Source of the DNA: Deltaproteobacteria bacterium
GTDB taxonomy: Bacteria > Desulfobacterota > Binatia > UTPRO1
NCBI GenBank assembly: GCA_029262315.1
Contig: JAJCZP010000005.1
Coordinates: 1 to 64,000 of the forward strand
DNA: 64,000 nt
Direction of reading: 5' to 3'
Shown here: one piece after another, positions 1 to 64,000 of the stretch
Numbering within the stretch: the stretch's first letter is position 1
How the letters are laid out: each line of letters begins with the position of its first letter
Position numbers and translations under genes: made by a program
The notes under the pieces: generated by a model
What the model was told of the DNA's origin: nothing
The model's input: only the letters and a program-made list of their open reading frames with translations
Database searches by the model: none

Positions 1-2008
1 CTGCGAGGCGTCCGAGCGCACGGACAACGGCGGCGCGCTTCATGCGCTCGTCCGAGGATTCGTCAGGCTGCGCCTCCCAGCCGAGGCGCGTGAACTCCGG
101 TGTAAAGAGGCGTTCGACGAGTGCGGCGAATCCAGGACGGACGCGGTCGTCGAGCGCGTGCGTCTGCAGCCAGCTGAGGCGACCGGAGATGGCTTCCAGC
201 ACCGCCCGATCGGTCTCGTGGTGAAAGCCGTCGAGCAAGGTCATGAACGAGGCGATGTCCGCGGCACCGGCTTTGACGAGCGCCCACTGGTTGTCGATCA
301 GGTTCAGCCGTTCCTCGGGGGCGAGCCCGTCCGCGATGGCTGGTGCCAAGCGCGCGACGGCGTCCTCGTCGAGGGCGAAGCGATAGAAGCCGGCACCGCC
401 GCCATTGGGATAGATCCACGCGGCATCGGCGATCGACGCAGTGCCGGTGACATCGTCGAGGAGGATCCGCTCCTCACGCACGCCCGTGGCGCCGCCGACT
501 TTGACGAGCAGCGGGACGGGCCAGCGCTGTGGGGGCGCCTTCGCGCCGACTTCGGCATCAGCGAAGAAGCGCCGCTGCGTCAGGGCGAGATCCACGCGTC
601 CGTCGCGGAACGTGCTGGTGAATCCGACCAGCGGATGTCCGGGCTCCCGGATCCAGGCATTGGCGATCGTCGTCACGTCGCGCCCGGACGCCGCATCCAG
701 CTCACGCCAGAAGTCATCGGCCGTCGCGTTGCTCTCGGCATAGCGCTCGAGGTAGCGGTGCACGCCCGCCTGAAAGACCTCCCCGCCGAGAAACGCCTCG
801 AGCATCCGGACGACGCCCGCGCCTTTCCAGTAGGTGATGACGTCGAAGCGCTCCGCCGCTTGGCGTGCGTTGTCGACCTGGAAGGAGATCGGATGGGTCG
901 AGACCAGCGCATCGAGCGTAAAGGGCCGGGCGAGCGTCGCGACGAAGTCGCGCCACATGCCCCACTCGGGCATGAGCTCGGCCGTGCACTTCCAGCCGAC
1001 GAACGTCGCGAAGGACTCGTTCAGCCACAAGTCGTTCCACCACGCCATCGTGACGAGGTCGCCCCACCACATGTGGGTCAGCTCGTGGGCCGCGGTGTAG
1101 AAGATGTCCTTCAGCGTGTCGGTGCTGGCCTGCGTCGCATCGGCCGCAATCGCCGTCAGCCGATACGTGATCGCTCCCGGATTCTCCATCGCGCCGGCCT
1201 CGAAGTCGGCGAGCCCGATCGCATCCACCTTTCCGTACGGGTAGGCGATCCCGGTGTAGCGGGTCAGGTACTCGAGGGAGCGCGCGTGCGCATCGTTCGC
1301 GAACGCGCCTTTCGCGGCCAGACCCTGGGGCAGCCACACTTGCACGGGCACGCCATCGGCCGTCGTGATCGTGGGCGTCGATTCGAACGGCCCGACGAGG
1401 AACGCGACCAGATAGGAGGAGATGGGAGGTGTTTCCCGGAAGCGGACCTCCTTGCGCCCGTTCCCCAGTGCCCGTTCTTCCTCGATGGCGCCGTTGGCGA
1501 TGGCCGTCGCCGCTTCGGGGACGACGAGGGTCACCTGATAGCGTGCCTTGAACTCCGGTTCGTCGAAGCAGGGGAAGGCGCGGCGGGCGTCCGCGGCCTC
1601 GAACTGCGTCGCGGCGAAGCGTGCGCCGCCCTTCACCGAGCGATACAGACCGCGCAGCTTGTCGACGATCTCCCCGGTGAATTCCATCGTGAGTGAGACC
1701 TCACCGACGGTGAGCGGCGCATCGAAGACCAACGTGACGGCTTCCGCGAGCTCGTGCGTGACCATGGTGCGCGGTGCCACCTGTTGGTCACTGCCAGCCG
1801 GAGCCAGGCGGGCACTCGTGATGTCGAGATCGATCGCGTGCAGGGTGATCTGCTCGACCGGGGCTCGGACGTCGAGGGTGATCGTCACCCAGCCCCGCTG
1901 GCGCCACTGCTCGAGGTCGAGTCCGAGGTGCAGCTCGTACCGTCGGGGCATGACGTCTTTGGAGAGACGAAAGTTGACTCCGGGGTCGGTGGGCACGGCG
2001 CTTGTCAT
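1..2008 (-). CDS. M1 family metallo-aminopeptidase (3' end truncated by window edge)
   Basis: Minus-strand reading from ATG at 2008 gives MTSAVPTDPGVNFRLSKDVMPRRYELHL..., with GAMENPGAITYR and the zinc motif HELTHMWWGDLVTM...WLNESFA. Absent from the ORF track because no stop lies inside the window. Confidence 0.93.
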   Translation of the reverse strand, partial: MTSAVPTDPGVNFRLSKDVMPRRYELHLGLDLEQWRQRGWVTITLDVRAPVEQITLHAIDLDITSARLAPAGSDQQVAPRTMVTHELAEAVTLVFDAPLTVGEVSLTMEFTGEIVDKLRGLYRSVKGGARFAATQFEAADARRAFPCFDEPEFKARYQVTLVVPEAATAIANGAIEEERALGNGRKEVRFRETPPISSYLVAFLVGPFESTPTITTADGVPVQVWLPQGLAAKGAFANDAHARSLEYLTRYTGIAYPYGKVDAIGLADFEAGAMENPGAITYRLTAIAADATQASTDTLKDIFYTAAHELTHMWWGDLVTMAWWNDLWLNESFATFVGWKCTAELMPEWGMWRDFVATLARPFTLDALVSTHPISFQVDNARQAAERFDVITYWKGAGVVRMLEAFLGGEVFQAGVHRYLERYAESNATADDFWRELDAASGRDVTTIANAWIREPGHPLVGFTSTFRDGRVDLALTQRRFFADAEVGAKAPPQRWPVPLLVKVGGATGVREERILLDDVTGTASIADAAWIYPNGGGAGFYRFALDEDAVARLAPAIADGLAPEERLNLIDNQWALVKAGAADIASFMTLLDGFHHETDRAVLEAISGRLSWLQTHALDDRVRPGFAALVERLFTPEFTRLGWEAQPDESSDERMKRAAVVRALGRLA

Positions 2009-2087
2009 GGCCTCGCACTGTGGCGGAGCGTGTGGGGCAGCGCAAGACGCGGAACGGTGCCGGATCGGCCGCCGCCCTCCCACAACC

Positions 2088-4241
2088 CTACGGTGGCGGG
2101 CAGCTGCCGTTGGCGAGGGTATCGTCGAAGACGTCGCAGTCATGGGCGAGGTCGTCCATGACGTTCAGCATGAGGCAGAAGCGGCACATGCCGCGCTCGT
2201 CGACGCAGCTCGCGAAACTGCCCGCGCCGATGCAGGCGCCGGGAAAGGCGGCGTCGAGGTCCACGCCGGCGCACTTGCTGGTTACGCGTCCCGCGAACTT
2301 GGTCGTCGCTTTCAGCACCTTGGCTTTTGCGTCGGCCAGGACGGCGTCGAAGCAGGGATCGAGCGTGGCTTGATTGACGATACTGTCGTCCTTCAGGCCG
2401 GCCTTCTTGCAGCTGAGAAACTCCTTCATCCGCGCTTGCACGACCTTGTCGTAGAATTTGACGACATCGGCCTGGCACCCGGCACCGGTCGGATCGCTGA
2501 GCGATGGGATGATCGCGGCATCGATGGCGGGGCCGAAGACGTCGTGCATGAGCGCCTGCTGCTCGTCGACGGCGGCCGTATTGACCGTCGCGCCGCCCGG
2601 ATAGCCGAGCGTCGGCGGGTCGCCGACGCAACGCTTCGTCTCCTGCTTGAGGGTATTGGCCGTGGCTTTCAGGACCTTCTCTTTGAGATCGCCGGTGACG
2701 CACGCGTCGGCATCGAGCACGATTCCGCGCCCAGCGTCTTTGACGCAGCGACTGTTCTCCTTGCCTTGTGTCTTGGCGACCTTGATCCCGGACTTGTTCA
2801 TGGCTTCGACGCACTTCACCTGGCGATTGTTCTGGATGATGGGCGGGTCGGGGAGGCACGCGGCGCCGCCGAGATCGGGAATCGTGATCGCCATGCCCTC
2901 ATTGGCGCCGACGACAACCGTGCCGCTCGGGAAGAAGGGGTAGACGCTCCAGGCGCCATTGAACTTCCGCTCGTTGCTGGTCGGGAGCGTGTCGAAATAG
3001 CCGAGCTCGCAGAGCGAGCCGAGCGCGACATCGGTCAGATCGACGAGCCGAAGGCCCGCCGTGTAGTGCGCCTGGTACAGGACGCTCCCGACGACATACT
3101 GGTTGTGGTCGATGACCGGGAGGCCGCCCGTATAGGTACTGCCGAACAGCGGCGCGTCGAGGTCGGAAACGTCGACGAGGTACGTCCGGGCGTTGTGCTT
3201 GTTGCCGAGCTCGTCGCTCTCGTCGTCGAGCAGGAACCAGACGTGATCGTCGGTGAGCCAGCCCTGATGCGTGTAGCCGCGCCCGGCGTAGTCGGTGCGG
3301 GAGAGTTGCACCGGCGCACCCTTGACCGTCACGTCGACGATGGTGAGCGAATCCTCGTTGGCGGCAAAGCAGATCTCGCTCCCGACGTGGGCGGCGTCGG
3401 GGCCGGCATAGGTGACGCACTGGACATCGTGGGTGTAGCCGTCGGCGTCGAAGCAGCCCGCGAGTACGGGCGCCGCTGGCGTGCTGATGTCGATCATGTA
3501 GAGCCCGCCGTCGCACTCGTTGGTGCCGACGGCGTACGCGAAGCCCGTCGCCTCGTTGATGGCGATGTTGTGGGCGTTGCCGAAGCCCGGGAAGTGGGTG
3601 GTCGGGGCCAGGGTGACGGGCGGAGCGCCGATGCCAAGGAGCCCCGACAGATCGAAGACCTGCATGCCGTGCCCACCGGCCTCGCTGACGATGAAGGCAT
3701 GGTCGGCATAGACCTTGATGTCGTGCCAGACGGAGTCGCCTCCCGTGGGCGGCAGATCGCCGAGGTAGACTGGAGCCGTCGGGTCGGTGACCTCGACGAA
3801 GGCCGTGCCGGTCGACCGGCCCATGATGGCGAACTCGCGGCCGCTGCCCCCGTGGCGCCAGCCCCAGATGTCGCTCCCGACACCGCCCCCGATGTCGTCG
3901 ATGCTGAACCAATACCCGAGGTCGACGTTCCGACACGGAAACGAGCCCGCAAAGCCCCCGGCGCAGACCGCCGCGGGTTCGGTGGGGATCGCGCCGCCAC
4001 CGCCGCCTCCACCATGCCGGCAGCCGGCGGATTCGCAGGAGGACCCGGCCGCGCCTACGGGCGAGGAGGGGAGGCCCAGTGCGAGGGCGCAGAGGCCCGC
4101 GAGCAGTGCCGTCCAGCGGAGGTGCGCGTGGCCGCGGGAGGCGTGCGGCGGGCGCCAGGGCGTCCCCGACGACTGCATCCCTTCAGGGACGCCACAGGTC
4201 GGCGTGTGGGGCTCCGGGTGTTCCACTCGTGTACTGCTCAT
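2088..4241 (-). CDS. Secreted choice-of-anchor-B / LVIVD-type beta-propeller protein with C-terminal Cys/Lys-rich helical domain
   Basis: 717 aa. SDIWGWRHGGSGREFAIMGRSTGTAFVEVTDPTAPVYLG... is typical of choice-of-anchor B proteins; the C-terminus is Cys/Lys-rich (CRFCLMLNVMDDLAHDCDVFDD). Confidence 0.8.
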   Translation of the reverse strand: MSSTRVEHPEPHTPTCGVPEGMQSSGTPWRPPHASRGHAHLRWTALLAGLCALALGLPSSPVGAAGSSCESAGCRHGGGGGGGAIPTEPAAVCAGGFAGSFPCRNVDLGYWFSIDDIGGGVGSDIWGWRHGGSGREFAIMGRSTGTAFVEVTDPTAPVYLGDLPPTGGDSVWHDIKVYADHAFIVSEAGGHGMQVFDLSGLLGIGAPPVTLAPTTHFPGFGNAHNIAINEATGFAYAVGTNECDGGLYMIDISTPAAPVLAGCFDADGYTHDVQCVTYAGPDAAHVGSEICFAANEDSLTIVDVTVKGAPVQLSRTDYAGRGYTHQGWLTDDHVWFLLDDESDELGNKHNARTYLVDVSDLDAPLFGSTYTGGLPVIDHNQYVVGSVLYQAHYTAGLRLVDLTDVALGSLCELGYFDTLPTSNERKFNGAWSVYPFFPSGTVVVGANEGMAITIPDLGGAACLPDPPIIQNNRQVKCVEAMNKSGIKVAKTQGKENSRCVKDAGRGIVLDADACVTGDLKEKVLKATANTLKQETKRCVGDPPTLGYPGGATVNTAAVDEQQALMHDVFGPAIDAAIIPSLSDPTGAGCQADVVKFYDKVVQARMKEFLSCKKAGLKDDSIVNQATLDPCFDAVLADAKAKVLKATTKFAGRVTSKCAGVDLDAAFPGACIGAGSFASCVDERGMCRFCLMLNVMDDLAHDCDVFDDTLANGSCPPP

Positions 4242-4262
4242 GACTCCGACCCTCCGCCAGCG

Positions 4263-6569
4263 CTAGTTCACGACCTTGTGTTTGTCCTTGAACTGCTCGG
4301 CCTCGTTCTTGTCGGCGGGGGTGTCGTAGGTGGTGCTCCAGCAGACCCCCGCGGAGTTCTTCAATTGCACGGTGACCGACGTGTCCTGGGCGAGGGGCAG
4401 CGGCGGCGGCGCGACGTTCGTGCCTTTGCCCTTCACCTGGACCTTGGCCTTGCCGTCGATGCCGGGCTTCAAGGTAATTTTCTTGATGCCACCGTTGGTC
4501 GTCAGGCTGTCGCTGTAGCGGAAGCCGTTCTTGTTGGCGGCGCCAGCGCCCTTCCAGCAGGGTTTCCCTTTGCAGAGGCCGCTGGCGGGGATCGATGCGT
4601 GCAGGATCAGGCTCGGGAGGCCCGCGCTCTCGTCGTACATGCACAGGTCGTAGCTGGTGCTGCCGTTCACGGGATCGCCGAAGTCGGCCACGGTGGTCGC
4701 GTCGCCCTTGCTGAACTTCCAGCTGAGCTGGTCGCGGGTATCGGGAACCCGGTCCTTGAGTTGGATGGAGCCGCGAAGCGCACTGCGGCAGCCAGCGGCC
4801 GGCTCCGCGCTGCCGGCACAGGCGCCCGCGCCATCGCATTCGTCGGTGATCGTGCAGGCGTTGGCATCGTCACAACTCGTGCCGATGGTGTCGAATTGGC
4901 AGGTTCCCGAGCAGCAATCGCCGTTCGCGGTGTTGCTGTCGTCGCAGTCTTCGCCCGCGGTGATGATGCCGTTGCCGCATCCCGTGACGGTGCAGTTGGA
5001 GTCACAGCCGTCGCCGTCGTCGACCGGTTCGCAGACGTTCGGAACGCCGACGAGGCAGCCGTCGTCGCAGGTCTCTGGCGCTTCGGTCGTGCCGTTGCCG
5101 CACGACGCGACCTCATCGGCGCCAATGTCGACCCGAGGGCCGTTCACACGTGTGCCTCCGTCGAGATCCGCTTCGTTCGGGTCGGGTACGAACGCCGGAT
5201 CGCCGCTGTTGATGGCGGGCGATCCCGGTGCCGTCACGTGGAGATCCCCGTTCCCGGCGTCCACGTACAGCGGATCGCCGAACAGCGAATTGGCATCCTC
5301 GCCGGAGCCGGCCTGATAGGCCGCGAAGCCTTGGTAGAACGTATTCTGCCAGGTGAATTCGGCTTGCGCCGCGCCGTCGGCGGTGAAGAACAGGTTGTAG
5401 TCGAGCGTGTTGTTGACGTTGCCGCCCTCGGAGTAGATGAGCAGGTTCTGATCGGTGCTGTAGAAGATGTTGTTGCGGATAGTGTTGTCTTCGGCGTACT
5501 GGATCCAGAGTTCGCCGAGCCCCTCGCCGAGCGTATCGTTGCCGAACAGCGAGTTGTTGAGAAACGCGCAGTCGCGCACGCGCCCCACGGATGCCTGGAA
5601 GCCGCCGAAGACGATGCCGACCTTCTCGTTGGCGTAGATGAGGTTGTTGCGGACGATGATGCCGCTCGTCACCGTGCCGGAGTTCTCGGCGCCGATCTCG
5701 AGGCCGAGATCGCTCTCGGTCGAGATGTTGTTCTCGATGATGATGTCCTTGCCGCCGTCGACGTAGATGCCGCCGCCGAAACCTCCACCGTAGTTGGCGT
5801 TGGCGCGGATCACCGTATTGCCCCGCACGAGGCCGTTCCGGGCCACCAGGGTGGGGTTGGGCTGAATGTCGGTCTCGCCGCCGATGAAGTCGATGCCGAT
5901 ACTATTGACGTCGCGGACGGTGTTGTTGGTCACCTGAAAGTCGGTGACGTTGCCGTTCAGTGTCAGCGCCTCGCTCTGCGCGGGTTCGCAGTCGTGGATC
6001 TCGTTGCCGTCGATGATGAGATCGGAGATCGCAGTGGCATCGGTGCCGTACACCGTAATGCCCATGGCATGACTGCCGCGCATGTCGTGAATCTCGTTGT
6101 CGCGGAGCTCGATGTGCGAGCCCGAGCCTAGAATGCGAATGCCCGAGCCGTCGTTCACGCCAAGATTGTTGCGCAGCACGAGCCCTTGCACGACGATATA
6201 GCTCTTGGTGTCGATCAGGATCATGTTGTCGCCGCCGACGCCGGTACCGTCGACGATGGGATCTTCGCCCGCGAACGCTTCGAGGGTGATCGGGCCAGTG
6301 CCGGCGTTGCCGCTGGTCGGGAAGGTCAGCTTCTCGAAGTAGGGCGTCGCCTTCTCGCGGACCTGTACGGTGTCGCCCGCGACGGCCACGTCGAGCGCGT
6401 CCTGAATCGCGGTGAAGTCACCGCCAGACTCCGCGACGACATAGACGGTGGCCTCGCTGACCTGCGGGAGGCCAATGAGGATGGCGAGGGCTACGAGGGC
6501 TATGTGGGCGAGGTGGGCGGCGCCGGGCGCACGCCGACCTCGGGAACGCTTTGGGGCTACGGCACACAT
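4263..6569 (-). CDS. Right-handed parallel beta-helix (PbH1) surface protein with Cys-rich repeats
   Basis: 768 aa. Repeated NNI/NNL beta-helix rungs, then CGNGTTEAPETCDDG / CGNGIITAGEDCDDSN repeats (DUF4215/myxococcus-type Cys-rich motif); N-terminal signal-like segment. Confidence 0.85.
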   Translation of the reverse strand: MCAVAPKRSRGRRAPGAAHLAHIALVALAILIGLPQVSEATVYVVAESGGDFTAIQDALDVAVAGDTVQVREKATPYFEKLTFPTSGNAGTGPITLEAFAGEDPIVDGTGVGGDNMILIDTKSYIVVQGLVLRNNLGVNDGSGIRILGSGSHIELRDNEIHDMRGSHAMGITVYGTDATAISDLIIDGNEIHDCEPAQSEALTLNGNVTDFQVTNNTVRDVNSIGIDFIGGETDIQPNPTLVARNGLVRGNTVIRANANYGGGFGGGIYVDGGKDIIIENNISTESDLGLEIGAENSGTVTSGIIVRNNLIYANEKVGIVFGGFQASVGRVRDCAFLNNSLFGNDTLGEGLGELWIQYAEDNTIRNNIFYSTDQNLLIYSEGGNVNNTLDYNLFFTADGAAQAEFTWQNTFYQGFAAYQAGSGEDANSLFGDPLYVDAGNGDLHVTAPGSPAINSGDPAFVPDPNEADLDGGTRVNGPRVDIGADEVASCGNGTTEAPETCDDGCLVGVPNVCEPVDDGDGCDSNCTVTGCGNGIITAGEDCDDSNTANGDCCSGTCQFDTIGTSCDDANACTITDECDGAGACAGSAEPAAGCRSALRGSIQLKDRVPDTRDQLSWKFSKGDATTVADFGDPVNGSTSYDLCMYDESAGLPSLILHASIPASGLCKGKPCWKGAGAANKNGFRYSDSLTTNGGIKKITLKPGIDGKAKVQVKGKGTNVAPPPLPLAQDTSVTVQLKNSAGVCWSTTYDTPADKNEAEQFKDKHKVVN

Positions 6570-6668
6570 CCGCTGAGGCTACGACAGCGCTGGCGCGGAG
6601 GGCAAGCCCGGGACGGACCCGCGTACTTTACCGGGGTTCCGGCGGTCCTTCAGTAACAGGTGCTCGTG

Positions 6669-7841
6669 CTACTCGGCAGCGATGCCGAAGTATTCCATGT
6701 AGGCGGCGAAACGATCGAGCGTCTCGGTGCGGGTCAGCCCGACGTCGTCCATCGTGTGGTGGTGCGCGCCGTGCTTCTCCCGCGGTGTGCTTTGCTGCCA
6801 AGCTTGGAGCGCGGTCTCGCCATCGGCCGAGAGCGGCTGACCGAAGTGGCTGTAGATCCGCTTCACGGCGCCCACCGGGTCCGCTCGGAAGTCGCGGAAG
6901 TGCAGATCGAAGCACTGGTCCGGGGGGAGCGAGCTCCGGACCTCGAGGGCCTTCTCGGTCGCGGCCGCCCAGATCTCGAGCTGCTCGTGGGCGATTGCCG
7001 TGCGGTCGGTCTCGCCCTCGAAGATGCCGCGGAAACCCGCGACCAGGCTGATGTACGACGACATTACCTGGCTCGGATCGCGGTGCGTCCAGACGATGCA
7101 CGCGTCCGGGTACTCGTCGAGGAGGGCGCGCATGTTTTTCATGTGGACGGGATACTTCAGCACCCAGCGTCGCTCGGGTGTCGGCGAGCCGACGAGTTGC
7201 AGGAGCTTTCGATGGCGGGTGTAGGTGTCGGCGAGGTGCTTCGCCTCGTACCACTCGTTGTAGCTCGGCGCGGTGGCGTTTACCTGGAAGTAGTCGTCGG
7301 TGAAGTTCTGCGCCAGGAAGTGCCGGCATTCCTCGGCGCCCTCGGGCATCATCAGATGGATCGCCTTCAGACTGGGATCCGTCTGGTACATGGCCTCGAT
7401 CTCGGCGGCGGCGGTCTTGAAGTCCGGGTGCGACTCCCACGTCGGGCGGGGCGGTCGAGGTTGCGGCTGGCAGCCGAGCCAGTACTCGATCACCTGGATG
7501 CCGGGATCGTGTCCGACGAGATGGTGTAGCGCGGTGCTGCCCGTCCGCACCAGTCCGGTGATGATGATCGGGCGGTGGATCGGGAGCTCCAATACCTCGG
7601 GGCGCGTCTTTAACACCTGTTCGGCGCGGGCACGCTTGGCGAGGATGTCGGCCAGCCCGTGAAACGCGATGGCGCGGCCCATCGTCGTGAACTGGGCCTC
7701 GCGGTCGTACGAGTCGAGGACGACGCGGAGCCCTTCGAGGTAGGAGGGATCGCCGAAGTCGTCCGCGCCCGCTCGCTTGGCCGCCTCCTCGTGGAGTGCG
7801 GACTCCGAGGCGACAAACGAGGCGGAGGCGTCTAGCGCCAC
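6669..7841 (-). CDS. Sulfotransferase family protein
   Basis: 390 aa. PIIITGLVRTGSTALHHLVGHDP (5'-PSB-like loop) and WVLKYPVHMKNMRALLDEYPDACIVWTHRDPSQVMSS. Confidence 0.9.
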   Translation of the reverse strand: MALDASASFVASESALHEEAAKRAGADDFGDPSYLEGLRVVLDSYDREAQFTTMGRAIAFHGLADILAKRARAEQVLKTRPEVLELPIHRPIIITGLVRTGSTALHHLVGHDPGIQVIEYWLGCQPQPRPPRPTWESHPDFKTAAAEIEAMYQTDPSLKAIHLMMPEGAEECRHFLAQNFTDDYFQVNATAPSYNEWYEAKHLADTYTRHRKLLQLVGSPTPERRWVLKYPVHMKNMRALLDEYPDACIVWTHRDPSQVMSSYISLVAGFRGIFEGETDRTAIAHEQLEIWAAATEKALEVRSSLPPDQCFDLHFRDFRADPVGAVKRIYSHFGQPLSADGETALQAWQQSTPREKHGAHHHTMDDVGLTRTETLDRFAAYMEYFGIAAE

Positions 7842-9754
7842 TACGCCGCGCGCTCGAGCACGGTATCGATCATCGCCTGAACGATGGCACCCACCTGGCC
7901 GTCCTTGGGCGTAAACACGTGACGGACGCCGAGGTCGAAGAGCGTTTGCCTATCAGCCTCGGGAATGATGCCGCCGATCACGAGGGGGACATCCGCCGCC
8001 CCTTGCTCATCGAGCAGGCGCTTGACCTCGGTCGCAATCCAGAGGTGCGCCCCCGAGAGACTCGAGATGCCGATGATGTCGACGTCCTCCTGGATCGCCG
8101 TCGAGGCGATCATCGCCGGTGTCTGCTTCAGGCCGGTGTAGATCACTTCCATGCCGGCTTCGCGGCAGGCGAAGGCCAGGAGCTTCACGGCATTCACGTG
8201 ACCGTCGAGGCCCGACTTGGCGAGCAGGATGCGCATGCGTCGCGGCGCGCGCGGAATCGCGAGTGGCGGCGCGTCGCGAATCTCGGAGCCGAGTGGGGCT
8301 TGAAAGCGCTGTCCGAGCGCGTCTTCGAGCGCGGCCGTCCACTCGCCGGTCGTGCCTCCGGCTTGTGCCAGTTGAATCGACGCCGGCATGACGTTTTCGC
8401 CGGCCGCGGCGGCGCGCTTCAGGGTACGGAGTGCTCGAGCGACCGCCGTCGTATCGCGATCAGCCTTCCAACTCGCGACCGCCGCGATCCGCTCGGCGAT
8501 CTTCTCAGCCGTGACCGCGTCTTCGGCGCGGGCAGAGCCGCCGCCTTCGAACGCGCCGATCTCCCCGGTGAACGCATTCACGCCGACGACGATCTTCTCC
8601 TTGCTTTCGATCTTCTGGCGCCAGCCGACGAGCGCCTGGGTGAGTCGCGTGGCGATCCAGGCGATCGAATCGGCGTAGCCGAGCCGCTCCATGTCGGCGA
8701 TGACGCCGCGCGCCTCGTCCTTGAGCTCACCCGTCACCTTCTCGATGACCTTCGAGCCTTCGAAGATATCGGGATAGTCGGCGATCCCCGACTCGTACAT
8801 CAACACCTGCTGCGTTCGGAGCGCCAGAATCTGCTCGGCAGGATCGGGGAGTCCGAGGGCCTCGCGGAATCCCGGGAGTTGCAGCGCCCCGACGCGTGCC
8901 GACGCCGAGAGCGTCACCGGCAGGGCCTGGTAGGCGATCCGGATGATGTTCACCTCGGGCTGTTGCTCGGTGAGCGTCAGCGAGCGCACCTGGCACCCGG
9001 CGCGCCACTTCGTGGTGACGCCGTAGCGCTCTTGGCACAGCTCGGTCCAGAGCTGGCTGTACGCCCGGACCTTGCTGATCTCCGGGACCAGCTCGATGCC
9101 GGAGTTGATGAAGAAGCTGATGCGCTCGACGACGCTCGCGAACTGCTCGCTCGAGAGTTGCGGCTTGATCGCCTCGAGAATCAGGATGGCGTTGCCGATC
9201 GCGTACCCGACTTCCTCTCCCGGCGAGCAGCCCGACTCCATGAAGTGGTAGCCGCAGCTGTTCATCGGGTTCCAGTTGGGCGTTTCCTTGGCCGCGAAGG
9301 TGATGAGGTCGGTGGTGAGGCGCAGTGAGACTTTCGGGTCGAAGATCGACGTGCCGCGCGCGACGAACTCTTTCAGTAGATCGTTTTGCGTCGTGCCCCG
9401 GAGCGTAGTGCGATCGACGCCACGCTTGTCGGCGACCGCCACATACAGCGCGAACAGCCAGGGGGCCGTCGCGTTGATGGTCATCGACGTATTGATGCTG
9501 CCCTGATCGATCTCTTCGAAGAGGGTGTCCATGTCCCCGAGGTGAGAAATCGACACGCCCGTGCCGCCGATCTCGCCAGCGGCCATTTCATCGTCGGCGT
9601 CGTAGCCATTCTGCGTCGGCAGGTCGAAGGCAACCGACAAGCCGCGCTGCCCCTGCGCAAGGTTCTCGCGATACCGGCGGTTCGACTGCTCCGCGTCACC
9701 GAAGCCAGCGTAAGTTCTTATAATCCAGGGTGTTCGGGCAGCTTTCTTGGCCAT
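7841..9754 (-). CDS. Methylmalonyl-CoA mutase family protein: catalytic domain fused to B12-binding domain
   Basis: 637 aa. TPWIIRTYAGFGDAEQSNRRYRENLAQGQRGLSVAFDLPTQNGYDAD; C-terminal KSGLDGHVNAVKLLAFACREAGMEVIYTGLKQTP B12-binding domain. Confidence 0.93.
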   Translation of the reverse strand: MAKKAARTPWIIRTYAGFGDAEQSNRRYRENLAQGQRGLSVAFDLPTQNGYDADDEMAAGEIGGTGVSISHLGDMDTLFEEIDQGSINTSMTINATAPWLFALYVAVADKRGVDRTTLRGTTQNDLLKEFVARGTSIFDPKVSLRLTTDLITFAAKETPNWNPMNSCGYHFMESGCSPGEEVGYAIGNAILILEAIKPQLSSEQFASVVERISFFINSGIELVPEISKVRAYSQLWTELCQERYGVTTKWRAGCQVRSLTLTEQQPEVNIIRIAYQALPVTLSASARVGALQLPGFREALGLPDPAEQILALRTQQVLMYESGIADYPDIFEGSKVIEKVTGELKDEARGVIADMERLGYADSIAWIATRLTQALVGWRQKIESKEKIVVGVNAFTGEIGAFEGGGSARAEDAVTAEKIAERIAAVASWKADRDTTAVARALRTLKRAAAAGENVMPASIQLAQAGGTTGEWTAALEDALGQRFQAPLGSEIRDAPPLAIPRAPRRMRILLAKSGLDGHVNAVKLLAFACREAGMEVIYTGLKQTPAMIASTAIQEDVDIIGISSLSGAHLWIATEVKRLLDEQGAADVPLVIGGIIPEADRQTLFDLGVRHVFTPKDGQVGAIVQAMIDTVLERAA

Positions 9755-9906
9755 GGCAACGCTCCTCGGGCGGGGATCCGCCGATTCTTGCGTGCCCGGT
9801 GCCGGGAGGCAAGCCGTCGATTCTTGGGGCTATTGGCGGGGGATAGTGTGGGCCTCTAGCGATCGCGATGTCGCAGCGAGGGGACGTCACCAGCGCTAGC
9901 GGCGAG

Positions 9907-10026
9907 CGGGGCGAGCCACGACGTTCGTGGCCCGCCCCGCCGCCTGTTGTCGGACTCGGAGTTCGCGCCGGCTCCCCTCAAACACGACGCGAACTCCATT
10001 GAGTCCTCCCATTCTCAAGAGCCGGC
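9907..10026. other. Cluster of strong inverted repeats; candidate structured RNA or terminator region upstream of the mutase gene
   Basis: 9907-9913 CGGGGCG pairs with 9933-9939, and CCACG (9916-9920) with CGTGG (9926-9930). GGAGTTCGCG (9958-9967) pairs perfectly with CGCGAACTCC (9988-9997). GCCGGCTC (9967-9974) is complementary to GAGCCGGC (10019-10026). Confidence 0.35.
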
Positions 10027-10329
10027 AAACCGCCTGTGCCTGGCAGCGGCGACCGGGACGTGATGGAGAGTTAACGATTGCAAAGCGCATACCAGCGTAG
10101 GGCGCGAAGATGGGCGGGGATTCGAGGTCTCGATACCGCACGTGCATCATCACTCGCGACGTTGCACGGCGGCCTTCCGATCTCGACCTATCGTAGGGAA
10201 ATTTTTCGGTCGGGGTAGGGATTTGCGGCAACGCCCTCGAGCCTTTGACCCGCGGTGTTCGAAGCCAGTAGTCATGCGGGAGAGTCGGGTCGTGTCGAGC
10301 CGGCCTCAGGGAAACGCAAGGAGGAACGC

Positions 10330-10776
10330 GTGGAGAGTTTGGCGGCGAATCCGGCCTTTGGCACCTACGCACTGTGCTCGGCGATTCTCGGGCTGAAGAT
10401 GATGCTCTCGGCGGTCTACTCGGGTACCCGGCGGCAGGTGCACCAGTCGTACATCAACCCGGAGGACGCCCACGTGTTCGGCCAGGCCGAGACGGTGTCA
10501 GCCGCGCTCGAGGGCCCCGAGGTTGCCCATGCGCTTCGGATCGAGCGGAACGATCTTGCCAACATCCCGCTCTTCTTCGCGATCGGTCTGATCTACGTCC
10601 TGAGTGGCGCCTCCGCTTTCGGAGCGGCCGTCTACTGCTGGACGTTCACGATCGCGCGGATCGCCCACACCATCTGCTACATGAATGGTCTGCAACCCTG
10701 GCGCGCCGTCAGCTTCGGCGCCGGGGCGTTGGCCACCCTCGGCATGATCGTCCAGATCATCTTCGGCTGGGTATAG
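10330..10776 (+). CDS. MAPEG family membrane protein
   Basis: GTG start after AAGGAGGAA. ERNDLANIPLFFAIGLIYVLSG...FTIARIAHTICYMNGLQPWRAVSFGAG is MAPEG-like. Confidence 0.85.
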   Translation: MESLAANPAFGTYALCSAILGLKMMLSAVYSGTRRQVHQSYINPEDAHVFGQAETVSAALEGPEVAHALRIERNDLANIPLFFAIGLIYVLSGASAFGAAVYCWTFTIARIAHTICYMNGLQPWRAVSFGAGALATLGMIVQIIFGWV

Positions 10777-10830
10777 GGGGCCTGCTCCAACGACGCCCCG
10801 GCTGCGCGGCCAACCCCGGGACGTCGAGAT

Positions 10831-11469
10831 TCAGGGGGCGTGCTCGGGGATCGGCTCGGCAACCGCCAAGCCAAGACCGGGAACGAGGCGGCGGTAGAGG
10901 AATGTCCGGAGATCCTCGTCGCTGCGTTCGGGCGAGGCGCTGATCAGGAATGACAAGCCGACGCGCAGAAAGAACTCGATTGCCGCGTTGGCGTCGGCCT
11001 CGGTCCAGCCGGCCAGTTCGACCGTGCGTCCCAGCGCCCCGCGTGCCCATGCGATCCCACCCGGGTGGGTGAAGAGTTCGGCCACCAGTCCATCCGGGGA
11101 CGCCGAATTCCAGATCGCACGCAGCACGGGATCGGATCGCACCTCCGCTAGCCCAAGGACCATCGCTTCGACGACGATGTCTGCGGGGTCGGTCAGACGG
11201 GCCACATGGCTGGCGATCTGTTCGCCAAGCCTGTCGGCGGCCGCGAAGATCGCCTGCTTTGCGAGTTCGTCCCGGCCGGCGAAGTAGCGGTACACGGTCT
11301 GTCGGCTGACGCCTGCTTCGGTGGCGACCGCTGCGACGCTCGTGCCGGGGAGACCGTCGCGCTCGATGCATCGCGACGTGGCGGCGAGGAGACGCGCGCG
11401 CGCGGCGGCGACCTGCGGAGGGTCGCCGTCCCAGGCGGCTTTGGGGTGGACCTTCGTGGGCTCGTTCAT
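10831..11469 (-). CDS. TetR/AcrR family transcriptional regulator
   Basis: 212 aa. N-terminal HTH (LLAATSRCIERDGLPGTSVAAVATEAGVSRQTVYRYFAGRDELAKQA). Confidence 0.92.
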   Translation of the reverse strand: MNEPTKVHPKAAWDGDPPQVAAARARLLAATSRCIERDGLPGTSVAAVATEAGVSRQTVYRYFAGRDELAKQAIFAAADRLGEQIASHVARLTDPADIVVEAMVLGLAEVRSDPVLRAIWNSASPDGLVAELFTHPGGIAWARGALGRTVELAGWTEADANAAIEFFLRVGLSFLISASPERSDEDLRTFLYRRLVPGLGLAVAEPIPEHAP

Positions 11470-11480
11470 TTGGTTGAGTT

Positions 11481-11536
11481 GACACTACTCTGTGAGTGTC
11501 CCAGTGTCGAGACACTAAGGCAGAAAGTGTCACTTT
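11481..11536. promoter_or_regulatory. Putative TetR operator cluster (AGTGTC/GACACT palindromes)
   Basis: GACACT-N8-AGTGTC (11481-11500), AGTGTC-GA-GACACT (11503-11516) and AAAGTG-T-CACTTT (11524-11536), all in the divergent TetR/P450 intergenic region. Confidence 0.6.
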
Positions 11537-11554
11537 CCGAGAAAGAGGTGCCCC

Positions 11555-12802
11555 GTGGAATACGACATCAACGACACCAGCGTGGGACTCGAAGCAGAGC
11601 ACGCCGCGCTCGGTTGGCTCCGGGCGAATGATCCCGTGCACTGGGACGCGAAGAACGAAGCGTGGCTGATTACGCGCAGCGCCGACGTTCGGGCGGTGCT
11701 GCACCGGCCCGCGGTCTGGTCGTCGGCGCGTGGCTACTTTCCTCCGCTCCACATGCGTGAGGCCAGAAGCTCGATCGTCACGATGGACGACCCCGGGCAT
11801 GGGCGCCAGCGTCAACTCATCGCGCGTGCGTTTACCCCGCGCATGCTCGAGCGTCAGGCGCGGCGCGTCCGGGAACTGATGGACGACGCGATCGACGCGA
11901 TCGCCGATCAGCGTGCCTGCGATCTCGTCGAGTCACTCGCGGTCCCGCTGCCGATGCGGATGATCGCCGGCATGGTGGGCTTCGACGATGAGGATGCGCA
12001 GGAGTTTCGGCGTTTGTCGGACGCCCTGTTCGAGTTCACGAGCGGGACACCAGGAGACCCTGCGATTCTGGAGCGAGGCGTCGAGGCGTTCGTGACCTTG
12101 GCCGAGCACGTGCGTCGTGCGGTCGCCGATCGGCGTCGCGTGCCGCGGGGCGATCTCCTGTCGGTCCTGGTCGAGGGGGTGGAGGAGGGGGTCCTCTGCG
12201 CAGACGACGACCCGTTGGTCGATGACGTGCTGCAGTTCGCCGTGCTCCTCGTCAGCGCGGGGAACGAGACGACGCGGCATACGATCAGTTGGGGGATGCA
12301 CGCGCTCCTCGCGAACCCGACGTTGCTGCACCGCCTGCGGGAGGAGCCGGCGCGCATCCCGATCGTGGTCGAGGAGTGGCTACGCTGGGCGTCGGTCGTG
12401 CGCGGGGTGAAGCGTACGGCGGTCGTCGACACCGAGGTGGGGCAGCGCAGGATCGGGCAGGGCGAGCAGGCCATCCTGCTCTTTCCGTCCGCCAATCGCG
12501 ACGAGCGCACGTTCGATCGCCCCTTCGAGTTCCGAGCAGACCGCGAACCCAATCCCCATCTGGCGTTTAGTGAGGGCGTTCATTTCTGTCTCGGAGCGAA
12601 TCTCGCCCGCCTGGAGATGCGCGTCGCGCTCGAGCGGATGCTCGTACGACTCCCGGGATTGCGACTTGCGCCCGGTGCGACGGCGATCCCAAAGCTCACC
12701 GCCCTGACCAACGGCGTCGAGCGCCTCGACGTCCGGTACGACGAGGTGAGGCCGCGTCAGAGTGAGGGATTCGTCAGCGCAGCGCGCGCCGAAAGCTGTT
12801 GA
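11555..12802 (+). CDS. Cytochrome P450
   Basis: 415 aa. SAGNETTRHTISWGMHALLANP (I helix) and heme-binding HLAFSEGVHFCLGANLARLEMRVALE. Confidence 0.95.
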   Translation: MEYDINDTSVGLEAEHAALGWLRANDPVHWDAKNEAWLITRSADVRAVLHRPAVWSSARGYFPPLHMREARSSIVTMDDPGHGRQRQLIARAFTPRMLERQARRVRELMDDAIDAIADQRACDLVESLAVPLPMRMIAGMVGFDDEDAQEFRRLSDALFEFTSGTPGDPAILERGVEAFVTLAEHVRRAVADRRRVPRGDLLSVLVEGVEEGVLCADDDPLVDDVLQFAVLLVSAGNETTRHTISWGMHALLANPTLLHRLREEPARIPIVVEEWLRWASVVRGVKRTAVVDTEVGQRRIGQGEQAILLFPSANRDERTFDRPFEFRADREPNPHLAFSEGVHFCLGANLARLEMRVALERMLVRLPGLRLAPGATAIPKLTALTNGVERLDVRYDEVRPRQSEGFVSAARAESC

Positions 12803-12860
12803 TGTAGTCGATGCGGAGCGCCGGGTGGTTCATCCACGCCGGGGACGACCGTCGCGGCGC

Positions 12861-13529
12861 CTACGCCTTCTTCCAGGGGCGTGCGCCGTAGCGATCGAGC
12901 GACACGACTTCGCCGACGGGCTTCCGCGTGGTCGGGCCGTACTTCCCGATCGGCCAGCCGAGCGGGATCATCACGCACGGCGTGACGCCGAAGGGCAGGC
13001 CGAGAATGCGTCGCGCCGCCCAATTGCTCCACAGGGGCATCGTATTGATGTTTGCCCCGAGCCCGGCCGCGCGGGCGGCGAGGAGCAGGTTCTGGATGGC
13101 GGGAAAGATCGAACCGTAGGTGCTGGCTGCGACCACGGGCGGAAACCCAAACCGCGAGCCGTGGAAGCACGCTACGACGAAGACCGGGATCTCCTCGAAG
13201 TGATCGACCCCCCACTCGACGGCGTCGTTCATCCGCTGCGTCTTCGGATCGTTCCGCGCCTTGAAGTGCGCGATCGGCCGATACAGTCGCCACATGACGC
13301 GATTCTGGCGGCCGAGCCGGCGCTTTACCTCGGGATCCTTGACGACGATGAACTCCCACCCCTGCTCGTTCTGGGCGGTGGGTCCTTTGAGGGCCAGTTC
13401 GATCAGGCGCAAGACCAAGGCGTCGTCGACCGGATCGGGGCGCACGCGGCGGATGGCGCGCTGGGTCGTCATCGCCTCGGCCAGTGGCATCTGGAAGTCT
13501 GCGTAGGCGCCCCGCGCGTCGTCGTTCAT
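12861..13529 (-). CDS. Nitroreductase family protein
   Basis: 222 aa. TQRAIRRVRPDPVDDALVLRLIELALKGPTAQNEQGWEFIVVKDPEVKRRLG...AARAAGLGANINTMPLW. Confidence 0.88.
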   Translation of the reverse strand: MNDDARGAYADFQMPLAEAMTTQRAIRRVRPDPVDDALVLRLIELALKGPTAQNEQGWEFIVVKDPEVKRRLGRQNRVMWRLYRPIAHFKARNDPKTQRMNDAVEWGVDHFEEIPVFVVACFHGSRFGFPPVVAASTYGSIFPAIQNLLLAARAAGLGANINTMPLWSNWAARRILGLPFGVTPCVMIPLGWPIGKYGPTTRKPVGEVVSLDRYGARPWKKA

Positions 13530-13893
13530 CTGCCGTCTCCCTGTCGATCTCGTTCGGGGGCAGCCGGCGGTTCCCAGAAGAGCGCGTGCGCAGCCGGATC
13601 CACTCCCGCGGGTACAACCGCATATGCGGGACCAGAATGAAAGCGACGGAACGTCGCGGGGTGAGCCTCGGATGGATCCGCTCGATCGAGCGCAAGGCTC
13701 TCGGAGAGGTCCGCGCGTCGTACAGCGGCATCGACGTCGATTTTCCTAGGCAGTGTGGGCCCAACTGATGCTACAATCGAAGCTTCCCCGGGTGCCGGTT
13801 CGGGTGTGAGCGTAGGCGTGCCGTCCTACACCGTTCCCAGGGGGGAACGACGCCCGCGTTGCTGGGGAGGAACCGATTCGCAAGGAGGATGCC

Positions 13894-16440
13894 ATGGACG
13901 CACTGAGGCGCGGTCGAGGGCTCGCGCTCCTGTTGTGCGTTGTCTGCGTGGGAGTCGCCACGACGCCGGGCGCCGCAGTTGCTCAAGCGGAGCGGTGTCG
14001 GGACACCATCCTCAAAGCAGCCGGAAAGTACGTCAAGGCTCGGACGAGGGTGCTCGCGAGGTGCAACGAAGGTGTCGTGCGCGGCAAGTCGGGGTTCAAC
14101 GGTCTGCAGGGGAGCGACTGTCGGGACATCGGCGGCAAGACACAGTTCTTGCTCGACAAGGCGCGCGCCAAGATTCAGAAGGACATCGAGAAGCGGTGCG
14201 GTGGGAGCGACCGGATCTGTCGTACGGGGGACGATCTGGACATCGACGATCCGGCGATCGGCTGGGGTGCCTCGGGTCCTTTCGGCAACGGCTTCACCGG
14301 AATCTGTCCAGACTTCGCGTCGGCGGGATGCAGGAACATCATCAATCACTGCGGCGGTGCGAACTCGGACGGCGAGGGGATCACCGACTGCGTGCTCTGC
14401 ATCAACGACACCGTCATCGATCAGACGGTCGACCTGCTCTACGCTGACCTCGACGCTGCCAAGTTCGGGGCAGGGAGCGAACCCGCCAGGACGATCAATA
14501 AATGTCAGCGGGTATTCGCGAAAGCCACCGCCAAGCACGTGCTCGTCAAGTCGAAGGCGCTCGGCAAATGCTGGACCGCGCTCAACAAGGGGAAATCCGG
14601 CTTTGGCTCCTCCAGTATGGCCGGTTGCACCGACAGCGCCGGCAAGACGGCTGCCAAGATCGACAAGTCCGAGTCGAAGATGATCAATGCCATCTGCCGG
14701 GCGTGCGGCGGCAGCGACCGGCGGTGCGAGCAGACGTTGCTGACGATAGGAGGGACGATCGCGAACCTGCCCGGCACGCCGGCGACGGATCTCGATCCCG
14801 TGGCCGACATCGGCTTTGGGGCCTCGTGCCCGGACGTCACGCTTCCGTACGCCCCAAATACGAATTGTGGCGAACAGGATAACCTCGGGAGCGGTTCCGT
14901 CGACGACGTCATCGAGAACATGGCGGAGTTCGTCGGTTGTCTCGACTGCGTTCTCGAGTTCAGAGTTGATTGTGCCGACCGTGCCATCGTTCCAAACCAC
15001 GAACCTATGCCGCTCGAGTGCAACGCGTGCGTCGCCGACACCGATGGTGATCCGTGTCCGACCTCGGTGCGGGTCCTTGCGGACGCGTTTGGCGCCAGCC
15101 TCGACAGTGGTTCCACCGGCTTGGCGCACGATGCTCAGGTGACGACCAACGGCGCGTTGTCGTTCGTCGTGAGCAACTGCGACGGCACCCACCAGCCGAG
15201 TTGCGGCGAATGCGACCTCAGCGGTCCGATCGAGAATCCCGGGAGCGAGGTGTTCAACAATCACCGCTGCCGGGGAGACAGCGCGTTGCGTTGCAGCGTC
15301 GACTCCGACTGCGGCGTCTTTGGTCCCTGCGTGTTCTATTTCGGGAATCCGCTCGCATTGTCAGCCGGGGGCACGGCCGCGTGCGTCACCAACGAGGTCG
15401 TCGGCGCGGTCACGGGCACCATTGACGTCGAGAGCGGCAGCAGCGAGACCATGATCTCGTTGACGAGCCGCGTGCACATCGGCGTCGGTCAGGCGGACCC
15501 CTGTCCGAGGTGCGAGTTCGATGAGATCGCAGAGGAACATCGGTGTACGATGGGCGTGCATCAGAACGCCCCCTGCGCGCCGAGCAGTTTGCATCCGATC
15601 TTCGGCACGCTGAGCTGGGACTGCCCACCGAGCGGCCTCGTCGGGACGTTGTCGATCACCCTGGCCCCATCCACGGGCGTGCAGAGCGTGATCCTCTCGG
15701 CCGAGAGCCCTAGCTGCAAGGCGGCCGGTTTTACTTCTCTCAAGTGCCATTGCGACACGTGCGGTGATGGCGCACTGACGCCCTGCCGGACGGATGCCGA
15801 CTGCTCGGCCGCGGTGACGTGCGGCGGCGACCTGTGTCTTCCGCCATCGACCAACAGCGGCGATCCGTGTAGCGCGCCATCCGATTGTATCGGCGGCGGA
15901 TGCGGCACGATCGGCGATCCCTCCAAACCGAACGCCTGCATCGATGCCGTGTGCTCTCCCAACCCTGCGGATACCGATACCATCGACGAGGGCGTGTGCA
16001 ACGCGGGGCCGTTCGACCATCAGTGCTCTCTCGAGCGGTTCCGGAGTTGTATCACAGAGGACGATTGCCGGCCGCTGTCAGAGGGGGGCACCTGCGCCAA
16101 CTGCCTCCCGGGTCTGCAGACGTGCGACTTCTTCGCACGCGAATGTTTCCCCGACAGCGGACGGATCGGGACGCGTTGCTACGGCGGCACGAACGACCCG
16201 GTCGTCGATACCTGCGGGACGCTCACCGACTGTCCGGATCAGACCGCCGGTACCTTCTGCGGTGGCGGTAGCGTGTCGGTGTCGGGCGTCGCCGATCCGG
16301 GATGTGGCAGTGTCAGCACTCCGCAGCTGGGCACGCTCTTCTGCATTCCGCCCACGCAGTCTCCCGCGATCAACGCGGCCAGTGGTCTGCCCGGCCAGGG
16401 CCGCTTGAGTCTCCCCGTCACCGCGGAGTTCGGCCTGTAG
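13894..16440 (+). CDS. Secreted Cys-rich protein with duplicated Cys/Lys domain
   Basis: 848 aa with signal peptide. Two related units (ILKAAGKYVKARTRVLARCNEG...CGGSDRICR and VFAKATAKHVLVKSKALGKCWTA...CGGSDRRCE), then multiple C-x-x-D/C-S-x-D-C repeats. Confidence 0.7.
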   Translation: MDALRRGRGLALLLCVVCVGVATTPGAAVAQAERCRDTILKAAGKYVKARTRVLARCNEGVVRGKSGFNGLQGSDCRDIGGKTQFLLDKARAKIQKDIEKRCGGSDRICRTGDDLDIDDPAIGWGASGPFGNGFTGICPDFASAGCRNIINHCGGANSDGEGITDCVLCINDTVIDQTVDLLYADLDAAKFGAGSEPARTINKCQRVFAKATAKHVLVKSKALGKCWTALNKGKSGFGSSSMAGCTDSAGKTAAKIDKSESKMINAICRACGGSDRRCEQTLLTIGGTIANLPGTPATDLDPVADIGFGASCPDVTLPYAPNTNCGEQDNLGSGSVDDVIENMAEFVGCLDCVLEFRVDCADRAIVPNHEPMPLECNACVADTDGDPCPTSVRVLADAFGASLDSGSTGLAHDAQVTTNGALSFVVSNCDGTHQPSCGECDLSGPIENPGSEVFNNHRCRGDSALRCSVDSDCGVFGPCVFYFGNPLALSAGGTAACVTNEVVGAVTGTIDVESGSSETMISLTSRVHIGVGQADPCPRCEFDEIAEEHRCTMGVHQNAPCAPSSLHPIFGTLSWDCPPSGLVGTLSITLAPSTGVQSVILSAESPSCKAAGFTSLKCHCDTCGDGALTPCRTDADCSAAVTCGGDLCLPPSTNSGDPCSAPSDCIGGGCGTIGDPSKPNACIDAVCSPNPADTDTIDEGVCNAGPFDHQCSLERFRSCITEDDCRPLSEGGTCANCLPGLQTCDFFARECFPDSGRIGTRCYGGTNDPVVDTCGTLTDCPDQTAGTFCGGGSVSVSGVADPGCGSVSTPQLGTLFCIPPTQSPAINAASGLPGQGRLSLPVTAEFGL

Positions 16441-16456
16441 CCTCCGGCGCCGCGGT

Positions 16457-17071
16457 CTACTTGCCGACCGAATCCGCCTTCTTGAACGCCGGCCGCGCCT
16501 CCAACCGTGCGACGTAGGACTTCAAGTTCGCCATCTCGTCCGGCACGCAGCCGAGCCGATTGCTCATGATCGCCGCGTGGCCGAGCATCGTGTCGGCCGC
16601 CGAGAAGTTGCCGATCAGATACTCCTTCCCGGCCAATGCGTCGTCGATCGGCGCCAGGGCCTTCGTCAGTAGACGCTGCGCCTGACCGAGCACCGTCGCG
16701 TCTCGACGATCTTCCGGCAGGAGGAGCGTGTGGACGACGATGGTGTTGACCGGCGGCATCACCATTCCCTCGCAGTAGTGAAGCCACTGGAGGTACGCCG
16801 GGTACTCCGGCGCGTCCACCGCGGGTTTGAGGCCCCCGTTCTTGTGGCGGTCGAGAATGTACTCGGTGATCGCGCCGCTCTCCCAGAGCGTGATGTCGTC
16901 ATCCTCCAGCACGGGCACTCGACCGAGCGGATGGCGCGCGCGATGCGCGTCCGACTTGAGATCCTTCGGGTGAAACGCCATCTGATTCAACTCGTACGGG
17001 AGCCCCAGCTCCTCGAGCAGCCAGAGCGTCCGGACGGCGCGGGACATCGGGGCAAAGTGCAGCGTCAACAT
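16457..17071 (-). CDS. Glutathione S-transferase family protein
   Basis: MLTLHFAPMSRAVRTLWLLEELGLPYELNQMAF...RVPVLEDDDITLWESGAITEYILDRH (thioredoxin-fold GST N-domain). Confidence 0.92.
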   Translation of the reverse strand: MLTLHFAPMSRAVRTLWLLEELGLPYELNQMAFHPKDLKSDAHRARHPLGRVPVLEDDDITLWESGAITEYILDRHKNGGLKPAVDAPEYPAYLQWLHYCEGMVMPPVNTIVVHTLLLPEDRRDATVLGQAQRLLTKALAPIDDALAGKEYLIGNFSAADTMLGHAAIMSNRLGCVPDEMANLKSYVARLEARPAFKKADSVGK

Positions 17072-17220
17072 CGGGAGTCTCCTCTGTCGGTCGGGAATCG
17101 TTCCACCAGGCTGGCGACGGATGTGCCGGTCCCCTATAGGTCGCTCCCAGAACCTTGTCGACGGCCGGGGCGGACGGCGTCGGGACGTCGCATCGTACAA
17201 CCAACACGGGGAGTCGTGCC

Positions 17221-17985
17221 ATGAAGCCTGTCTGTCTCGTCATCGGAGCCGGCGCCGGAATCGGCGGCAACGTTGGGAAACGATTCGCGCGCGGCGGCTA
17301 TCACGCCGTGCTGTGCAGACGAAGCGATGAGGACGGCCTCCGGACGCTCGTCGAGAGCATCGAGGCGGAGGGCGGCTCGGCGTCTGGCGTTCTGCTCAAC
17401 GCCGCAGAACCCGACAGTATCGAAGACCGCATCCGCGCCGTCGAGACTGACATTGGTCCGATCGAAGTCCTCGTTTTCAACCTCGGCGCCCAGATCGGCG
17501 ATCGAGCGCTGCAGGATACCAGCTACAAGGCCTTCGAGCTCGGCTGGCGGCTGGCGACGTTCGCGCTCTTTCGCGCCGCGTCGGCGATCTGTCCGCTCAT
17601 GGAAGCGCGCGGCACCGGAACGATCCTGGTCACCTCGGCCACCGCGGCCGTCCGCGGCAACGCCGGCCAGCATTCCCACGCCGCGGCAATGGGCGGCCGC
17701 CGCATGCTCTGCCAAACCCTCAACGCCGAGTTCTCGTCCAAGGGTATCCACGTGGCACACGTGCTCATCGACGGCGCGGTCGACGCCCCCGACACCCTCG
17801 GCAAGATGCTCGGCCCCGAGCGCTTTCAGCAACTGCGAGAGTCCCGAGGACAGGAGCATGACGGGCTGATGCTGCCCGCGAAAATGGCGGAAACGTACTT
17901 TCACCTAGCGCAACAGCATCGCTCGGCCTGGACGCACGAGATCGATCTCCGGGCGTTCTCGGACCGCCCGTGGTGGAATCATTGA
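17221..17985 (+). CDS. SDR family oxidoreductase
   Basis: MKPVCLVIGAGAGIGGNVGKRFARGGYHAVLCRR (glycine-rich Rossmann motif); homologous in layout to the SDR at 34398-35099. Confidence 0.88.
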   Translation: MKPVCLVIGAGAGIGGNVGKRFARGGYHAVLCRRSDEDGLRTLVESIEAEGGSASGVLLNAAEPDSIEDRIRAVETDIGPIEVLVFNLGAQIGDRALQDTSYKAFELGWRLATFALFRAASAICPLMEARGTGTILVTSATAAVRGNAGQHSHAAAMGGRRMLCQTLNAEFSSKGIHVAHVLIDGAVDAPDTLGKMLGPERFQQLRESRGQEHDGLMLPAKMAETYFHLAQQHRSAWTHEIDLRAFSDRPWWNH

Positions 17986-18013
17986 CGATCACGTCCTGCA
18001 GGCGGCAACGCGA

Positions 18014-20539
18014 CTAGGCGACGGGCTCTTCGCCGTCAGGGCCGACGCGGTACGGTGTCCAGACCAGGGTGAGCTCTTCGACGGCGAGATCCGACTTGCG
18101 GGGGCGGATGGCCACCTCGTCGCACTCGTAGGCCTCGGGGTCGTGGGCGTCGCGGACGTCGGCGAGGTCCTCTTCGAACTTGGCTTCGAGGTCGTCGAGG
18201 CGTCCACGGAGGGTCTCTACTTTTTCGGCCGCGCGGGAGACGTCGCCGCGTTCGCGCGCGGTGCGTCCAGCGCCACGCATCGCCGTCGTGGCACGTCCGA
18301 CCGTGCCGACGCTGGCGGCCTTTCGGCCGAAGAGGGCACCGAGCACCGTGGCGCCCACCGAGATCATGGTCTGGGTCTTCTGCTGGCGATACTGGGACTG
18401 TTCGCGCTCGACCTTGAGCTCCGCCGTCTGGATGCGCTCGCGCATGCGTTGCAGTTTCGGTGTGTAGCGGGCGCGGAGCTTCTCGATGGCGAGGTCGCGA
18501 GCTTCGCGCGCCAGCTCGCGCACGCGCACCCGGAACTCGCCTTCGGTCTGGCCGGGTGTCGAGGTGACTTTCAGGGCCTTGCAGCGCCAGAGCGTGAGCG
18601 CCTTCGAGCGTCCAAGATGCGTCTTCAGCATCTTCTGCCAGCGCGGATACTGCTTGGCGTTGGCGGCGGCGGCCGGTAGGTGCGCAAAGCGGGCGGGTTC
18701 TTCGGGGCTGTCGTCGAGGTCGGGCGCTCTGCCTTCGCTCTCGCTGGCGTCGCCCCAGGGCGAGCCGCGGAGCCGACTGGCAAGCGGTGCGACGACCGTC
18801 AGACTCGACCACTCGTCGACCTCGGCGCGCGCGTTCACATAGTGCAGGGTGGCGGTCGCCAGGAGGCCGGGGCGGTAGAGCAGGTCGCTGTCGGCCGCGA
18901 TCTGACGACGCACGGGAAGAAACCCTTCGGTGACATTCGGCGGTAGGACGGGGCGGGGTGCGTCGGCCGCTTTCGCCGGGGCGCGTGTGGCGGTGGCGGG
19001 TGAGGGCTTGGCGGCCGCGGCGCCGGTTGCGCGGATACGTGCGGATTTCTTACGTCCGGACGGCGGGGTCGCCGCGTCTCGGGCGGGCGCATCGTCGTTG
19101 GCGTTCGAGGGTGGCTGATCACCCGGGCCCGCGAGCCGCTTGATCTGCTCGCGCGTGAGCGGCCCTGCGAGATACGACAGCGCCCAGCGCGTGTGGAACA
19201 CCACGGGCTCGTCGTCGTGCACGTTATGGAGGAGGAAGACGCGGCTTCCGAGGCCCGCGAGGGTCCGCTCCATGGCGGCGCGATCGAAGCCCGCCGCGGC
19301 GCCGGCGGCGGCACCTTCGAGGCCTTCCATGACGCGCGCCTTGTCGCGTTCGGTCTGCAGGCGGCCGAGCATCCAGGTGCCGCAGTTCGCGAGGCCTTTG
19401 TAGTCGAGGTCCACCGGGTTCTGGGTGGCGAGCACGACACCCAGGCCGTAGGCGCGGGCCTGCTTCAGGAGCGTCAGCATCGGCCGCTTGGACGGCGGAT
19501 TGGCCGTCGGCGGGAAGTAGCCGAAGACCTCATCCATATAAAGCAGCGCCCGGAGGCTCTGCGTGCCCGGTTGCGCTCGCGCCCAGGCCAGGACTTCGTT
19601 CAACAGCATCGTCACGAAGAACATCCGCTCCGCATCCGACAGATGCGCGATCGAGATGATCGCCAGGCGCGGCGCGCCCTCTTCGGTGTAGAGCAGGCGG
19701 CCGACATCGAGCGCCTCGCCGGTCATCCAGGGCGCGAAGCCTGGGGATGCCAGGAGGTTGTTCAGGCGCATCGCGAGCGCGAAGCGCTCCTTGGCCGGAA
19801 AGAACGATTCCAGGTCGAGCACGCCGACCTGTTCGATCGGCGGCTTCTGGATCTCGCCGATCAGCGTCGCCAAGTCGCGATCCTCGCCCGCCCGCCAGGC
19901 GCGGTCGAGGAGCATCGACACCAGAATGTGCTCGCGACTCGTGATCGGATCCGCCTCGATGCCGAGGAGCGCCAGGAGCCCGGAGGTTGCCGTCTGCACC
20001 CGTTCGCGAAGAGCGTCGGCGTCTTCCGCAAGACTCGCCGCCGGCGCATTGAACGAGCGCAAGACCGTGAGCGGCACACCCGCCGTACTCCCCGGCGTGT
20101 AGATCGTCGCCTGCGCGGCTTTCTTGAAGCGGCCGACGCGAGCCGCGTCCTGGCCCCAGTCTTTGATGCCCTTCCGCCAGAGCTCGGCCGTCCAGGTCGC
20201 GTGCTCGTCGGGCGTACGACTGGCCCGCGCCGCCGCGCCCTCGTCGATCCAGGGTCGGAAGTCCGCGGGGCGCAAGCGCGGAAACGCCAGCAGCAAGTTC
20301 CCGAGGTCGCCCTTCGGATCGATCGCGATCGCCGGCACACCGTCGAGCGCCGCCTCTTCGAGCAGTCCGACGCCGAGCCCCGTCTTGCCGCTCCCCGTCA
20401 TCCCGACGATCACCGCATGCGTCGTCAGATCCTTCGCGTCGTACAGGATCGGCTCGGGGCCCGTCTCGCCGCTCGCGAGATCGTGCGCCCGACCGAGATA
20501 GAACGCGCCGAGCTTCTCCAGCTTCTCGCTCTTCGTCAC
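18014..20539 (-). CDS. HerA-like / DUF87 ATP-binding protein with C-terminal coiled coil
   Basis: 841 aa. Walker A VIVGMTGSGKTGLGVGLLEEAALDGVPAIAIDPKGDLGNLL; ALLYMDEVFGYFPPTANPPSKRPMLTLLKQARAYGLGVVLATQNPVDLDYKGLANCGTWMLGRLQTERDKARV. Confidence 0.88.
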   Translation of the reverse strand: MTKSEKLEKLGAFYLGRAHDLASGETGPEPILYDAKDLTTHAVIVGMTGSGKTGLGVGLLEEAALDGVPAIAIDPKGDLGNLLLAFPRLRPADFRPWIDEGAAARASRTPDEHATWTAELWRKGIKDWGQDAARVGRFKKAAQATIYTPGSTAGVPLTVLRSFNAPAASLAEDADALRERVQTATSGLLALLGIEADPITSREHILVSMLLDRAWRAGEDRDLATLIGEIQKPPIEQVGVLDLESFFPAKERFALAMRLNNLLASPGFAPWMTGEALDVGRLLYTEEGAPRLAIISIAHLSDAERMFFVTMLLNEVLAWARAQPGTQSLRALLYMDEVFGYFPPTANPPSKRPMLTLLKQARAYGLGVVLATQNPVDLDYKGLANCGTWMLGRLQTERDKARVMEGLEGAAAGAAAGFDRAAMERTLAGLGSRVFLLHNVHDDEPVVFHTRWALSYLAGPLTREQIKRLAGPGDQPPSNANDDAPARDAATPPSGRKKSARIRATGAAAAKPSPATATRAPAKAADAPRPVLPPNVTEGFLPVRRQIAADSDLLYRPGLLATATLHYVNARAEVDEWSSLTVVAPLASRLRGSPWGDASESEGRAPDLDDSPEEPARFAHLPAAAANAKQYPRWQKMLKTHLGRSKALTLWRCKALKVTSTPGQTEGEFRVRVRELAREARDLAIEKLRARYTPKLQRMRERIQTAELKVEREQSQYRQQKTQTMISVGATVLGALFGRKAASVGTVGRATTAMRGAGRTARERGDVSRAAEKVETLRGRLDDLEAKFEEDLADVRDAHDPEAYECDEVAIRPRKSDLAVEELTLVWTPYRVGPDGEEPVA

Positions 20540-20598
20540 GAAAGCGAACGATGCCGCGCAGCAGCGGACGCGTCAATCAAAACGGGTGTATCGGCGGC

Positions 20599-20862
20599 CT
20601 AGGCGGCGACTTCGACTGTCGCGTAGAAATCGACCTTGCGTGTCGTGCGACGCGGCCGTACGAGCCGGTGTCGAGGGTTGGGGATCTTCAGCCCGTCCTC
20701 ACGCATGCCACGAAGATGAGTTGCGAGCGCGCCCTCGATACGCCGGAGTGCTGTGTCGATCGTCTTCCCCGTCGCAACGCACCCGGGAAGATCCAGCACC
20801 GACGCGCCCCAGTCGCTCCCTGGATCCCTGTTGATTCGAACGAGATACTGCACTTTCTTCAT
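20599..20862 (-). CDS. HicB-like antitoxin-family protein (no HicA neighbour seen)
   Basis: 87 aa. MKKVQYLVRINRDPGSDWGASVLDLPGCVATGKTIDTALRRIEGALATHLRGMREDGL is HicB-like. Confidence 0.7.
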   Translation of the reverse strand: MKKVQYLVRINRDPGSDWGASVLDLPGCVATGKTIDTALRRIEGALATHLRGMREDGLKIPNPRHRLVRPRRTTRKVDFYATVEVAA

Positions 20863-20913
20863 CGCGAGGCCTCCAGCCTAGCCTGTCGCCGAATCGGGGT
20901 CGCGCCGCCTCTA

Positions 20914-21408
20914 TCAGGCGGCCGGTGGTTCGGGTGCTGGTGCCGTCGTCGCCGATGATGGCGTACTCGTTTCGATCGGGCGGATCGTCGATTCCGGCTC
21001 CTCCGGCGGTGCCGCCGCTTGCGCCGCATACAGCAGCGCTGCACCCGCGATGCCTTCGAGTACCGCCGAGGCCCATCCAAACGCGCCCGGGCTGCCGTCC
21101 GAGAAGGCGCCGAAGACCCGGCCGCCGCAGGCGCCGAGCCAGATCATCCCGACCATGAAAATCCGGCTGCGGTGCAGGTACGGGTTCATCGCCGCGATGA
21201 CCGTGAAGACTCCCACCACGGTGAAGATGCCGCCGTAGGCCGCGCGTACCTCGCCATGCACGAAGTTCTCGGTGGATTTCGGATCGACCGCAAAGCCCAG
21301 GACCCGCTCCATCACCATCTCCGGCTCGAGCAGCGCCGCCATCCCGAGGAGCACCATGAAGCCGCCGACCGCAGCCGTAATCACCCGTGGATTCATGGGG
21401 CGGAGCAT
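20914..21408 (-). CDS. Hypothetical membrane protein (DUF4345-like)
   Basis: 164 aa. Four predicted TM segments; VITAAVGGFMVLLGMAALLEPE...VRAAYGGIFTVVGVF. Confidence 0.6.
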   Translation of the reverse strand: MLRPMNPRVITAAVGGFMVLLGMAALLEPEMVMERVLGFAVDPKSTENFVHGEVRAAYGGIFTVVGVFTVIAAMNPYLHRSRIFMVGMIWLGACGGRVFGAFSDGSPGAFGWASAVLEGIAGAALLYAAQAAAPPEEPESTIRPIETSTPSSATTAPAPEPPAA

Positions 21409-21495
21409 AGCATCGGCAAAGGGTCGAGCAACCAGGCCCTTGGGGGCGTGGTGGGCGTGAGATCGAGCGAGCGGGCGGGGTGATCGCGGCGAAGG

Positions 21496-21975
21496 TCAGT
21501 CGCGGTCGGGTGCCCGCATCGCGTAAATCCGCGTCAGATCGACTTGGATGACGACCACATTCCGCGCCGCGCCGCTCCGCGATTGCCGCGCCTCCCGGAT
21601 GCTGTCCGGCACCTCGTGCGCCCGCCCGTAGGCGATGAGCGCCGCGCCGTCCCGCCAGGTCGTGAACGCCACGCGCGGGTTCGTCGCCAAATCCTTCCGC
21701 CGGACCGTGTTCTCGTAAATCACCAGTCGAAGCGTCGCCCCCTCGAGCCGCGCGTGCACCGGCGCCGAATGCGGTTGCCCCTGCGGTCCGACCGTCGTCA
21801 TCGCCACCAGCCCCGTGCCGCGCCAGAACTCGACCAATTCGGCTGCCGTCATCTGACGATCCGGAGAGCCGACGGAATCGCCGACCGCGGGTGAGGCGGT
21901 TGCGCTGGAGCGGTCGAGGAGTGCCTGGAGCGCCGCGAGTTCTTCTGCGGTTGGTGGGGGCAGATCGGTCTTCAT
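21496..21975 (-). CDS. Pyridoxamine 5'-phosphate oxidase family (FMN-binding split-barrel) protein
   Basis: 159 aa. LVAMTTVGPQGQPHSAPVHARLEGATLRLVIYENTVRRKDLATNPRVAFTTWRDGAA. Confidence 0.85.
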   Translation of the reverse strand: MKTDLPPPTAEELAALQALLDRSSATASPAVGDSVGSPDRQMTAAELVEFWRGTGLVAMTTVGPQGQPHSAPVHARLEGATLRLVIYENTVRRKDLATNPRVAFTTWRDGAALIAYGRAHEVPDSIREARQSRSGAARNVVVIQVDLTRIYAMRAPDRD

Positions 21976-22688
21976 GCGTTCTTCACCGTACTCGAGATGT
22001 GCGGACTCACTTCGTCAACCGCGCGCCCGTCCCGGAGCGTGATCATCCGATCCCCATACGCCGCCGCCCGAAGATCATGCGTCACGAGCACCACCGTGAG
22101 CCCGGTCTGCTCGCTCGTACTCTTGATCAGCTCGAGAACGTCTTGTCCCATCTTCGAATCCAGATTCCCGGTCGGCTCGTCCGCGAGTAGAAGGACGGGG
22201 TCTATCACGAGCGCCCGCGCGATCGCGACCCGCTGCATCTCGCCCCCGGACAGCTCGCCGGGCCGATGCCCCGCGCGATGACCCATCGAGACGAGGTCGA
22301 GCGCCCGCACCACCCGCTCTACGATCTCCCGTCGTGGCACACCGTCGGCTCGGAGCGGCAATGCGACGTTCTCCACGGCCGTGAGTGTCGGAAGCAGATT
22401 GAAGAACTGAAAGACGATGCCGACGTGGCGCCGCCGGAAGATCGTGAGCGCGTCGTCGCTCATCGTCGATAACCGACTGCCCTCGATGATGACATCGCCG
22501 GACGTCGGTGTGTCCAGGCCGGCCAGGAGATTCAGAAGCGTGCTCTTTCCCGAGCCGCTCGGCCCAGTGATGCTCACGAACTCACCCCGCAGGATGGCGA
22601 GATGCAGTCCGTCGAGCGCGCGCACCTTGTTGGCTCCGGATCCGAAATCCTTGGTGGCGTCTTCGATCTTGATCAGGATGTCTGTCAC
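21972..22688 (-). CDS. ABC transporter ATP-binding protein (LolD/MacB type)
   Basis: Walker A SITGPSGSGKSTLLNLLAGLDTPTSG; signature LSGGEMQRVAIARALVIDPVLLLADEPTGNLDSK. Confidence 0.95.
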   Translation of the reverse strand: MTDILIKIEDATKDFGSGANKVRALDGLHLAILRGEFVSITGPSGSGKSTLLNLLAGLDTPTSGDVIIEGSRLSTMSDDALTIFRRRHVGIVFQFFNLLPTLTAVENVALPLRADGVPRREIVERVVRALDLVSMGHRAGHRPGELSGGEMQRVAIARALVIDPVLLLADEPTGNLDSKMGQDVLELIKSTSEQTGLTVVLVTHDLRAAAYGDRMITLRDGRAVDEVSPHISSTVKNA

Positions 22689-22693
22689 TCCGC

Positions 22694-25252
22694 CTACTCC
22701 CTCTGGACGCTTTCAAGGACCGTTCCTGCGGTGATCCTGCGCGCCGGGAGATAGCCTGCGAACGCGGCGGCGGCCGTCGTCGCAATCATCGTCGAGAACG
22801 CTAAGGTCAGGGGGAAGTAGAAGTCCAGCGACCACCCCATGTCGATACGAAGGGAGTGGGTGACCATGAAGAAGGAGGCGGCACCGCCAGCGATCACGCC
22901 GAGCAGTCCTCCTGTCAGACCCATGAGGCCGGCTTCAACAACGACCGCTCGCCTGATCTGTCCGCGGGTAACGCCAATGCTTCGCAGCAGTCCGATCTCT
23001 CGTCGCCGATCGAGGACGGATGCGAGGAGAAGATTGGCGACGCTGAGGATCGCGATCAGTGAGGCGAAGACCTGGAGCGAATCGAGTACCCGTAGCAGGC
23101 TGTGTACTCTTCCTTCGACCTCCTCACGAAACTCGACGTTCGTGATCATATTGACCTGCGGCTCGTCGGCTATCGCCACGGCGACGGCATCACGGACCGC
23201 GGCGACGCTGGCTTCTGGGGCCGTCCAAATTTTGGCGTAAGTCAGACGAGTATCCTGCCAGAGCTCTTGATAGACGTCGATGTCCACGAACACCGTGCCG
23301 AGATCGAAGGTGTAGTCTCGCACGACGGCTCGTACGGCGAAGGTTCTCATTCCGGCGGCAGTCGGTAGCGCGATTTCATCGCCGATCTCTGCGGAGAATC
23401 GAAAGGCGAAGCTCTCGCTTATGAACAAGGCGTCACCGCGCTCGGCTTCCTCGTACGCACCCGGGGTGGATTGAGTAATGACAAGGGGAGACTTGTCGGG
23501 TCGATTCGTCCTGTCGAACGCCACGATGACGATCGGGCTCTCCTCGAAAACGAGGAGAGCCTTCCGATAGCGCTCGACACTATGTACGTCAGGGATCCGC
23601 GCCAGGTCTGTCGCCAGCGTGCTCTGAAACGTAGTGGCTGCCAGTCCGGGCGAGGTGCCCACGATCAGATTCGAGTCGAACGTTCTGTCGAGCCAGCCCC
23701 GCAGGTTTCCCGTAATGCTGTAAACGACGGAGCCCAGTACGACGACCAGTGCATACCCGACCATGATTGCCGACGCGGTTGCCGCCGCGCGTCTAGGCTG
23801 CCTGGCGAAGAAGTCGGCCGCCAGATCGACGATCAAGGTCGCTCGTCCTTTCAGGGGGCGGACGATGGCCGCGACGAGGGTGACGAAGGCAGGGGCGAAG
23901 AGAGCCGACCCAGTAAGCAGAAGCCCGTGCCCGAGCATGATCCACGCCGTCTTGGTTCCTGGGGTTGGAAGCCGCAGGTCGGTTTTGAGTACGAGTATCG
24001 CGGTGAGAACCACGGCGGTTCCGAGGGCCAGCGACGTAGGAGTGATGGAGGGTTCACTGCTTCCCGAGGTCGATCGTAAGACTTGGGCCGGCGGTTGCCC
24101 GGCGGCGCGAAAAGCTGGCAGGCAACTAGCCAGGACGCAGGTGGTTACGCCGAGCGCGACGGCAATCATCGTTTCGCCGAGAGGGGGAGACAACTCCGCT
24201 CCCGCAACATGGGCGACGTACATCTCGGTGACTCCGGCCATTGCGGTGCTCAGCGAGAGCCGGGCGAGGAGGTATCCACCGAGGACACCGCCGGCGGAGC
24301 CCAGGAGGCCGACGAGCGTCCCTTCCGCCAGAAACACAGCGACGATCGATGATCTAGTAAAGCCGAGAGCTCGCGCGACGGCGATATCCCTCCGGCGTTG
24401 GTCCACGGAGATCGCCATCGTTTGGTAGATGATGAAGAACGCGACGATCATGGTCACCAGGCTTGCCAACCAGAGCGCAACGCGAAGAGATCCGAGTAGC
24501 GCCCCGAATTGCCGGCCACGAATCGAAGTTGGTTGTACTTGGGCTCGCCCGGCGAGGGCTTCCTGCAGCGCGGCTTCTACGGTTGGCTGATCCGCCCCAT
24601 CTGCAAGCGTGATGTAGATCGCTTGGACGAGTCCAGGCTTGAGAAGGAGTCGCTGGGCATTGGGCAGATCGAGAAGGGCGACGGCACCGTCGTGCAGCTT
24701 CACGGGTCCCACAGGGTCGACCAGGCCTCTTATGGTGAAAGTTTGCAGACCTGCCGGGGTGCTGAGATCGATCGTAGCTCCGAGATCTAGATGCAGTCGT
24801 TCCATCAGAGGCGTGCCGAGCGCGATTGAGTCCAGAGAGTTCAGAAAGCTGATCTCGTGTCGTATGTGGACATGCTCGCGCGGGAACTGTGGATTGCGGT
24901 GCCCCACCTGTTCCAAGAAGTCGACTCCGAACACTGCGATGCGAACGTCGGGCTGGTCGATGGGTCGGAACGAGCCCTGCACGAGTGCCGAGGCATGCTG
25001 TACCCCTGGGACCTCTTGCGCGATGAGCGCGAGAGATTCCGGAATGCCACTTTCGGGTCCGGCAATCTGCAGGACGGCGTCCCCTGCGATCACGTCGACT
25101 CCGCGTTCGAACGCTCCTACGATGGAGCGGTTGAGCGTGGCCATGGCGACCATGCCTTGCACGCCGATGATGACGCCGAGGAGGGTCAGAGCCATGCGTG
25201 CAGGGTTCGAGCGCAGGTAGGGCAGGCTGACCGTGGAGAGTAGGGTGATCAT
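22694..25252 (-). CDS. FtsX-like ABC transporter permease
   Basis: 852 aa. MITLLSTVSLPYLRSNPARMALTLLGVIIGVQGMVAM; two FtsX cores; ends ...FAGYLPARRITAGTVLESVQRE. Confidence 0.93.
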   Translation of the reverse strand: MITLLSTVSLPYLRSNPARMALTLLGVIIGVQGMVAMATLNRSIVGAFERGVDVIAGDAVLQIAGPESGIPESLALIAQEVPGVQHASALVQGSFRPIDQPDVRIAVFGVDFLEQVGHRNPQFPREHVHIRHEISFLNSLDSIALGTPLMERLHLDLGATIDLSTPAGLQTFTIRGLVDPVGPVKLHDGAVALLDLPNAQRLLLKPGLVQAIYITLADGADQPTVEAALQEALAGRAQVQPTSIRGRQFGALLGSLRVALWLASLVTMIVAFFIIYQTMAISVDQRRRDIAVARALGFTRSSIVAVFLAEGTLVGLLGSAGGVLGGYLLARLSLSTAMAGVTEMYVAHVAGAELSPPLGETMIAVALGVTTCVLASCLPAFRAAGQPPAQVLRSTSGSSEPSITPTSLALGTAVVLTAILVLKTDLRLPTPGTKTAWIMLGHGLLLTGSALFAPAFVTLVAAIVRPLKGRATLIVDLAADFFARQPRRAAATASAIMVGYALVVVLGSVVYSITGNLRGWLDRTFDSNLIVGTSPGLAATTFQSTLATDLARIPDVHSVERYRKALLVFEESPIVIVAFDRTNRPDKSPLVITQSTPGAYEEAERGDALFISESFAFRFSAEIGDEIALPTAAGMRTFAVRAVVRDYTFDLGTVFVDIDVYQELWQDTRLTYAKIWTAPEASVAAVRDAVAVAIADEPQVNMITNVEFREEVEGRVHSLLRVLDSLQVFASLIAILSVANLLLASVLDRRREIGLLRSIGVTRGQIRRAVVVEAGLMGLTGGLLGVIAGGAASFFMVTHSLRIDMGWSLDFYFPLTLAFSTMIATTAAAAFAGYLPARRITAGTVLESVQRE

Positions 25253-26706
25253 CGCAAGGCTGCGGCGGGAGTCTCACGCCTCATCGTGAGGGTGTGAGGC
25301 TCAGCATAGTGGGGCGAAGACTCGCGAACAGTCAGGCTTTCGAGGATCCCATGTTCGAAGCTTGCGTGCTCCGCGTTCGAGAGTCGCGTGCATGCCTCGA
25401 AGGAGACGATGTCCAGGCAATCGGCCAGCGTTATGCTGAGCGCCGGTCTCGCTTCGAGTCGATGCGGGTGGGTCTCTTGATTGCGAAGGGCCGCCGCGCG
25501 TGCCGCCAGCTGAAGAAAATCGCAAGAATCCTGTCGGCTGCAGACCTGATCGGGCGGGAGTCCGCTGAGCGCCGCCAGCGATAGGGTTGGGTGGAGATCG
25601 TGCAGCCGGCGATCCAGCGTTACGTCGACACCTAGTAGCGGGAGAGTTTCCCGTTTCGTAGCTGAGCCGAGGCTGCGGAATCCGGCGAGGCGATCGCAGT
25701 GCGAAGCGTCTACCGGCACGACTTCGGACCCAGAGAGCGTCGCGGGGTGCGTTGCCAGGTGCTCCAGCGCCATCGTCTCAAGAGCGATCCTGCTGGGTCC
25801 CGGCGGTAGCAGTTCCAGGGAGCGGAGTGCCCGAATGACGAGTGCGCGTCCTTCCCGCGCTGCTTCCTGGACGGCACCGTGCTTGACGATCAGGCGCAGG
25901 CATTCCTGTAGATGGGATCGTCGTGGTTCGATCCAGAGCGCGCGTAAGGCCCGCCGCACCTGCGGAGTCCTTTGAGCGAGGATCACGGGTAGCGTCATCA
26001 CCCCGTCTCTGATGTCAGCGCCATTCGCACGCCCGAGGATCGACGGCGAGCCTACGAGATCGGCGATGTCATCGCCGATCTGGAACGCTGCGCCGAGGTC
26101 TCGTGCGAAATTCTGCAGTGAGAGCTGCACAGCGAGCGGTGCCCCGGCCAGTTGGGCACCGCAATGCGCTGCCAGCTCGAAGAAGGCGCTCGTTTTTTCT
26201 CGCACGATGGAGAGTCGAGCTAGCGGGGTGCATGGTTGGCGTAGTCCGAGGAGCTCTCGCACCTGGCCGCGGCAGGTTCGAGTCACGGCGGACGCGAAGG
26301 CGCCTCTTAGCGGTCTGGGAAGGCTCGCGACGAGTGCGCTCGCGAGATGGAGCAGCGCTGTGCCGGCACGAACCGCGGTGTCGAGTCCTCGAGCTCGATG
26401 CAGGGCGGTCGCGTTGCGTCGGGTTGCCGCATCATCGACGATGTCATCGTGGACGAGCGAGCCCAGGTGGGCCAGTTCGATCGCAGCAGCGGCTCGTTCG
26501 AGGTCGGCGACGATGGTTCCAGGGAGACGGCCTATCGAAGCTTGCGCACAATGCCACAGCAGGCGGGATCGCAAGCGTTTGCCGCCCGCGAGAATGATCG
26601 GCATCGCGGGGCGGGCTGCGGGTGTGGCGAGGACCTCGGTCTGAATGCGTCGGCCGAGGCGACCCAGGAACGCGTCGATCGTGTGGGTGTCGTGCCGCTT
26701 GAGCAC
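25249..26706 (-). CDS. Polyprenyl synthetase family protein with unusual C-terminal extension
   Basis: HLGSLVHDDIVDDAATRR (first Asp-rich motif) and FQIGDDIADLVGSP (second Asp-rich motif). Probable GTG start at 26706, just after the PadR stop; the longer 761-aa ORF start would overlap PadR. Confidence 0.85.
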   Translation of the reverse strand: MLKRHDTHTIDAFLGRLGRRIQTEVLATPAARPAMPIILAGGKRLRSRLLWHCAQASIGRLPGTIVADLERAAAAIELAHLGSLVHDDIVDDAATRRNATALHRARGLDTAVRAGTALLHLASALVASLPRPLRGAFASAVTRTCRGQVRELLGLRQPCTPLARLSIVREKTSAFFELAAHCGAQLAGAPLAVQLSLQNFARDLGAAFQIGDDIADLVGSPSILGRANGADIRDGVMTLPVILAQRTPQVRRALRALWIEPRRSHLQECLRLIVKHGAVQEAAREGRALVIRALRSLELLPPGPSRIALETMALEHLATHPATLSGSEVVPVDASHCDRLAGFRSLGSATKRETLPLLGVDVTLDRRLHDLHPTLSLAALSGLPPDQVCSRQDSCDFLQLAARAAALRNQETHPHRLEARPALSITLADCLDIVSFEACTRLSNAEHASFEHGILESLTVRESSPHYAEPHTLTMRRETPAAALR

Positions 26707-26708
26707 GT

Positions 26709-27335
26709 CTATCTCTTGCGTCGGTTCGATGTTCCTGACGGGCGCTTCCGGCGAGGCTTTTGTGAAGGGCGCGACGTTGAGACCTTCGCGTTCGCGTCGG
26801 GGGGCTCCCACGCCTTCAGTACCTCGGCGCAGTGCGCGAGCCACTTCAGGTGGGCCTCGGCGCGGAACAACGCCGCGTCGGCTGCCAAGGAGTTGAGGAG
26901 GCGTTCTTCGGAGTCGAGGGGCTCGAGGCCCCGTCGGTAGGTGGTGAGCTGGGTCAGGTGCTCGCGGTAGACGTGTTCTTGGCGCGCGAGCTGATCGAGG
27001 GACGGATCGAGCGCCTTGGTGTCGAGCATCAGGAGACGAATGAAGATTTCGTCTCGAATCGGTTGCGGACTCCGTGGTGAGCGGCGGAGCCAGGTGTCGA
27101 GAGCACGGCGTCCCTTCGGGGTCAGGGTGTACACCCAGCGACCGATGTGTGAGTCCCCTTGGTCGAAGCGGCCCTCGACCAGGCCCCGGGTGCGGAGATC
27201 TTTTAGGGTCTGATAGATCTGGCCGAAATTCAGCGTCCAGGCTGGACCGACGCGTTCCTCGAACGCCGACTTGATGCGATAGCCGTGTAGCTCCTGTCCA
27301 TCCAATAGTCCGAGGATCGCATAGCGAAGCAGCAT
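26709..27335 (-). CDS. PadR family transcriptional regulator
   Basis: MLLRYAILGLLDGQELHGYRIKSAFEERVGPAWTLNFGQIYQTLKDLRTRGLVEGRFDQG. Confidence 0.92.
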   Translation of the reverse strand: MLLRYAILGLLDGQELHGYRIKSAFEERVGPAWTLNFGQIYQTLKDLRTRGLVEGRFDQGDSHIGRWVYTLTPKGRRALDTWLRRSPRSPQPIRDEIFIRLLMLDTKALDPSLDQLARQEHVYREHLTQLTTYRRGLEPLDSEERLLNSLAADAALFRAEAHLKWLAHCAEVLKAWEPPDANAKVSTSRPSQKPRRKRPSGTSNRRKR

Positions 27336-27557
27336 GTTGGCTCCTATCTTGGGGCCGCGAGCGCCCCTCGGTTCCGATCGCGAGAAGACCAACATTCTCT
27401 GGGAGGTCGTGCTCCCGTGTCAACGAATCTGCGCCGTCTCTCCATAGATAGATGTGACATATAGGGCCGCGCCAGACCGCATGGTTGAGTCCAGGTTGCC
27501 GCTCGTGCCCCACGCGTCCTTGCGCTCCCTCCACCGATCTCGTACCGTTTTGACGCG

Positions 27558-27986
27558 ATGAGGCGGCCGGGGCGGCGGAGCCTACTAAAGGCGCACATTC
27601 GGACTGTGATGAACGACGAGGTCGTTACGGTCGGGCCGGATACGTTGTTGGTGGACGTGGCGCGTGAGGTGGCGGCGTACAAGATCGGGGCGGTGCTGGT
27701 GATCGATCGGCGGAAGAAGCTGCTGGGGATCATCAGTACGAGTGATTTGGTGGCCTTTCTGCACGATGGTGGGAAGCTCGACGCGACGGTGGCGCGTGAC
27801 GTGATGACGAAGAAGCTGGTCGCCATCGACGAGTTTGCGCCTGCGGAAGAGGCTGTGGGGGTGATCCGGAACGCGGATATCCACTACCTGCCGGTGACGC
27901 GCGCTGGTAAGCTGGTCGGAATGGTGAGCGCCTCCGATCTCATGCGGCATCTGCTGCAGAGCTATCCCGATCCCGACATTGCGTAG
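27558..27986 (+). CDS. CBS domain-pair protein
   Basis: 142 aa. Two CBS repeats: VMNDEVVTVGPDTLLVDVAREVAAYKIGAVLVIDRRKKLLGIISTSDLV...VMTKKLVAIDEFAPAEEAVGVIRNADIHYLPVTRAGKLVGMVSASDLM. Confidence 0.93.
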   Translation: MRRPGRRSLLKAHIRTVMNDEVVTVGPDTLLVDVAREVAAYKIGAVLVIDRRKKLLGIISTSDLVAFLHDGGKLDATVARDVMTKKLVAIDEFAPAEEAVGVIRNADIHYLPVTRAGKLVGMVSASDLMRHLLQSYPDPDIA

Positions 27987-29205
27987 CGGGTCGACAGCGC
28001 GGCTGATCGCGCTGGTGGTGGCCGCGGTGGCGTTACTGGCCGGGGCGATCGTGGTGCGGGCGCAGCCGGGAACCCGGCACGGACTGACCGCCATCAAGCT
28101 GGCGCCGCCGCACGGACGTGGGACGGTTGGCGCGGTGCAGTACGTCACCGCACACGGCACCTTCGCGGATGGCAACTACCGGAACATCACGCAGCAGGTC
28201 GAATATCGCTCGAGCAACCCGAAGGTGGCCGTGGTCAAGAACGAGCGCGGCCAGAAGAGTCGGATCGATCTCGTCGGTGAGGGGCGCGCGACGATTTCCG
28301 CGGTCGATCCGCTGACGCGCGTGACGTCGACCGACAGCGGTGGGGACATGACACTGCGCGTGGTCGGTCGGGCCGAACGCCTGACGATGAAGCCGATCGA
28401 TGTACAGCGCGCCGTGGGGGAGTTCCACCACTTCACGGTCACGGCGCACTACGCGGGTGGGGAAACCCGCAACCTGACACAGCAGTGCAAGTATCGATCG
28501 AGCGATCCCAACGTCGCGCTGGCGCGAAACATCAAGGGCGACAAGAGTCGTGTCGAAGCCGTCGCCCCGGGCACGGCCACGATCGTGGCGGTGCATCCGG
28601 AGAGTGGGCTCACGACTGATGGCGCCACCTTCGCGGTGCTTGGCGCGCTCGAGCAGATCTCGCTCGCGCCGCAGCATCCGCGCCGCGCGCTCGGCGAGGT
28701 GCAACACTACACGGCGACGGGTCACTACGCGGGGGGCACGGTTCGCAATCTCACGCAGCAGGTCGAGTACGCGACGAGTGACAGCACGGTGGCGACCGCG
28801 CCGAATGCCAAGGGGAATCGTAGTCGCATCGCGACCGTCGCGTTCGGGACGGTGACGATCTCGGCGCGTGATCCCGCCACCGGTATCAGTTCGAGCGACG
28901 GCGGTGGGGACGCGCAGCTGACGGTGTACGATCCCGCGGCCCCGAAACCTCGGGCAGACAAGGCCCCGGCGCGCGGCGCCCAACCGTCAGCGGTCGTGTG
29001 TGGTGACGCGAGCGGTGACGGCGCGATTGGTCTCAGCGATCCGCTGTGGATTCTCGCGGGGGCGGTCGGCATCGCGGAGTGCCCGCTCGCGGTGTGCGAC
29101 GTCGACGCGGATGGTGACGTCACGGTCGGCGACGCGACCACGGTTGGCTGGGTCGCCATCGGGTACGACATGCCGCTCAGCTGTCGTCGCGCCGCGGGAT
29201 CCTGA
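27979..29205 (+). CDS. Secreted protein with three Ig-like (BIG2) repeats and a C-terminal dockerin-like segment
   Basis: Three ~90-aa repeats (..VGAVQYVTAHGTFADGNYRNITQQVEYRSSNPKVAVV.. / ..VGEFHHFTVTAHYAGGETRNLTQQCKYRSSDPNVAL.. / ..LGEVQHYTATGHYAGGTVRNLTQQVEYATSDSTVAT..); C-terminal CGDASGDGAIGLSDPLWILAGAVG..CDVDADGDVTVGDATTVGWVAIG. Confidence 0.8.
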   Translation: MRSGSTARLIALVVAAVALLAGAIVVRAQPGTRHGLTAIKLAPPHGRGTVGAVQYVTAHGTFADGNYRNITQQVEYRSSNPKVAVVKNERGQKSRIDLVGEGRATISAVDPLTRVTSTDSGGDMTLRVVGRAERLTMKPIDVQRAVGEFHHFTVTAHYAGGETRNLTQQCKYRSSDPNVALARNIKGDKSRVEAVAPGTATIVAVHPESGLTTDGATFAVLGALEQISLAPQHPRRALGEVQHYTATGHYAGGTVRNLTQQVEYATSDSTVATAPNAKGNRSRIATVAFGTVTISARDPATGISSSDGGGDAQLTVYDPAAPKPRADKAPARGAQPSAVVCGDASGDGAIGLSDPLWILAGAVGIAECPLAVCDVDADGDVTVGDATTVGWVAIGYDMPLSCRRAAGS

Positions 29206-29221
29206 TCCGGGAAATCCAGCT

Positions 29222-30967
29222 CTACTCGGGTTGGAACATCTTCATGAAGTGGCCAAACGCGATGCGGCCGCCCTGCACCGTCAGCTCGCCCTTGGCCAGT
29301 GCTGCGAGCGCGCTTCGGCGCTGCGCCATGATTTCCTTCCAGAGCTGCGAGTCGACCACGACCGTGATGTCGGGATCGGCGGGGAACTCGTCGCGGATCT
29401 CCGCCACGCCGCGGCGGACGAATACGGCGTAGGACTCGCCCGTGTCGGGAAAGCGGAAGCCCACCTCGGTGTAGGCGTCCTCCGCCTTGGCGGGGTCGAG
29501 GAAGACCGGCAGCGCGTGCATGATGGCGCCGATCGGAAACGTCGCGAGCACTTCGGGCGGTGTATCAGCGAGCGCGGGCGGGGTGAGGGTCAGGCCCTCG
29601 GCTTCGAGCGCTTGCGTGAGGTAGTAGTTGCGGCCGTTCGCGCTCAGCTCTTGCTCGGCGAGGGCGCGGAGGCTCGTGATGCGCAGCGCGCGCGCGGCGT
29701 CGTCGGTGGGATTGAGAACGCGAAGATGGTCGGCGAGTTCGAGCGCCCATTGATGTTGTCCGCTGGCCGCGGCGTCTTCGGCCTGGCGGCGGAGCGCTTC
29801 GGTGCCGCCCGCGAGGCGCTCCATGTGCTCGGCACGTGCCTGATGCGTCATGGTGCCGAGACCCGTCGCGTTGCCCCCGAACCACCCGAGATAGCCCTGG
29901 AAGATGGCGCGCACCGACCAGTCGACACGGCCGTAGTACTCTTGGAGGTAGGGCTGGTCGGCTAGATGCGGTGGCAGCTTCACGCGCTCGACGATGACCT
30001 CCGGGTCGAGTCCGAGATTGATGAGGCGGACGGTCTGATCGTGCACGTACTGGATGGCATCGCGATAGTTGATGAGCGCGACCAGGACGTCGTTGGCGCC
30101 GCTGATGGGGCGGGTGTGGCTCGGCACCAGATGCAGCGGGCGGAGCGCGCGCATCTTGTCGAGGCTTCGTACCCAATCCATGACGTCGCGGTAGGCGGTG
30201 CCGCGGATGGCGTAGAGATTCGGAAACGAGTGATAGAAGTTGTCGCCCGGGAGCAGCACGCGCTTGTCGGGAAGCCAGACGAAGATCTGATCGGGTGTCT
30301 CGCCGGGCGCATGCACGAGCTCGAGGCGGATCCCGGCGATGGTCAGCTCGGTACGGTCGCCGGTGAAACTGTGCGTCGGGCGGAGGAGGGCGGGCGTCGT
30401 GGTGTCATCGACGGTGAGGCGCGGGCCGATGCCGGCGTTCACGAATTCTTCGGGGCCGAGCATGGTGCCGAATTGTCGCATTGCCCGGCGATAGATGATG
30501 GGACGGATCTGGTTGGCGATGCGGTCGATGAGCTCGACAGTCGTGGCGTGGGCGTGGACTTCCGGCTCGTCGTCGCCGGCGAGGACAGCGGCACCGAAGA
30601 TGTGATCGGCGTGATTGTGCGTATAGATGATGGCACGGACCGGTTTCGAGGTGATCGCGTCGAAGGCGGCCTTGACGGGACGCGCGGCCTCGGCGCTCTC
30701 CATGGCGTCGACGATGATGACGCCGTCGGTGCCCTCGATCAGGATCGAGTTGGCGAGGCCGTAGCCGATCGCGACGTGGACGCCGTCGGTGACCTCGATC
30801 ACGCCCTTGGTGAACTGCGCGCTATGCGCGGCCAGATCGGGATGGCTTTTCGCCGGGGCGGAGCTGCGAGGATTGGCGGCGGGGCGATCAGTGCAAGCAC
30901 TGGCGACCGCCCCGGCGACCAGGAGCGCGAGGCAGACGGTGGCGCCTCGCCTTGCGGGTGCGTTCAG
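29222..30967 (-). CDS. MBL-fold hydrolase, alkyl sulfatase-like with SCP2-like C-terminus
   Basis: RAIIYTHNHADHIFGAAVLAGDD (THxHxDH) and VHAPGETPDQIFVWLPDKRVLLPGDNFYHSFPNLYAIRGTAYRD. Start uncertain; the 735-aa ORF start would overlap the upstream HEAT gene. Confidence 0.88.
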   Translation of the reverse strand: MNAPARRGATVCLALLVAGAVASACTDRPAANPRSSAPAKSHPDLAAHSAQFTKGVIEVTDGVHVAIGYGLANSILIEGTDGVIIVDAMESAEAARPVKAAFDAITSKPVRAIIYTHNHADHIFGAAVLAGDDEPEVHAHATTVELIDRIANQIRPIIYRRAMRQFGTMLGPEEFVNAGIGPRLTVDDTTTPALLRPTHSFTGDRTELTIAGIRLELVHAPGETPDQIFVWLPDKRVLLPGDNFYHSFPNLYAIRGTAYRDVMDWVRSLDKMRALRPLHLVPSHTRPISGANDVLVALINYRDAIQYVHDQTVRLINLGLDPEVIVERVKLPPHLADQPYLQEYYGRVDWSVRAIFQGYLGWFGGNATGLGTMTHQARAEHMERLAGGTEALRRQAEDAAASGQHQWALELADHLRVLNPTDDAARALRITSLRALAEQELSANGRNYYLTQALEAEGLTLTPPALADTPPEVLATFPIGAIMHALPVFLDPAKAEDAYTEVGFRFPDTGESYAVFVRRGVAEIRDEFPADPDITVVVDSQLWKEIMAQRRSALAALAKGELTVQGGRIAFGHFMKMFQPE

Positions 30968-32187
30968 TGGCTCACCCGGGTCCCCCACGCGGTGCTGAGC
31001 GGTGGTCTTCGGGCGGCGGACTGCCGCAACTCCGTCCGGGCCATCATCGGCGCCAATGTGGTGCCGTGCCGCCGTGCGAGCATCAGGACCTCGCTGAGGG
31101 CCACATGTCGCGTCGCAGGATTCGGGTGGTTCGCGGCGACGAGATCGAGTGCCTGGCGCGCGCTTTGCGTGCCAATGCCGCCGAGGCCCCGAATGATCGC
31201 GCGTCGGAGATCGGGATCGCGGGTGTCGAGTTCGCGGAGTAGGGGGCGCACTGCTGTGTTGTTGCCAAAGCTTCCGAGCGAGGTCGCCGCGGCGATGGCC
31301 AGGGCGCGATCGTGTCCCTTCAGCATCTTTTCGAGCTCGAGGTTCACCGCCACGCTTTGGTGGCCCCGGACCGCTTGCATGACGGCGCCGAGATCGGGGC
31401 CTTGGTTCTCGCGGAGCATGCGTGCCCACGCCGTCGGGCCGAAGACGAGGCCGCGGCGCTCGGTTTCGTGGAGGAGCGCGAGGCGCGTCTCGATCGGCAC
31501 CGTCGGGTCGAAGACGAGCTCGCCGATGCGCGCCGCTTCGGTGCGCGTCAGCAGTGGGGCGTTGCCGGCAAGGGCGAGATCACGGAGCGCCGAGCGCGCC
31601 AGCGCGGGCGCCGGAGACACGACGAGTTCTATGGTGAGGGTGCGGAGGCGCGCGCCACGTTCGGCCGACTGCGGCATGTCGGCGATCGCAGTGTAGCTCC
31701 GAACGGCCGTGAGATAGGCGGAGCGATTCGCCGGGGTGAGCGGCAGGTTCTCGACCGCCGTTGGCAGCGAAGTCCACTCTACGCTGGCCGCGACGGTCGT
31801 TTCCGCGAGTGCTACGCTGGCGGCGATCGGGCGCAGGAAGAGCACGGCGTCCTGTCCCACGGCGTAGGGTGGGCGTTCGTGTCCGTCGCGGGCGAAGGTC
31901 AGGCGGCCAGGCGGGACGTTGCCACGGATGACCTCGAGCACTTCGGCCTCGACGACCGGATAGGGTGTCGGCGGCTCGCCGATGGGGATCTCCCACTGCG
32001 GGTGCACGATCCGGGCGTGGACGATGATCTCGGCCTCGAACGTGCGCTGCCAGAGGGTGCGCTCCAATGTGGGCGCGGGTTGATCGGCTGCCTGGGCGAG
32101 CGCGACGCCACCGCTCTGCAGCAGAGCGATTCCCACCGCCATCGCCATGCCCAGTCGCGCTTGTTGCCATCCGCCCATCATCCACAC
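30964..32187 (-). CDS. HEAT-repeat domain secreted protein
   Basis: 407 aa. Signal peptide; C-terminal HEAT-like helices (ALAIAAATSLGSFGNNTAVRPLLRELDTRDPDLRRAIIRGLGGIGTQSARQALDLVAANHPNPATRHVALSEVL). Confidence 0.75.
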   Translation of the reverse strand: MWMMGGWQQARLGMAMAVGIALLQSGGVALAQAADQPAPTLERTLWQRTFEAEIIVHARIVHPQWEIPIGEPPTPYPVVEAEVLEVIRGNVPPGRLTFARDGHERPPYAVGQDAVLFLRPIAASVALAETTVAASVEWTSLPTAVENLPLTPANRSAYLTAVRSYTAIADMPQSAERGARLRTLTIELVVSPAPALARSALRDLALAGNAPLLTRTEAARIGELVFDPTVPIETRLALLHETERRGLVFGPTAWARMLRENQGPDLGAVMQAVRGHQSVAVNLELEKMLKGHDRALAIAAATSLGSFGNNTAVRPLLRELDTRDPDLRRAIIRGLGGIGTQSARQALDLVAANHPNPATRHVALSEVLMLARRHGTTLAPMMARTELRQSAARRPPLSTAWGTRVSH

Positions 32188-32257
32188 CCCCTAATCCACA
32201 CAGCATATCGGGCGCCGGGCGTGCGTGCGAGGGGCCTCCGTACCGGCGAGCGCCTTT

Positions 32258-33457
32258 TCAGTACGAGCGGGGGAGGCCGAGGATGTGCTCGCCGACGTAG
32301 TTCAGGATCATTTCCTTCGAGATCGGGGCCGTCCGCATCAGCCGGGTGCGCTCCCAGTAGCCGATCACCCCGATGTCTTCCGAAAAGCCCGCGCCCCCGT
32401 GGGTTTGGATGGCGCGGTCGGCGGCGTCGATGGCGAGATCGGTCGAGAGGTACTTGGCCATGTTGGCGTACATGCCGGTTTCGGCGGCGTCGACCTTGGC
32501 GTCGTACGCGGCAGCGGCTTTGTAGGTAAGACCACGCGCGGCCTCGATCCGGATCCGGAGGTCGGCGAGCGGGTGTTGAATGGCCTGGTAGGCGCCGATC
32601 GGCTTCTCGCCGAAGACCACGCGTTGGCCGGCGTAGTCGATGGCGCGATCGAGCAGATACTCGGTCTGACCGCAGGCGCCGGCCGCGATCAGGATGCGCT
32701 CCGGATTCAACGTCGAGAACATGACCGCGCCGCCCGCGTGCTCCTCGCCGACGAGGTTCTCGAGGGGGACCTTCACCGCGTCGAAGTGGACGGTGAACTG
32801 GCGCGCGCCCTCGATGGCGCGCATCGGCAGCGGTGTCAGCTCGACGCCGGGCGCGTGGCTGTCGACGACGAACACCGACAGGCACGCCGTCTTCGGCAGA
32901 CCCGCGCTCTTGATTTCGTCCCGCGAGCGCGTGCGCGCGATGACCATCACGTAGTCGGATTGATCGATGCCGGTGATGAACGTCTTCTCGCCATCGAGCA
33001 CGAAGTGATCGCCCGCGCGTTTGGCACGCGTCGTCATGCGAAACGAATTGGTGCCCGCGTTCGCCTCGGTGATGGCAAACGCCATCTTGATCTCGCCCGT
33101 GGCAATCTTCGGCAGAAACTTGTCCTTCACTGCGTCCGATCCCGCGTTGGCGATGCAGAGCGCATCCATACTGGTGAGGAGGTAGAGCGGGTGACCGAAG
33201 CCCTTGCTGGCCATGGCGTCGCAGGCAGTCGCGCCCGCGGTGAGACCCATCGCCGTCCCACCGTACGCCTCGGGAATGAAGGCGCCGAGCAGTCCGGCCT
33301 CGGTCATCGCCTGCCAGAACTCTTCCGGCACCCGTCCTTCCTGCGCGAGCGAGCGCTCGAATTCCTGGTGCCGGCTCTCGAACGGGCGCAGCATACGCGC
33401 GCACGTGTCCCGGATCATTGCCTGCTCGTCGCTCTGCCCGAAGGTGTAAGTGTGCAT
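32258..33457 (-). CDS. Acyl-CoA dehydrogenase family protein
   Basis: 399 aa. MAFAITEANAGTNSFRMTTRAKRAGDHFVLDGEKTFITGIDQSDYVMVIART...IQTHGGAGFSEDIGVIGYWERTRLMRTAPISKEMILNYVGEHILGLPR. Confidence 0.95.
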   Translation of the reverse strand: MHTYTFGQSDEQAMIRDTCARMLRPFESRHQEFERSLAQEGRVPEEFWQAMTEAGLLGAFIPEAYGGTAMGLTAGATACDAMASKGFGHPLYLLTSMDALCIANAGSDAVKDKFLPKIATGEIKMAFAITEANAGTNSFRMTTRAKRAGDHFVLDGEKTFITGIDQSDYVMVIARTRSRDEIKSAGLPKTACLSVFVVDSHAPGVELTPLPMRAIEGARQFTVHFDAVKVPLENLVGEEHAGGAVMFSTLNPERILIAAGACGQTEYLLDRAIDYAGQRVVFGEKPIGAYQAIQHPLADLRIRIEAARGLTYKAAAAYDAKVDAAETGMYANMAKYLSTDLAIDAADRAIQTHGGAGFSEDIGVIGYWERTRLMRTAPISKEMILNYVGEHILGLPRSY

Positions 33458-33505
33458 GCGACCGGGGCTAGCACGGGCGTGGGGGTGGGTCCAGAAACCG
33501 TGGCG

Positions 33506-34387
33506 TTACAGCTGGCTCTTCCGCCGCGGCTTCCGCTCTGGGGGCGCCTGGCTGTAGTCGCCGAACGGCCCGTCGCGCTCGGTGACGGCTGCGCGGACGC
33601 CCTTATCCATAGACGTTGTCACGAAGCCGCGGCCCTCGGGCGTGTTTCGCATGATGCCGTCGAGCACCGGGCCGAGATACTGCGTGCTCTGGATGCCCAT
33701 GTTCTCGAACGCTTGATTGACGATGAGCTTCATCGCGGCGAGCTGGGTCGCGGGGAGCTGCGCCAGCCGGCCGGCCCAGTGGTCGACGGTGGCATCGAGT
33801 TCCTCGAGCGGGACCGCGAAGTTGATCAGGCCGATCTCCACCGCTTCCTTGCCGCTCACCGGGCAGCCCGTCAGCGCATAGAACTTCGCCTTGGTGAGCC
33901 CCAGGCGGTAGATCCACATGCCGGTCAGGTGGCAGCCCCAGACGCGCGAGTAGGGCGTGCCGAACTGCGCGTCTTCCGAGGCGATGACGATGTCGGCGCA
34001 GAGCGCCAGCTCCGAGCCGCCGCCGACGCACCAGCCGTGTACCTTGGCGATGACTGGCGTCAGGCCGCGCCACACCTGCATGAACTTCGGGACCGGTCCG
34101 AGAAACGGATTGGCGACGGCCGCGGCATCCCGCCCAGGATCGTACTCGTCCTCACCGAGTCCCGGAAAGTGCTCCAGACCGCCCGAGAAATCGAAGCCGG
34201 CACAGAACGCATCGCCTGCGCCCTGGAGGATGATCACCCGGATGTCGTGGTCGCGATTGGCATCGCCGAGCGCATCCTCCAGCTCTTCCCACATCTCGGT
34301 CCGAAGCGTGTTGTGTTTCTCCGGACGATTGAGCGTGATCGTCGCGATGCGCTCATCCTTACTATACTCGATCATCGTGTAGGGCAT
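33506..34387 (-). CDS. Enoyl-CoA hydratase/isomerase family protein
   Basis: MPYTMIEYSKDERIATITLNRPEKHNTLRTEMWEELEDALGDANRDHDIRVIILQGAGDAFCAGFDFSGG. Confidence 0.93.
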   Translation of the reverse strand: MPYTMIEYSKDERIATITLNRPEKHNTLRTEMWEELEDALGDANRDHDIRVIILQGAGDAFCAGFDFSGGLEHFPGLGEDEYDPGRDAAAVANPFLGPVPKFMQVWRGLTPVIAKVHGWCVGGGSELALCADIVIASEDAQFGTPYSRVWGCHLTGMWIYRLGLTKAKFYALTGCPVSGKEAVEIGLINFAVPLEELDATVDHWAGRLAQLPATQLAAMKLIVNQAFENMGIQSTQYLGPVLDGIMRNTPEGRGFVTTSMDKGVRAAVTERDGPFGDYSQAPPERKPRRKSQL

Positions 34388-34397
34388 GGGGCGCTCC

Positions 34398-35099
34398 TTA
34401 CCACCGCTCGCCGAACGGGCGGAGGTCGTGCTCGAAGGTCCATGCCGAACGGTCCTGCATGTGCACTGCGTAGTAGGCGTCGGCGATCGCACTCGGCTTC
34501 AGGAAGAACTCGTCGGGTTTGTCGCCCATGAAGCTCCGTGTGAGCGGCATGTCGATCACCCCATCAATGATGGCGAGCGACACGTGAATGCCCTCGGGCC
34601 CGAGCGTCCGCGCCATCGACTGCGCGAACAGACGCTGCGCGCCCTTGGCGGGCGCAAAGGCCGCCATGCTCGCGCCGCCCCGGAGCGACGCCGTCGCGCC
34701 CGTGATCAGAATCGTGCCCGCGCCCTTCTTCTGCATGTCGGCCGCCGCCTCGCGCGCGCAGTGGTAGAGCGCGAGGACGTTCACCCGCCACGCGCCTTCC
34801 ATGGCCTCGACATCGACCGTGCGGAAGTCGCCGAAGACGGCATTCCCGGCGTTGTGGATGAGGACGTCGACCGGCCCGAGGTCTTTGCGGACTTTCGCGA
34901 ACGTCGCGGCGACGGCTGCGCCGTCGGTGACATCGGTCGGGTAGGCGTGCGCGCCCTTGATCTCGGCGGCCAGCGCCGCGAGCTTGTCGGGCGTGCGCGC
35001 GCACATCGCCACGTCGTAGCCCTCGGCCGCGAACTTCCGGACACACGCGACACCCGTGCCGGGACCAACGCCGGTTACGAGACAGACCCCCTTCGCCAT
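34398..35099 (-). CDS. SDR family oxidoreductase
   Basis: MAKGVCLVTGVGPGTGVACVRKFAAEGYDVAMCARTPDKLAAL...DVLIHNAGNAVFGDFRTVD. Confidence 0.92.
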   Translation of the reverse strand: MAKGVCLVTGVGPGTGVACVRKFAAEGYDVAMCARTPDKLAALAAEIKGAHAYPTDVTDGAAVAATFAKVRKDLGPVDVLIHNAGNAVFGDFRTVDVEAMEGAWRVNVLALYHCAREAAADMQKKGAGTILITGATASLRGGASMAAFAPAKGAQRLFAQSMARTLGPEGIHVSLAIIDGVIDMPLTRSFMGDKPDEFFLKPSAIADAYYAVHMQDRSAWTFEHDLRPFGERW

Positions 35100-35380
35100 A
35101 CCGTTGCCTCCTTCGCGTTGTCCGCTGCGACATCTCGTCGCGTGTGGGCATCGCCGCTTTGTGATGTGTGCGCAGCTTCCCGACGGGATGCCGTGCTTCC
35201 TCGCTCAGTGCAATGCGCGCGGAGCTACTGCAACCTGATGATCGGGGCAGATAGCTGGCGCGCTGTCGATGCCGGAGCTAAGTCGCGATCTCGCGAGGGC
35301 TGGCTGCGGCGGGCGATCTGACGAGACAGTATTCGGGGCCTCGATTGCGGTCGGCGACCCGGCGAGGGTAGGGTGCCTGC

Positions 35381-36718
35381 GTGCGTTGGCCCACGCTCTT
35401 GTTAGCCCTCGGGCTCGTGTGGTTGGCGAGCGCGCCGGCCGTGGCCGCTTCGCGTGGTTCACGGGAGGCGGAGCTGCGCGAGACGCTCGATGCGCTCCTC
35501 GTGCTCGAACGCGAGGATGGTGGTTGGACGTACGAGCAAGGCGAGGGCGTGCGGCCCCGGCCGTCGACCATGCCGTTGCAGATCGCGGAGCGCATTGCGG
35601 GCACGTTCGGTCTCGCAACGTGGGACACCGTCGTCATGCGGAGTCCCGGCACGCCGGCGGCGGGACTGCTCCTGCTCGACGCGTACGATCTCACCGGGCG
35701 CGAGGAATACCTCGAGGCCGCCGTCCGTACCGGTGACGTCGTCTTGGCCGCACAGCTCGGATCGGGGGGTTGGTTTTCCGAAGCGCCGATGGAGGGGGAC
35801 GCGATGGCGGCGTGGTTTGCCGTTCCCATCCGTCGCTCGAGCCTCGATGACGACGTGACGACCGGTGCCGTCCGCCTGCTGCTCGCGCTCTGGGAGCGCA
35901 CCAAGGAGCGACGCTATTGGTACGCCGCCACGCAGGGGCTCGAGCTGTTGAAAGCCGCGCAGCTTTCGTCGGGCGCGTGGCCGCTCGTCTGGCGTCCGAT
36001 GTGGAAGCAAACCCTCATCCCGACGTTCGAGGATCGCGCGACGCTGAACGACGGCGCGACCAGCCTCGAGATCGAGACCTTCTTGATCGGCGGCACCGTG
36101 CTCGAGCGCGCGGACTTCACACAGGTCGCGCTTCGCGGTGGCGACTGGTTGATCCAAGCGCAACGCGCGGCGCCACACGCCGGATGGGCGCAGCAGTACG
36201 ATGATGCCGGCAACCCGACGCACGCCCGGCGCTTCGAGCCACCGGCGCTCGCAACCTGGGAGACGCGCTACGCCATGGAAGCGCTCCTCGCGCTCGCCGC
36301 GGCCACCGGCGAGCAGAAGTACTGCGCGCCGCTTGCCAAGGCCGTCAGTTGGTTGCAGAGCGCCGCGCTCCGCGACGGTTGCTGGGCGCGCTTCTACGAC
36401 ATCGAGACCGGCGAGCCCCTGTATGTGAATGATGACGGTCGCCACGTCGCGAATCCCGCCGAGGCGCACCGCCCCTACGATTGGGAGGGGGATTTCGGCG
36501 TCAGCCACGTGCTTCGGAGGCTGGGAGCCAAGCGTGTCGGCCGGGCCGCACTCCCCATCCGACCAGTGGCGGGCGACCCCATCCGGTGTCGGGACCCCGG
36601 CCAGCCACCGTTCGATGCGCGGAAGACCGGTGATCCTCGGTTGCTCGTCGCGCATGCCGCCCGCGTGTTGGCGACCCTCCAGCCCGCGGTCCCCAATCCG
36701 TGCAAAAGACCCGCCTAG
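35381..36718 (+). CDS. Secreted alpha/alpha-barrel (pectate lyase/terpenoid-cyclase-fold-like) protein
   Basis: 445 aa. Signal peptide; LRETLDALLVLEREDGGWTYEQGEG...YDLTGREEYLEAAVRTGDVVLAAQLGSGGWFSEAPMEGD repeats. Confidence 0.6.
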   Translation: MRWPTLLLALGLVWLASAPAVAASRGSREAELRETLDALLVLEREDGGWTYEQGEGVRPRPSTMPLQIAERIAGTFGLATWDTVVMRSPGTPAAGLLLLDAYDLTGREEYLEAAVRTGDVVLAAQLGSGGWFSEAPMEGDAMAAWFAVPIRRSSLDDDVTTGAVRLLLALWERTKERRYWYAATQGLELLKAAQLSSGAWPLVWRPMWKQTLIPTFEDRATLNDGATSLEIETFLIGGTVLERADFTQVALRGGDWLIQAQRAAPHAGWAQQYDDAGNPTHARRFEPPALATWETRYAMEALLALAAATGEQKYCAPLAKAVSWLQSAALRDGCWARFYDIETGEPLYVNDDGRHVANPAEAHRPYDWEGDFGVSHVLRRLGAKRVGRAALPIRPVAGDPIRCRDPGQPPFDARKTGDPRLLVAHAARVLATLQPAVPNPCKRPA

Positions 36719-36795
36719 AGCGCCGGTGACGGCAGACAATGTCGAACAGTGTTTCGTTGTTGCGACATTGAGGATTGGTCGCTAGTCTCCCGCCG

Positions 36796-37626
36796 ATGGC
36801 TACCGGTGCCGATCGCCAGCAGGTCCATCGGGGCCCGATTCAAGGGGCAGTCGCCGTCGGCGAAGATCCCGACCGCTGGATCGACGTCGTCGAGAAACTC
36901 GAGAACGGAGGCGCCCCCGACCTCCAACGCGTGAGAGACCGCGCCGCCGCCGCCGTCCTGAAGATGGAGGACGAGGAGAACGGCAACGCGCCTGTGTTCA
37001 TTAAGAGGCACGGCGAGCGCCGCCTCCAGCACGAAGCACGCGAGGCGCATTTCACTCGGCCGCCCGGCGAACGTTGCTGGGAAGCCGCAGAGGTCCTGGC
37101 GAGGTGTTCGGTTGCCACGCCAAGAGTGCGCGCGTCACTGCAGGTCGTCCAAGGCACGTATCTGCTCGCCGACTACTTCGTCGCCGACGGAATTACGAGC
37201 GGCCCATCGTTCAGTACCCTGCTCGCGTCACGCGAACTCGGCGCCGGCGCCCGCAGCCGACTCCTGACCGATCTCGCTCATCTCGTCGCCCATCTGCACT
37301 TGAAGGGCGTCTTCCACAACGATCTCAAGCCCGCCCATGTGTTTCGGCTCGAAGACGGCTCGCTCAGTTTGATCGACCTGGAGTTTCTGGCGCTTGTCGA
37401 CCGACGGACGCGCCGGTACGAGGTCGCACGCTACGGCGACATCACGACCCTGATGCGCGAGTTCGAGCCGCTGACGACGAGCGCGGAACGGCGGGCCGTT
37501 GGCGAGACCTACAAGCGCGCGAGCGGGCTTTCCGCGACCGAGCCGTTGACGATGCAGTATCATTGGGTGCACGGGTCCCGTAGTAGTGATGGCGGGCGGG
37601 GTCGCCGCCGTCGCGGGTCGCGATGA
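36796..37626 (+). CDS. WaaP/Kdo-kinase-like protein kinase-fold protein
   Basis: VFIKRHGERRLQHEAREAHF...GVFHNDLKPAHVFRLEDGSLSLIDLEFLALVDRRTRRYEVARYGDI. Confidence 0.7.
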   Translation: MATGADRQQVHRGPIQGAVAVGEDPDRWIDVVEKLENGGAPDLQRVRDRAAAAVLKMEDEENGNAPVFIKRHGERRLQHEAREAHFTRPPGERCWEAAEVLARCSVATPRVRASLQVVQGTYLLADYFVADGITSGPSFSTLLASRELGAGARSRLLTDLAHLVAHLHLKGVFHNDLKPAHVFRLEDGSLSLIDLEFLALVDRRTRRYEVARYGDITTLMREFEPLTTSAERRAVGETYKRASGLSATEPLTMQYHWVHGSRSSDGGRGRRRRGSR

Positions 37627-37728
37627 GGCTCGCAGCCGAATCCTTGCGGGTCTCTGACCCCGCTGATACAAGCCGGCCTTCCGCATGAAGCGCCCCGCAG
37701 CGAGCGGAGCGCCGCCCACCGCACCTTC

Positions 37729-37803
37729 GTCCCCGTCGTCTAGCCTGGCCTAGGACACCGGCATTTCACGCCGGCGACACGGTTTCAAATCCCGTCGGGG
37801 ACG
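37729..37803 (+). tRNA. tRNA-Glu(TTC)
   Basis: GTCCCCG/CGGGGAC acceptor stem; anticodon stem CCGGC-ATTTCAC-GCCGG gives TTC; T loop TTCAAAT. The T53-C61 T-stem pair is mismatched. Confidence 0.88.
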
Positions 37804-38297
37804 TGTACCTTATTATTCACCTCGGCCGCGAGGACGCGGTCGAGGGTGATCTGCGCTTCGAGCCTGTAGGTCCGCCGATCGTCGGGGAGGGTGATGGGCG
37901 TGAACCGCACGCGATCGACCAGCAGCTTCTGCAAAGCGTGGCGCGCCGCGACGACGTCGCTCCGGAGGACTTCGCCGATCCGTCCCAAGTGGTCGTCGAG
38001 CACTCGATCGAGGTGCTCGAAGTCGAGCGTAGTGGCGGGGACGCTCTCGATCGCCCGGATGTCGGTCGTCAGACCCTTCGCGCGCTGCTCCTTCTCTTCG
38101 AGGCGTGTGAGGAGCGCGTCCCGTCCCCGCCCGGCTTCGACAGCGCGAAGGAGATTCTCGATCTTGCGTTCCGTCTTCATGAGATGTGATTTCAGATCGG
38201 GCAGTCGGTCGGGTTTGGCGGCGAGACGCTGGCGGAAAATCTCCCGGGCTCGGACTCCAGTTAGGCCGATGCCCGAGGTGTCGTGCTTTGTCTGCAT
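37785..38297 (-). pseudogene. Large serine recombinase, C-terminal remnant
   Basis: MQTKHDTSGIGLTGVRAREIFRQRLAAKPDRLPDLKSHLMKTERKIENLLRAVEAGRGRDALLTRLEEKEQRAKGL...LLVDRVRFTPITLPDDRRTYRLEAQITL resembles a serine-recombinase C-terminal coiled coil. No resolvase catalytic domain upstream; in-frame TAG just upstream. Confidence 0.7.
37786..37804 (+). repeat. attL-like direct repeat CAAATCCCGTCGGGGACGT (tRNA-Glu 3' end)
   Basis: 19-bp identical copy at 62972-62990. Confidence 0.9.
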
Positions 38298-38577
38298 GCC
38301 ACCGGTGTTCGGGTTGCGCTTCTTGAGTTGGGGCTAGGGTGAGGAATTCGAGCGGGACACTCCCCGATCAACATTAGCCGAGCGAGCCGCTTCAGCTTCT
38401 CGCCTACGGACTCACACAACGAGTACAATTCGTACGAGGGTCTGGACAATTCTGAACGAATCCCTAGGGACCTCCTGAAGTTCCTCCCTGTCGCTTCAAC
38501 ACCTGCCCCATGGAACGCTTCCTGCTTGGCCCTCACGGGAGAGGGGCGCGCGAGCGGAACGAACGTCCTCAAAGCGG

Positions 38578-39018
38578 GTGTCGATGCTAAAGACAGATGG
38601 GGCTGGGTCGGCTGGGCCAGACGTGCACCGGACCGACGTGCCTAGCGGTCAGGAGGACTACAAGGCCAAGGCCATGGTCGTCGCGAGCTTCATCGCGCTC
38701 CTTGGCGCCTTCATGCTGCCGCAGATCGACGCTCTCTGGCAGCGCTCGGGACCCCTCCACGAGGCGACTGGTGTTCTCTCCGAGGTTGCAGCTCCCGAGA
38801 GCAATTCCACGAGGCCCGTCGGAAGGGTTGGCGCGCGTAGTTTCCAGGAGCCTGCAGGGAGGCATTGCCAGCGAGAAGTTTCGCCCACCGATGCAGATAG
38901 CGCCGCGGAACTCTGCCCGTCGCCGGACTCTGTTCGCTCCAAGGCGTCGTACGCCGCCAGCGTGTCAACGTCGACGTCCCGCGGAACCAAGCGACGCGAC
39001 GCGATACGCGATCCGTAG
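38578..39018 (+). CDS. Hypothetical short protein with one TM segment (doubtful)
   Basis: 146-aa ORF with KAMVVASFIALLGAFMLPQIDALW; the rest is low-complexity-like, possibly debris. Confidence 0.25.
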   Translation: MSMLKTDGAGSAGPDVHRTDVPSGQEDYKAKAMVVASFIALLGAFMLPQIDALWQRSGPLHEATGVLSEVAAPESNSTRPVGRVGARSFQEPAGRHCQREVSPTDADSAAELCPSPDSVRSKASYAASVSTSTSRGTKRRDAIRDP

Positions 39019-39091
39019 GTTCGGGAACGAGCCCCCGAACAGCTATGTTTCGACCGTTGGTCCAGCGCTGCTGCCCGCCCCGCACTTGATC

Positions 39092-40009
39092 TCATGGCGA
39101 ATGAGCGCGCACCCACGACCTGACCTCTGCAGAATTCGCAATCAGGAAGAACTGGGTAACAAGGTTGCTCGCTGCAAGGAATCGCTCCGGACGCTCTGTA
39201 CGGATCGAGAACTTTACGAAGAATCGGCACGATTGGCGGAATATGTTGCTTGCATCCGTACCATACGTGTAGATGGGTCCAGCCAAGGTCTCGAACTTTC
39301 TATCGGTGAGGCGCCCCCCGCGGAGCAGGGCGGGTAGACCTCGAATTTTTCCCACGACTGTGTCGAAGTGGCCGGGCCACGCTTGTACAGCCTCGATCCT
39401 TGCGTCGCCGATCCTGATCTCGAGGAGCGGCTGGATATGTCCGCTGTCCGTCGCCAGGCATGAGGGCGCACCCTCACCGCGGAGCTTGCGCTTTGCCTCG
39501 TCGAGCGCTTGCCCGGTGGCAACGAGGCGGCGCCTCGTCGTCACGAGCTCCTGGCCCTGGTTGTTCAGCCGATTCCGGGCTCGCGCCAGTCTTCCTTCTT
39601 GCTCCTGTAGCCTCTTCCGCGTCTTGCCGAGCTCTTGATTCTGCTCGTCGAACCTACGGCTCGTTTCTCCCAAGTCGTCGCGAGCGTTCGCCAGAGCCCG
39701 ATCTTGCGCGCCCAGCTTGTCCACAGCCTTGCTGAGCTTCTGCCGTTGCTCGTTCAGTAGTTCTCGGGATTCTGCTACCTCCTGCTCCCGCCGTGTCAGC
39801 TTGTCCTGAGCCTCGCCGAGTTCCTCCCGTTGCTTGTCCAGTTGATCATCCGCAACCCAAAGCTTTCCGCGAAGCTCCGCCAGCTCCATATTCTCTTGAT
39901 CCGACAAGTAGAGGGCTCCGAAGAGGAAGCTTATGGCAAGCAGAAGTACGATAAGCTCGGTCATCGTTGATTCAACGACGTTTGAGCCACCCGAGCCTTG
40001 GTCGTCCAC
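39092..40009 (-). CDS. Membrane-anchored coiled-coil protein, MotB/ZorB-like partner (pair 1)
   Basis: 305 aa. Single TM ESTMTELIVLLLAISFLFGALYLSD, ~140-aa heptad coiled coil, and a globular C-terminal domain (RQSCRFFVKFSIRTERPERFLAASNLVTQFFLIANS). Confidence 0.6.
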   Translation of the reverse strand: MDDQGSGGSNVVESTMTELIVLLLAISFLFGALYLSDQENMELAELRGKLWVADDQLDKQREELGEAQDKLTRREQEVAESRELLNEQRQKLSKAVDKLGAQDRALANARDDLGETSRRFDEQNQELGKTRKRLQEQEGRLARARNRLNNQGQELVTTRRRLVATGQALDEAKRKLRGEGAPSCLATDSGHIQPLLEIRIGDARIEAVQAWPGHFDTVVGKIRGLPALLRGGRLTDRKFETLAGPIYTYGTDASNIFRQSCRFFVKFSIRTERPERFLAASNLVTQFFLIANSAEVRSWVRAHSP

Positions 40010-40019
40010 TCAAACCCGC

Positions 40020-41459
40020 CTACCGGCCACTCCACCACGAGCGTACGGACCTCGTGGCCCGAACCGGCCACGTCACGACATGACGTGCGGTGGCAGCTGA
40101 GCTCTCAACGGCTCGAGTGAAAGCTGCCCGCCAACGCTCTCCGAGCGCAGGTCTCGGCGCAAGTACCCCCGCCAACTTCCCCAGATCATCAAGCGCGCTC
40201 GCGGCGTTCCTGACTGCACCCTCTAGCCCCTCGAGCGATTCCTCGATCTTTTCCCGGAGCAGCCCGGAGGGCACATCGACCGCCTGGATCTTCTCCGCAA
40301 TCGCATCTCGAGGCACATCTACCGCCTCGATCTTCTCGCGTAGCGGAAGATCGATATGGTCCAAGCGTCCCCCGAGCGCACTGAGCGAACCCTCCAGCGC
40401 TTTCAGGGCGACGTTCGCGTCCGCTAGCGCAGATGTCGTGCCTCTCATCGCGGCATTGATGCTCTCCTGCACGACATTCTTCGGGACATCGATTTCGATC
40501 AGCCGCTGCGCGATGCCTTCTACGGCCGTCCCCGTCGATTCGACGTGCGTAGCGAGTCGCGTCAGGCCGCGCTCTGAGCGGTCGATCGCCCGGTCCACAC
40601 CGGAGAGCGTCGTCGCGAGCTTCTCTCGGAGAATCCCTGGTGGTGCTTCAACCGCTTCCAACTTCTCGCGAATGACTCCTTCAGGAATTTCGATCGCGTC
40701 AAGCTTCTCTCGAAGGATGCCGGGTGGTACGTCAAGCTCTTCTAGCTTCTGCCGAACAATGTCGTCGGGAACATCAATCGTTTCCAGCCTCTCGCGGATG
40801 ATGCCGCTCGGAATGTCGACCGCGTCGAGCGCGGAGTTCACGCCTTCGAGACTGCCTACGACCGCCCTCAGCGCTTCATCCGCGCCTTCGAACGCTTGGT
40901 CGATTCGATTGCGGATCATACCTGAGTCGATGTCGATCGCCTTGACCCGATCGGCGAAAGCCTCGACCACACCGGCGATGGTCGCAGTCGTCGCCTCGAC
41001 TCTGTGAGCCAGCTTCTCGCAGCTTGCGGCGAGCCGTTTCTGCGCTTCGGCGACTCGCTCCGGCGCGGGCACGACGAACTGGCGCAGCCACACGCGCAAA
41101 GTGAGACCCACGATCGTGCTCACCAGGGCTATGCCGTTCTGCCCGATGAGGCGCTGCACGAGGCTCGGATCGCGTGTATACAGCAGCAGCGAGATCGTCA
41201 GGGAAACGAGCGTGAAGAGAAACCCCATGTAGTAAAGGCTGTCGGCGAACTGTTGCGAATCGCGCAGCATTGGATCCAGACGCGGCATCCAGAAGTAGTA
41301 CCCGAACATCGTTGCCACGACGAAGCCGGACGCTAGAAGATGTCCCGCTGGTGCGAACATATTGAGCAACGTCGAGCCAAAGGCGCCAATACCCAAGAAC
41401 GCGAGAAAGTAGCGGGCTAACTTGCGGGCATTCGAATTAGGTGCGACTTCTTGTTGCAC
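40020..41459 (-). CDS. Four-TM protein with long repeat-containing cytoplasmic tail, MotA/ZorA-like (pair 1)
   Basis: 479 aa. TM segments YFLAFLGIGAFGSTLLNMF, LLASGFVVATMFGYYFW, LYYMGFLFTLVSLTISLLLY and GIALVSTIVGLTLRVWLRQF, then tandem 14-aa repeats. Confidence 0.6.
   Translation of the reverse strand: MQQEVAPNSNARKLARYFLAFLGIGAFGSTLLNMFAPAGHLLASGFVVATMFGYYFWMPRLDPMLRDSQQFADSLYYMGFLFTLVSLTISLLLYTRDPSLVQRLIGQNGIALVSTIVGLTLRVWLRQFVVPAPERVAEAQKRLAASCEKLAHRVEATTATIAGVVEAFADRVKAIDIDSGMIRNRIDQAFEGADEALRAVVGSLEGVNSALDAVDIPSGIIRERLETIDVPDDIVRQKLEELDVPPGILREKLDAIEIPEGVIREKLEAVEAPPGILREKLATTLSGVDRAIDRSERGLTRLATHVESTGTAVEGIAQRLIEIDVPKNVVQESINAAMRGTTSALADANVALKALEGSLSALGGRLDHIDLPLREKIEAVDVPRDAIAEKIQAVDVPSGLLREKIEESLEGLEGAVRNAASALDDLGKLAGVLAPRPALGERWRAAFTRAVESSAATARHVVTWPVRATRSVRSWWSGR
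40613..40831 (-). repeat. Five tandem 42-nt/14-aa coding repeats ([AT][IV][DE][VI]P-x-G-[IV]-[IL]-R-E-K-L-[ED])
   Basis: AVDIPSGIIRERLE/TIDVPDDIVRQKLE/ELDVPPGILREKLD/AIEIPEGVIREKLE/AVEAPPGILREKLA; more diverged copies toward the C-terminus. Nucleotide bounds approximate. Confidence 0.85.
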
Positions 41460-42531
41460 TGGATTGGCTCGCCTGTGTTGATCGTTCGTACCGCGTTCGT
41501 ACGCTTGAGGCGGAGCGAGGCAACCCCCTCACGACGAGTTGACTGATGCGCATAGCAGTGCCTTTGTCAGATCGTGGCTCCGAATGTTGGGACCATAGCC
41601 AACGGCTTGCGGCGCGTCGAGCGTTTGCACTTGTCGCGCTGGACCTGCGCAGTGCGTTTATGTCATCGCAGCCGTCGCAGAATGCGACAGCAGTTCAAGT
41701 GTTGTACAATGACACACTACGGTTTCAAGGACGGAGAGCCGCGTTCGCCGCGCGTCGGCCGATGACGAGGCCGCGCTTTCCGCGTGAAACCTTCGGGACC
41801 ACGCAGGGATTCTGGGCCCTGCGCTCGCATCTCTGAGGCAACTGCGCCATTCTGAGCCGCTTGACGTTCTCACCCCCCGGGGCGAGTGGTACAGGAGCAG
41901 ACTTTGGCCGCGCCCTGTCGCGCGTGCAACGGGAGATCCAGAACCTGATCCGGGTGGGACCGTCGCTAGGGGGTTCCGCATGAAGTGCCCCCGGCACCAC
42001 TGCTACCTCGTGCCGTGCCACACCGTCGAGACGGCGCCCTTGAGGCCCTCGTGGGCGTTGGAGGTCACGAGCCGCACGCGGCTTTCCGTCTGTCGTCTTT
42101 GATGGGACTGACAGTGGGGAGAATGGCCGCTCTTTCTTGACGAGCTGGCGGTTACTCGATTTCCGCCCCGTCCGGGAACTCTACCGGCACTCTTCTCGGA
42201 GCGAATTCGTTTCACGGCGCCATACCCCCTCTTTCGGGTGAAGGGGAGGGGTGCGCTCGTGATTCGGAGGCGCATCCGCCCCGACCAAACCGAGGCCCCA
42301 CGAGGCCTCCGAGTTTCGAAGAGGGGCAATGGCAGTCAGCGAACGTCAGATCCCAGCGTCAGGGGGGTGGCGAACGGCAACGATCCGAGGCGACGGCCTA
42401 GGAGCGGAAGCCGGTCGACGCCAACAACCGTATCGAGCGGCTTATCGCCGCGATCGTACGAACCCACAGCGACCGTCCGAAGCGAATCGCTGCGCGGCTG
42501 AATCTGTTTCTCGGCGACTCAAGCTCCCCTG

Positions 42532-43101
42532 CTAGGTCGAGGAGCGATCGACAACACGAAAGTTCGTGACGAGCCACGCGACGAATGTTGCGGACAGTAC
42601 GAGGGCTACCGTAACGGCGGCGCCCCAGCGCCCGGTTTCGAGCGCGAACGGCAGCGGTCCCTTGCTGGCGGTCTGGCAGAGTCCGATACCGCGCACGACC
42701 AGTTCACGGGTATAGCCGTCGATGATGCGACTGGTGTGCCCCACGAGATCGCTGCATGCGAACTGCGGCGCCCGGCTCGCATCGATTTGCGCGACGAGAA
42801 ACACGGTCAGCAGTCCGGCGATGATGGGTATTCCGAGAAGCACCATCCATTCCGTCCCGGCAGGGCGAGCCCGTTCCGTGCGGTTACGAGCCTGTGAGCT
42901 CAGCAGGGCGAGGCAGGTGCCCCAGACCACGAGACTCATGGTCGGTGGCCAGAATCGTGAGCTGAAGAGCCCGGTGACGAAGCTCGCGACCTCTCCGACG
43001 GACTCTTCGATTCCGGTTTGGGCGCAGGCAACCGACGCCGCGGCCGTCATGGCGCAGGTCACAGAGCCGACGAGCAGGTGGGTGCGCGAACTGTGCTCCA
43101 T
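42532..43101 (-). CDS. Hypothetical 3-4 TM membrane protein
   Basis: MEHSSRTHLLVGSVTCAMTAAASVACAQTG...MSLVVWGTCLALLSS...MVLLGIPIIAGLLTVFLVAQ...AAVTVALVLSATFVAWLVTNF; divergent from the tubulin-like gene. Confidence 0.6.
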   Translation of the reverse strand: MEHSSRTHLLVGSVTCAMTAAASVACAQTGIEESVGEVASFVTGLFSSRFWPPTMSLVVWGTCLALLSSQARNRTERARPAGTEWMVLLGIPIIAGLLTVFLVAQIDASRAPQFACSDLVGHTSRIIDGYTRELVVRGIGLCQTASKGPLPFALETGRWGAAVTVALVLSATFVAWLVTNFRVVDRSST

Positions 43102-43356
43102 GAATCGAACTCTCGGGGACAAAGGCTCATGTAGCCTAGCTGTTGGTCGCGTGGCAAGCGGCGCGCGGCAAACGAGGGCGACGCCCAGGCTGTGTTTCGT
43201 AATGGGGCACCCGTTGAACCCCAGCAGGCCGCGCGACCGAACCGCGAGGCGCACTTGCTTGACAGGTCGTCGGGCGCTGGGCGACTGTCATCTGGCTCGT
43301 GAGAATCTGCGCTCTGGCTTTGCTATACCTGCGGCGCTTGGAGGGTTGTTGACGAT

Positions 43357-46300
43357 ATGTACACCTTGGTCCTAGTCGGCGGAACCGGGCAGCGCTTCGG
43401 CTTAACGATCGGGCTCCTGAATCTTCTCGGCTGCTGCGCGCTTCCCGACCGCACGGTCATCCTCGACGCCGAGGGCAGTGGCGATACAGCGGGGAACCCC
43501 GTCACCGACGGCGTCGATCAGCTGCTGCGCTGGGGCAAGCCACGGGCCGCGTTCGATCGCGTCCCGCCGTATCCGAAGATCGACGCCAAGGGCGGGGTGA
43601 CGATCGGAAACTGCGTCAGCACCGAACGGAGCGATCTGTTCCCGCTGTGTGTCACCGAGGACGAGGCCCGGAAACCTTTGACGAGCGGTTTCTACGCTAA
43701 TCCGAAGGTAGCGGCCATCGTGTTTCGCGCGTTGGTGCAGCAGAAGGGGAATCGTCTCGAGCAGCTCCTCGGCGCAGAGGGGGCGGTGCCGCCGCAACAG
43801 ACCGTGGTCATCGTCGGCTCGGTGGCCGGTGGGACGGGTGCCGGGATTCTGCGCGAGGTGGCACGCGCGTACGCGAACAAGGGGGCGCAGCGCATCGTCG
43901 GTATCGTGTTCACCAGATACTTCGACCTGGCTGAGGGACGACCGAATACCGAGGATCTCGAGCGGAATGCCAAGCTCGGATGCCAGTATCTGTTGCGTCC
44001 CGAAGGGCGCCGCTGGTTCCAGGCGCTGGCCTTCGTTGGACCGCCGCCGGAGGTGAAGGCGCTCTCGGAGCCCGGCTCCGCTGACGTCGGTGCGCCCCAT
44101 CCGTTCCCGGGGTTCCTCGCGGCGGCCTCACTGCTCTCCGACGGCGGTGTGAGTTTTCTCACCAAGGCGCTCTCGTGGATCGAAACGACCAACAAGGAAG
44201 GGGATCAGCAGCCCACCTACACCGCGGTCTGTGGGGCGCGGAAGGGAGCGCACTACCTGCGCGAGACGGATCTCGAGTTCCCGCTCGGGCAAGAGCAGGC
44301 GCAGGTGGTCCCGGGGGACGTGCTGCGCGACGCGGCGCACCAGGCGCGGATCGAGCTTGGTCGGATGCGAAGCTTCGACTTGACGAAAGCGTCGAGCCGC
44401 GGGGCGTTCTTCGTCCGGACCAAGCTCGGTGAGGGCATCTTCCAGACGCTCAAACGGATCTCTCAGCGCGGGCAAGTAGGCAGCGCGGACATTGGGGTCC
44501 TGCAGCGCGCCTTCTCGGGTAGTGACGGGGTGATCGATTCCACGAGCGCCAGTCTCGAGTGTCTACGCGGGTGGTTGGGCGAGATGGGAGACCCCGGAAA
44601 ACGCGGCGGGCTAGAGCTGGCAGCACGGAGCCCGCTTCTCCGCCGCGGAGCATGGCGAGAATCCTTGGAAGTGCTCTCGGAGGTGGAGCAGGTACCGCAT
44701 CGGCGGTTCGCGGAGGTGTGGTGCCGGCAGGTCGGCGGAGCACAGTGGCGATCACGGCGGGCCAGTGAGCACGACACGGGCGACTCGCGATTGTTTCCGT
44801 ATCTCGCCGCGGGGGCCGGCACGATGCCGGCGTCCGGCGTGTTCGAGCGTTGCGACATCGAGCCCGAGCAGATCGTGCTGCCGAACGACGTCGCCCACCA
44901 GTCGTTCCCATCCCCATTTGGCGGAGCGCTTGCTTTCGACACCCAAGTCAGAGCGAGACGCGGCGGCACGGAAGCCACCGCCGAGACGCTCTGGTTGGCA
45001 TTGGCGATCGGATGGCTCGACCTTCGAGTGCTCGACCTCCGTCGCTCGCAGAGCCCCTTCGACGGCTTGGCGGCAAGCATCGAGGACCGTGCGCGCTTCT
45101 CCGGACTGCTCCGGGTGCGATTCCGGGCCGGTATGCCGGAGTCCCTGCGTGTCCTGGATGGGAAGCTCGTCGGTGCCTCGCATCCCGAGTGCGGGCTCTG
45201 GCCCGGTGTCCGCGCCGGCCAGCAGAGCATCATCGCCAAGCTCCGCGAGCAGATGACGGAGTTGGATCGGCAGCGCGGCCTCGCGGTAGTGGCGCGGTGG
45301 GCGACCCTGATCGAGGATCGTCCCGACGATTCGACCGATCGCTCAACTCCTTCGTGGGCCCTTGTCGTTAATGCGCTGCTTGCCGACGCGCCTGCGCCGG
45401 CCTCACTCGACGACGTGCGAACGGTGGGACCGATCCTTCTTCGATTGCCGGCGGTGGGCGCAGCGCTTGACGTTCCCATGGTGCTGCTGAGCTACGAGCA
45501 ACATCGCGGTCTCAAGGTCGACGGGTATCTCGCAACGCGTCGCCGCGGCGCCGCTGCCGATCAGGGCCCAAGGCTGACCAAAATCGCCACGGAAGGCGTC
45601 GAGACCAACGTCGTCGAGACGTTGGCTGCCGGCTACCTGCATTGGGACAGCAGCGACGCACCGATCGTTCCTGCCGCACCTGAGGACGTCGTCGCCGGTC
45701 GTGTCGCGTTGGACATCGATCGCGACATCGTCGACGCGCTCGATCTCGATCCGGAGACAAGTGCCGGGCCAGCTTCCGCGCGCGTCCCGGATCTTCTCTG
45801 GGATCGTCCACAGCATGGGGGGCGGCGGTTCGCGGAAGTGCCGTCGGAGCCGTCGGCCGGCGAGTCGGCACTGCCGTTCTCCGATCTCGGAGCCGTGCCG
45901 GGTATCTTCTACCATCGAGCCCGCGCGCAGTGGATCGTGTGGCTGCATCACGAGACGTACAACAGCGCGTCGCCGGTAAGGCGTTCGCTGCAGGATCCTC
46001 AGGTCGTCGAGGTGCGCGATTGGCTCCTGCGTTTTCCGGAGAACACGAAGTTCCTGGAGATTCCCGAAGTGCTGCTCTCGAGGGTGCTCAGCCTCCGGAG
46101 CCACGACGGGGCGGTCGTGCATCCTGCTCTCCCGGTAAAGCAGGAGTTCGTCGATCTCGTGGAATGTACCGGCGTAGTCGCCGCGGGACAGCCGCGTGGC
46201 GACGGCCTGAGCTTCACGATTCGTTTCGTCGGCGGCGTCACGAGCCAAGTCTCCATTCGCGAGACCAACGCGGTGATCGAGGAGCGGCTGCACGTCGAGG

Positions 46301-48072
46301 TGTGGCCGAAGGTCGACGCCGCGAGGTGGCAGCGGTTCTGGTGCGTAGTCGAGACCGACGCCGCGAAGGACTTTCGCGAGCTCCGCGTCGCGGTATTCGC
46401 GTGTGATGCTGGGGCCGGTCACTACTCGCTCGAGCGCCACGAGTCGGGGGCGGGGTGCTACTCCGTTGGCCGGAGGCCTCGGCTGCTGTGGCTGGGCAAC
46501 GCCGAGCGCGGCGGCGGCTTCGTGCTGTTCGACTCGCCGGGGGCGGACGTGACGGGCGAGCATCCCGCGTCGATCGGCATCGACTTCGGTACCTTCCGGA
46601 CCACGGCCGTGGTGAACGCCGTCGGTGCCCGAGGCATCGTTCCCGAGAGCGTGGCCGAGTTCTCGACCGTAGGGCTCGTCATCGCGGACCAAAGTGAAGG
46701 GAATGCGAGTGCATGGGCGGGGGATCGAGATCTCTTGCCACGCATTTCCGATCCCGGGAAAGCTTACGACGGCATGGTGGCGGCCACGGTGTTTCCGACG
46801 GCGGTGTCGTTCGCCGAGAAGGCGCCGCCGAACGATGCGTCGATGCCGTTCGAAGACTACGGCATTCCCTGGCGCTACTTGTGGCAGCTCGATGCGAAAG
46901 GCGGTCTCAAGTGGGCCGACGACCGTTTGACCAGAGATGCGCGGCGGGCCTTTCTGCGGGCGCTCCTCGTCCTGGCCGTGGCAGAGGCGTGTGGGCGCGG
47001 TGCCAATGAGATCGCGGTGCGCTACTCGTTTCCTCTTGCGATGGACCAGAACACACGGAGCCGGCTGGACGAGGACTTCCAAGCTGCGGCCGGATGGCTG
47101 AAGACCAACGTCGGATCCGCGTTGAGCGTACTGCCACAGTTTGGAGCGTCGGAGTCCGAGGCCGGGATCACCGCCGCCGAGGGGGACGGTACCTGGGTTG
47201 CGACACTGGATTTGGGCGGCGAGACTCTCGACCTCGGCTTGTTCTCGCAGGGCGAAGGTTACGTGCGCGAGCCGCTCGCGTGGGAAAGTGTGCGTCTCGG
47301 CGGCAACCTCGTTGCCGAGGCTCTCGGGCGACGCCAGCGGTGGGACGAGAAGTTGCGACGCTTCAAGGTCATGGGTCCGATCGAGCCCAGCCCCGAGGTG
47401 AAGGACGATGTGACGCGGTTGATGCTCGTAGCGCTGGAATACGCCGCCCGGTTTCTGGCGGGGAAGGTGGTTGCCGCGCCCGGCGACGGGCCGGAGGGAC
47501 GGATCGATGTCGTCCTGCTCGGCAGCGGGTGGCGTTGGCACCGAGTACTGTCGACGGAGGAAGCCGACGGCTTCGGCGCCGACATCTTCCGACACGGGTT
47601 GTTTCAGGGGTTTTGCGATCGGGTCGGCGAGTTGGCGGACGGGAAGCTCAAGGCCAGTTTGACGCTCAATACGCGCCTCCTGGAGAAGCAGCGCGAAAAG
47701 AAGGCGGTAGCGCTCGGCAATGCCATGCGCGATCCGACGGACAAGCCGACGCATACGTCCATCGAAGCACCCAACGGGATCGACGAACCGACCAAGCCGT
47801 GGTGGACATCGATTGGCCCCAAGATGGCTTTCGGCAATCCTGACCACTTGAATCCGTCTCCAGACTTTCCGGCGAGTTTTCCCGAGCGTTTGCGGAAAGC
47901 GGGCCCTGGGGCCTTGCTCGAGGGCTCCGCGGCGCGGAGCGTTCTCAGCACCGCGTGCAGTCGATTGCGATCGGCGACACACAACGGGTTTCGCGCCCGG
48001 ACGGCCATCAGCGTGGTCTACGAGCTGCTGAAGAGCGAGTGGTTCCCGCAGGGCGGGAACGGCGACCACTGA
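43357..48072 (+). CDS. Tubulin/FtsZ-like (Tubulin_2-type) domain fused to Hsp70/actin-fold ATPase domain
   Basis: 1571 aa. N-term MYTLVLVGGTGQRFGLTIGLLNLLG and VVIVGSVAGGTGAGILREVARAYANKGAQRIVGIVFT. C-term phosphate-1 IGIDFGTFRTTAVVN (~aa 1073), phosphate-2 VATLDLGGETLDLGLFS (~aa 1281), adenosine VVLLGSGWRWHRVL (~aa 1386). Confidence 0.75.
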   Translation: MYTLVLVGGTGQRFGLTIGLLNLLGCCALPDRTVILDAEGSGDTAGNPVTDGVDQLLRWGKPRAAFDRVPPYPKIDAKGGVTIGNCVSTERSDLFPLCVTEDEARKPLTSGFYANPKVAAIVFRALVQQKGNRLEQLLGAEGAVPPQQTVVIVGSVAGGTGAGILREVARAYANKGAQRIVGIVFTRYFDLAEGRPNTEDLERNAKLGCQYLLRPEGRRWFQALAFVGPPPEVKALSEPGSADVGAPHPFPGFLAAASLLSDGGVSFLTKALSWIETTNKEGDQQPTYTAVCGARKGAHYLRETDLEFPLGQEQAQVVPGDVLRDAAHQARIELGRMRSFDLTKASSRGAFFVRTKLGEGIFQTLKRISQRGQVGSADIGVLQRAFSGSDGVIDSTSASLECLRGWLGEMGDPGKRGGLELAARSPLLRRGAWRESLEVLSEVEQVPHRRFAEVWCRQVGGAQWRSRRASEHDTGDSRLFPYLAAGAGTMPASGVFERCDIEPEQIVLPNDVAHQSFPSPFGGALAFDTQVRARRGGTEATAETLWLALAIGWLDLRVLDLRRSQSPFDGLAASIEDRARFSGLLRVRFRAGMPESLRVLDGKLVGASHPECGLWPGVRAGQQSIIAKLREQMTELDRQRGLAVVARWATLIEDRPDDSTDRSTPSWALVVNALLADAPAPASLDDVRTVGPILLRLPAVGAALDVPMVLLSYEQHRGLKVDGYLATRRRGAAADQGPRLTKIATEGVETNVVETLAAGYLHWDSSDAPIVPAAPEDVVAGRVALDIDRDIVDALDLDPETSAGPASARVPDLLWDRPQHGGRRFAEVPSEPSAGESALPFSDLGAVPGIFYHRARAQWIVWLHHETYNSASPVRRSLQDPQVVEVRDWLLRFPENTKFLEIPEVLLSRVLSLRSHDGAVVHPALPVKQEFVDLVECTGVVAAGQPRGDGLSFTIRFVGGVTSQVSIRETNAVIEERLHVEVWPKVDAARWQRFWCVVETDAAKDFRELRVAVFACDAGAGHYSLERHESGAGCYSVGRRPRLLWLGNAERGGGFVLFDSPGADVTGEHPASIGIDFGTFRTTAVVNAVGARGIVPESVAEFSTVGLVIADQSEGNASAWAGDRDLLPRISDPGKAYDGMVAATVFPTAVSFAEKAPPNDASMPFEDYGIPWRYLWQLDAKGGLKWADDRLTRDARRAFLRALLVLAVAEACGRGANEIAVRYSFPLAMDQNTRSRLDEDFQAAAGWLKTNVGSALSVLPQFGASESEAGITAAEGDGTWVATLDLGGETLDLGLFSQGEGYVREPLAWESVRLGGNLVAEALGRRQRWDEKLRRFKVMGPIEPSPEVKDDVTRLMLVALEYAARFLAGKVVAAPGDGPEGRIDVVLLGSGWRWHRVLSTEEADGFGADIFRHGLFQGFCDRVGELADGKLKASLTLNTRLLEKQREKKAVALGNAMRDPTDKPTHTSIEAPNGIDEPTKPWWTSIGPKMAFGNPDHLNPSPDFPASFPERLRKAGPGALLEGSAARSVLSTACSRLRSATHNGFRARTAISVVYELLKSEWFPQGGNGDH

Positions 48073-48090
48073 GCGGCGAGCGCCGGCGGC

Positions 48091-48924
48091 GTGGGTAGCC
48101 TAGTTGATTTCTTGCTGTTCCTCGGAGGCATAGGCGCCGTTGCCTGGCTGTTTGGGAAGAGTCACGAGACCGCCGGTAGGCTCGCTCTGATGGTTGACGC
48201 CGAGTTCGGCCGGCTGGGCAAGCGCGTCGACTCGCTGCGCGACATGCTCACGGAACACCTGGCGAGAGGCAGCTCCGAAGATGCCGAAGGCGCCTCGCTA
48301 GTGGCGGCTTACGAGGAGGCCTCGCGGGCGATCGACGATCTCCGGTCGCGGCTCGGCACATTGAGCGCACGGCTAGAAACCCTTGAGAAGCAGCTCGGCG
48401 ACGTCGAGATGGAGCGGGGAATTCCAGCGCCAACACTGCCAGCCGCTTTTCCCCGGATGCCCGTTGCGCCGGTGTCGAAGCCGGCGGCCCCGACCGTAGC
48501 CTGGTCGAGCGCGAAGGGGCCGGATGATGCGATGCTCGCGGCCCGATGGAGCAGTTGGTACGAGCAGCGGATGGATCTCCACCGCGACGGGGAAGCGTGG
48601 AGAGAACTCAGAGAGACCTTCCGCTCGTTGAAACTGGACGTTTTCGATCTCGGCGGGGCCTTCGTTCTGGTCACGTGGCTAGGGCGGGATGGTGTCCGTG
48701 AGTTCCGCATCTTCCCAAAACTCGGCAAGAGTCTGGAATCGTACGACCGCGCGTTCTTTTCCGGTGACGATCCGGACGCGACCGTGCGTCGGGTCGTTGC
48801 TCCCGCTCGGATCGAGTCGAAGAGCGGAGACATCGACCTCAAAGGTACGGTTCGCCTGATCAAGAGCGGCGAGCTGCCGCCCGAATCGGCATTCCGGGTT
48901 CTCGAGAAGGGTCGACTCACATGA
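48091..48924 (+). CDS. Membrane-anchored coiled-coil protein of unknown function
   Basis: 277 aa. N-terminal TM DFLLFLGGIGAVAWLF, coiled coil, then conserved-looking domain LKLDVFDLGGAFVLVTWLGRDGVREFRIFPKLGKSLESYDRAFFSGD. GTG start. Confidence 0.65.
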   Translation: MGSLVDFLLFLGGIGAVAWLFGKSHETAGRLALMVDAEFGRLGKRVDSLRDMLTEHLARGSSEDAEGASLVAAYEEASRAIDDLRSRLGTLSARLETLEKQLGDVEMERGIPAPTLPAAFPRMPVAPVSKPAAPTVAWSSAKGPDDAMLAARWSSWYEQRMDLHRDGEAWRELRETFRSLKLDVFDLGGAFVLVTWLGRDGVREFRIFPKLGKSLESYDRAFFSGDDPDATVRRVVAPARIESKSGDIDLKGTVRLIKSGELPPESAFRVLEKGRLT

Positions 48925-50393
48925 AGATCGCCCGGCGCGTGATGGCAGCGCTCGTCGCGTGCATGCTCCTGCCGGCGTCGGGGAGGGCCGACGACCCTGC
49001 AGTCGCGGTAGCGGTCGACCTATCTGTCAGCATGCGTGGGTTCGCTGCCACGGGTGCCATGGAGCGGGTGCTGCTCGATTTCGCCCGCGCGGTCGACTCG
49101 ATCGAATCGTTGCGCGATGCCTCTGGGCGTTCGCCGCAGAAGGAGTACTTTGGCGTCGGGCCGGAGACGGCCAAGCTGCCGTCCGTCACCCATCTATGGA
49201 GGGGCCGGGGCGCGGCGTACGGCAAATCCCGCGCCGATCTCGAGAACGCACTGCGGAGCGATAGCCTGCGCGCTGCCACGGTGGCGGCACTGTTCACCGA
49301 TGGTCAGCCGAGTGCCACCCGCAAAGGGCTGACAGCCCCGTGCGAGCCGGGCGAACGGCCGACGTTTCGTGAGCTTCAGGGAGTGATTCAAGGGCTCAGG
49401 CGCGAGGGCCGTCCGGTGTGGCTCCTGCTCGAGAGGGTCTCGTTCCAGGGAACGATCTTCCTCAATTGTGGGAGTATGAGCACCGTGCTGAAGCAGCAGT
49501 CGGATCCGGGCATCAAGTGCCGACTGGGCGGCGAATGTCGGGCGGAGCGCGCCGGCGAGCGTGCGATGCTGACGCTCCTGGTCGGCGCGCCGCGGCAGCC
49601 GGAGCTGGTGCGGATGGTGGTGGCGGCATACTTGGACCAGCGCCTGCAGGCTGATGGCGATGCCGTCGCCATCGATCTCGCTGGCGCGCCTCCAATGTGG
49701 AAGGCGCTCGAGTCGTCCACCAAGGGATGGCTCGCGACGTCCACGATCGAGGGATCGGGCGTGCCCGGCAGATCGAACGTGCGGGTACGTTGTCACGAGC
49801 GTTCGCTCCGCGACCAGGGTCCGTCGGCTGCCCGCATTCGCGTGGCGGCGACGCGACAGACGTTCCGGGACGGCATGCTGGCGCTCTGGGACGCCGGCGT
49901 GCCGCGAGCGCGGGTGCTCCACGGCGGCACGGACAAGCGCCTGCACCTGCTGGGCGAGTTCGGCTTCGAGCGCGAGTTTCTGTTGCAGGAGGGAGCGCCG
50001 ACGTTGGAGGGTTCGTGTACCGCGGCCTGGAATCGATACGAACGCTACTGGCAGCGGGAGCGAGAGCGCGGCGCCGAGGTGCCCGTACCCGCCGGGTGCG
50101 GTGGTCACGACACCAGCTGGTGTGCGGATCTTCTCGCGCTTTGCGATTGCGGGCGCCCGCGTGAGACGTCGGCGACGATCGTCGTCGCGCACCGGGTCGT
50201 TCCGCGGGCACGCGCGGTACGTCGGGCGCTCGAGCGCGAGGGTCTGGCCGTCGATCACGGGGCGAGCTGGCTGGCGCAGCTCGAGCGCATCGAGGGCCTG
50301 GGTGGTCTGATCGAGGCGCTGGGGCGCGGCGAGCGGCCGCGGCGGATGCTCCAGGTCCTATCGGTTCGGGTGGTTCCAGCGGGTGCGAAGTAG
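48921..50393 (+). CDS. Exported VWA (von Willebrand A)-domain protein
   Basis: Signal peptide MKIARRVMAALVACMLLPASGRADDP, then MIDAS motifs AVAVAVDLSVSMRGF and VAALFTDGQPSA; overlaps the upstream stop (ATGA). Confidence 0.72.
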   Translation: MKIARRVMAALVACMLLPASGRADDPAVAVAVDLSVSMRGFAATGAMERVLLDFARAVDSIESLRDASGRSPQKEYFGVGPETAKLPSVTHLWRGRGAAYGKSRADLENALRSDSLRAATVAALFTDGQPSATRKGLTAPCEPGERPTFRELQGVIQGLRREGRPVWLLLERVSFQGTIFLNCGSMSTVLKQQSDPGIKCRLGGECRAERAGERAMLTLLVGAPRQPELVRMVVAAYLDQRLQADGDAVAIDLAGAPPMWKALESSTKGWLATSTIEGSGVPGRSNVRVRCHERSLRDQGPSAARIRVAATRQTFRDGMLALWDAGVPRARVLHGGTDKRLHLLGEFGFEREFLLQEGAPTLEGSCTAAWNRYERYWQRERERGAEVPVPAGCGGHDTSWCADLLALCDCGRPRETSATIVVAHRVVPRARAVRRALEREGLAVDHGASWLAQLERIEGLGGLIEALGRGERPRRMLQVLSVRVVPAGAK

Positions 50394-50407
50394 GATACTG
50401 GCTGCCG

Positions 50408-52129
50408 ATGCTGAGCGCCTTACACCTCCCCTTCTTCTTCACGTTGCTGGCCGGCCTGATCTTCTGGGCGACGCGACGGACCCGGGAGGGCTGGAGGACA
50501 CTTGCCGAAGATGGTCGTCTCCTGGAGACGGCGCTCGGCGAATCCGAGCCGTTGGATGACCAGGAGGCAACGGAGGACCGTCCGCGGCCGCTGAATCTGC
50601 CCCGGTTTCTCTGGACGTTGTCGCAGAGCCGCTCCGGTCAATCACTGATCTCCGCGGCGGAGGCCAGCGCTCTCTACGAGGGCGAGCTCGCTGACGTTAC
50701 CGACGATCTCTCTCGCATCGCGAACCTCAGTCTGCTGACGGGCGTGTGCGGCACGCTGACAGGCATGCTGCTGGCGATTACGCGGCCGGGCGCGACCTCG
50801 GACATAGGCGTTGTGCTGGGGGAGGCGGCGGGCGCGTTCATTGTAACGGTCATCGGGATATTCCTTGCCGCGGCGGTTACTGTCGTCCAGGCTGTTCTCG
50901 CGCGGAGGATCGCCGCGAACTCCGAGCGGGTCGCCCTCGTATGGACGGCGATGGTCGCGGCAACTCCCCTTGGGTCCGGAGTCGACCGGAGCGCGCGTGT
51001 CTCGAAGCGCACCATCGAGGCCGTGGATACGGCGCTCGTCGAGATGCGTGGCCTGCTCGACAGCATCCCCGGGACCGTCCGTGATCAGGAGGAGGCGTTC
51101 CGGACGAGTCTCGCGCAGGTGTGCGAACGCTTCGAGGGGACTCTTTCGACGGCGCAGGGGGCCGTCGTCATCGCGACACAGCAGCGTGAGGAGGCGCAGA
51201 GCGCACTGACCGGCACGCTGCAGAAACTCGACGGAGATGTCGAGTCGGTGCGCCAGGATATTCAAGGACTCCAGCAGCTCGTCAAGACTCATGAAAACAT
51301 GGTGGCATCTATCGAGGCGGCTGCCACCACCATGCGCGCCGTGTCGAACGAGGCGCTGACCAGTCAGGAGCAGTACGTCAAAGTGCTCCACGGCCTCCGC
51401 GACGGGTTCAAGGAGACAATGGCGGCAACGCAGCGCGACCTTGGCAGCCTGAAGCAGCAGATTGGCGAGTTGGGGCGGCAGCATGCCGAGTTGCTGCAGG
51501 CGACGACACGTCAGCTCAGCAACGAGATCTCGACGCTGCTGAAGACCAACTTCGAGCAGCTGAGCCGCGTCGAAGAGGAACTCTTTCAGCAGCTCATCAA
51601 TCTCAAGAACCTGGCACCGGGAGTACGCGACGCGATCGACACGATCGAGCCCGGAGCGACGGCGGCGAGCGCCGCCATCAAGGTGCTGTCCGAAACGTCG
51701 GTCACGACCTCGACGGAGGTCGAGGCCAGTCTGCAGCGTGTGCAGCAGCGTCTCGAGGGTGTGGGAGACGAGTTCGAGCGCAGCTTGGGCGCTATGCGGG
51801 AGTCGGTGACGCGGGTTGGGACCGCCGCGCAGGATGCCATCAGGGCGACCGGTGAGAGCGTGCAGGACACGTTGCGGTTGACGCGTTGGGTGCTCGTTCC
51901 CGGCGCTGCGTTCGCGGTGCTGTGGATCGCGTGGCTTGCGGGGTCGTCTTTCCTCGAGGCCGACGAGCCGCTTGCCGTCGTGGTTGATCCGATGCCCGCG
52001 GCAACGGTTGATCTGCCCGCGATTGCGCTGCCCCCGGGTCCGAACGAGGTCGCTGTACAACCGACGCTCCCCCTGGCGGTGGCGACTCCCGAGCGCGATG
52101 TCCTCGAGTTCTCGGAGGAAGAGCGCTGA
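50408..52129 (+). CDS. MotA/TolQ/ExbB proton-channel family protein with long coiled-coil tail (ZorA-like; pair 2)
   Basis: 573 aa. SLLTGVCGTLTGMLLAITRPGATSDIGVVLGEAAGAFIVTVIGIFLAAAVTVVQAVLARRI matches the ExbB/MotA core; ~300-aa coiled coil; extra C-terminal TM. Confidence 0.85.
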   Translation: MLSALHLPFFFTLLAGLIFWATRRTREGWRTLAEDGRLLETALGESEPLDDQEATEDRPRPLNLPRFLWTLSQSRSGQSLISAAEASALYEGELADVTDDLSRIANLSLLTGVCGTLTGMLLAITRPGATSDIGVVLGEAAGAFIVTVIGIFLAAAVTVVQAVLARRIAANSERVALVWTAMVAATPLGSGVDRSARVSKRTIEAVDTALVEMRGLLDSIPGTVRDQEEAFRTSLAQVCERFEGTLSTAQGAVVIATQQREEAQSALTGTLQKLDGDVESVRQDIQGLQQLVKTHENMVASIEAAATTMRAVSNEALTSQEQYVKVLHGLRDGFKETMAATQRDLGSLKQQIGELGRQHAELLQATTRQLSNEISTLLKTNFEQLSRVEEELFQQLINLKNLAPGVRDAIDTIEPGATAASAAIKVLSETSVTTSTEVEASLQRVQQRLEGVGDEFERSLGAMRESVTRVGTAAQDAIRATGESVQDTLRLTRWVLVPGAAFAVLWIAWLAGSSFLEADEPLAVVVDPMPAATVDLPAIALPPGPNEVAVQPTLPLAVATPERDVLEFSEEER

Positions 52130-53037
52130 GGCGCCGCTCCCGAGGAATCGAGGTCTGGCCCGCTCTCGCGGACATGATGGCGGGCATCGCACTCCTGCTC
52201 GTCGTGGCCTTTCTTGCGACGAGCAGCGTCCTGAGCGGCAGCAAGGGGGAGCTGGAGGATCTCCGCCAGGAGCAGGAACGGTTGCTGGCGGAGACCACGG
52301 CATTGCGTGAGCGGGAGCGCCTCAACGGCAAGAGCGACGAAGAGGTTCGAACCGATCTCCTCGCGAGTGCGCACCGGGTCCGCGAGCTGCTGAGCCAGCT
52401 CGAGGCGGACAAGAGACGCATTGAGGCCCTTGAGCGTCGTATCGCAGAGGCCGGCGGCTACGAGGACCGCATCGGTGTGCAGCGGAGCTTGGTACGTCTC
52501 GTCGCCGAGGAGTTGACGCGCGCCGGGGTGAGCGTCGACATCGACGAGGACACTGGGACGCTGATCGTGCCGGACAACGTTCTGTTCAAGCGGCAGAGTG
52601 CGACGTTGCCGGCGTCGGGCCGCCGACGACAGAAGGTCCTCGATATCGGCCGTGCCATCGTGAAGCTGCTGAAGCAGGAGGAGTCCGCGCGGAAGATCGC
52701 TCGTATCGAGGTGAGCGGCCACACCGACAAGACCGGCGGCTTGGCGCTCAATCTGCTGCTCTCTCGCGCTCGTGCGGGCGCGCTCGTCGATGCGTGGGTG
52801 CGGAGCGCGCGTACCACCGATCCGTGCATCGTCGGTAAGCTGTTGCCGGTCGGGATGGGCCCGAGTCGCCCACTGATCGCCGACGAGTCCGCAGCAACGA
52901 ACGCGCGCTGCGGCGACGAGCGGGATCGCCCCGAGACTCGTATTGACGAGAGCCGCGGGTGCGCCCGGAACCGCCGCATCGAGATCTCGATTCTTCCGAA
53001 GGATCCGACGCGTCCCGAGATTCCGGGATGCCCATGA
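52126..53037 (+). CDS. OmpA/MotB-family protein (ZorB-like; pair 2)
   Basis: IEVWPALADMMAGIALLLVVAFLATSS (TM with MotB-like Asp), coiled coil, OmpA domain IEVSGHTDKTGGLALNLLLSRARAGALVDAWV...NRRIEISI. Start codon uncertain (CTG at 52126 or ATG at 52174). Confidence 0.85.
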   Translation: MRRRSRGIEVWPALADMMAGIALLLVVAFLATSSVLSGSKGELEDLRQEQERLLAETTALRERERLNGKSDEEVRTDLLASAHRVRELLSQLEADKRRIEALERRIAEAGGYEDRIGVQRSLVRLVAEELTRAGVSVDIDEDTGTLIVPDNVLFKRQSATLPASGRRRQKVLDIGRAIVKLLKQEESARKIARIEVSGHTDKTGGLALNLLLSRARAGALVDAWVRSARTTDPCIVGKLLPVGMGPSRPLIADESAATNARCGDERDRPETRIDESRGCARNRRIEISILPKDPTRPEIPGCP

Positions 53038-53181
53038 GGCACGGTAGCCGGATGTCATAGCGAACTGTGTCGTTTTGGCGCAGAGCATATAGGGTACCGC
53101 TCGCCGCTCTTGCGTGCGCCCTCCGCGGTGCCGTACTGCTCCGAAGACGAGCGCGGACACTTCCGCGAGGAGCGGTAAAAG

Positions 53182-53709
53182 ATGAAGATTCAGACGATCT
53201 CGGCATGGGTAGCCAGCGTGGTCTTTGTCGCCGCGGTGGGTTGCGATAGCGGCAACGGAGCAAGGAAGATCGATACGGCGACGGCTCCCGCACAGGCGGT
53301 ACAAAGCCCGGAGGTCGGTCGACCGCTCGAAGGAAAATTCGCCTCGGCGGAGCTCTTCGGTGAGACGGGTGCATCGCCACGATGGGGCAGCGGATGGATC
53401 GACCTCGCGAGTTCCATCAACGTCGCGGCAGGCGACCGACTCCGACTCAAGATTGGCGGGACGGCTAAGAAAGTCGTGGTGCGGTTGCTACCGCTTGGCG
53501 GCGATCCGAATACGTCGTTCGGCGTGGTCGGCGGCGTCCTTGTAGTTCCGGCGAATCGGGTCCTGGAGGTGCCAATCGAGGGGGCGCGCGAAAACATCGT
53601 GCAGATCTCGGTGCACGGTCGCCAGAATCCGTTTGGGAAGTTCCCGCTCGGGGCCAACAACGGCCCGGCAAGCATCGAGAACGCCGTTCTTCTCAGAGCC
53701 GTTCGGTAG
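53182..53709 (+). CDS. Small lipoprotein
   Basis: 175 aa. Lipobox-like VFVAAVGC-DSGNG. Confidence 0.6.
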   Translation: MKIQTISAWVASVVFVAAVGCDSGNGARKIDTATAPAQAVQSPEVGRPLEGKFASAELFGETGASPRWGSGWIDLASSINVAAGDRLRLKIGGTAKKVVVRLLPLGGDPNTSFGVVGGVLVVPANRVLEVPIEGARENIVQISVHGRQNPFGKFPLGANNGPASIENAVLLRAVR

Positions 53710-53720
53710 GAGGCATCTCG

Positions 53721-54137
53721 ATGATCTCCCTGCCGCTCTTTATCGCGATCGCCGGCCTGGCGGTTTCTACGGGCGCGTTCGTCTATGTGATCGTCGACAG
53801 CTTCGGCGACGCGTTCGGAAAGCGCCGCACGGCAGCGCTCGCGGCGATCGCTACGGCGCTGATCTTTCTCGGAGTGCTCAGCGCCATCGCTGCTAACAAC
53901 GAGTATTGGCGACAGCGGAACCTCACCAGGCTCGGGACCCAGATCGTCAGTGCGTTGGCGGCGCGCGACATGTCTGCGGAGGAGATTTTCATTCGCTTTC
54001 TGGGCGAGGACCCCGCTGCCGTCAATACAGCCCTGGTTCGCGCACAATCACACGGCGTCGTCAGTATCGATCAGCACTTCTTCCTGACATCGGGCGGCGC
54101 TCAGCATCTCGTCCGCATCTACGGGGTGCCGCGCTAG
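53721..54137 (+). CDS. Small 2-TM protein with C-terminal helical (possibly winged-helix-like) segment
   Basis: 138 aa. LPLFIAIAGLAVSTGAFVYVIV and AALAAIATALIFLGVLSAIAA; ORF follows the lipoprotein closely. Confidence 0.6.
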   Translation: MISLPLFIAIAGLAVSTGAFVYVIVDSFGDAFGKRRTAALAAIATALIFLGVLSAIAANNEYWRQRNLTRLGTQIVSALAARDMSAEEIFIRFLGEDPAAVNTALVRAQSHGVVSIDQHFFLTSGGAQHLVRIYGVPR

Positions 54138-54665
54138 CGGTCACACGCGGCTTCGAGTGCGACTCGGTTTTCAACAGCCGCTTGACGGGTCGAGATGTGC
54201 CTCTCGGTTTCGGCGCTGTGGTTGGGGTGTCGGTGGGGCGAGGGTGTTGCCTAGCTTTGGCGCTCCGGGCTGTTCGCAGGGTCACGCTACGTCGTCGCGT
54301 TCCGGGCTCGTTGCTGATCGGCAGGTCCCCGCGAAAGATGACCTTGCTGAGGCAACCAGCGCGACGGCCGTGTGTCAATATGGATCAGCGGGTAGGGGCG
54401 TCGAGGAGCGCGTGCAGGGAAATATGCTGAAAGAAGCACACGCGAGCGTTGCCACTCCGCCCGCGCTTTCGTAGGGTAGCCCCTCTCCTGGATGCGATCG
54501 CCGTTCGCTTTCGACTCCACGGATCTCCTTCTAGTCCATCAAGTCCATGAGCGGTGTAACGCTTACTCTTCAAGCGGCATTGGCGCGTGACCAGAGACGC
54601 GGGGCGCGAGTCATCATTCGCGTACCTTGGTCCAGTGTGGCAGCGCTCGAGGAGTTGCTCGTTTG

Positions 54666-55754
54666 ATGGGTTCCAGCACGGTGAGGACCCCGCTCGACAG
54701 CGACCGTCTCGAAAGCACGATAGGATGGATTCGCAACGGCGGGATCGCCATCGTGCTCATCCTTGCACTTGTGCATGTAGGGCTCGAGTGGGGTGCGGCA
54801 GAAAGCCCGGGGCAAGGCCCGGCTTCGACGACTCCCGAGTCAACGGCGGAGTCGTCAGCAGACGTAGGATCGAAGGCGACGGGCGAGGCGGGCAAACCCG
54901 AGCCGACCGGGCTTCGCAGTGCGCCGGTCCGCTTTGCGAAGGAGCAGCTACCGTGGTGGATCGTGAGATTGGGACTGGCCCACATGCTGTTCTTGACGTT
55001 GATTACGCTGATGTTCGTCCAGAAAGGCAATCCGTATCAGCTGAACAACATCGAGCTCGGACGCCTGCATGCGATGGCGGGATATCTCCACACACTCATC
55101 GGTGCGCTCGGGGCGATCAGCGTCGGGGCTTTGGGGGTGGCGAGAGGGGCCCCCTCGGATGAGGCACTCGGAGCGATGCTCTTCTACGTCGGGCTCGCGC
55201 TGTCGACCAGTATCGTCGGGTGGTGGGCTGGGAGCGAGTTCCAGCGAAGTTCTCGTGGCGCGACCCAGACAGAGAAGCCCGAGGAAAAGGCCGAGGCCGC
55301 TAGTTGTGCATCACCCCGCTCGCAGGCTGCGCTCGCCGAGTTAGAAGAACTGAAGACTCTACTCTCCGGTCTGCACGCGAAGCTCGATGCGGAGGCGAGT
55401 GCCACTGCGACCTGCTGCGAGAAGAACGAGGCTCATCTCGCGACCATGCGGCGAGATCTCGATGCGCTCTGGCGGCGGGTGCGCGCCGAGGGACGGAGAT
55501 CGAGGGTGCATGCCTCGAGGGAACGCGCACGGGCCGTTGCGCAGATGAGACAAGCCCTGCGCGAGCACACCGAGGACGCACGGCGAGCCTGTGCGGAGAA
55601 GATGGAGCGGATTCAGCGCGATTTCGAAGCGACGACACGACACCAGAGTAGAAAGTTCCAGAAGGCCATGAAGGCGTGCGTCAAAATATTGAAGGAGGCC
55701 GCCGACATTCTTTCGGGCATGCGGTCGCGGGGGCAAGGGCCCGAGAATGAGTGA
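54666..55754 (+). CDS. Multi-TM protein with C-terminal coiled coil (MotA/ZorA-like layout; pair 3)
   Basis: TM segments GIAIVLILALVHVGLEWG, LGLAHMLFLTLITLMFVQ, LHTLIGALGAISVGALGV and MLFYVGLALSTSIVGWWAG, then ~170-aa coiled coil. Confidence 0.6.
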   Translation: MGSSTVRTPLDSDRLESTIGWIRNGGIAIVLILALVHVGLEWGAAESPGQGPASTTPESTAESSADVGSKATGEAGKPEPTGLRSAPVRFAKEQLPWWIVRLGLAHMLFLTLITLMFVQKGNPYQLNNIELGRLHAMAGYLHTLIGALGAISVGALGVARGAPSDEALGAMLFYVGLALSTSIVGWWAGSEFQRSSRGATQTEKPEEKAEAASCASPRSQAALAELEELKTLLSGLHAKLDAEASATATCCEKNEAHLATMRRDLDALWRRVRAEGRRSRVHASRERARAVAQMRQALREHTEDARRACAEKMERIQRDFEATTRHQSRKFQKAMKACVKILKEAADILSGMRSRGQGPENE

Positions 55755-56421
55755 GCAGCCGGCCGACGTCGACGTTGCGATGCAGTCGGAGATTTTCGTC
55801 GTCTTGGCGGTCGTGTTCAGCCTCCTTGCGGCGGTCGCGCTGCTGTCCTCTGACGGGAGGCCCGAGCAGATTACGATCTACGAGGCGACCGTCCAGAACA
55901 TCACCACTCAGGCCTTCACCCTAGACCACAAGCTGCTACGATTCGAAAGTAGGGACTATGAAATCCCCATCGATGCGGCAAAGAAGGCGTACGCGTGGGT
56001 CGAGCGCTGCGCCAAAGTGTGCGGGAGCGACACGCTAGAGGTAGTGGGGCATGCCGACCCAATTCCTGTCGGCAGTTTGAAGCACCCGAGCATCGACACG
56101 GCGCTGAACCGCTATGCGAATCGTGAGGATCATCCGCCACTCGAGTTCCATTCCAATTTGGTGCTTGGCCTGGCTCGAGCGCTCTCGTTTGTTCGGTACT
56201 TCGAGAGCAAGCGGGAGGGCACCTGGTTGTCGAAGATGAACGTGCGGCCCTATAGCGCGGGTTCCATGGTCGAGAACGGTGATCGTGATAGGGCGGGACA
56301 GGTCGTGGAGGATCCGACGCGGAGGAGGATCGAGCTCCGATTGAGCTGGGATGGCGACCCGCCGAACGGAGTGGATGCCGAGGAAATGCGAGTGGCTTGC
56401 GCGGAGAATGTCGAAAGCTGA
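55747..56421 (+). CDS. OmpA/MotB-like protein (pair 3)
   Basis: TM EIFVVLAVVFSLLAAVALLSS; OmpA-like LEVVGHADPIPVG...SNLVLGLARALSFVRYF...VRPYSAGSM...DPTRRRIELRLSW; 8-nt overlap with the upstream gene. Confidence 0.7.
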   Translation: MSEQPADVDVAMQSEIFVVLAVVFSLLAAVALLSSDGRPEQITIYEATVQNITTQAFTLDHKLLRFESRDYEIPIDAAKKAYAWVERCAKVCGSDTLEVVGHADPIPVGSLKHPSIDTALNRYANREDHPPLEFHSNLVLGLARALSFVRYFESKREGTWLSKMNVRPYSAGSMVENGDRDRAGQVVEDPTRRRIELRLSWDGDPPNGVDAEEMRVACAENVES

Positions 56422-57683
56422 TGGAGGGGCTGTTCGCGTCCGGCGCGTCAAGGGCTGCGGCGGGGCGGTCGTGGGCCTGGGGGGTGACGTGGGGCATTGC
56501 CGCGGTCGGCCTGATGTCGTTCCTCGCCGGAGCGGGTTCGACAGGTGCCTACGGCTCTGGCGATCGTGTGACGCTGATGGAGCGAGCGCTGCACATTCCA
56601 GGGCATCCGTCTCCAGGTGTCGACACGGTTTCGACTCGCTTCCGGAGCGGATCACTGGCGACCGTGTTGGCGGTGGATGCGCGGAGCGGCTGGCTCCAGA
56701 TTCGTGGAACTGCGAAGGATGGCAGCGCGGCGACGGGGTGGATCGTACGGCGCTACGTGCAGAGTCGCAGCGGGCGCGTTGACGGCTGGGCGATTCCGCT
56801 CGTGGCGTCTGATCTGACGTGGTGTCCTCCGCGTGGGTCGTCGGAGCCGCACCCGAGTGGTCGGTTGCGAATCGCCACGTGGAACCTCCACAATTTGCAC
56901 GCCAAGGACGGCGGCGCCGTCTATGGCCCACCTCGTCCCTCGGTGCGACGGAGCGCGACGGACTACGAGCGCATCCGCTGTTACGTGCGGATGTTCGATG
57001 CGGACATCCTGGCGGTGCAGGAGGTGGATGGGACGGCGGCGTTGCGGCGCGTGGTCGATGCGGAGGTGTACGATGTCGCGGTGTCCAGTCGTCCTCGCCC
57101 CCCGGGCATGGGGGGAAAGCAGAACACGGGTTTTGCGTTCAAGAAGGGATTGGACGTACGCAGGCGTCCGGATTTCAAGGCGCTGGCGTTTGGGAGCGGG
57201 AGGCTGCGCTACGGGACGAGGATCGACGTGCGGGTGAAGGGCCGCACGTACCAGTTGATGAGCGTTCACCTGAAGAGCGGGTGCTTCGGCGGAGAATCCA
57301 GCGCCCGAGCGTGCGACGTGTTGCGAGAGCAAATACCCGTACTTGAGCGCTGGATCGATGCGGCCGTAGCGGCACAGACGCCGTTCCTCGTGCTCGGCGA
57401 TTTTAACCGACGCTTCAATCTTCCCGGAGACGATCTCTGGGCGACGCTCGACGACGGAGTCCCTCGTGGGCTCGATCTCACCACGCTGACGGAGAACATG
57501 CCGATCAGCTGCAGGGAGAACAAGTTTGCATCCTTCGTCGACCATATCGTACTGAATGCCGATAGTGCGAAGATGATCGACCGTACCTCATTTCGGCACA
57601 TCACCTATCGACAGCAGGACCGTGCGCAGTGGGACAGGATCTCGGACCATTGTCCGGTCGTGGTCGAGCTGTGGCCGGAGTGA
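56421..57683 (+). CDS. Endonuclease/exonuclease/phosphatase (EEP) family protein with N-terminal signal/TM and SH3-like domain
   Basis: LRIATWNLHNLH, ILAVQEVDG, MSVHLKSGCFGG, LVLGDFNRRF and ISDHCPVVVELWPE are the EEP motifs. N-term WGVTWGIAAVGLMSFLAGAG. ATG overlaps the upstream stop (TGATG). Confidence 0.9.
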   Translation: MEGLFASGASRAAAGRSWAWGVTWGIAAVGLMSFLAGAGSTGAYGSGDRVTLMERALHIPGHPSPGVDTVSTRFRSGSLATVLAVDARSGWLQIRGTAKDGSAATGWIVRRYVQSRSGRVDGWAIPLVASDLTWCPPRGSSEPHPSGRLRIATWNLHNLHAKDGGAVYGPPRPSVRRSATDYERIRCYVRMFDADILAVQEVDGTAALRRVVDAEVYDVAVSSRPRPPGMGGKQNTGFAFKKGLDVRRRPDFKALAFGSGRLRYGTRIDVRVKGRTYQLMSVHLKSGCFGGESSARACDVLREQIPVLERWIDAAVAAQTPFLVLGDFNRRFNLPGDDLWATLDDGVPRGLDLTTLTENMPISCRENKFASFVDHIVLNADSAKMIDRTSFRHITYRQQDRAQWDRISDHCPVVVELWPE

Positions 57684-57899
57684 CGGTGGTGCGTTGAAGA
57701 GGCCGCACGAGCGACGGCGGCGACGCGATCAGGGATGTCGGTTCGGGCAGGCAAGGCTGCAGTGTCTCCCTGCGCACGGCCGGATCCCCGGGGAGGCGAG
57801 AACAAGGCCCATCCCAGTTTGGTGCATCTCATGCAGGCGCAGGACTCGGGCAGCGTACAGCCGAGCGGTCCAACCGCCTCGCCGAGCTCATCAAGGTCC

Positions 57900-58303
57900 G
57901 CGTGAAGGCGGCGGAGGGAGCTGCACAACGAGGGTCAACTCAGCCCCGAGCCGTCGCAGGCGTGTCCGGCCCCCTTCGCCGCGCACTGCGAGCGCACCGC
58001 CGTCGTGGCCAGCGGCCAGCCTCTGTCCCACCACCTCAGTGCGCTGTTGGGCCGAGGTGTGGGACGCGCTCTGTGCGATTCCGCCGGAAGACAAGCTCGG
58101 CGCAGCCGGCGCGCAAATGCTCGGGGAGATGTTTCTGGCCGGCAAGGGCGTCCCCCAGAACGATCGATCGGCAGGCGCTGGAGTGGCTCCAGCGCTGCAC
58201 ACGATTGCGACTCCCCGGTCCTTGCGAGTCTCGCGTTCGGTACGTCGAGTACAAGATGAACTCTGCGCGTGCACGCGCCTGCAAAGAACGCCCCGAACGG
58301 TAG
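57900..58303 (+). pseudogene. Frame-disrupted Sel1-repeat-like gene
   Basis: GAQMLGEMFLAGKGVPQND in one frame continues as RQALEWLQRCTRLRLP...ACKERPER* in another; a GATCGATC duplication at ~58162-58169 lies at the frame switch. Confidence 0.5.
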
Positions 58304-58473
58304 GGCAACGCTCTCTTTCTGGGCGACTGGTTCGATCTGGCGCACTTCTCTTTCTCTCCAGGTCCATGGCCTTGACGGTACGGGCGCATCCTCGGTAACC
58401 GGGACTTCGATCTGGGAGGCCCCTCCGGCATCGTTATCGGTCGTTCGCCGACGGTGCCAGCGGCGAGCACCGC

Positions 58474-61400
58474 ATGACGATGACTGAGCGAACGTCACAA
58501 CAGGCCGGTGCTGGGAAGCGCCTGCGACCGCTCGGGTTGCTGGTGATCTACCTGGCGCTCGTCGTCGTTCCGGTCTCGATCTACTACTTCGTTTACTACA
58601 GTAATGCGCACTCGTACCACTTGGCGCGAGGATTTCGCGTCCTCGACGAGGTGCCAACACAGATTGTGGAGCGGTTGGAGCGAGTCAAGAAGTCGCTGCG
58701 GTTCTACGAGTCGTCGATAGTCGGTACAGAGCATCCCAAACGTTACTTCTTCCAATGGCCCGAAGAGGTCGACGTTTGGGTCAAGGTCCATCGGTTGGCG
58801 GCGGGGGCGGACGAAGCGGAGGGTACACCGGCGACCGGGAGCGCGCTGCCTACAGCCACGGAAGCTGCATGCCCGACGACGAAAGCCACCCCGTCAGCGC
58901 CGCCCGGCGCCTCTGCCACGCCGACGCCTACCAGCACCCCTACAGCGACAACTACGGCGTCGCCCTCGCTGACGCCAGCTGGCGCGCCAACGGTCACCCC
59001 TGTTCCGAAGGCTCGGTTCAAGTTCGTGGGTTCGAAGAAGGTCGTGGTCAGTCGCACATCGACGGCGAAGCGCATCGAGGCGACGATGCGCTTCGCGGGT
59101 CTCGTGCCGTCCGAGCGTGCACTTGCGTACTTCGATCAGGTCCTCATCGTCCACAAGGGAGAGGTGATCTATCAGGACGGAAGCCCCTTCCCCAAGATAA
59201 CGTCTGTCGAGGGTCTCGTCGCCGATGATTCTGGGAACGGCGAGGCCGCCGAGAAGGCGGAGGCGAGCGACAAGGCGACCGCGCTCCGTCTCGAGATCGC
59301 AGAGAAGCACGCAACGCTCGATACCTCTCCGCCCGCCAAGAGCCCTCGGCCGCGCCGGTCCGTGGCCGAGAGGGTCCCCATCGGCGGGACACAGTATCGC
59401 GTCTTCGTCGTGCCGTTTGAGCTGCCACAGTTCAGGCTACGGGGATCCGAGTTGAGCGACGAGGACGCTTTCCATGCCTACGGTATCGTTCGAGAGTCCA
59501 AGTTTCAGGGCGGCGCTGGCCGTCCCTCACTGCCGACCCTCGGTATCGTTCTGGTACTCCTCATCCTCGGCGTTTTGGCCTGGCCGTATCTCAAGATCGT
59601 CCTGATCGGTTCGAAGGAGAAGCTCCGACCGGTCGACGCCCACTACCTTATGGCGTCGCTCGTCATGGGATCGGGGCTTGCCGCGATGCTGATCATGCTC
59701 GGCGTCGCACGGCAGAACCTCGTCGCGGAGGCAGACCACGAGACGGAGAACATCGCTCGTGCGGTACGCCAGGCCTTCGCGGCCGAGCTCACGGAGGCGA
59801 TCAAGACGGCGTACGGACGGGCGGACGCCCTCTGGAACAACGAGCCCCCTGAGTGCGACGATGCCTCGCCGGGCGTGTATCCTGATTACGAACTCGCGTT
59901 CGCGGCCCATGACGATAAGCAGTGCGGTTGGATGGACACCCGGCGCGCGCTCAAGCTCAAGGCAGGATTCGAGCTTCCACGAAAACGCGCCTACTACCGG
60001 CGTGCTCTCAAGGGCCCATTGTGGCCGTGCCCTCCACAGACTCTCGAGTCGCAGTCGGGGTGCCAGTTCTTCATCGAGCGGATTCCTGCGGCTCAGGAAG
60101 GGGTCGTCGTCTCGATGGTTTCTATTCCTTGGAAGAGCGGGGCGATTGTGCTCGGGAAGCGTTTCCTCTCCCTCTGGTCGCCCGCGCTTCCGCCGAGCTT
60201 CGGATTCGCGCTCGTCGATTCGTCGAGCGGAAAGGTACTCTACCATTCCGACGACCGGATAAGCCTCGTCGAGAATATCTTCATCGAGACTGACGATGAC
60301 ACGCGAATGAAAGTAGCCGTGTCGTCGCAGCAGCGCGACGCGTTCGACGGCAGCTATCACGGCCACGGGCATCATTTTCTGGTCGAGCCGATGCCGTTCG
60401 TTCCGTGGTCGCTGGTGGTCTTCAGGGACAAGCAGCTCCTCGACGCCCTCGAGTTCGAGACCCTCATCACCGCGTGCCTGTCCTTCGTGGTTTACGGCTT
60501 GCTCTTCGGGATCGCCGTGGTCCTCGTGAGTTCGTCGACCTCGGAATCGCGGTGGTCATGGATATGGCCCCAGCCCGGGCGAGAACAGCGCTGCGAGATC
60601 GCTCTTGCGGTCGTAGTTGCGATAGGGGGGGTGTACGCGAGTGCGATCTGGGCGGCCGATGGTGAGGGCCACGGTGGTCCAATCTTGGGCCTCGTCCTCC
60701 TGGTTCCCGTCGCGCTCGTGAGTGCGCTGTATTGCTGCTTGGGCGCGGCGATCGCGACACGGCGCTGGCGAAAGCGAAGCGCCGCGATCATTCTGCTCGC
60801 CAGCGTCGTGGCAATCTGGGTCGTGTGTAGTCGCAACCACTTGTGGTCTCCTGACGTTCTTCGGTATCTGCGGGTGCTCCTGTTGTTCCTCGGCGGCGCA
60901 ATGGCGCTTCGGTGGTGGCGTCGGCCGAGGCCCTCCCTCTGGTACTGGCGCCGACTCTACTTCGCCGTGGCTTTTGTGAGCGTCGTCGTCCTTGCGGGAT
61001 TGCCGGCCTGGGCGATCTTTCAGGACGCGAGGCTCCTCGTCGGGGAGATGCGTGCGGGATATCGCCAGGAAAGCGTGGCACAAGCGGTGCGGCTGCGCGA
61101 CGAGGCGCTCCAGACCGATGCGGTGCGTCTTGACAAGAAGTACGGTGGTCCGAAGCGAGTCCGTGTACAGGCACTGCCCTTCCGCGAGGCGATCTACACT
61201 GCCACCGGAACGAACGACTGGCTGGTCAGCGCCAGCGATGACGGCTCGTCGCGTCCGGAGGTTGGTCCACCCAGTTCCGAGCGGTCGCGCGAGCCCACTA
61301 GCTCGCAGGATGGCGACGCGCGCTGGAGCCCCATTTCAGACCAATTACGTAAACTCTGGTGGCGTCACCCCACGGCGTTCTTCCTCTCGCCTCTTCCCGC

Positions 61401-62835
61401 ATACACTAGCCTGGTCGGTGAGCTTCGTAGCTTCATGTACCCCCGTCATGATCGACCACTCGTCGTGGACGGTCCGGATGCAACATGGCCGTGGTACATC
61501 GAGGATCTCCGTTCGGCTGGAGACGTGCGCGCTCGGAGGCCGTGTCTGCAAGGCGGCGAGATCGCCGTCGGGCCGTCGTCGGATGACAAGCCCCGGTACA
61601 GCATCGAGCGACGCCCGAGCCTCAGTCACCTTCCGGTGGGCTGGTGGCCGCGCGTTATCTGGACCATCGTCGTTCTTCTCGCGATGTTTGCGATCTATCG
61701 CACGCTGCTGACCCTGGCGCAGCGGGTGCTCGCCATTGACCTCCCAGATTTCGTGGTCGGCCCGCCTCTCCGCGATCCGGTCGAGCTGGTGAAGGAGTCC
61801 CGCCTTTTTATACGACCGCCCAAGGAGTACGTAGAGCACGTGCAAGCCGCCGTGGAGGCGCCAAAGGACCGACATGTGGAGGTCCTGACCTTTCCCTCGG
61901 TAAGGCCCTATCACGGCCCCCGGTCCTGGCTCACCGATGCTTGCTACTACACCGACGGCACCGACGGCGCTGTTCGAACGATCGTGCTGGTTCGACACTT
62001 CGAGGCGGTGCTCCTTGCGTCGCCACAGGACCGACGCGCGACCCTTGAGTGCCTCGAGGATCTGCTACGCCGCAGGTTGACGGTGTTCATCGTATCGAGC
62101 GTTTCGCCGCTCTACGGGCTCACCGTCGATGCGCCGTACCCCGACATGTCCCCCGCGGAGGCCTCCGAGATCGACGACAGATATCGCTGGACGAAGCTCC
62201 TCGGCACCTTCCGAAAGGGGCGTTTCGCGCCACCCTCCGACGACCGATGGACGAGCATCAAGGATCGCGCCGCTGCCGCCCTCGCCCGGGAGTGTCGCGG
62301 GATCCAGGAGCTGGATGAGGTCGAGGCCCGCGTCCGAAGTACTCGCGCGTTCGTCGAGCACCGCCTGAGCGACGAACAGATCGTCGAGTACGTTGCCGAC
62401 CAAGCGGAGCCGCACTATCGGAAGATGTGGTCGCTCTGCACTAAGGACGAGCGGCTGATGCTGATCGACCTCGCCAAGGGCAACCTCGTGAATCCGCGCA
62501 ATACGGAGGTCCTCGAACGCCTGTTGCGTCGGGGGCTCGTGCGCCGCGCGCCGCACTTCGAGCTGCTGAACCGCAGCTTTGGTCGGTTCGTCGAGCAGGC
62601 GGAGCTTCCCGAGCGCCTCGCCGAGTGGCAGCGTGAGGCTTCGTCGAGCATGTGGCTCACGGTGCGAGGTCCCATCCTCGCGGTACTGGTCCTGCTCGGC
62701 GGGTTTCTTCTCTTCACCGCCCGCGAGGCTCTCGACGAGGCGACGATGGGAATCGTCACAGGGACGCTGGCCGCCCTGCCGTTTCTCTTGCGACTTCTTG
62801 GCAGCTCGAAGATCGGCCAGAGCCCGTCCGGCTAG
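58474..62835 (+). CDS. Very large multi-TM membrane protein with Cache-like extracytoplasmic regions and C-terminal cytoplasmic domain
   Basis: 1453 aa. N-terminal TM LGLLVIYLALVVVPVSIYYFVYY, Pro/Thr linker, TM pair near aa 350-410, a ~200-aa loop, six or more further TMs, a 300-aa soluble domain, and a C-terminal TM pair. Confidence 0.65.
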   Translation: MTMTERTSQQAGAGKRLRPLGLLVIYLALVVVPVSIYYFVYYSNAHSYHLARGFRVLDEVPTQIVERLERVKKSLRFYESSIVGTEHPKRYFFQWPEEVDVWVKVHRLAAGADEAEGTPATGSALPTATEAACPTTKATPSAPPGASATPTPTSTPTATTTASPSLTPAGAPTVTPVPKARFKFVGSKKVVVSRTSTAKRIEATMRFAGLVPSERALAYFDQVLIVHKGEVIYQDGSPFPKITSVEGLVADDSGNGEAAEKAEASDKATALRLEIAEKHATLDTSPPAKSPRPRRSVAERVPIGGTQYRVFVVPFELPQFRLRGSELSDEDAFHAYGIVRESKFQGGAGRPSLPTLGIVLVLLILGVLAWPYLKIVLIGSKEKLRPVDAHYLMASLVMGSGLAAMLIMLGVARQNLVAEADHETENIARAVRQAFAAELTEAIKTAYGRADALWNNEPPECDDASPGVYPDYELAFAAHDDKQCGWMDTRRALKLKAGFELPRKRAYYRRALKGPLWPCPPQTLESQSGCQFFIERIPAAQEGVVVSMVSIPWKSGAIVLGKRFLSLWSPALPPSFGFALVDSSSGKVLYHSDDRISLVENIFIETDDDTRMKVAVSSQQRDAFDGSYHGHGHHFLVEPMPFVPWSLVVFRDKQLLDALEFETLITACLSFVVYGLLFGIAVVLVSSSTSESRWSWIWPQPGREQRCEIALAVVVAIGGVYASAIWAADGEGHGGPILGLVLLVPVALVSALYCCLGAAIATRRWRKRSAAIILLASVVAIWVVCSRNHLWSPDVLRYLRVLLLFLGGAMALRWWRRPRPSLWYWRRLYFAVAFVSVVVLAGLPAWAIFQDARLLVGEMRAGYRQESVAQAVRLRDEALQTDAVRLDKKYGGPKRVRVQALPFREAIYTATGTNDWLVSASDDGSSRPEVGPPSSERSREPTSSQDGDARWSPISDQLRKLWWRHPTAFFLSPLPAYTSLVGELRSFMYPRHDRPLVVDGPDATWPWYIEDLRSAGDVRARRPCLQGGEIAVGPSSDDKPRYSIERRPSLSHLPVGWWPRVIWTIVVLLAMFAIYRTLLTLAQRVLAIDLPDFVVGPPLRDPVELVKESRLFIRPPKEYVEHVQAAVEAPKDRHVEVLTFPSVRPYHGPRSWLTDACYYTDGTDGAVRTIVLVRHFEAVLLASPQDRRATLECLEDLLRRRLTVFIVSSVSPLYGLTVDAPYPDMSPAEASEIDDRYRWTKLLGTFRKGRFAPPSDDRWTSIKDRAAAALARECRGIQELDEVEARVRSTRAFVEHRLSDEQIVEYVADQAEPHYRKMWSLCTKDERLMLIDLAKGNLVNPRNTEVLERLLRRGLVRRAPHFELLNRSFGRFVEQAELPERLAEWQREASSSMWLTVRGPILAVLVLLGGFLLFTAREALDEATMGIVTGTLAALPFLLRLLGSSKIGQSPSG

Positions 62836-62971
62836 CGGCGTACACGACGGTCCCCATCGGCATGGAGACATTCACGTTCTGTACGCCGCCGCGTGAGGTG
62901 GCGGAGGAAATTCTGGTCAGGCCGCGCGCTTCACAATCGTAACCACCCGGAAAGACACCTGTAGTAAGGTA

Positions 62972-62990
62972 CAAATCCCGTCGGGGACGT
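62972..62990 (+). repeat. attR-like direct repeat CAAATCCCGTCGGGGACGT
   Basis: Identical to 37786-37804; a duplicated tRNA-Glu 3' fragment, not a full tRNA. Confidence 0.9.
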
Positions 62991-63101
62991 TTACGTGATT
63001 CTGCCGGACGAGGGACGTGACCTGCCCGAGCGCGAGCTTGGCCTCGAACTGATACGTGCGTTTGCCGGTCGGGAGCGCGATCGGCGTGAACTGGATCCCC
63101 G
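62974..63101 (-). pseudogene. Second serine recombinase C-terminal remnant (extends into attR)
   Basis: GIQFTPIALPTGKRTYQFEAKLALGQVTSLVRQNHVNVPDGI aligns to the left-end RVRFTPITLPDDRRTYRLEAQITLDRVLAAEVNNKVHVPDGI. Confidence 0.7.
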
Positions 63102-63807
63102 AGCGCGAGCGAGCGCGGGTGGTCGAAGCGGCACTGGCCGACCCGGAGAAGTCGCCTCGGGAGCTGGCGTGGCAGATGACGGACCGGACGGGCCATTTCA
63201 TCTCTGAATCCAGCGTGTATCGTATTCTGAAGGCGCACGACCTCATTACGAGTCCGGCCTACGTCTTGATCCGTGTGGCCGACTGCTTTCGGCATCCGAC
63301 GACGCGTCCGAACGAGCTTTGACAGACGGACTTCACGTACCTGCGCGTGGTGAGCTGGGGCTGGTACTACCTGTCGACCGTGCTCGACGACTACTCGCGC
63401 TGCATCTTGGCGTCGACGAGGTGCGGGTCGTGCATCGACCTCGACTGCTCAGCGACAACGGCCCCTGCTACGTCTCGGGCGAACTGGGGACCTACCTCGC
63501 TCGCCACGGGATAGAGCACACGCGGGGAGCACCGTACCATCCGCAGACGCAGGGGAAGATGGCGCGCTACCACCGGTCGATGAAGAATGTGGTGACGCTC
63601 GACAACTACTACAGCTCGTGGGTGCTCGAGTGTGCGATCGGTCGCTTCGTCGAGGACTACAACCACCGACGCTATCACGAGTCGCTGGACAACGTGACTC
63701 CAGCCGATGCATATCATGGGCGGCGCAGCGCGATCCTGATGCGCCGAGAGCAGATCAAGAAGAAGACGATGGCTCGTCGCAAACGGCAGAATCTACGAGC
63801 TGCATAG
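63096..63807 (+). pseudogene. IS3-family transposase (rve integrase core) remnant
   Basis: ERERARVVEAALADPEKSPRELAWQMTDRTGHFISESSVYRILKAHDLI...NEL*QTDFTYLRVVSWGWYYLSTVLDDYSR, frameshift/deletion near 63410-63430, then LLSDNGPCYVSGELGTYLARHGIEHTRGAPYHPQTQGKMARYHRSMKN. Confidence 0.85.
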
Positions 63808-64000
63808 GCGAGCAAGCGCGCCGGAAGTGTGTCTTAGAAAGTGACCCCAAAGATCCCGACGTCTTTGACGACATACAGATGAGGATCATTCCGAGCCGCC
63901 TCAAACGCTGGCCCGCAGTCGGGGGCCGTCGTGATAGTTGGTTTGGCATCGCCGTGGCGTCCCCGTCCGCACTCGAATGCGCCATTCTCGGTAGCCTGCT

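What the first reader, a model, noticed from the sequence alone, without database searches (positions are those of the whole stretch)
43357..48072. Apparent tubulin-superfamily and actin/Hsp70-superfamily fusion in one polypeptide
The N-terminus carries VGGTGQR and GSVAGGTGAG, resembling the nucleotide-binding and T4-like glycine loops of Tubulin_2/FtsZ-like proteins. The C-terminus carries the three actin/Hsp70 ATPase landmarks in order (IGIDFGTFRTT, LDLGGETLDLG, VLLGSGWRW). About 800 aa of unassigned sequence lies between. One protein holding both cytoskeletal NTPase folds would be highly unusual.
Basis: partly seen in the sequence, partly recalled or inferred. Interest (0 to 1): 0.95.

Follow-up and report, generated by a model that had tools for sequence, protein, structure and literature searches.

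The report
Tubulin–Hsp70 fusion beside a membrane motor
A bacterial gene joins a distant relative of tubulin/FtsZ to a distant relative of the Hsp70/actin ATPases in one long protein; two related genomes carry the same gene cluster with the two halves as separate neighbouring genes, next to a Zorya-like ion-driven membrane motor and a nuclease, so it is probably part of an undescribed cell-envelope (perhaps anti-phage) machine.

Summary
ORF 43357-48072 (1571 aa) is one open frame. Its N-terminus is a diverged FtsZ/Tubulin_2-like domain and its C-terminus a diverged Hsp70/actin-type ATPase. No single search is overwhelming, but independent searches agree and are specific: Pfam, profile-profile comparison with shuffles, profile search of all PDB sequences, and Foldseek rankings (themselves not significant). 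All five Hsp70/actin motifs are present in order. The strongest evidence came from two genomes of the same class (G058, G103). They carry the same operon with the protein split into a tubulin-like gene and an Hsp70-like gene overlapping by 4 bp. The window protein is therefore a gene fusion; the '800 aa unassigned' is mostly the N-terminal part of the Hsp70-like protein. Downstream in all three: a TM/coiled-coil protein, an exported vWA protein, a MotA/ExbB/ZorA-like protein, a ZorB/MotB-like protein with the channel aspartate (window gene probably starts at CTG 52126), then a nuclease (PLD in the split loci, EEP in the window). Best reading: a Zorya-like envelope-sensing motor coupled to a two-NTPase switch and a nuclease, probably defence, function untested. 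The family is rare: 3 of about 148 genomes in the class. No published description found.

The parts
43357..44700 (+). Tubulin/FtsZ-like N-terminal domain (residues 1 to about 448); T1-like loop VGGTGQR, T4 loop GSVAGGTGAG
   Evidence: Pfam Tubulin_2 E 2.1e-4, below its gathering score; family members all hit PF00091; hhalign to FtsZ 1.1e-4 and Tubulin_2 1.3e-4; 24% identity over 284 aa to the stand-alone G058 tubulin-like protein, E 1.4e-7
44701..44790 (+). fusion junction / linker (about residues 449-478); corresponds to the stop/start overlap of the split homologues
   Evidence: alignment to the G058 and G103 gene ends; frame 0 scores best over codons 441-480, weak coding signal; frames printed
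44791..46446 (+). middle region, collinear with the N-terminal half of the G058/G103 Hsp70-like proteins, no known fold
   Evidence: alignment A9; hhalign no match to any tested family
46447..48069 (+). Hsp70/actin-type ATPase domain (residues about 1031-1571): phosphate-1, connect-1, phosphate-2, adenosine and connect-2 motifs
   Evidence: hhalign to DnaK ATPase domain 3e-5, MreB 4.8e-4, no match to FtsZ; PDB profile hits DnaK/Hsp70/FtsA; motif positions
48091..48924 (+). single N-terminal TM plus coiled-coil protein, same place in all three operons
48921..50393 (+). vWA-like protein with signal-peptide-like N-terminus and MIDAS DxSxS (DLSVS) and TDG
   Evidence: signal peptide judged by eye
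50408..52129 (+). MotA/TolQ/ExbB-ZorA-like protein: three TM helices, long coiled-coil tail, an extra C-terminal TM helix in this copy
   Evidence: Pfam MotA_ExbB E 2.5e-6, above cut-off; PADLOC ZorA1 4.6e-5; TM scan
52126..53037 (+). ZorB/MotB-like protein, TM helix with channel aspartate (LADMMAGIALLLVV) and OmpA peptidoglycan-binding domain; probable CTG start overlapping the previous stop (CTGA)
   Evidence: Pfam OmpA 1.8e-9; PADLOC ZorB1 5e-17; N-terminal alignment to G058 MRRRAEGGFGEIWVVVADVML
53182..53709 (+). small lipoprotein-like protein, window-specific
   Evidence: lipobox-like VGCD by eye; no Pfam match
53721..54137 (+). small two-TM protein, window-specific
54627..55754 (+). multi-TM plus coiled-coil protein, possible second motor subunit (weak)
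   Evidence: PADLOC ZorA1/ZorA3 E 0.025 only; TM scan
55747..56421 (+). TM protein with OmpA-like look, partner of the previous gene (judged by eye)
   Evidence: no Pfam or PADLOC match; TM scan
56397..57683 (+). endonuclease/exonuclease/phosphatase (EEP) family enzyme with intact motifs and a hydrophobic N-terminus; stands where the split operons have a PLD nuclease
   Evidence: Pfam Exo_endo_phos 9.2e-11; motifs TWNLHN, VQEVD, GDFNR, SDHCP; export judged by eye, not supported by the TM scan

Best explanation
The ORF encodes a natural fusion of two neighbouring genes: an FtsZ/Tubulin_2-like NTPase and a roughly 1100-aa Hsp70/actin-type ATPase. It is the cytoplasmic switch of a membrane machine built on a ZorAB-like, ion-driven, peptidoglycan-anchored motor. 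SHOWN by sequence: the two folds (by profile similarity), the split homologues, the conserved gene order, the MotA/ExbB and ZorB-like subunits with the channel aspartate, the vWA MIDAS motif, and a nuclease at the end of each operon. INFERRED: the exported vWA protein and the peptidoglycan-binding ZorB-like subunit sense envelope damage (phage or other DNA entry); ion flow through the motor moves the long coiled-coil tail; the tail meets the tubulin-like/Hsp70-like protein, which changes nucleotide state or assembles at that site; the cognate nuclease (PLD or EEP) then cuts DNA there. Fusion fixes the two NTPases at 1:1. My estimates: both folds 0.85, one polypeptide 0.8, ZorAB-like motor 0.8, one functional unit 0.8, anti-phage/anti-MGE role 0.45.
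For: Split homologues with identical gene order in G058 and G103 and fast sequence divergence (24-28% identity). Specific profile matches with shuffle controls: 25 shuffles per comparison never reached E below 0.05 against real 5e-4 to 3e-5. An unbiased PDB profile search lists 10 Hsp70-family chains plus FtsA as all 11 hits for the C-terminal protein and FtsZ as 11 of 13 hits for the N-terminal one. A genome search with the Hsp70-like profile brought out a DnaK. Zorya-like motor genes. Nucleases. The host has its own FtsZ and DnaK-type proteins elsewhere, so this is an accessory system. The G058 operon lies between a serine recombinase with DUF2924 and a DDE transposase; the window cluster has an rve integrase 3'. 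Published Zorya model: motor senses envelope, tail recruits nuclease (PMC11890865).
Against: All individual E-values are modest (Pfam hit below gathering score; PDB best E 0.04 and 0.2). AlphaFold models from two-row alignments are unusable (pLDDT 33 and 30), so no fold is confirmed structurally; Foldseek ranks FtsZ and Hsp70 first but never significantly. T6/T7 of the tubulin domain are not identifiable, so GTP hydrolysis and polymerisation are doubtful. The junction codes weakly and expression is unknown. No known Zorya effector (ZorC/D/E/F/G) was found. The nucleases look exported in the split loci, whereas Zorya nucleases are cytoplasmic. Only three loci are known, and no phage experiment exists.
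Confidence: 0.6

Rival explanations
1. Two separate proteins: as in G058 and G103 the halves are made separately, and the window's single frame is an assembly/base-call indel artefact or is bypassed by an internal start.
For: Split state in both relatives, with overlapping stop/start in different frames. A GTGA lies out of frame close to the expected boundary (around 44765). Codons about 401-480 score weakly in every frame. The genome is a 298-contig draft.
Against: Homology runs in the same frame on both sides of the junction, so making two genes from it would need two indel errors about 100 bp apart. Frame 2, which would carry the tubulin gene to that stop, scores far worse (about -12) than frame 0 (about -2 to 0) over codons 441-480. 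No Shine-Dalgarno-like internal start seen near residue 480.
Confidence: 0.18
2. Not defence: a membrane-remodelling/envelope-maintenance system of the FtsZl1 type, in which a diverged tubulin, vWA and OmpA proteins reshape membranes or make vesicles.
For: FtsZl1 operons combine Tubulin_2, vWA and OmpA proteins and were predicted to remodel membranes (PMC2875224). TolQR/ExbBD-type motors mostly act on the envelope, and vWA-motor force transducers have been proposed (PMC12204202).
Against: Each operon ends in a nuclease with intact catalytic motifs. Patchy occurrence, fast divergence and recombinase/IS neighbours suit a conflict system. The classical FtsZl1 operons of the same class (L014, L016) have a different gene set without motor or Hsp70.
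Confidence: 0.3
3. A variant of the GTPase-centred conflict systems in which tubulin and Hsp70 proteins assemble as effectors after infection.
For: Kaur et al. describe operons with TRAFAC GTPases (GAP1-N2), tubulins, HSP70 and vWA proteins (PMC7159879).
Against: No P-loop GTPase or FNIII protein found in the operon; the motor and nuclease are not part of those systems as described in the passages read.
Confidence: 0.15
4. The NTPase folds are present but dead, and the protein is only a scaffold.
For: T6/T7 not identifiable; phosphate-2 loop is DLGGETLD instead of DLGGGTFD; the window copy lost the CxxC...CPxH motif of the middle region.
Against: The T4 signature and the acidic residues of phosphate-1, connect-1 and phosphate-2 are kept in all three homologues.
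Confidence: 0.15

Closest known systems
FtsZl1 / Tubulin_2 (PF13809) vWA-OmpA operons (Makarova and Koonin 2010, PMC2875224)
   Same: diverged FtsZ-like N-terminal domain with recognisable T1/T4 loops but no clear T6-H7-T7; vWA and OmpA-domain neighbours; patchy distribution
   Different: tubulin domain scores below the Pfam cut-off; no coiled coil after it; fused or adjacent to an Hsp70-like ATPase; MotA/ExbB partner and terminal nuclease; no GTPase or protein kinase found in the operon
Zorya anti-phage systems (ZorAB motor plus nuclease; PMC11890865)
   Same: MotA/ExbB-like subunit with long coiled-coil tail, ZorB-like subunit with channel Asp and peptidoglycan-binding domain, nuclease in the same operon
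   Different: no ZorC/D, ZorE or ZorF/G; instead tubulin-like, Hsp70-like, vWA and TM/coiled-coil genes; nuclease is PLD or EEP and looks exported in the split loci
GTPase-tubulin-HSP70 conflict systems (Kaur et al. 2020, PMC7159879)
   Same: tubulin homologue, HSP70 and vWA proteins in related gene neighbourhoods
   Different: there separate genes (and largely separate themes) centred on TRAFAC GTPases with FNIII proteins; here one polypeptide and a ZorAB-like motor
Hsp70/DnaK and actin-like ATPases (MreB, FtsA)
   Same: five-motif ATPase core in order; DnaK-like phosphate-2 to adenosine spacing in G058
   Different: similarity detectable only by profile methods; no DnaK-type substrate-binding domain recognised; long N-terminal extension of unknown fold

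Membership tests
Tubulin/FtsZ superfamily | N-terminal GTPase domain with T1 and T4 (GGTG[S/T/A]G) loops | tested here: met
   motifs at 7-13 and 154-163; profile matches to FtsZ/Tubulin_2
Tubulin/FtsZ superfamily | T7 synergy loop (NxDxxD) and C-terminal activation domain for polymerisation | tested here: inconclusive
   not identifiable in the alignments; model unusable
FtsZl1 / Tubulin_2 (PF13809) | score above the curated Pfam cut-off (27 bits) | tested here: not met
   21.1 bits
FtsZl1 / Tubulin_2 (PF13809) | FtsZ-like domain followed by extended coiled coil and helical C-terminal domain | tested here: not met
   C-terminal partner is Hsp70-like
Hsp70/actin ATPase superfamily | phosphate-1, connect-1, phosphate-2, adenosine, connect-2 motifs in order | tested here: met
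   positions 1073, 1265, 1283, 1386, 1450; same order in both homologues and DnaK
Hsp70/actin ATPase superfamily | significant match to Pfam HSP70 or actin models | tested here: not met
   no HSP70/actin hit for the window protein or its homologues; only profile-profile and PDB-profile matches
Hsp70 chaperones proper | substrate-binding domain after the ATPase domain | tested here: inconclusive
   no Pfam or PDB match to it; no usable model
Zorya defence system | ZorA: MotA/ExbB core with long cytoplasmic coiled-coil tail | tested here: met
   Pfam MotA_ExbB above cut-off; weak ZorA1 match mostly in the tail
Zorya defence system | ZorB: TM aspartate plus peptidoglycan-binding OmpA domain | tested here: met
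   ZorB1 E 5e-17 and OmpA 1.8e-9 in the window; Asp in the TM of all three; G103 copy lacks a recognisable OmpA domain
Zorya defence system | type-specific effectors ZorC/ZorD, ZorE or ZorF/ZorG | tested here: not met
   no PADLOC match in the operon genes scanned
Zorya defence system | protects against phage | not testable with these tools
   needs infection assays
GTPase-centred conflict systems (GAP1-N2) | TRAFAC GTPase gene in the operon | tested here: not met
   no P-loop GTPase family in the window or G058 operon by Pfam
vWA proteins | MIDAS DxSxS and TDG motif | tested here: met
   DLSVS at 33, TDG at 126; same in G058/G103; Pfam VWA itself not matched

The most novel reading that the evidence does not exclude
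One natural polypeptide carries both a tubulin-superfamily and an actin/Hsp70-superfamily nucleotide-binding fold, as the cytoplasmic switch of a previously undescribed ion-motor-driven envelope defence machine that deploys a nuclease; the two NTP cycles are mechanically coupled to each other and to the motor.
Probability: 0.35. Interest if true: 0.85.

Novelty: new variant of a known kind. Interest (0 to 1): 0.66.

Why it matters
The two great cytoskeletal NTPase folds are treated as separate lineages with separate polymers. A protein fusing them, with split relatives showing that they are encoded side by side, gives a handle on how a tubulin-type and an Hsp70/actin-type switch can act together. 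The attached ZorAB-like motor suggests that Zorya-type envelope sensing is used by more kinds of system than the three recognised Zorya types, with the cytoplasmic module exchanged. This is directly testable by moving the operon into a laboratory strain and challenging it with phages.

Tried and rejected
Direct protein searches with the full window protein: no useful PDB, plasmid or GTDB-contig hit. Plasmid and viral-contig searches with the split Hsp70-like family: none; the second genome-contig scan found only the G058 record, which named it. A phylum sample with the Hsp70-like and vWA profiles added no new locus; the family of G058 gave only G058 and G103. Classical Tubulin_2 operons of the class (L014, L016) were checked as possible parents and have other partners. 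A double-frameshift artefact at the junction was considered and judged unlikely from codon scores. NCBIfam and Pfam give no name to the fused protein or its homologues beyond those cited. The weak G034 hit turned out to be DnaK, supporting the fold rather than a new locus. Literature searches found no tubulin-Hsp70 fusion.

Full report
WHAT IS THERE. The window contains one uninterrupted frame, 43357-48072 (+), of 1571 codons, with a Shine-Dalgarno-like GGAGG in front of its ATG. Two more of the five Hsp70/actin ATPase motifs were found, giving phosphate-1 IGIDFGT 1073, connect-1 SESEAG 1265, phosphate-2 TLDLGG 1283, adenosine VLLGSGW 1386, connect-2 AVALGNA 1450; the host's own DnaK has them at 6, 170, 192, 333, 366. 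A tubulin signature (AGGTGAG) is at 157. In 20,000 shuffles of the protein the tubulin signature turned up once at the right end and the actin-type chain never.

FOLD TESTS. Pfam gives Tubulin_2 at E 2.1e-4 for the window protein, below its gathering score, and nothing for the C-terminus. With its two homologues, every member of the N-terminal family hits PF00091 and two hit Tubulin_2. Three-row profiles were compared by hhalign with FtsZ, Tubulin_2, DnaK, HscA and MreB sets taken from genomes of the same class. The N-terminal block matched FtsZ (1.1e-4) and Tubulin_2 (1.3e-4) and not DnaK or MreB (E above 0.4); the C-terminal block matched DnaK (3e-5), HscA (5.4e-5) and MreB (4.8e-4) and not FtsZ (0.37). 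In 25 column shuffles per comparison the lowest E was 0.05. Profile searches of all PDB sequences list FtsZ as 11 of 13 hits for the N-terminal family (best E 0.2), and DnaK/Hsp70 (10) plus FtsA (1) as all hits for the C-terminal family (best E 0.042). Matches are centred on the T4 loop and on the connect-1/phosphate-2 region. AlphaFold with only two rows gave pLDDT 33 and 30; these models are not evidence of a fold. Foldseek nevertheless ranks FtsZ chains 1-12 and Hsp70-type ATPase domains 1-23 for the two models, with no significant E-value; I count this as weak corroboration. The middle region matches nothing.

SPLIT HOMOLOGUES. A search of relatives found G058 with two matches on one contig. 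Its region (L013) holds a 489-aa tubulin-like gene and an 1124-aa Hsp70-like gene overlapping by 4 bp. A profile search added G103 with genes of about 474 aa and 1090 aa overlapping by 4 bp. BLASTP of the window protein against the G058 pair gives E 1.4e-7 (tubulin-like) and 9.5e-11 (Hsp70-like). The sum 489+1124 is close to 1571, and homology to the Hsp70-like partner begins about residue 479, so the window gene is the two genes joined. G058 is the public MAG 'Deltaproteobacteria bacterium isolate BP6.bin67'. Codon-usage scores favour frame 0 across the junction, though codons about 401-480 score weakly in every frame. An out-of-frame GTGA sits near the expected boundary, but two indel errors would be needed to make it the real boundary.

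OPERON. Gene order is the same in all three loci after the NTPase genes: TM/coiled-coil protein; exported vWA-like protein with MIDAS DxSxS and TDG; MotA/ExbB-like protein with three TM helices and long coiled coil; ZorB/MotB-like protein; nuclease. Pfam calls MotA_ExbB above cut-off in the window and G058, and OmpA in both ZorB-like proteins. PADLOC's ZorB1 model matches at 5e-17 (window) and 3.5e-11 (G058); ZorA1 is weak, 4.6e-5 and 5e-4. The window ORF starting at ATG 52174 would lack the channel aspartate; reading the same frame from CTG 52126, which overlaps the previous stop, gives LRRRSRGIEVWPALADMMAG, matching G058 MRRRAEGGFGEIWVVVADVM and G103 EIWVVVADVF. The nuclease is PLD with HxKxxxxD in G058/G103 and EEP with all four motifs in the window. 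The window cluster carries further genes between motor and nuclease, including a possible second, weakly supported motor-like pair (54627, 55747).

DISTRIBUTION. About 148 genomes of the class were searched with the proteins or profiles: three loci. Samples of 395 genomes of the phylum gave no further locus; viral contigs and plasmids gave none. The host also has ordinary FtsZ and DnaK, HscA- and MreB-like genes. The G058 locus lies between a serine recombinase with DUF2924 and a DDE transposase; an rve integrase lies at the 3' side of the window cluster. This is the pattern of an accessory, mobile, fast-evolving system.

MECHANISM. Zorya work shows that ZorAB is a 5:2 ion-driven motor, that peptidoglycan binding, ion flow and the ZorA tail are needed, and that a nuclease is recruited (PMC11890865). 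By analogy the tubulin-like/Hsp70-like protein would be the cytoplasmic relay between tail and effector, and the vWA protein an envelope-side ligand binder. This is inference. The apparent export of the nuclease in the split loci (by eye) would mean cutting of DNA at or outside the inner membrane, which differs from Zorya and leaves open DNA-uptake or envelope roles. FtsZl1 operons (tubulin-like, vWA, OmpA) are the nearest published neighbours on the tubulin side and were given a membrane-remodelling role, also by inference. Kaur et al. place tubulins and HSP70 in GTPase-centred conflict systems.

VERDICT. I file it as a new variant of known kinds (Zorya-like motor systems and FtsZl1-like operons) and not as a member of either, because defining features of both were tested and not met.

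Noticed in passing
window 52126-52176: The ZorB-like gene most likely starts at a CTG codon overlapping the upstream stop (CTGA); the first ATG in frame (52174) would cut off the conserved aspartate of the TM helix.
   Followed up: partly
window 39092-40009 and 40020-41459 (minus strand): A divergently placed pair: TM protein with coiled coil (479 aa, weak ZorA1 match) followed by a TM/coiled-coil protein (305 aa); possibly another motor-like pair.
   Followed up: partly
window 54627-56421: A possible second motor-like pair inside the operon (multi-TM plus coiled coil, then a TM protein resembling OmpA-type proteins by eye), absent from G058 and G103.
   Followed up: partly
window 58474-62835: A 1453-aa multi-TM protein directly downstream on the same strand matches no Pfam, PADLOC or NCBIfam family.
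   Followed up: partly
window 37785-38297 and 62917-63246 (minus strand): Two short ORFs on either side of the cluster share 41 residues at 49% identity; no Pfam match, perhaps remnants of one recombinase family marking island borders.
   Followed up: partly
L013:8131-11502 and L024:7685-10954, middle region: Both split Hsp70-like proteins have a CxxC...CP(K/R)H zinc-ribbon-like motif (about residues 257-295 in G058) that the fused window protein has lost.
   Followed up: no
L015:8091-9680 and 10116-11768 (G117): Two tandem diverged tubulin-like genes (GLGGGTGSG loops) next to CobW-like, nickel-transport-like and amidase-like genes, apparently a different context for a tubulin-like pair.
   Followed up: no
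window 18014-20539 (minus strand): A HerA-like helicase with PADLOC matches to mad8 and HerA (E 5e-12, 4e-11), possibly part of another defence locus in the same window.
   Followed up: no
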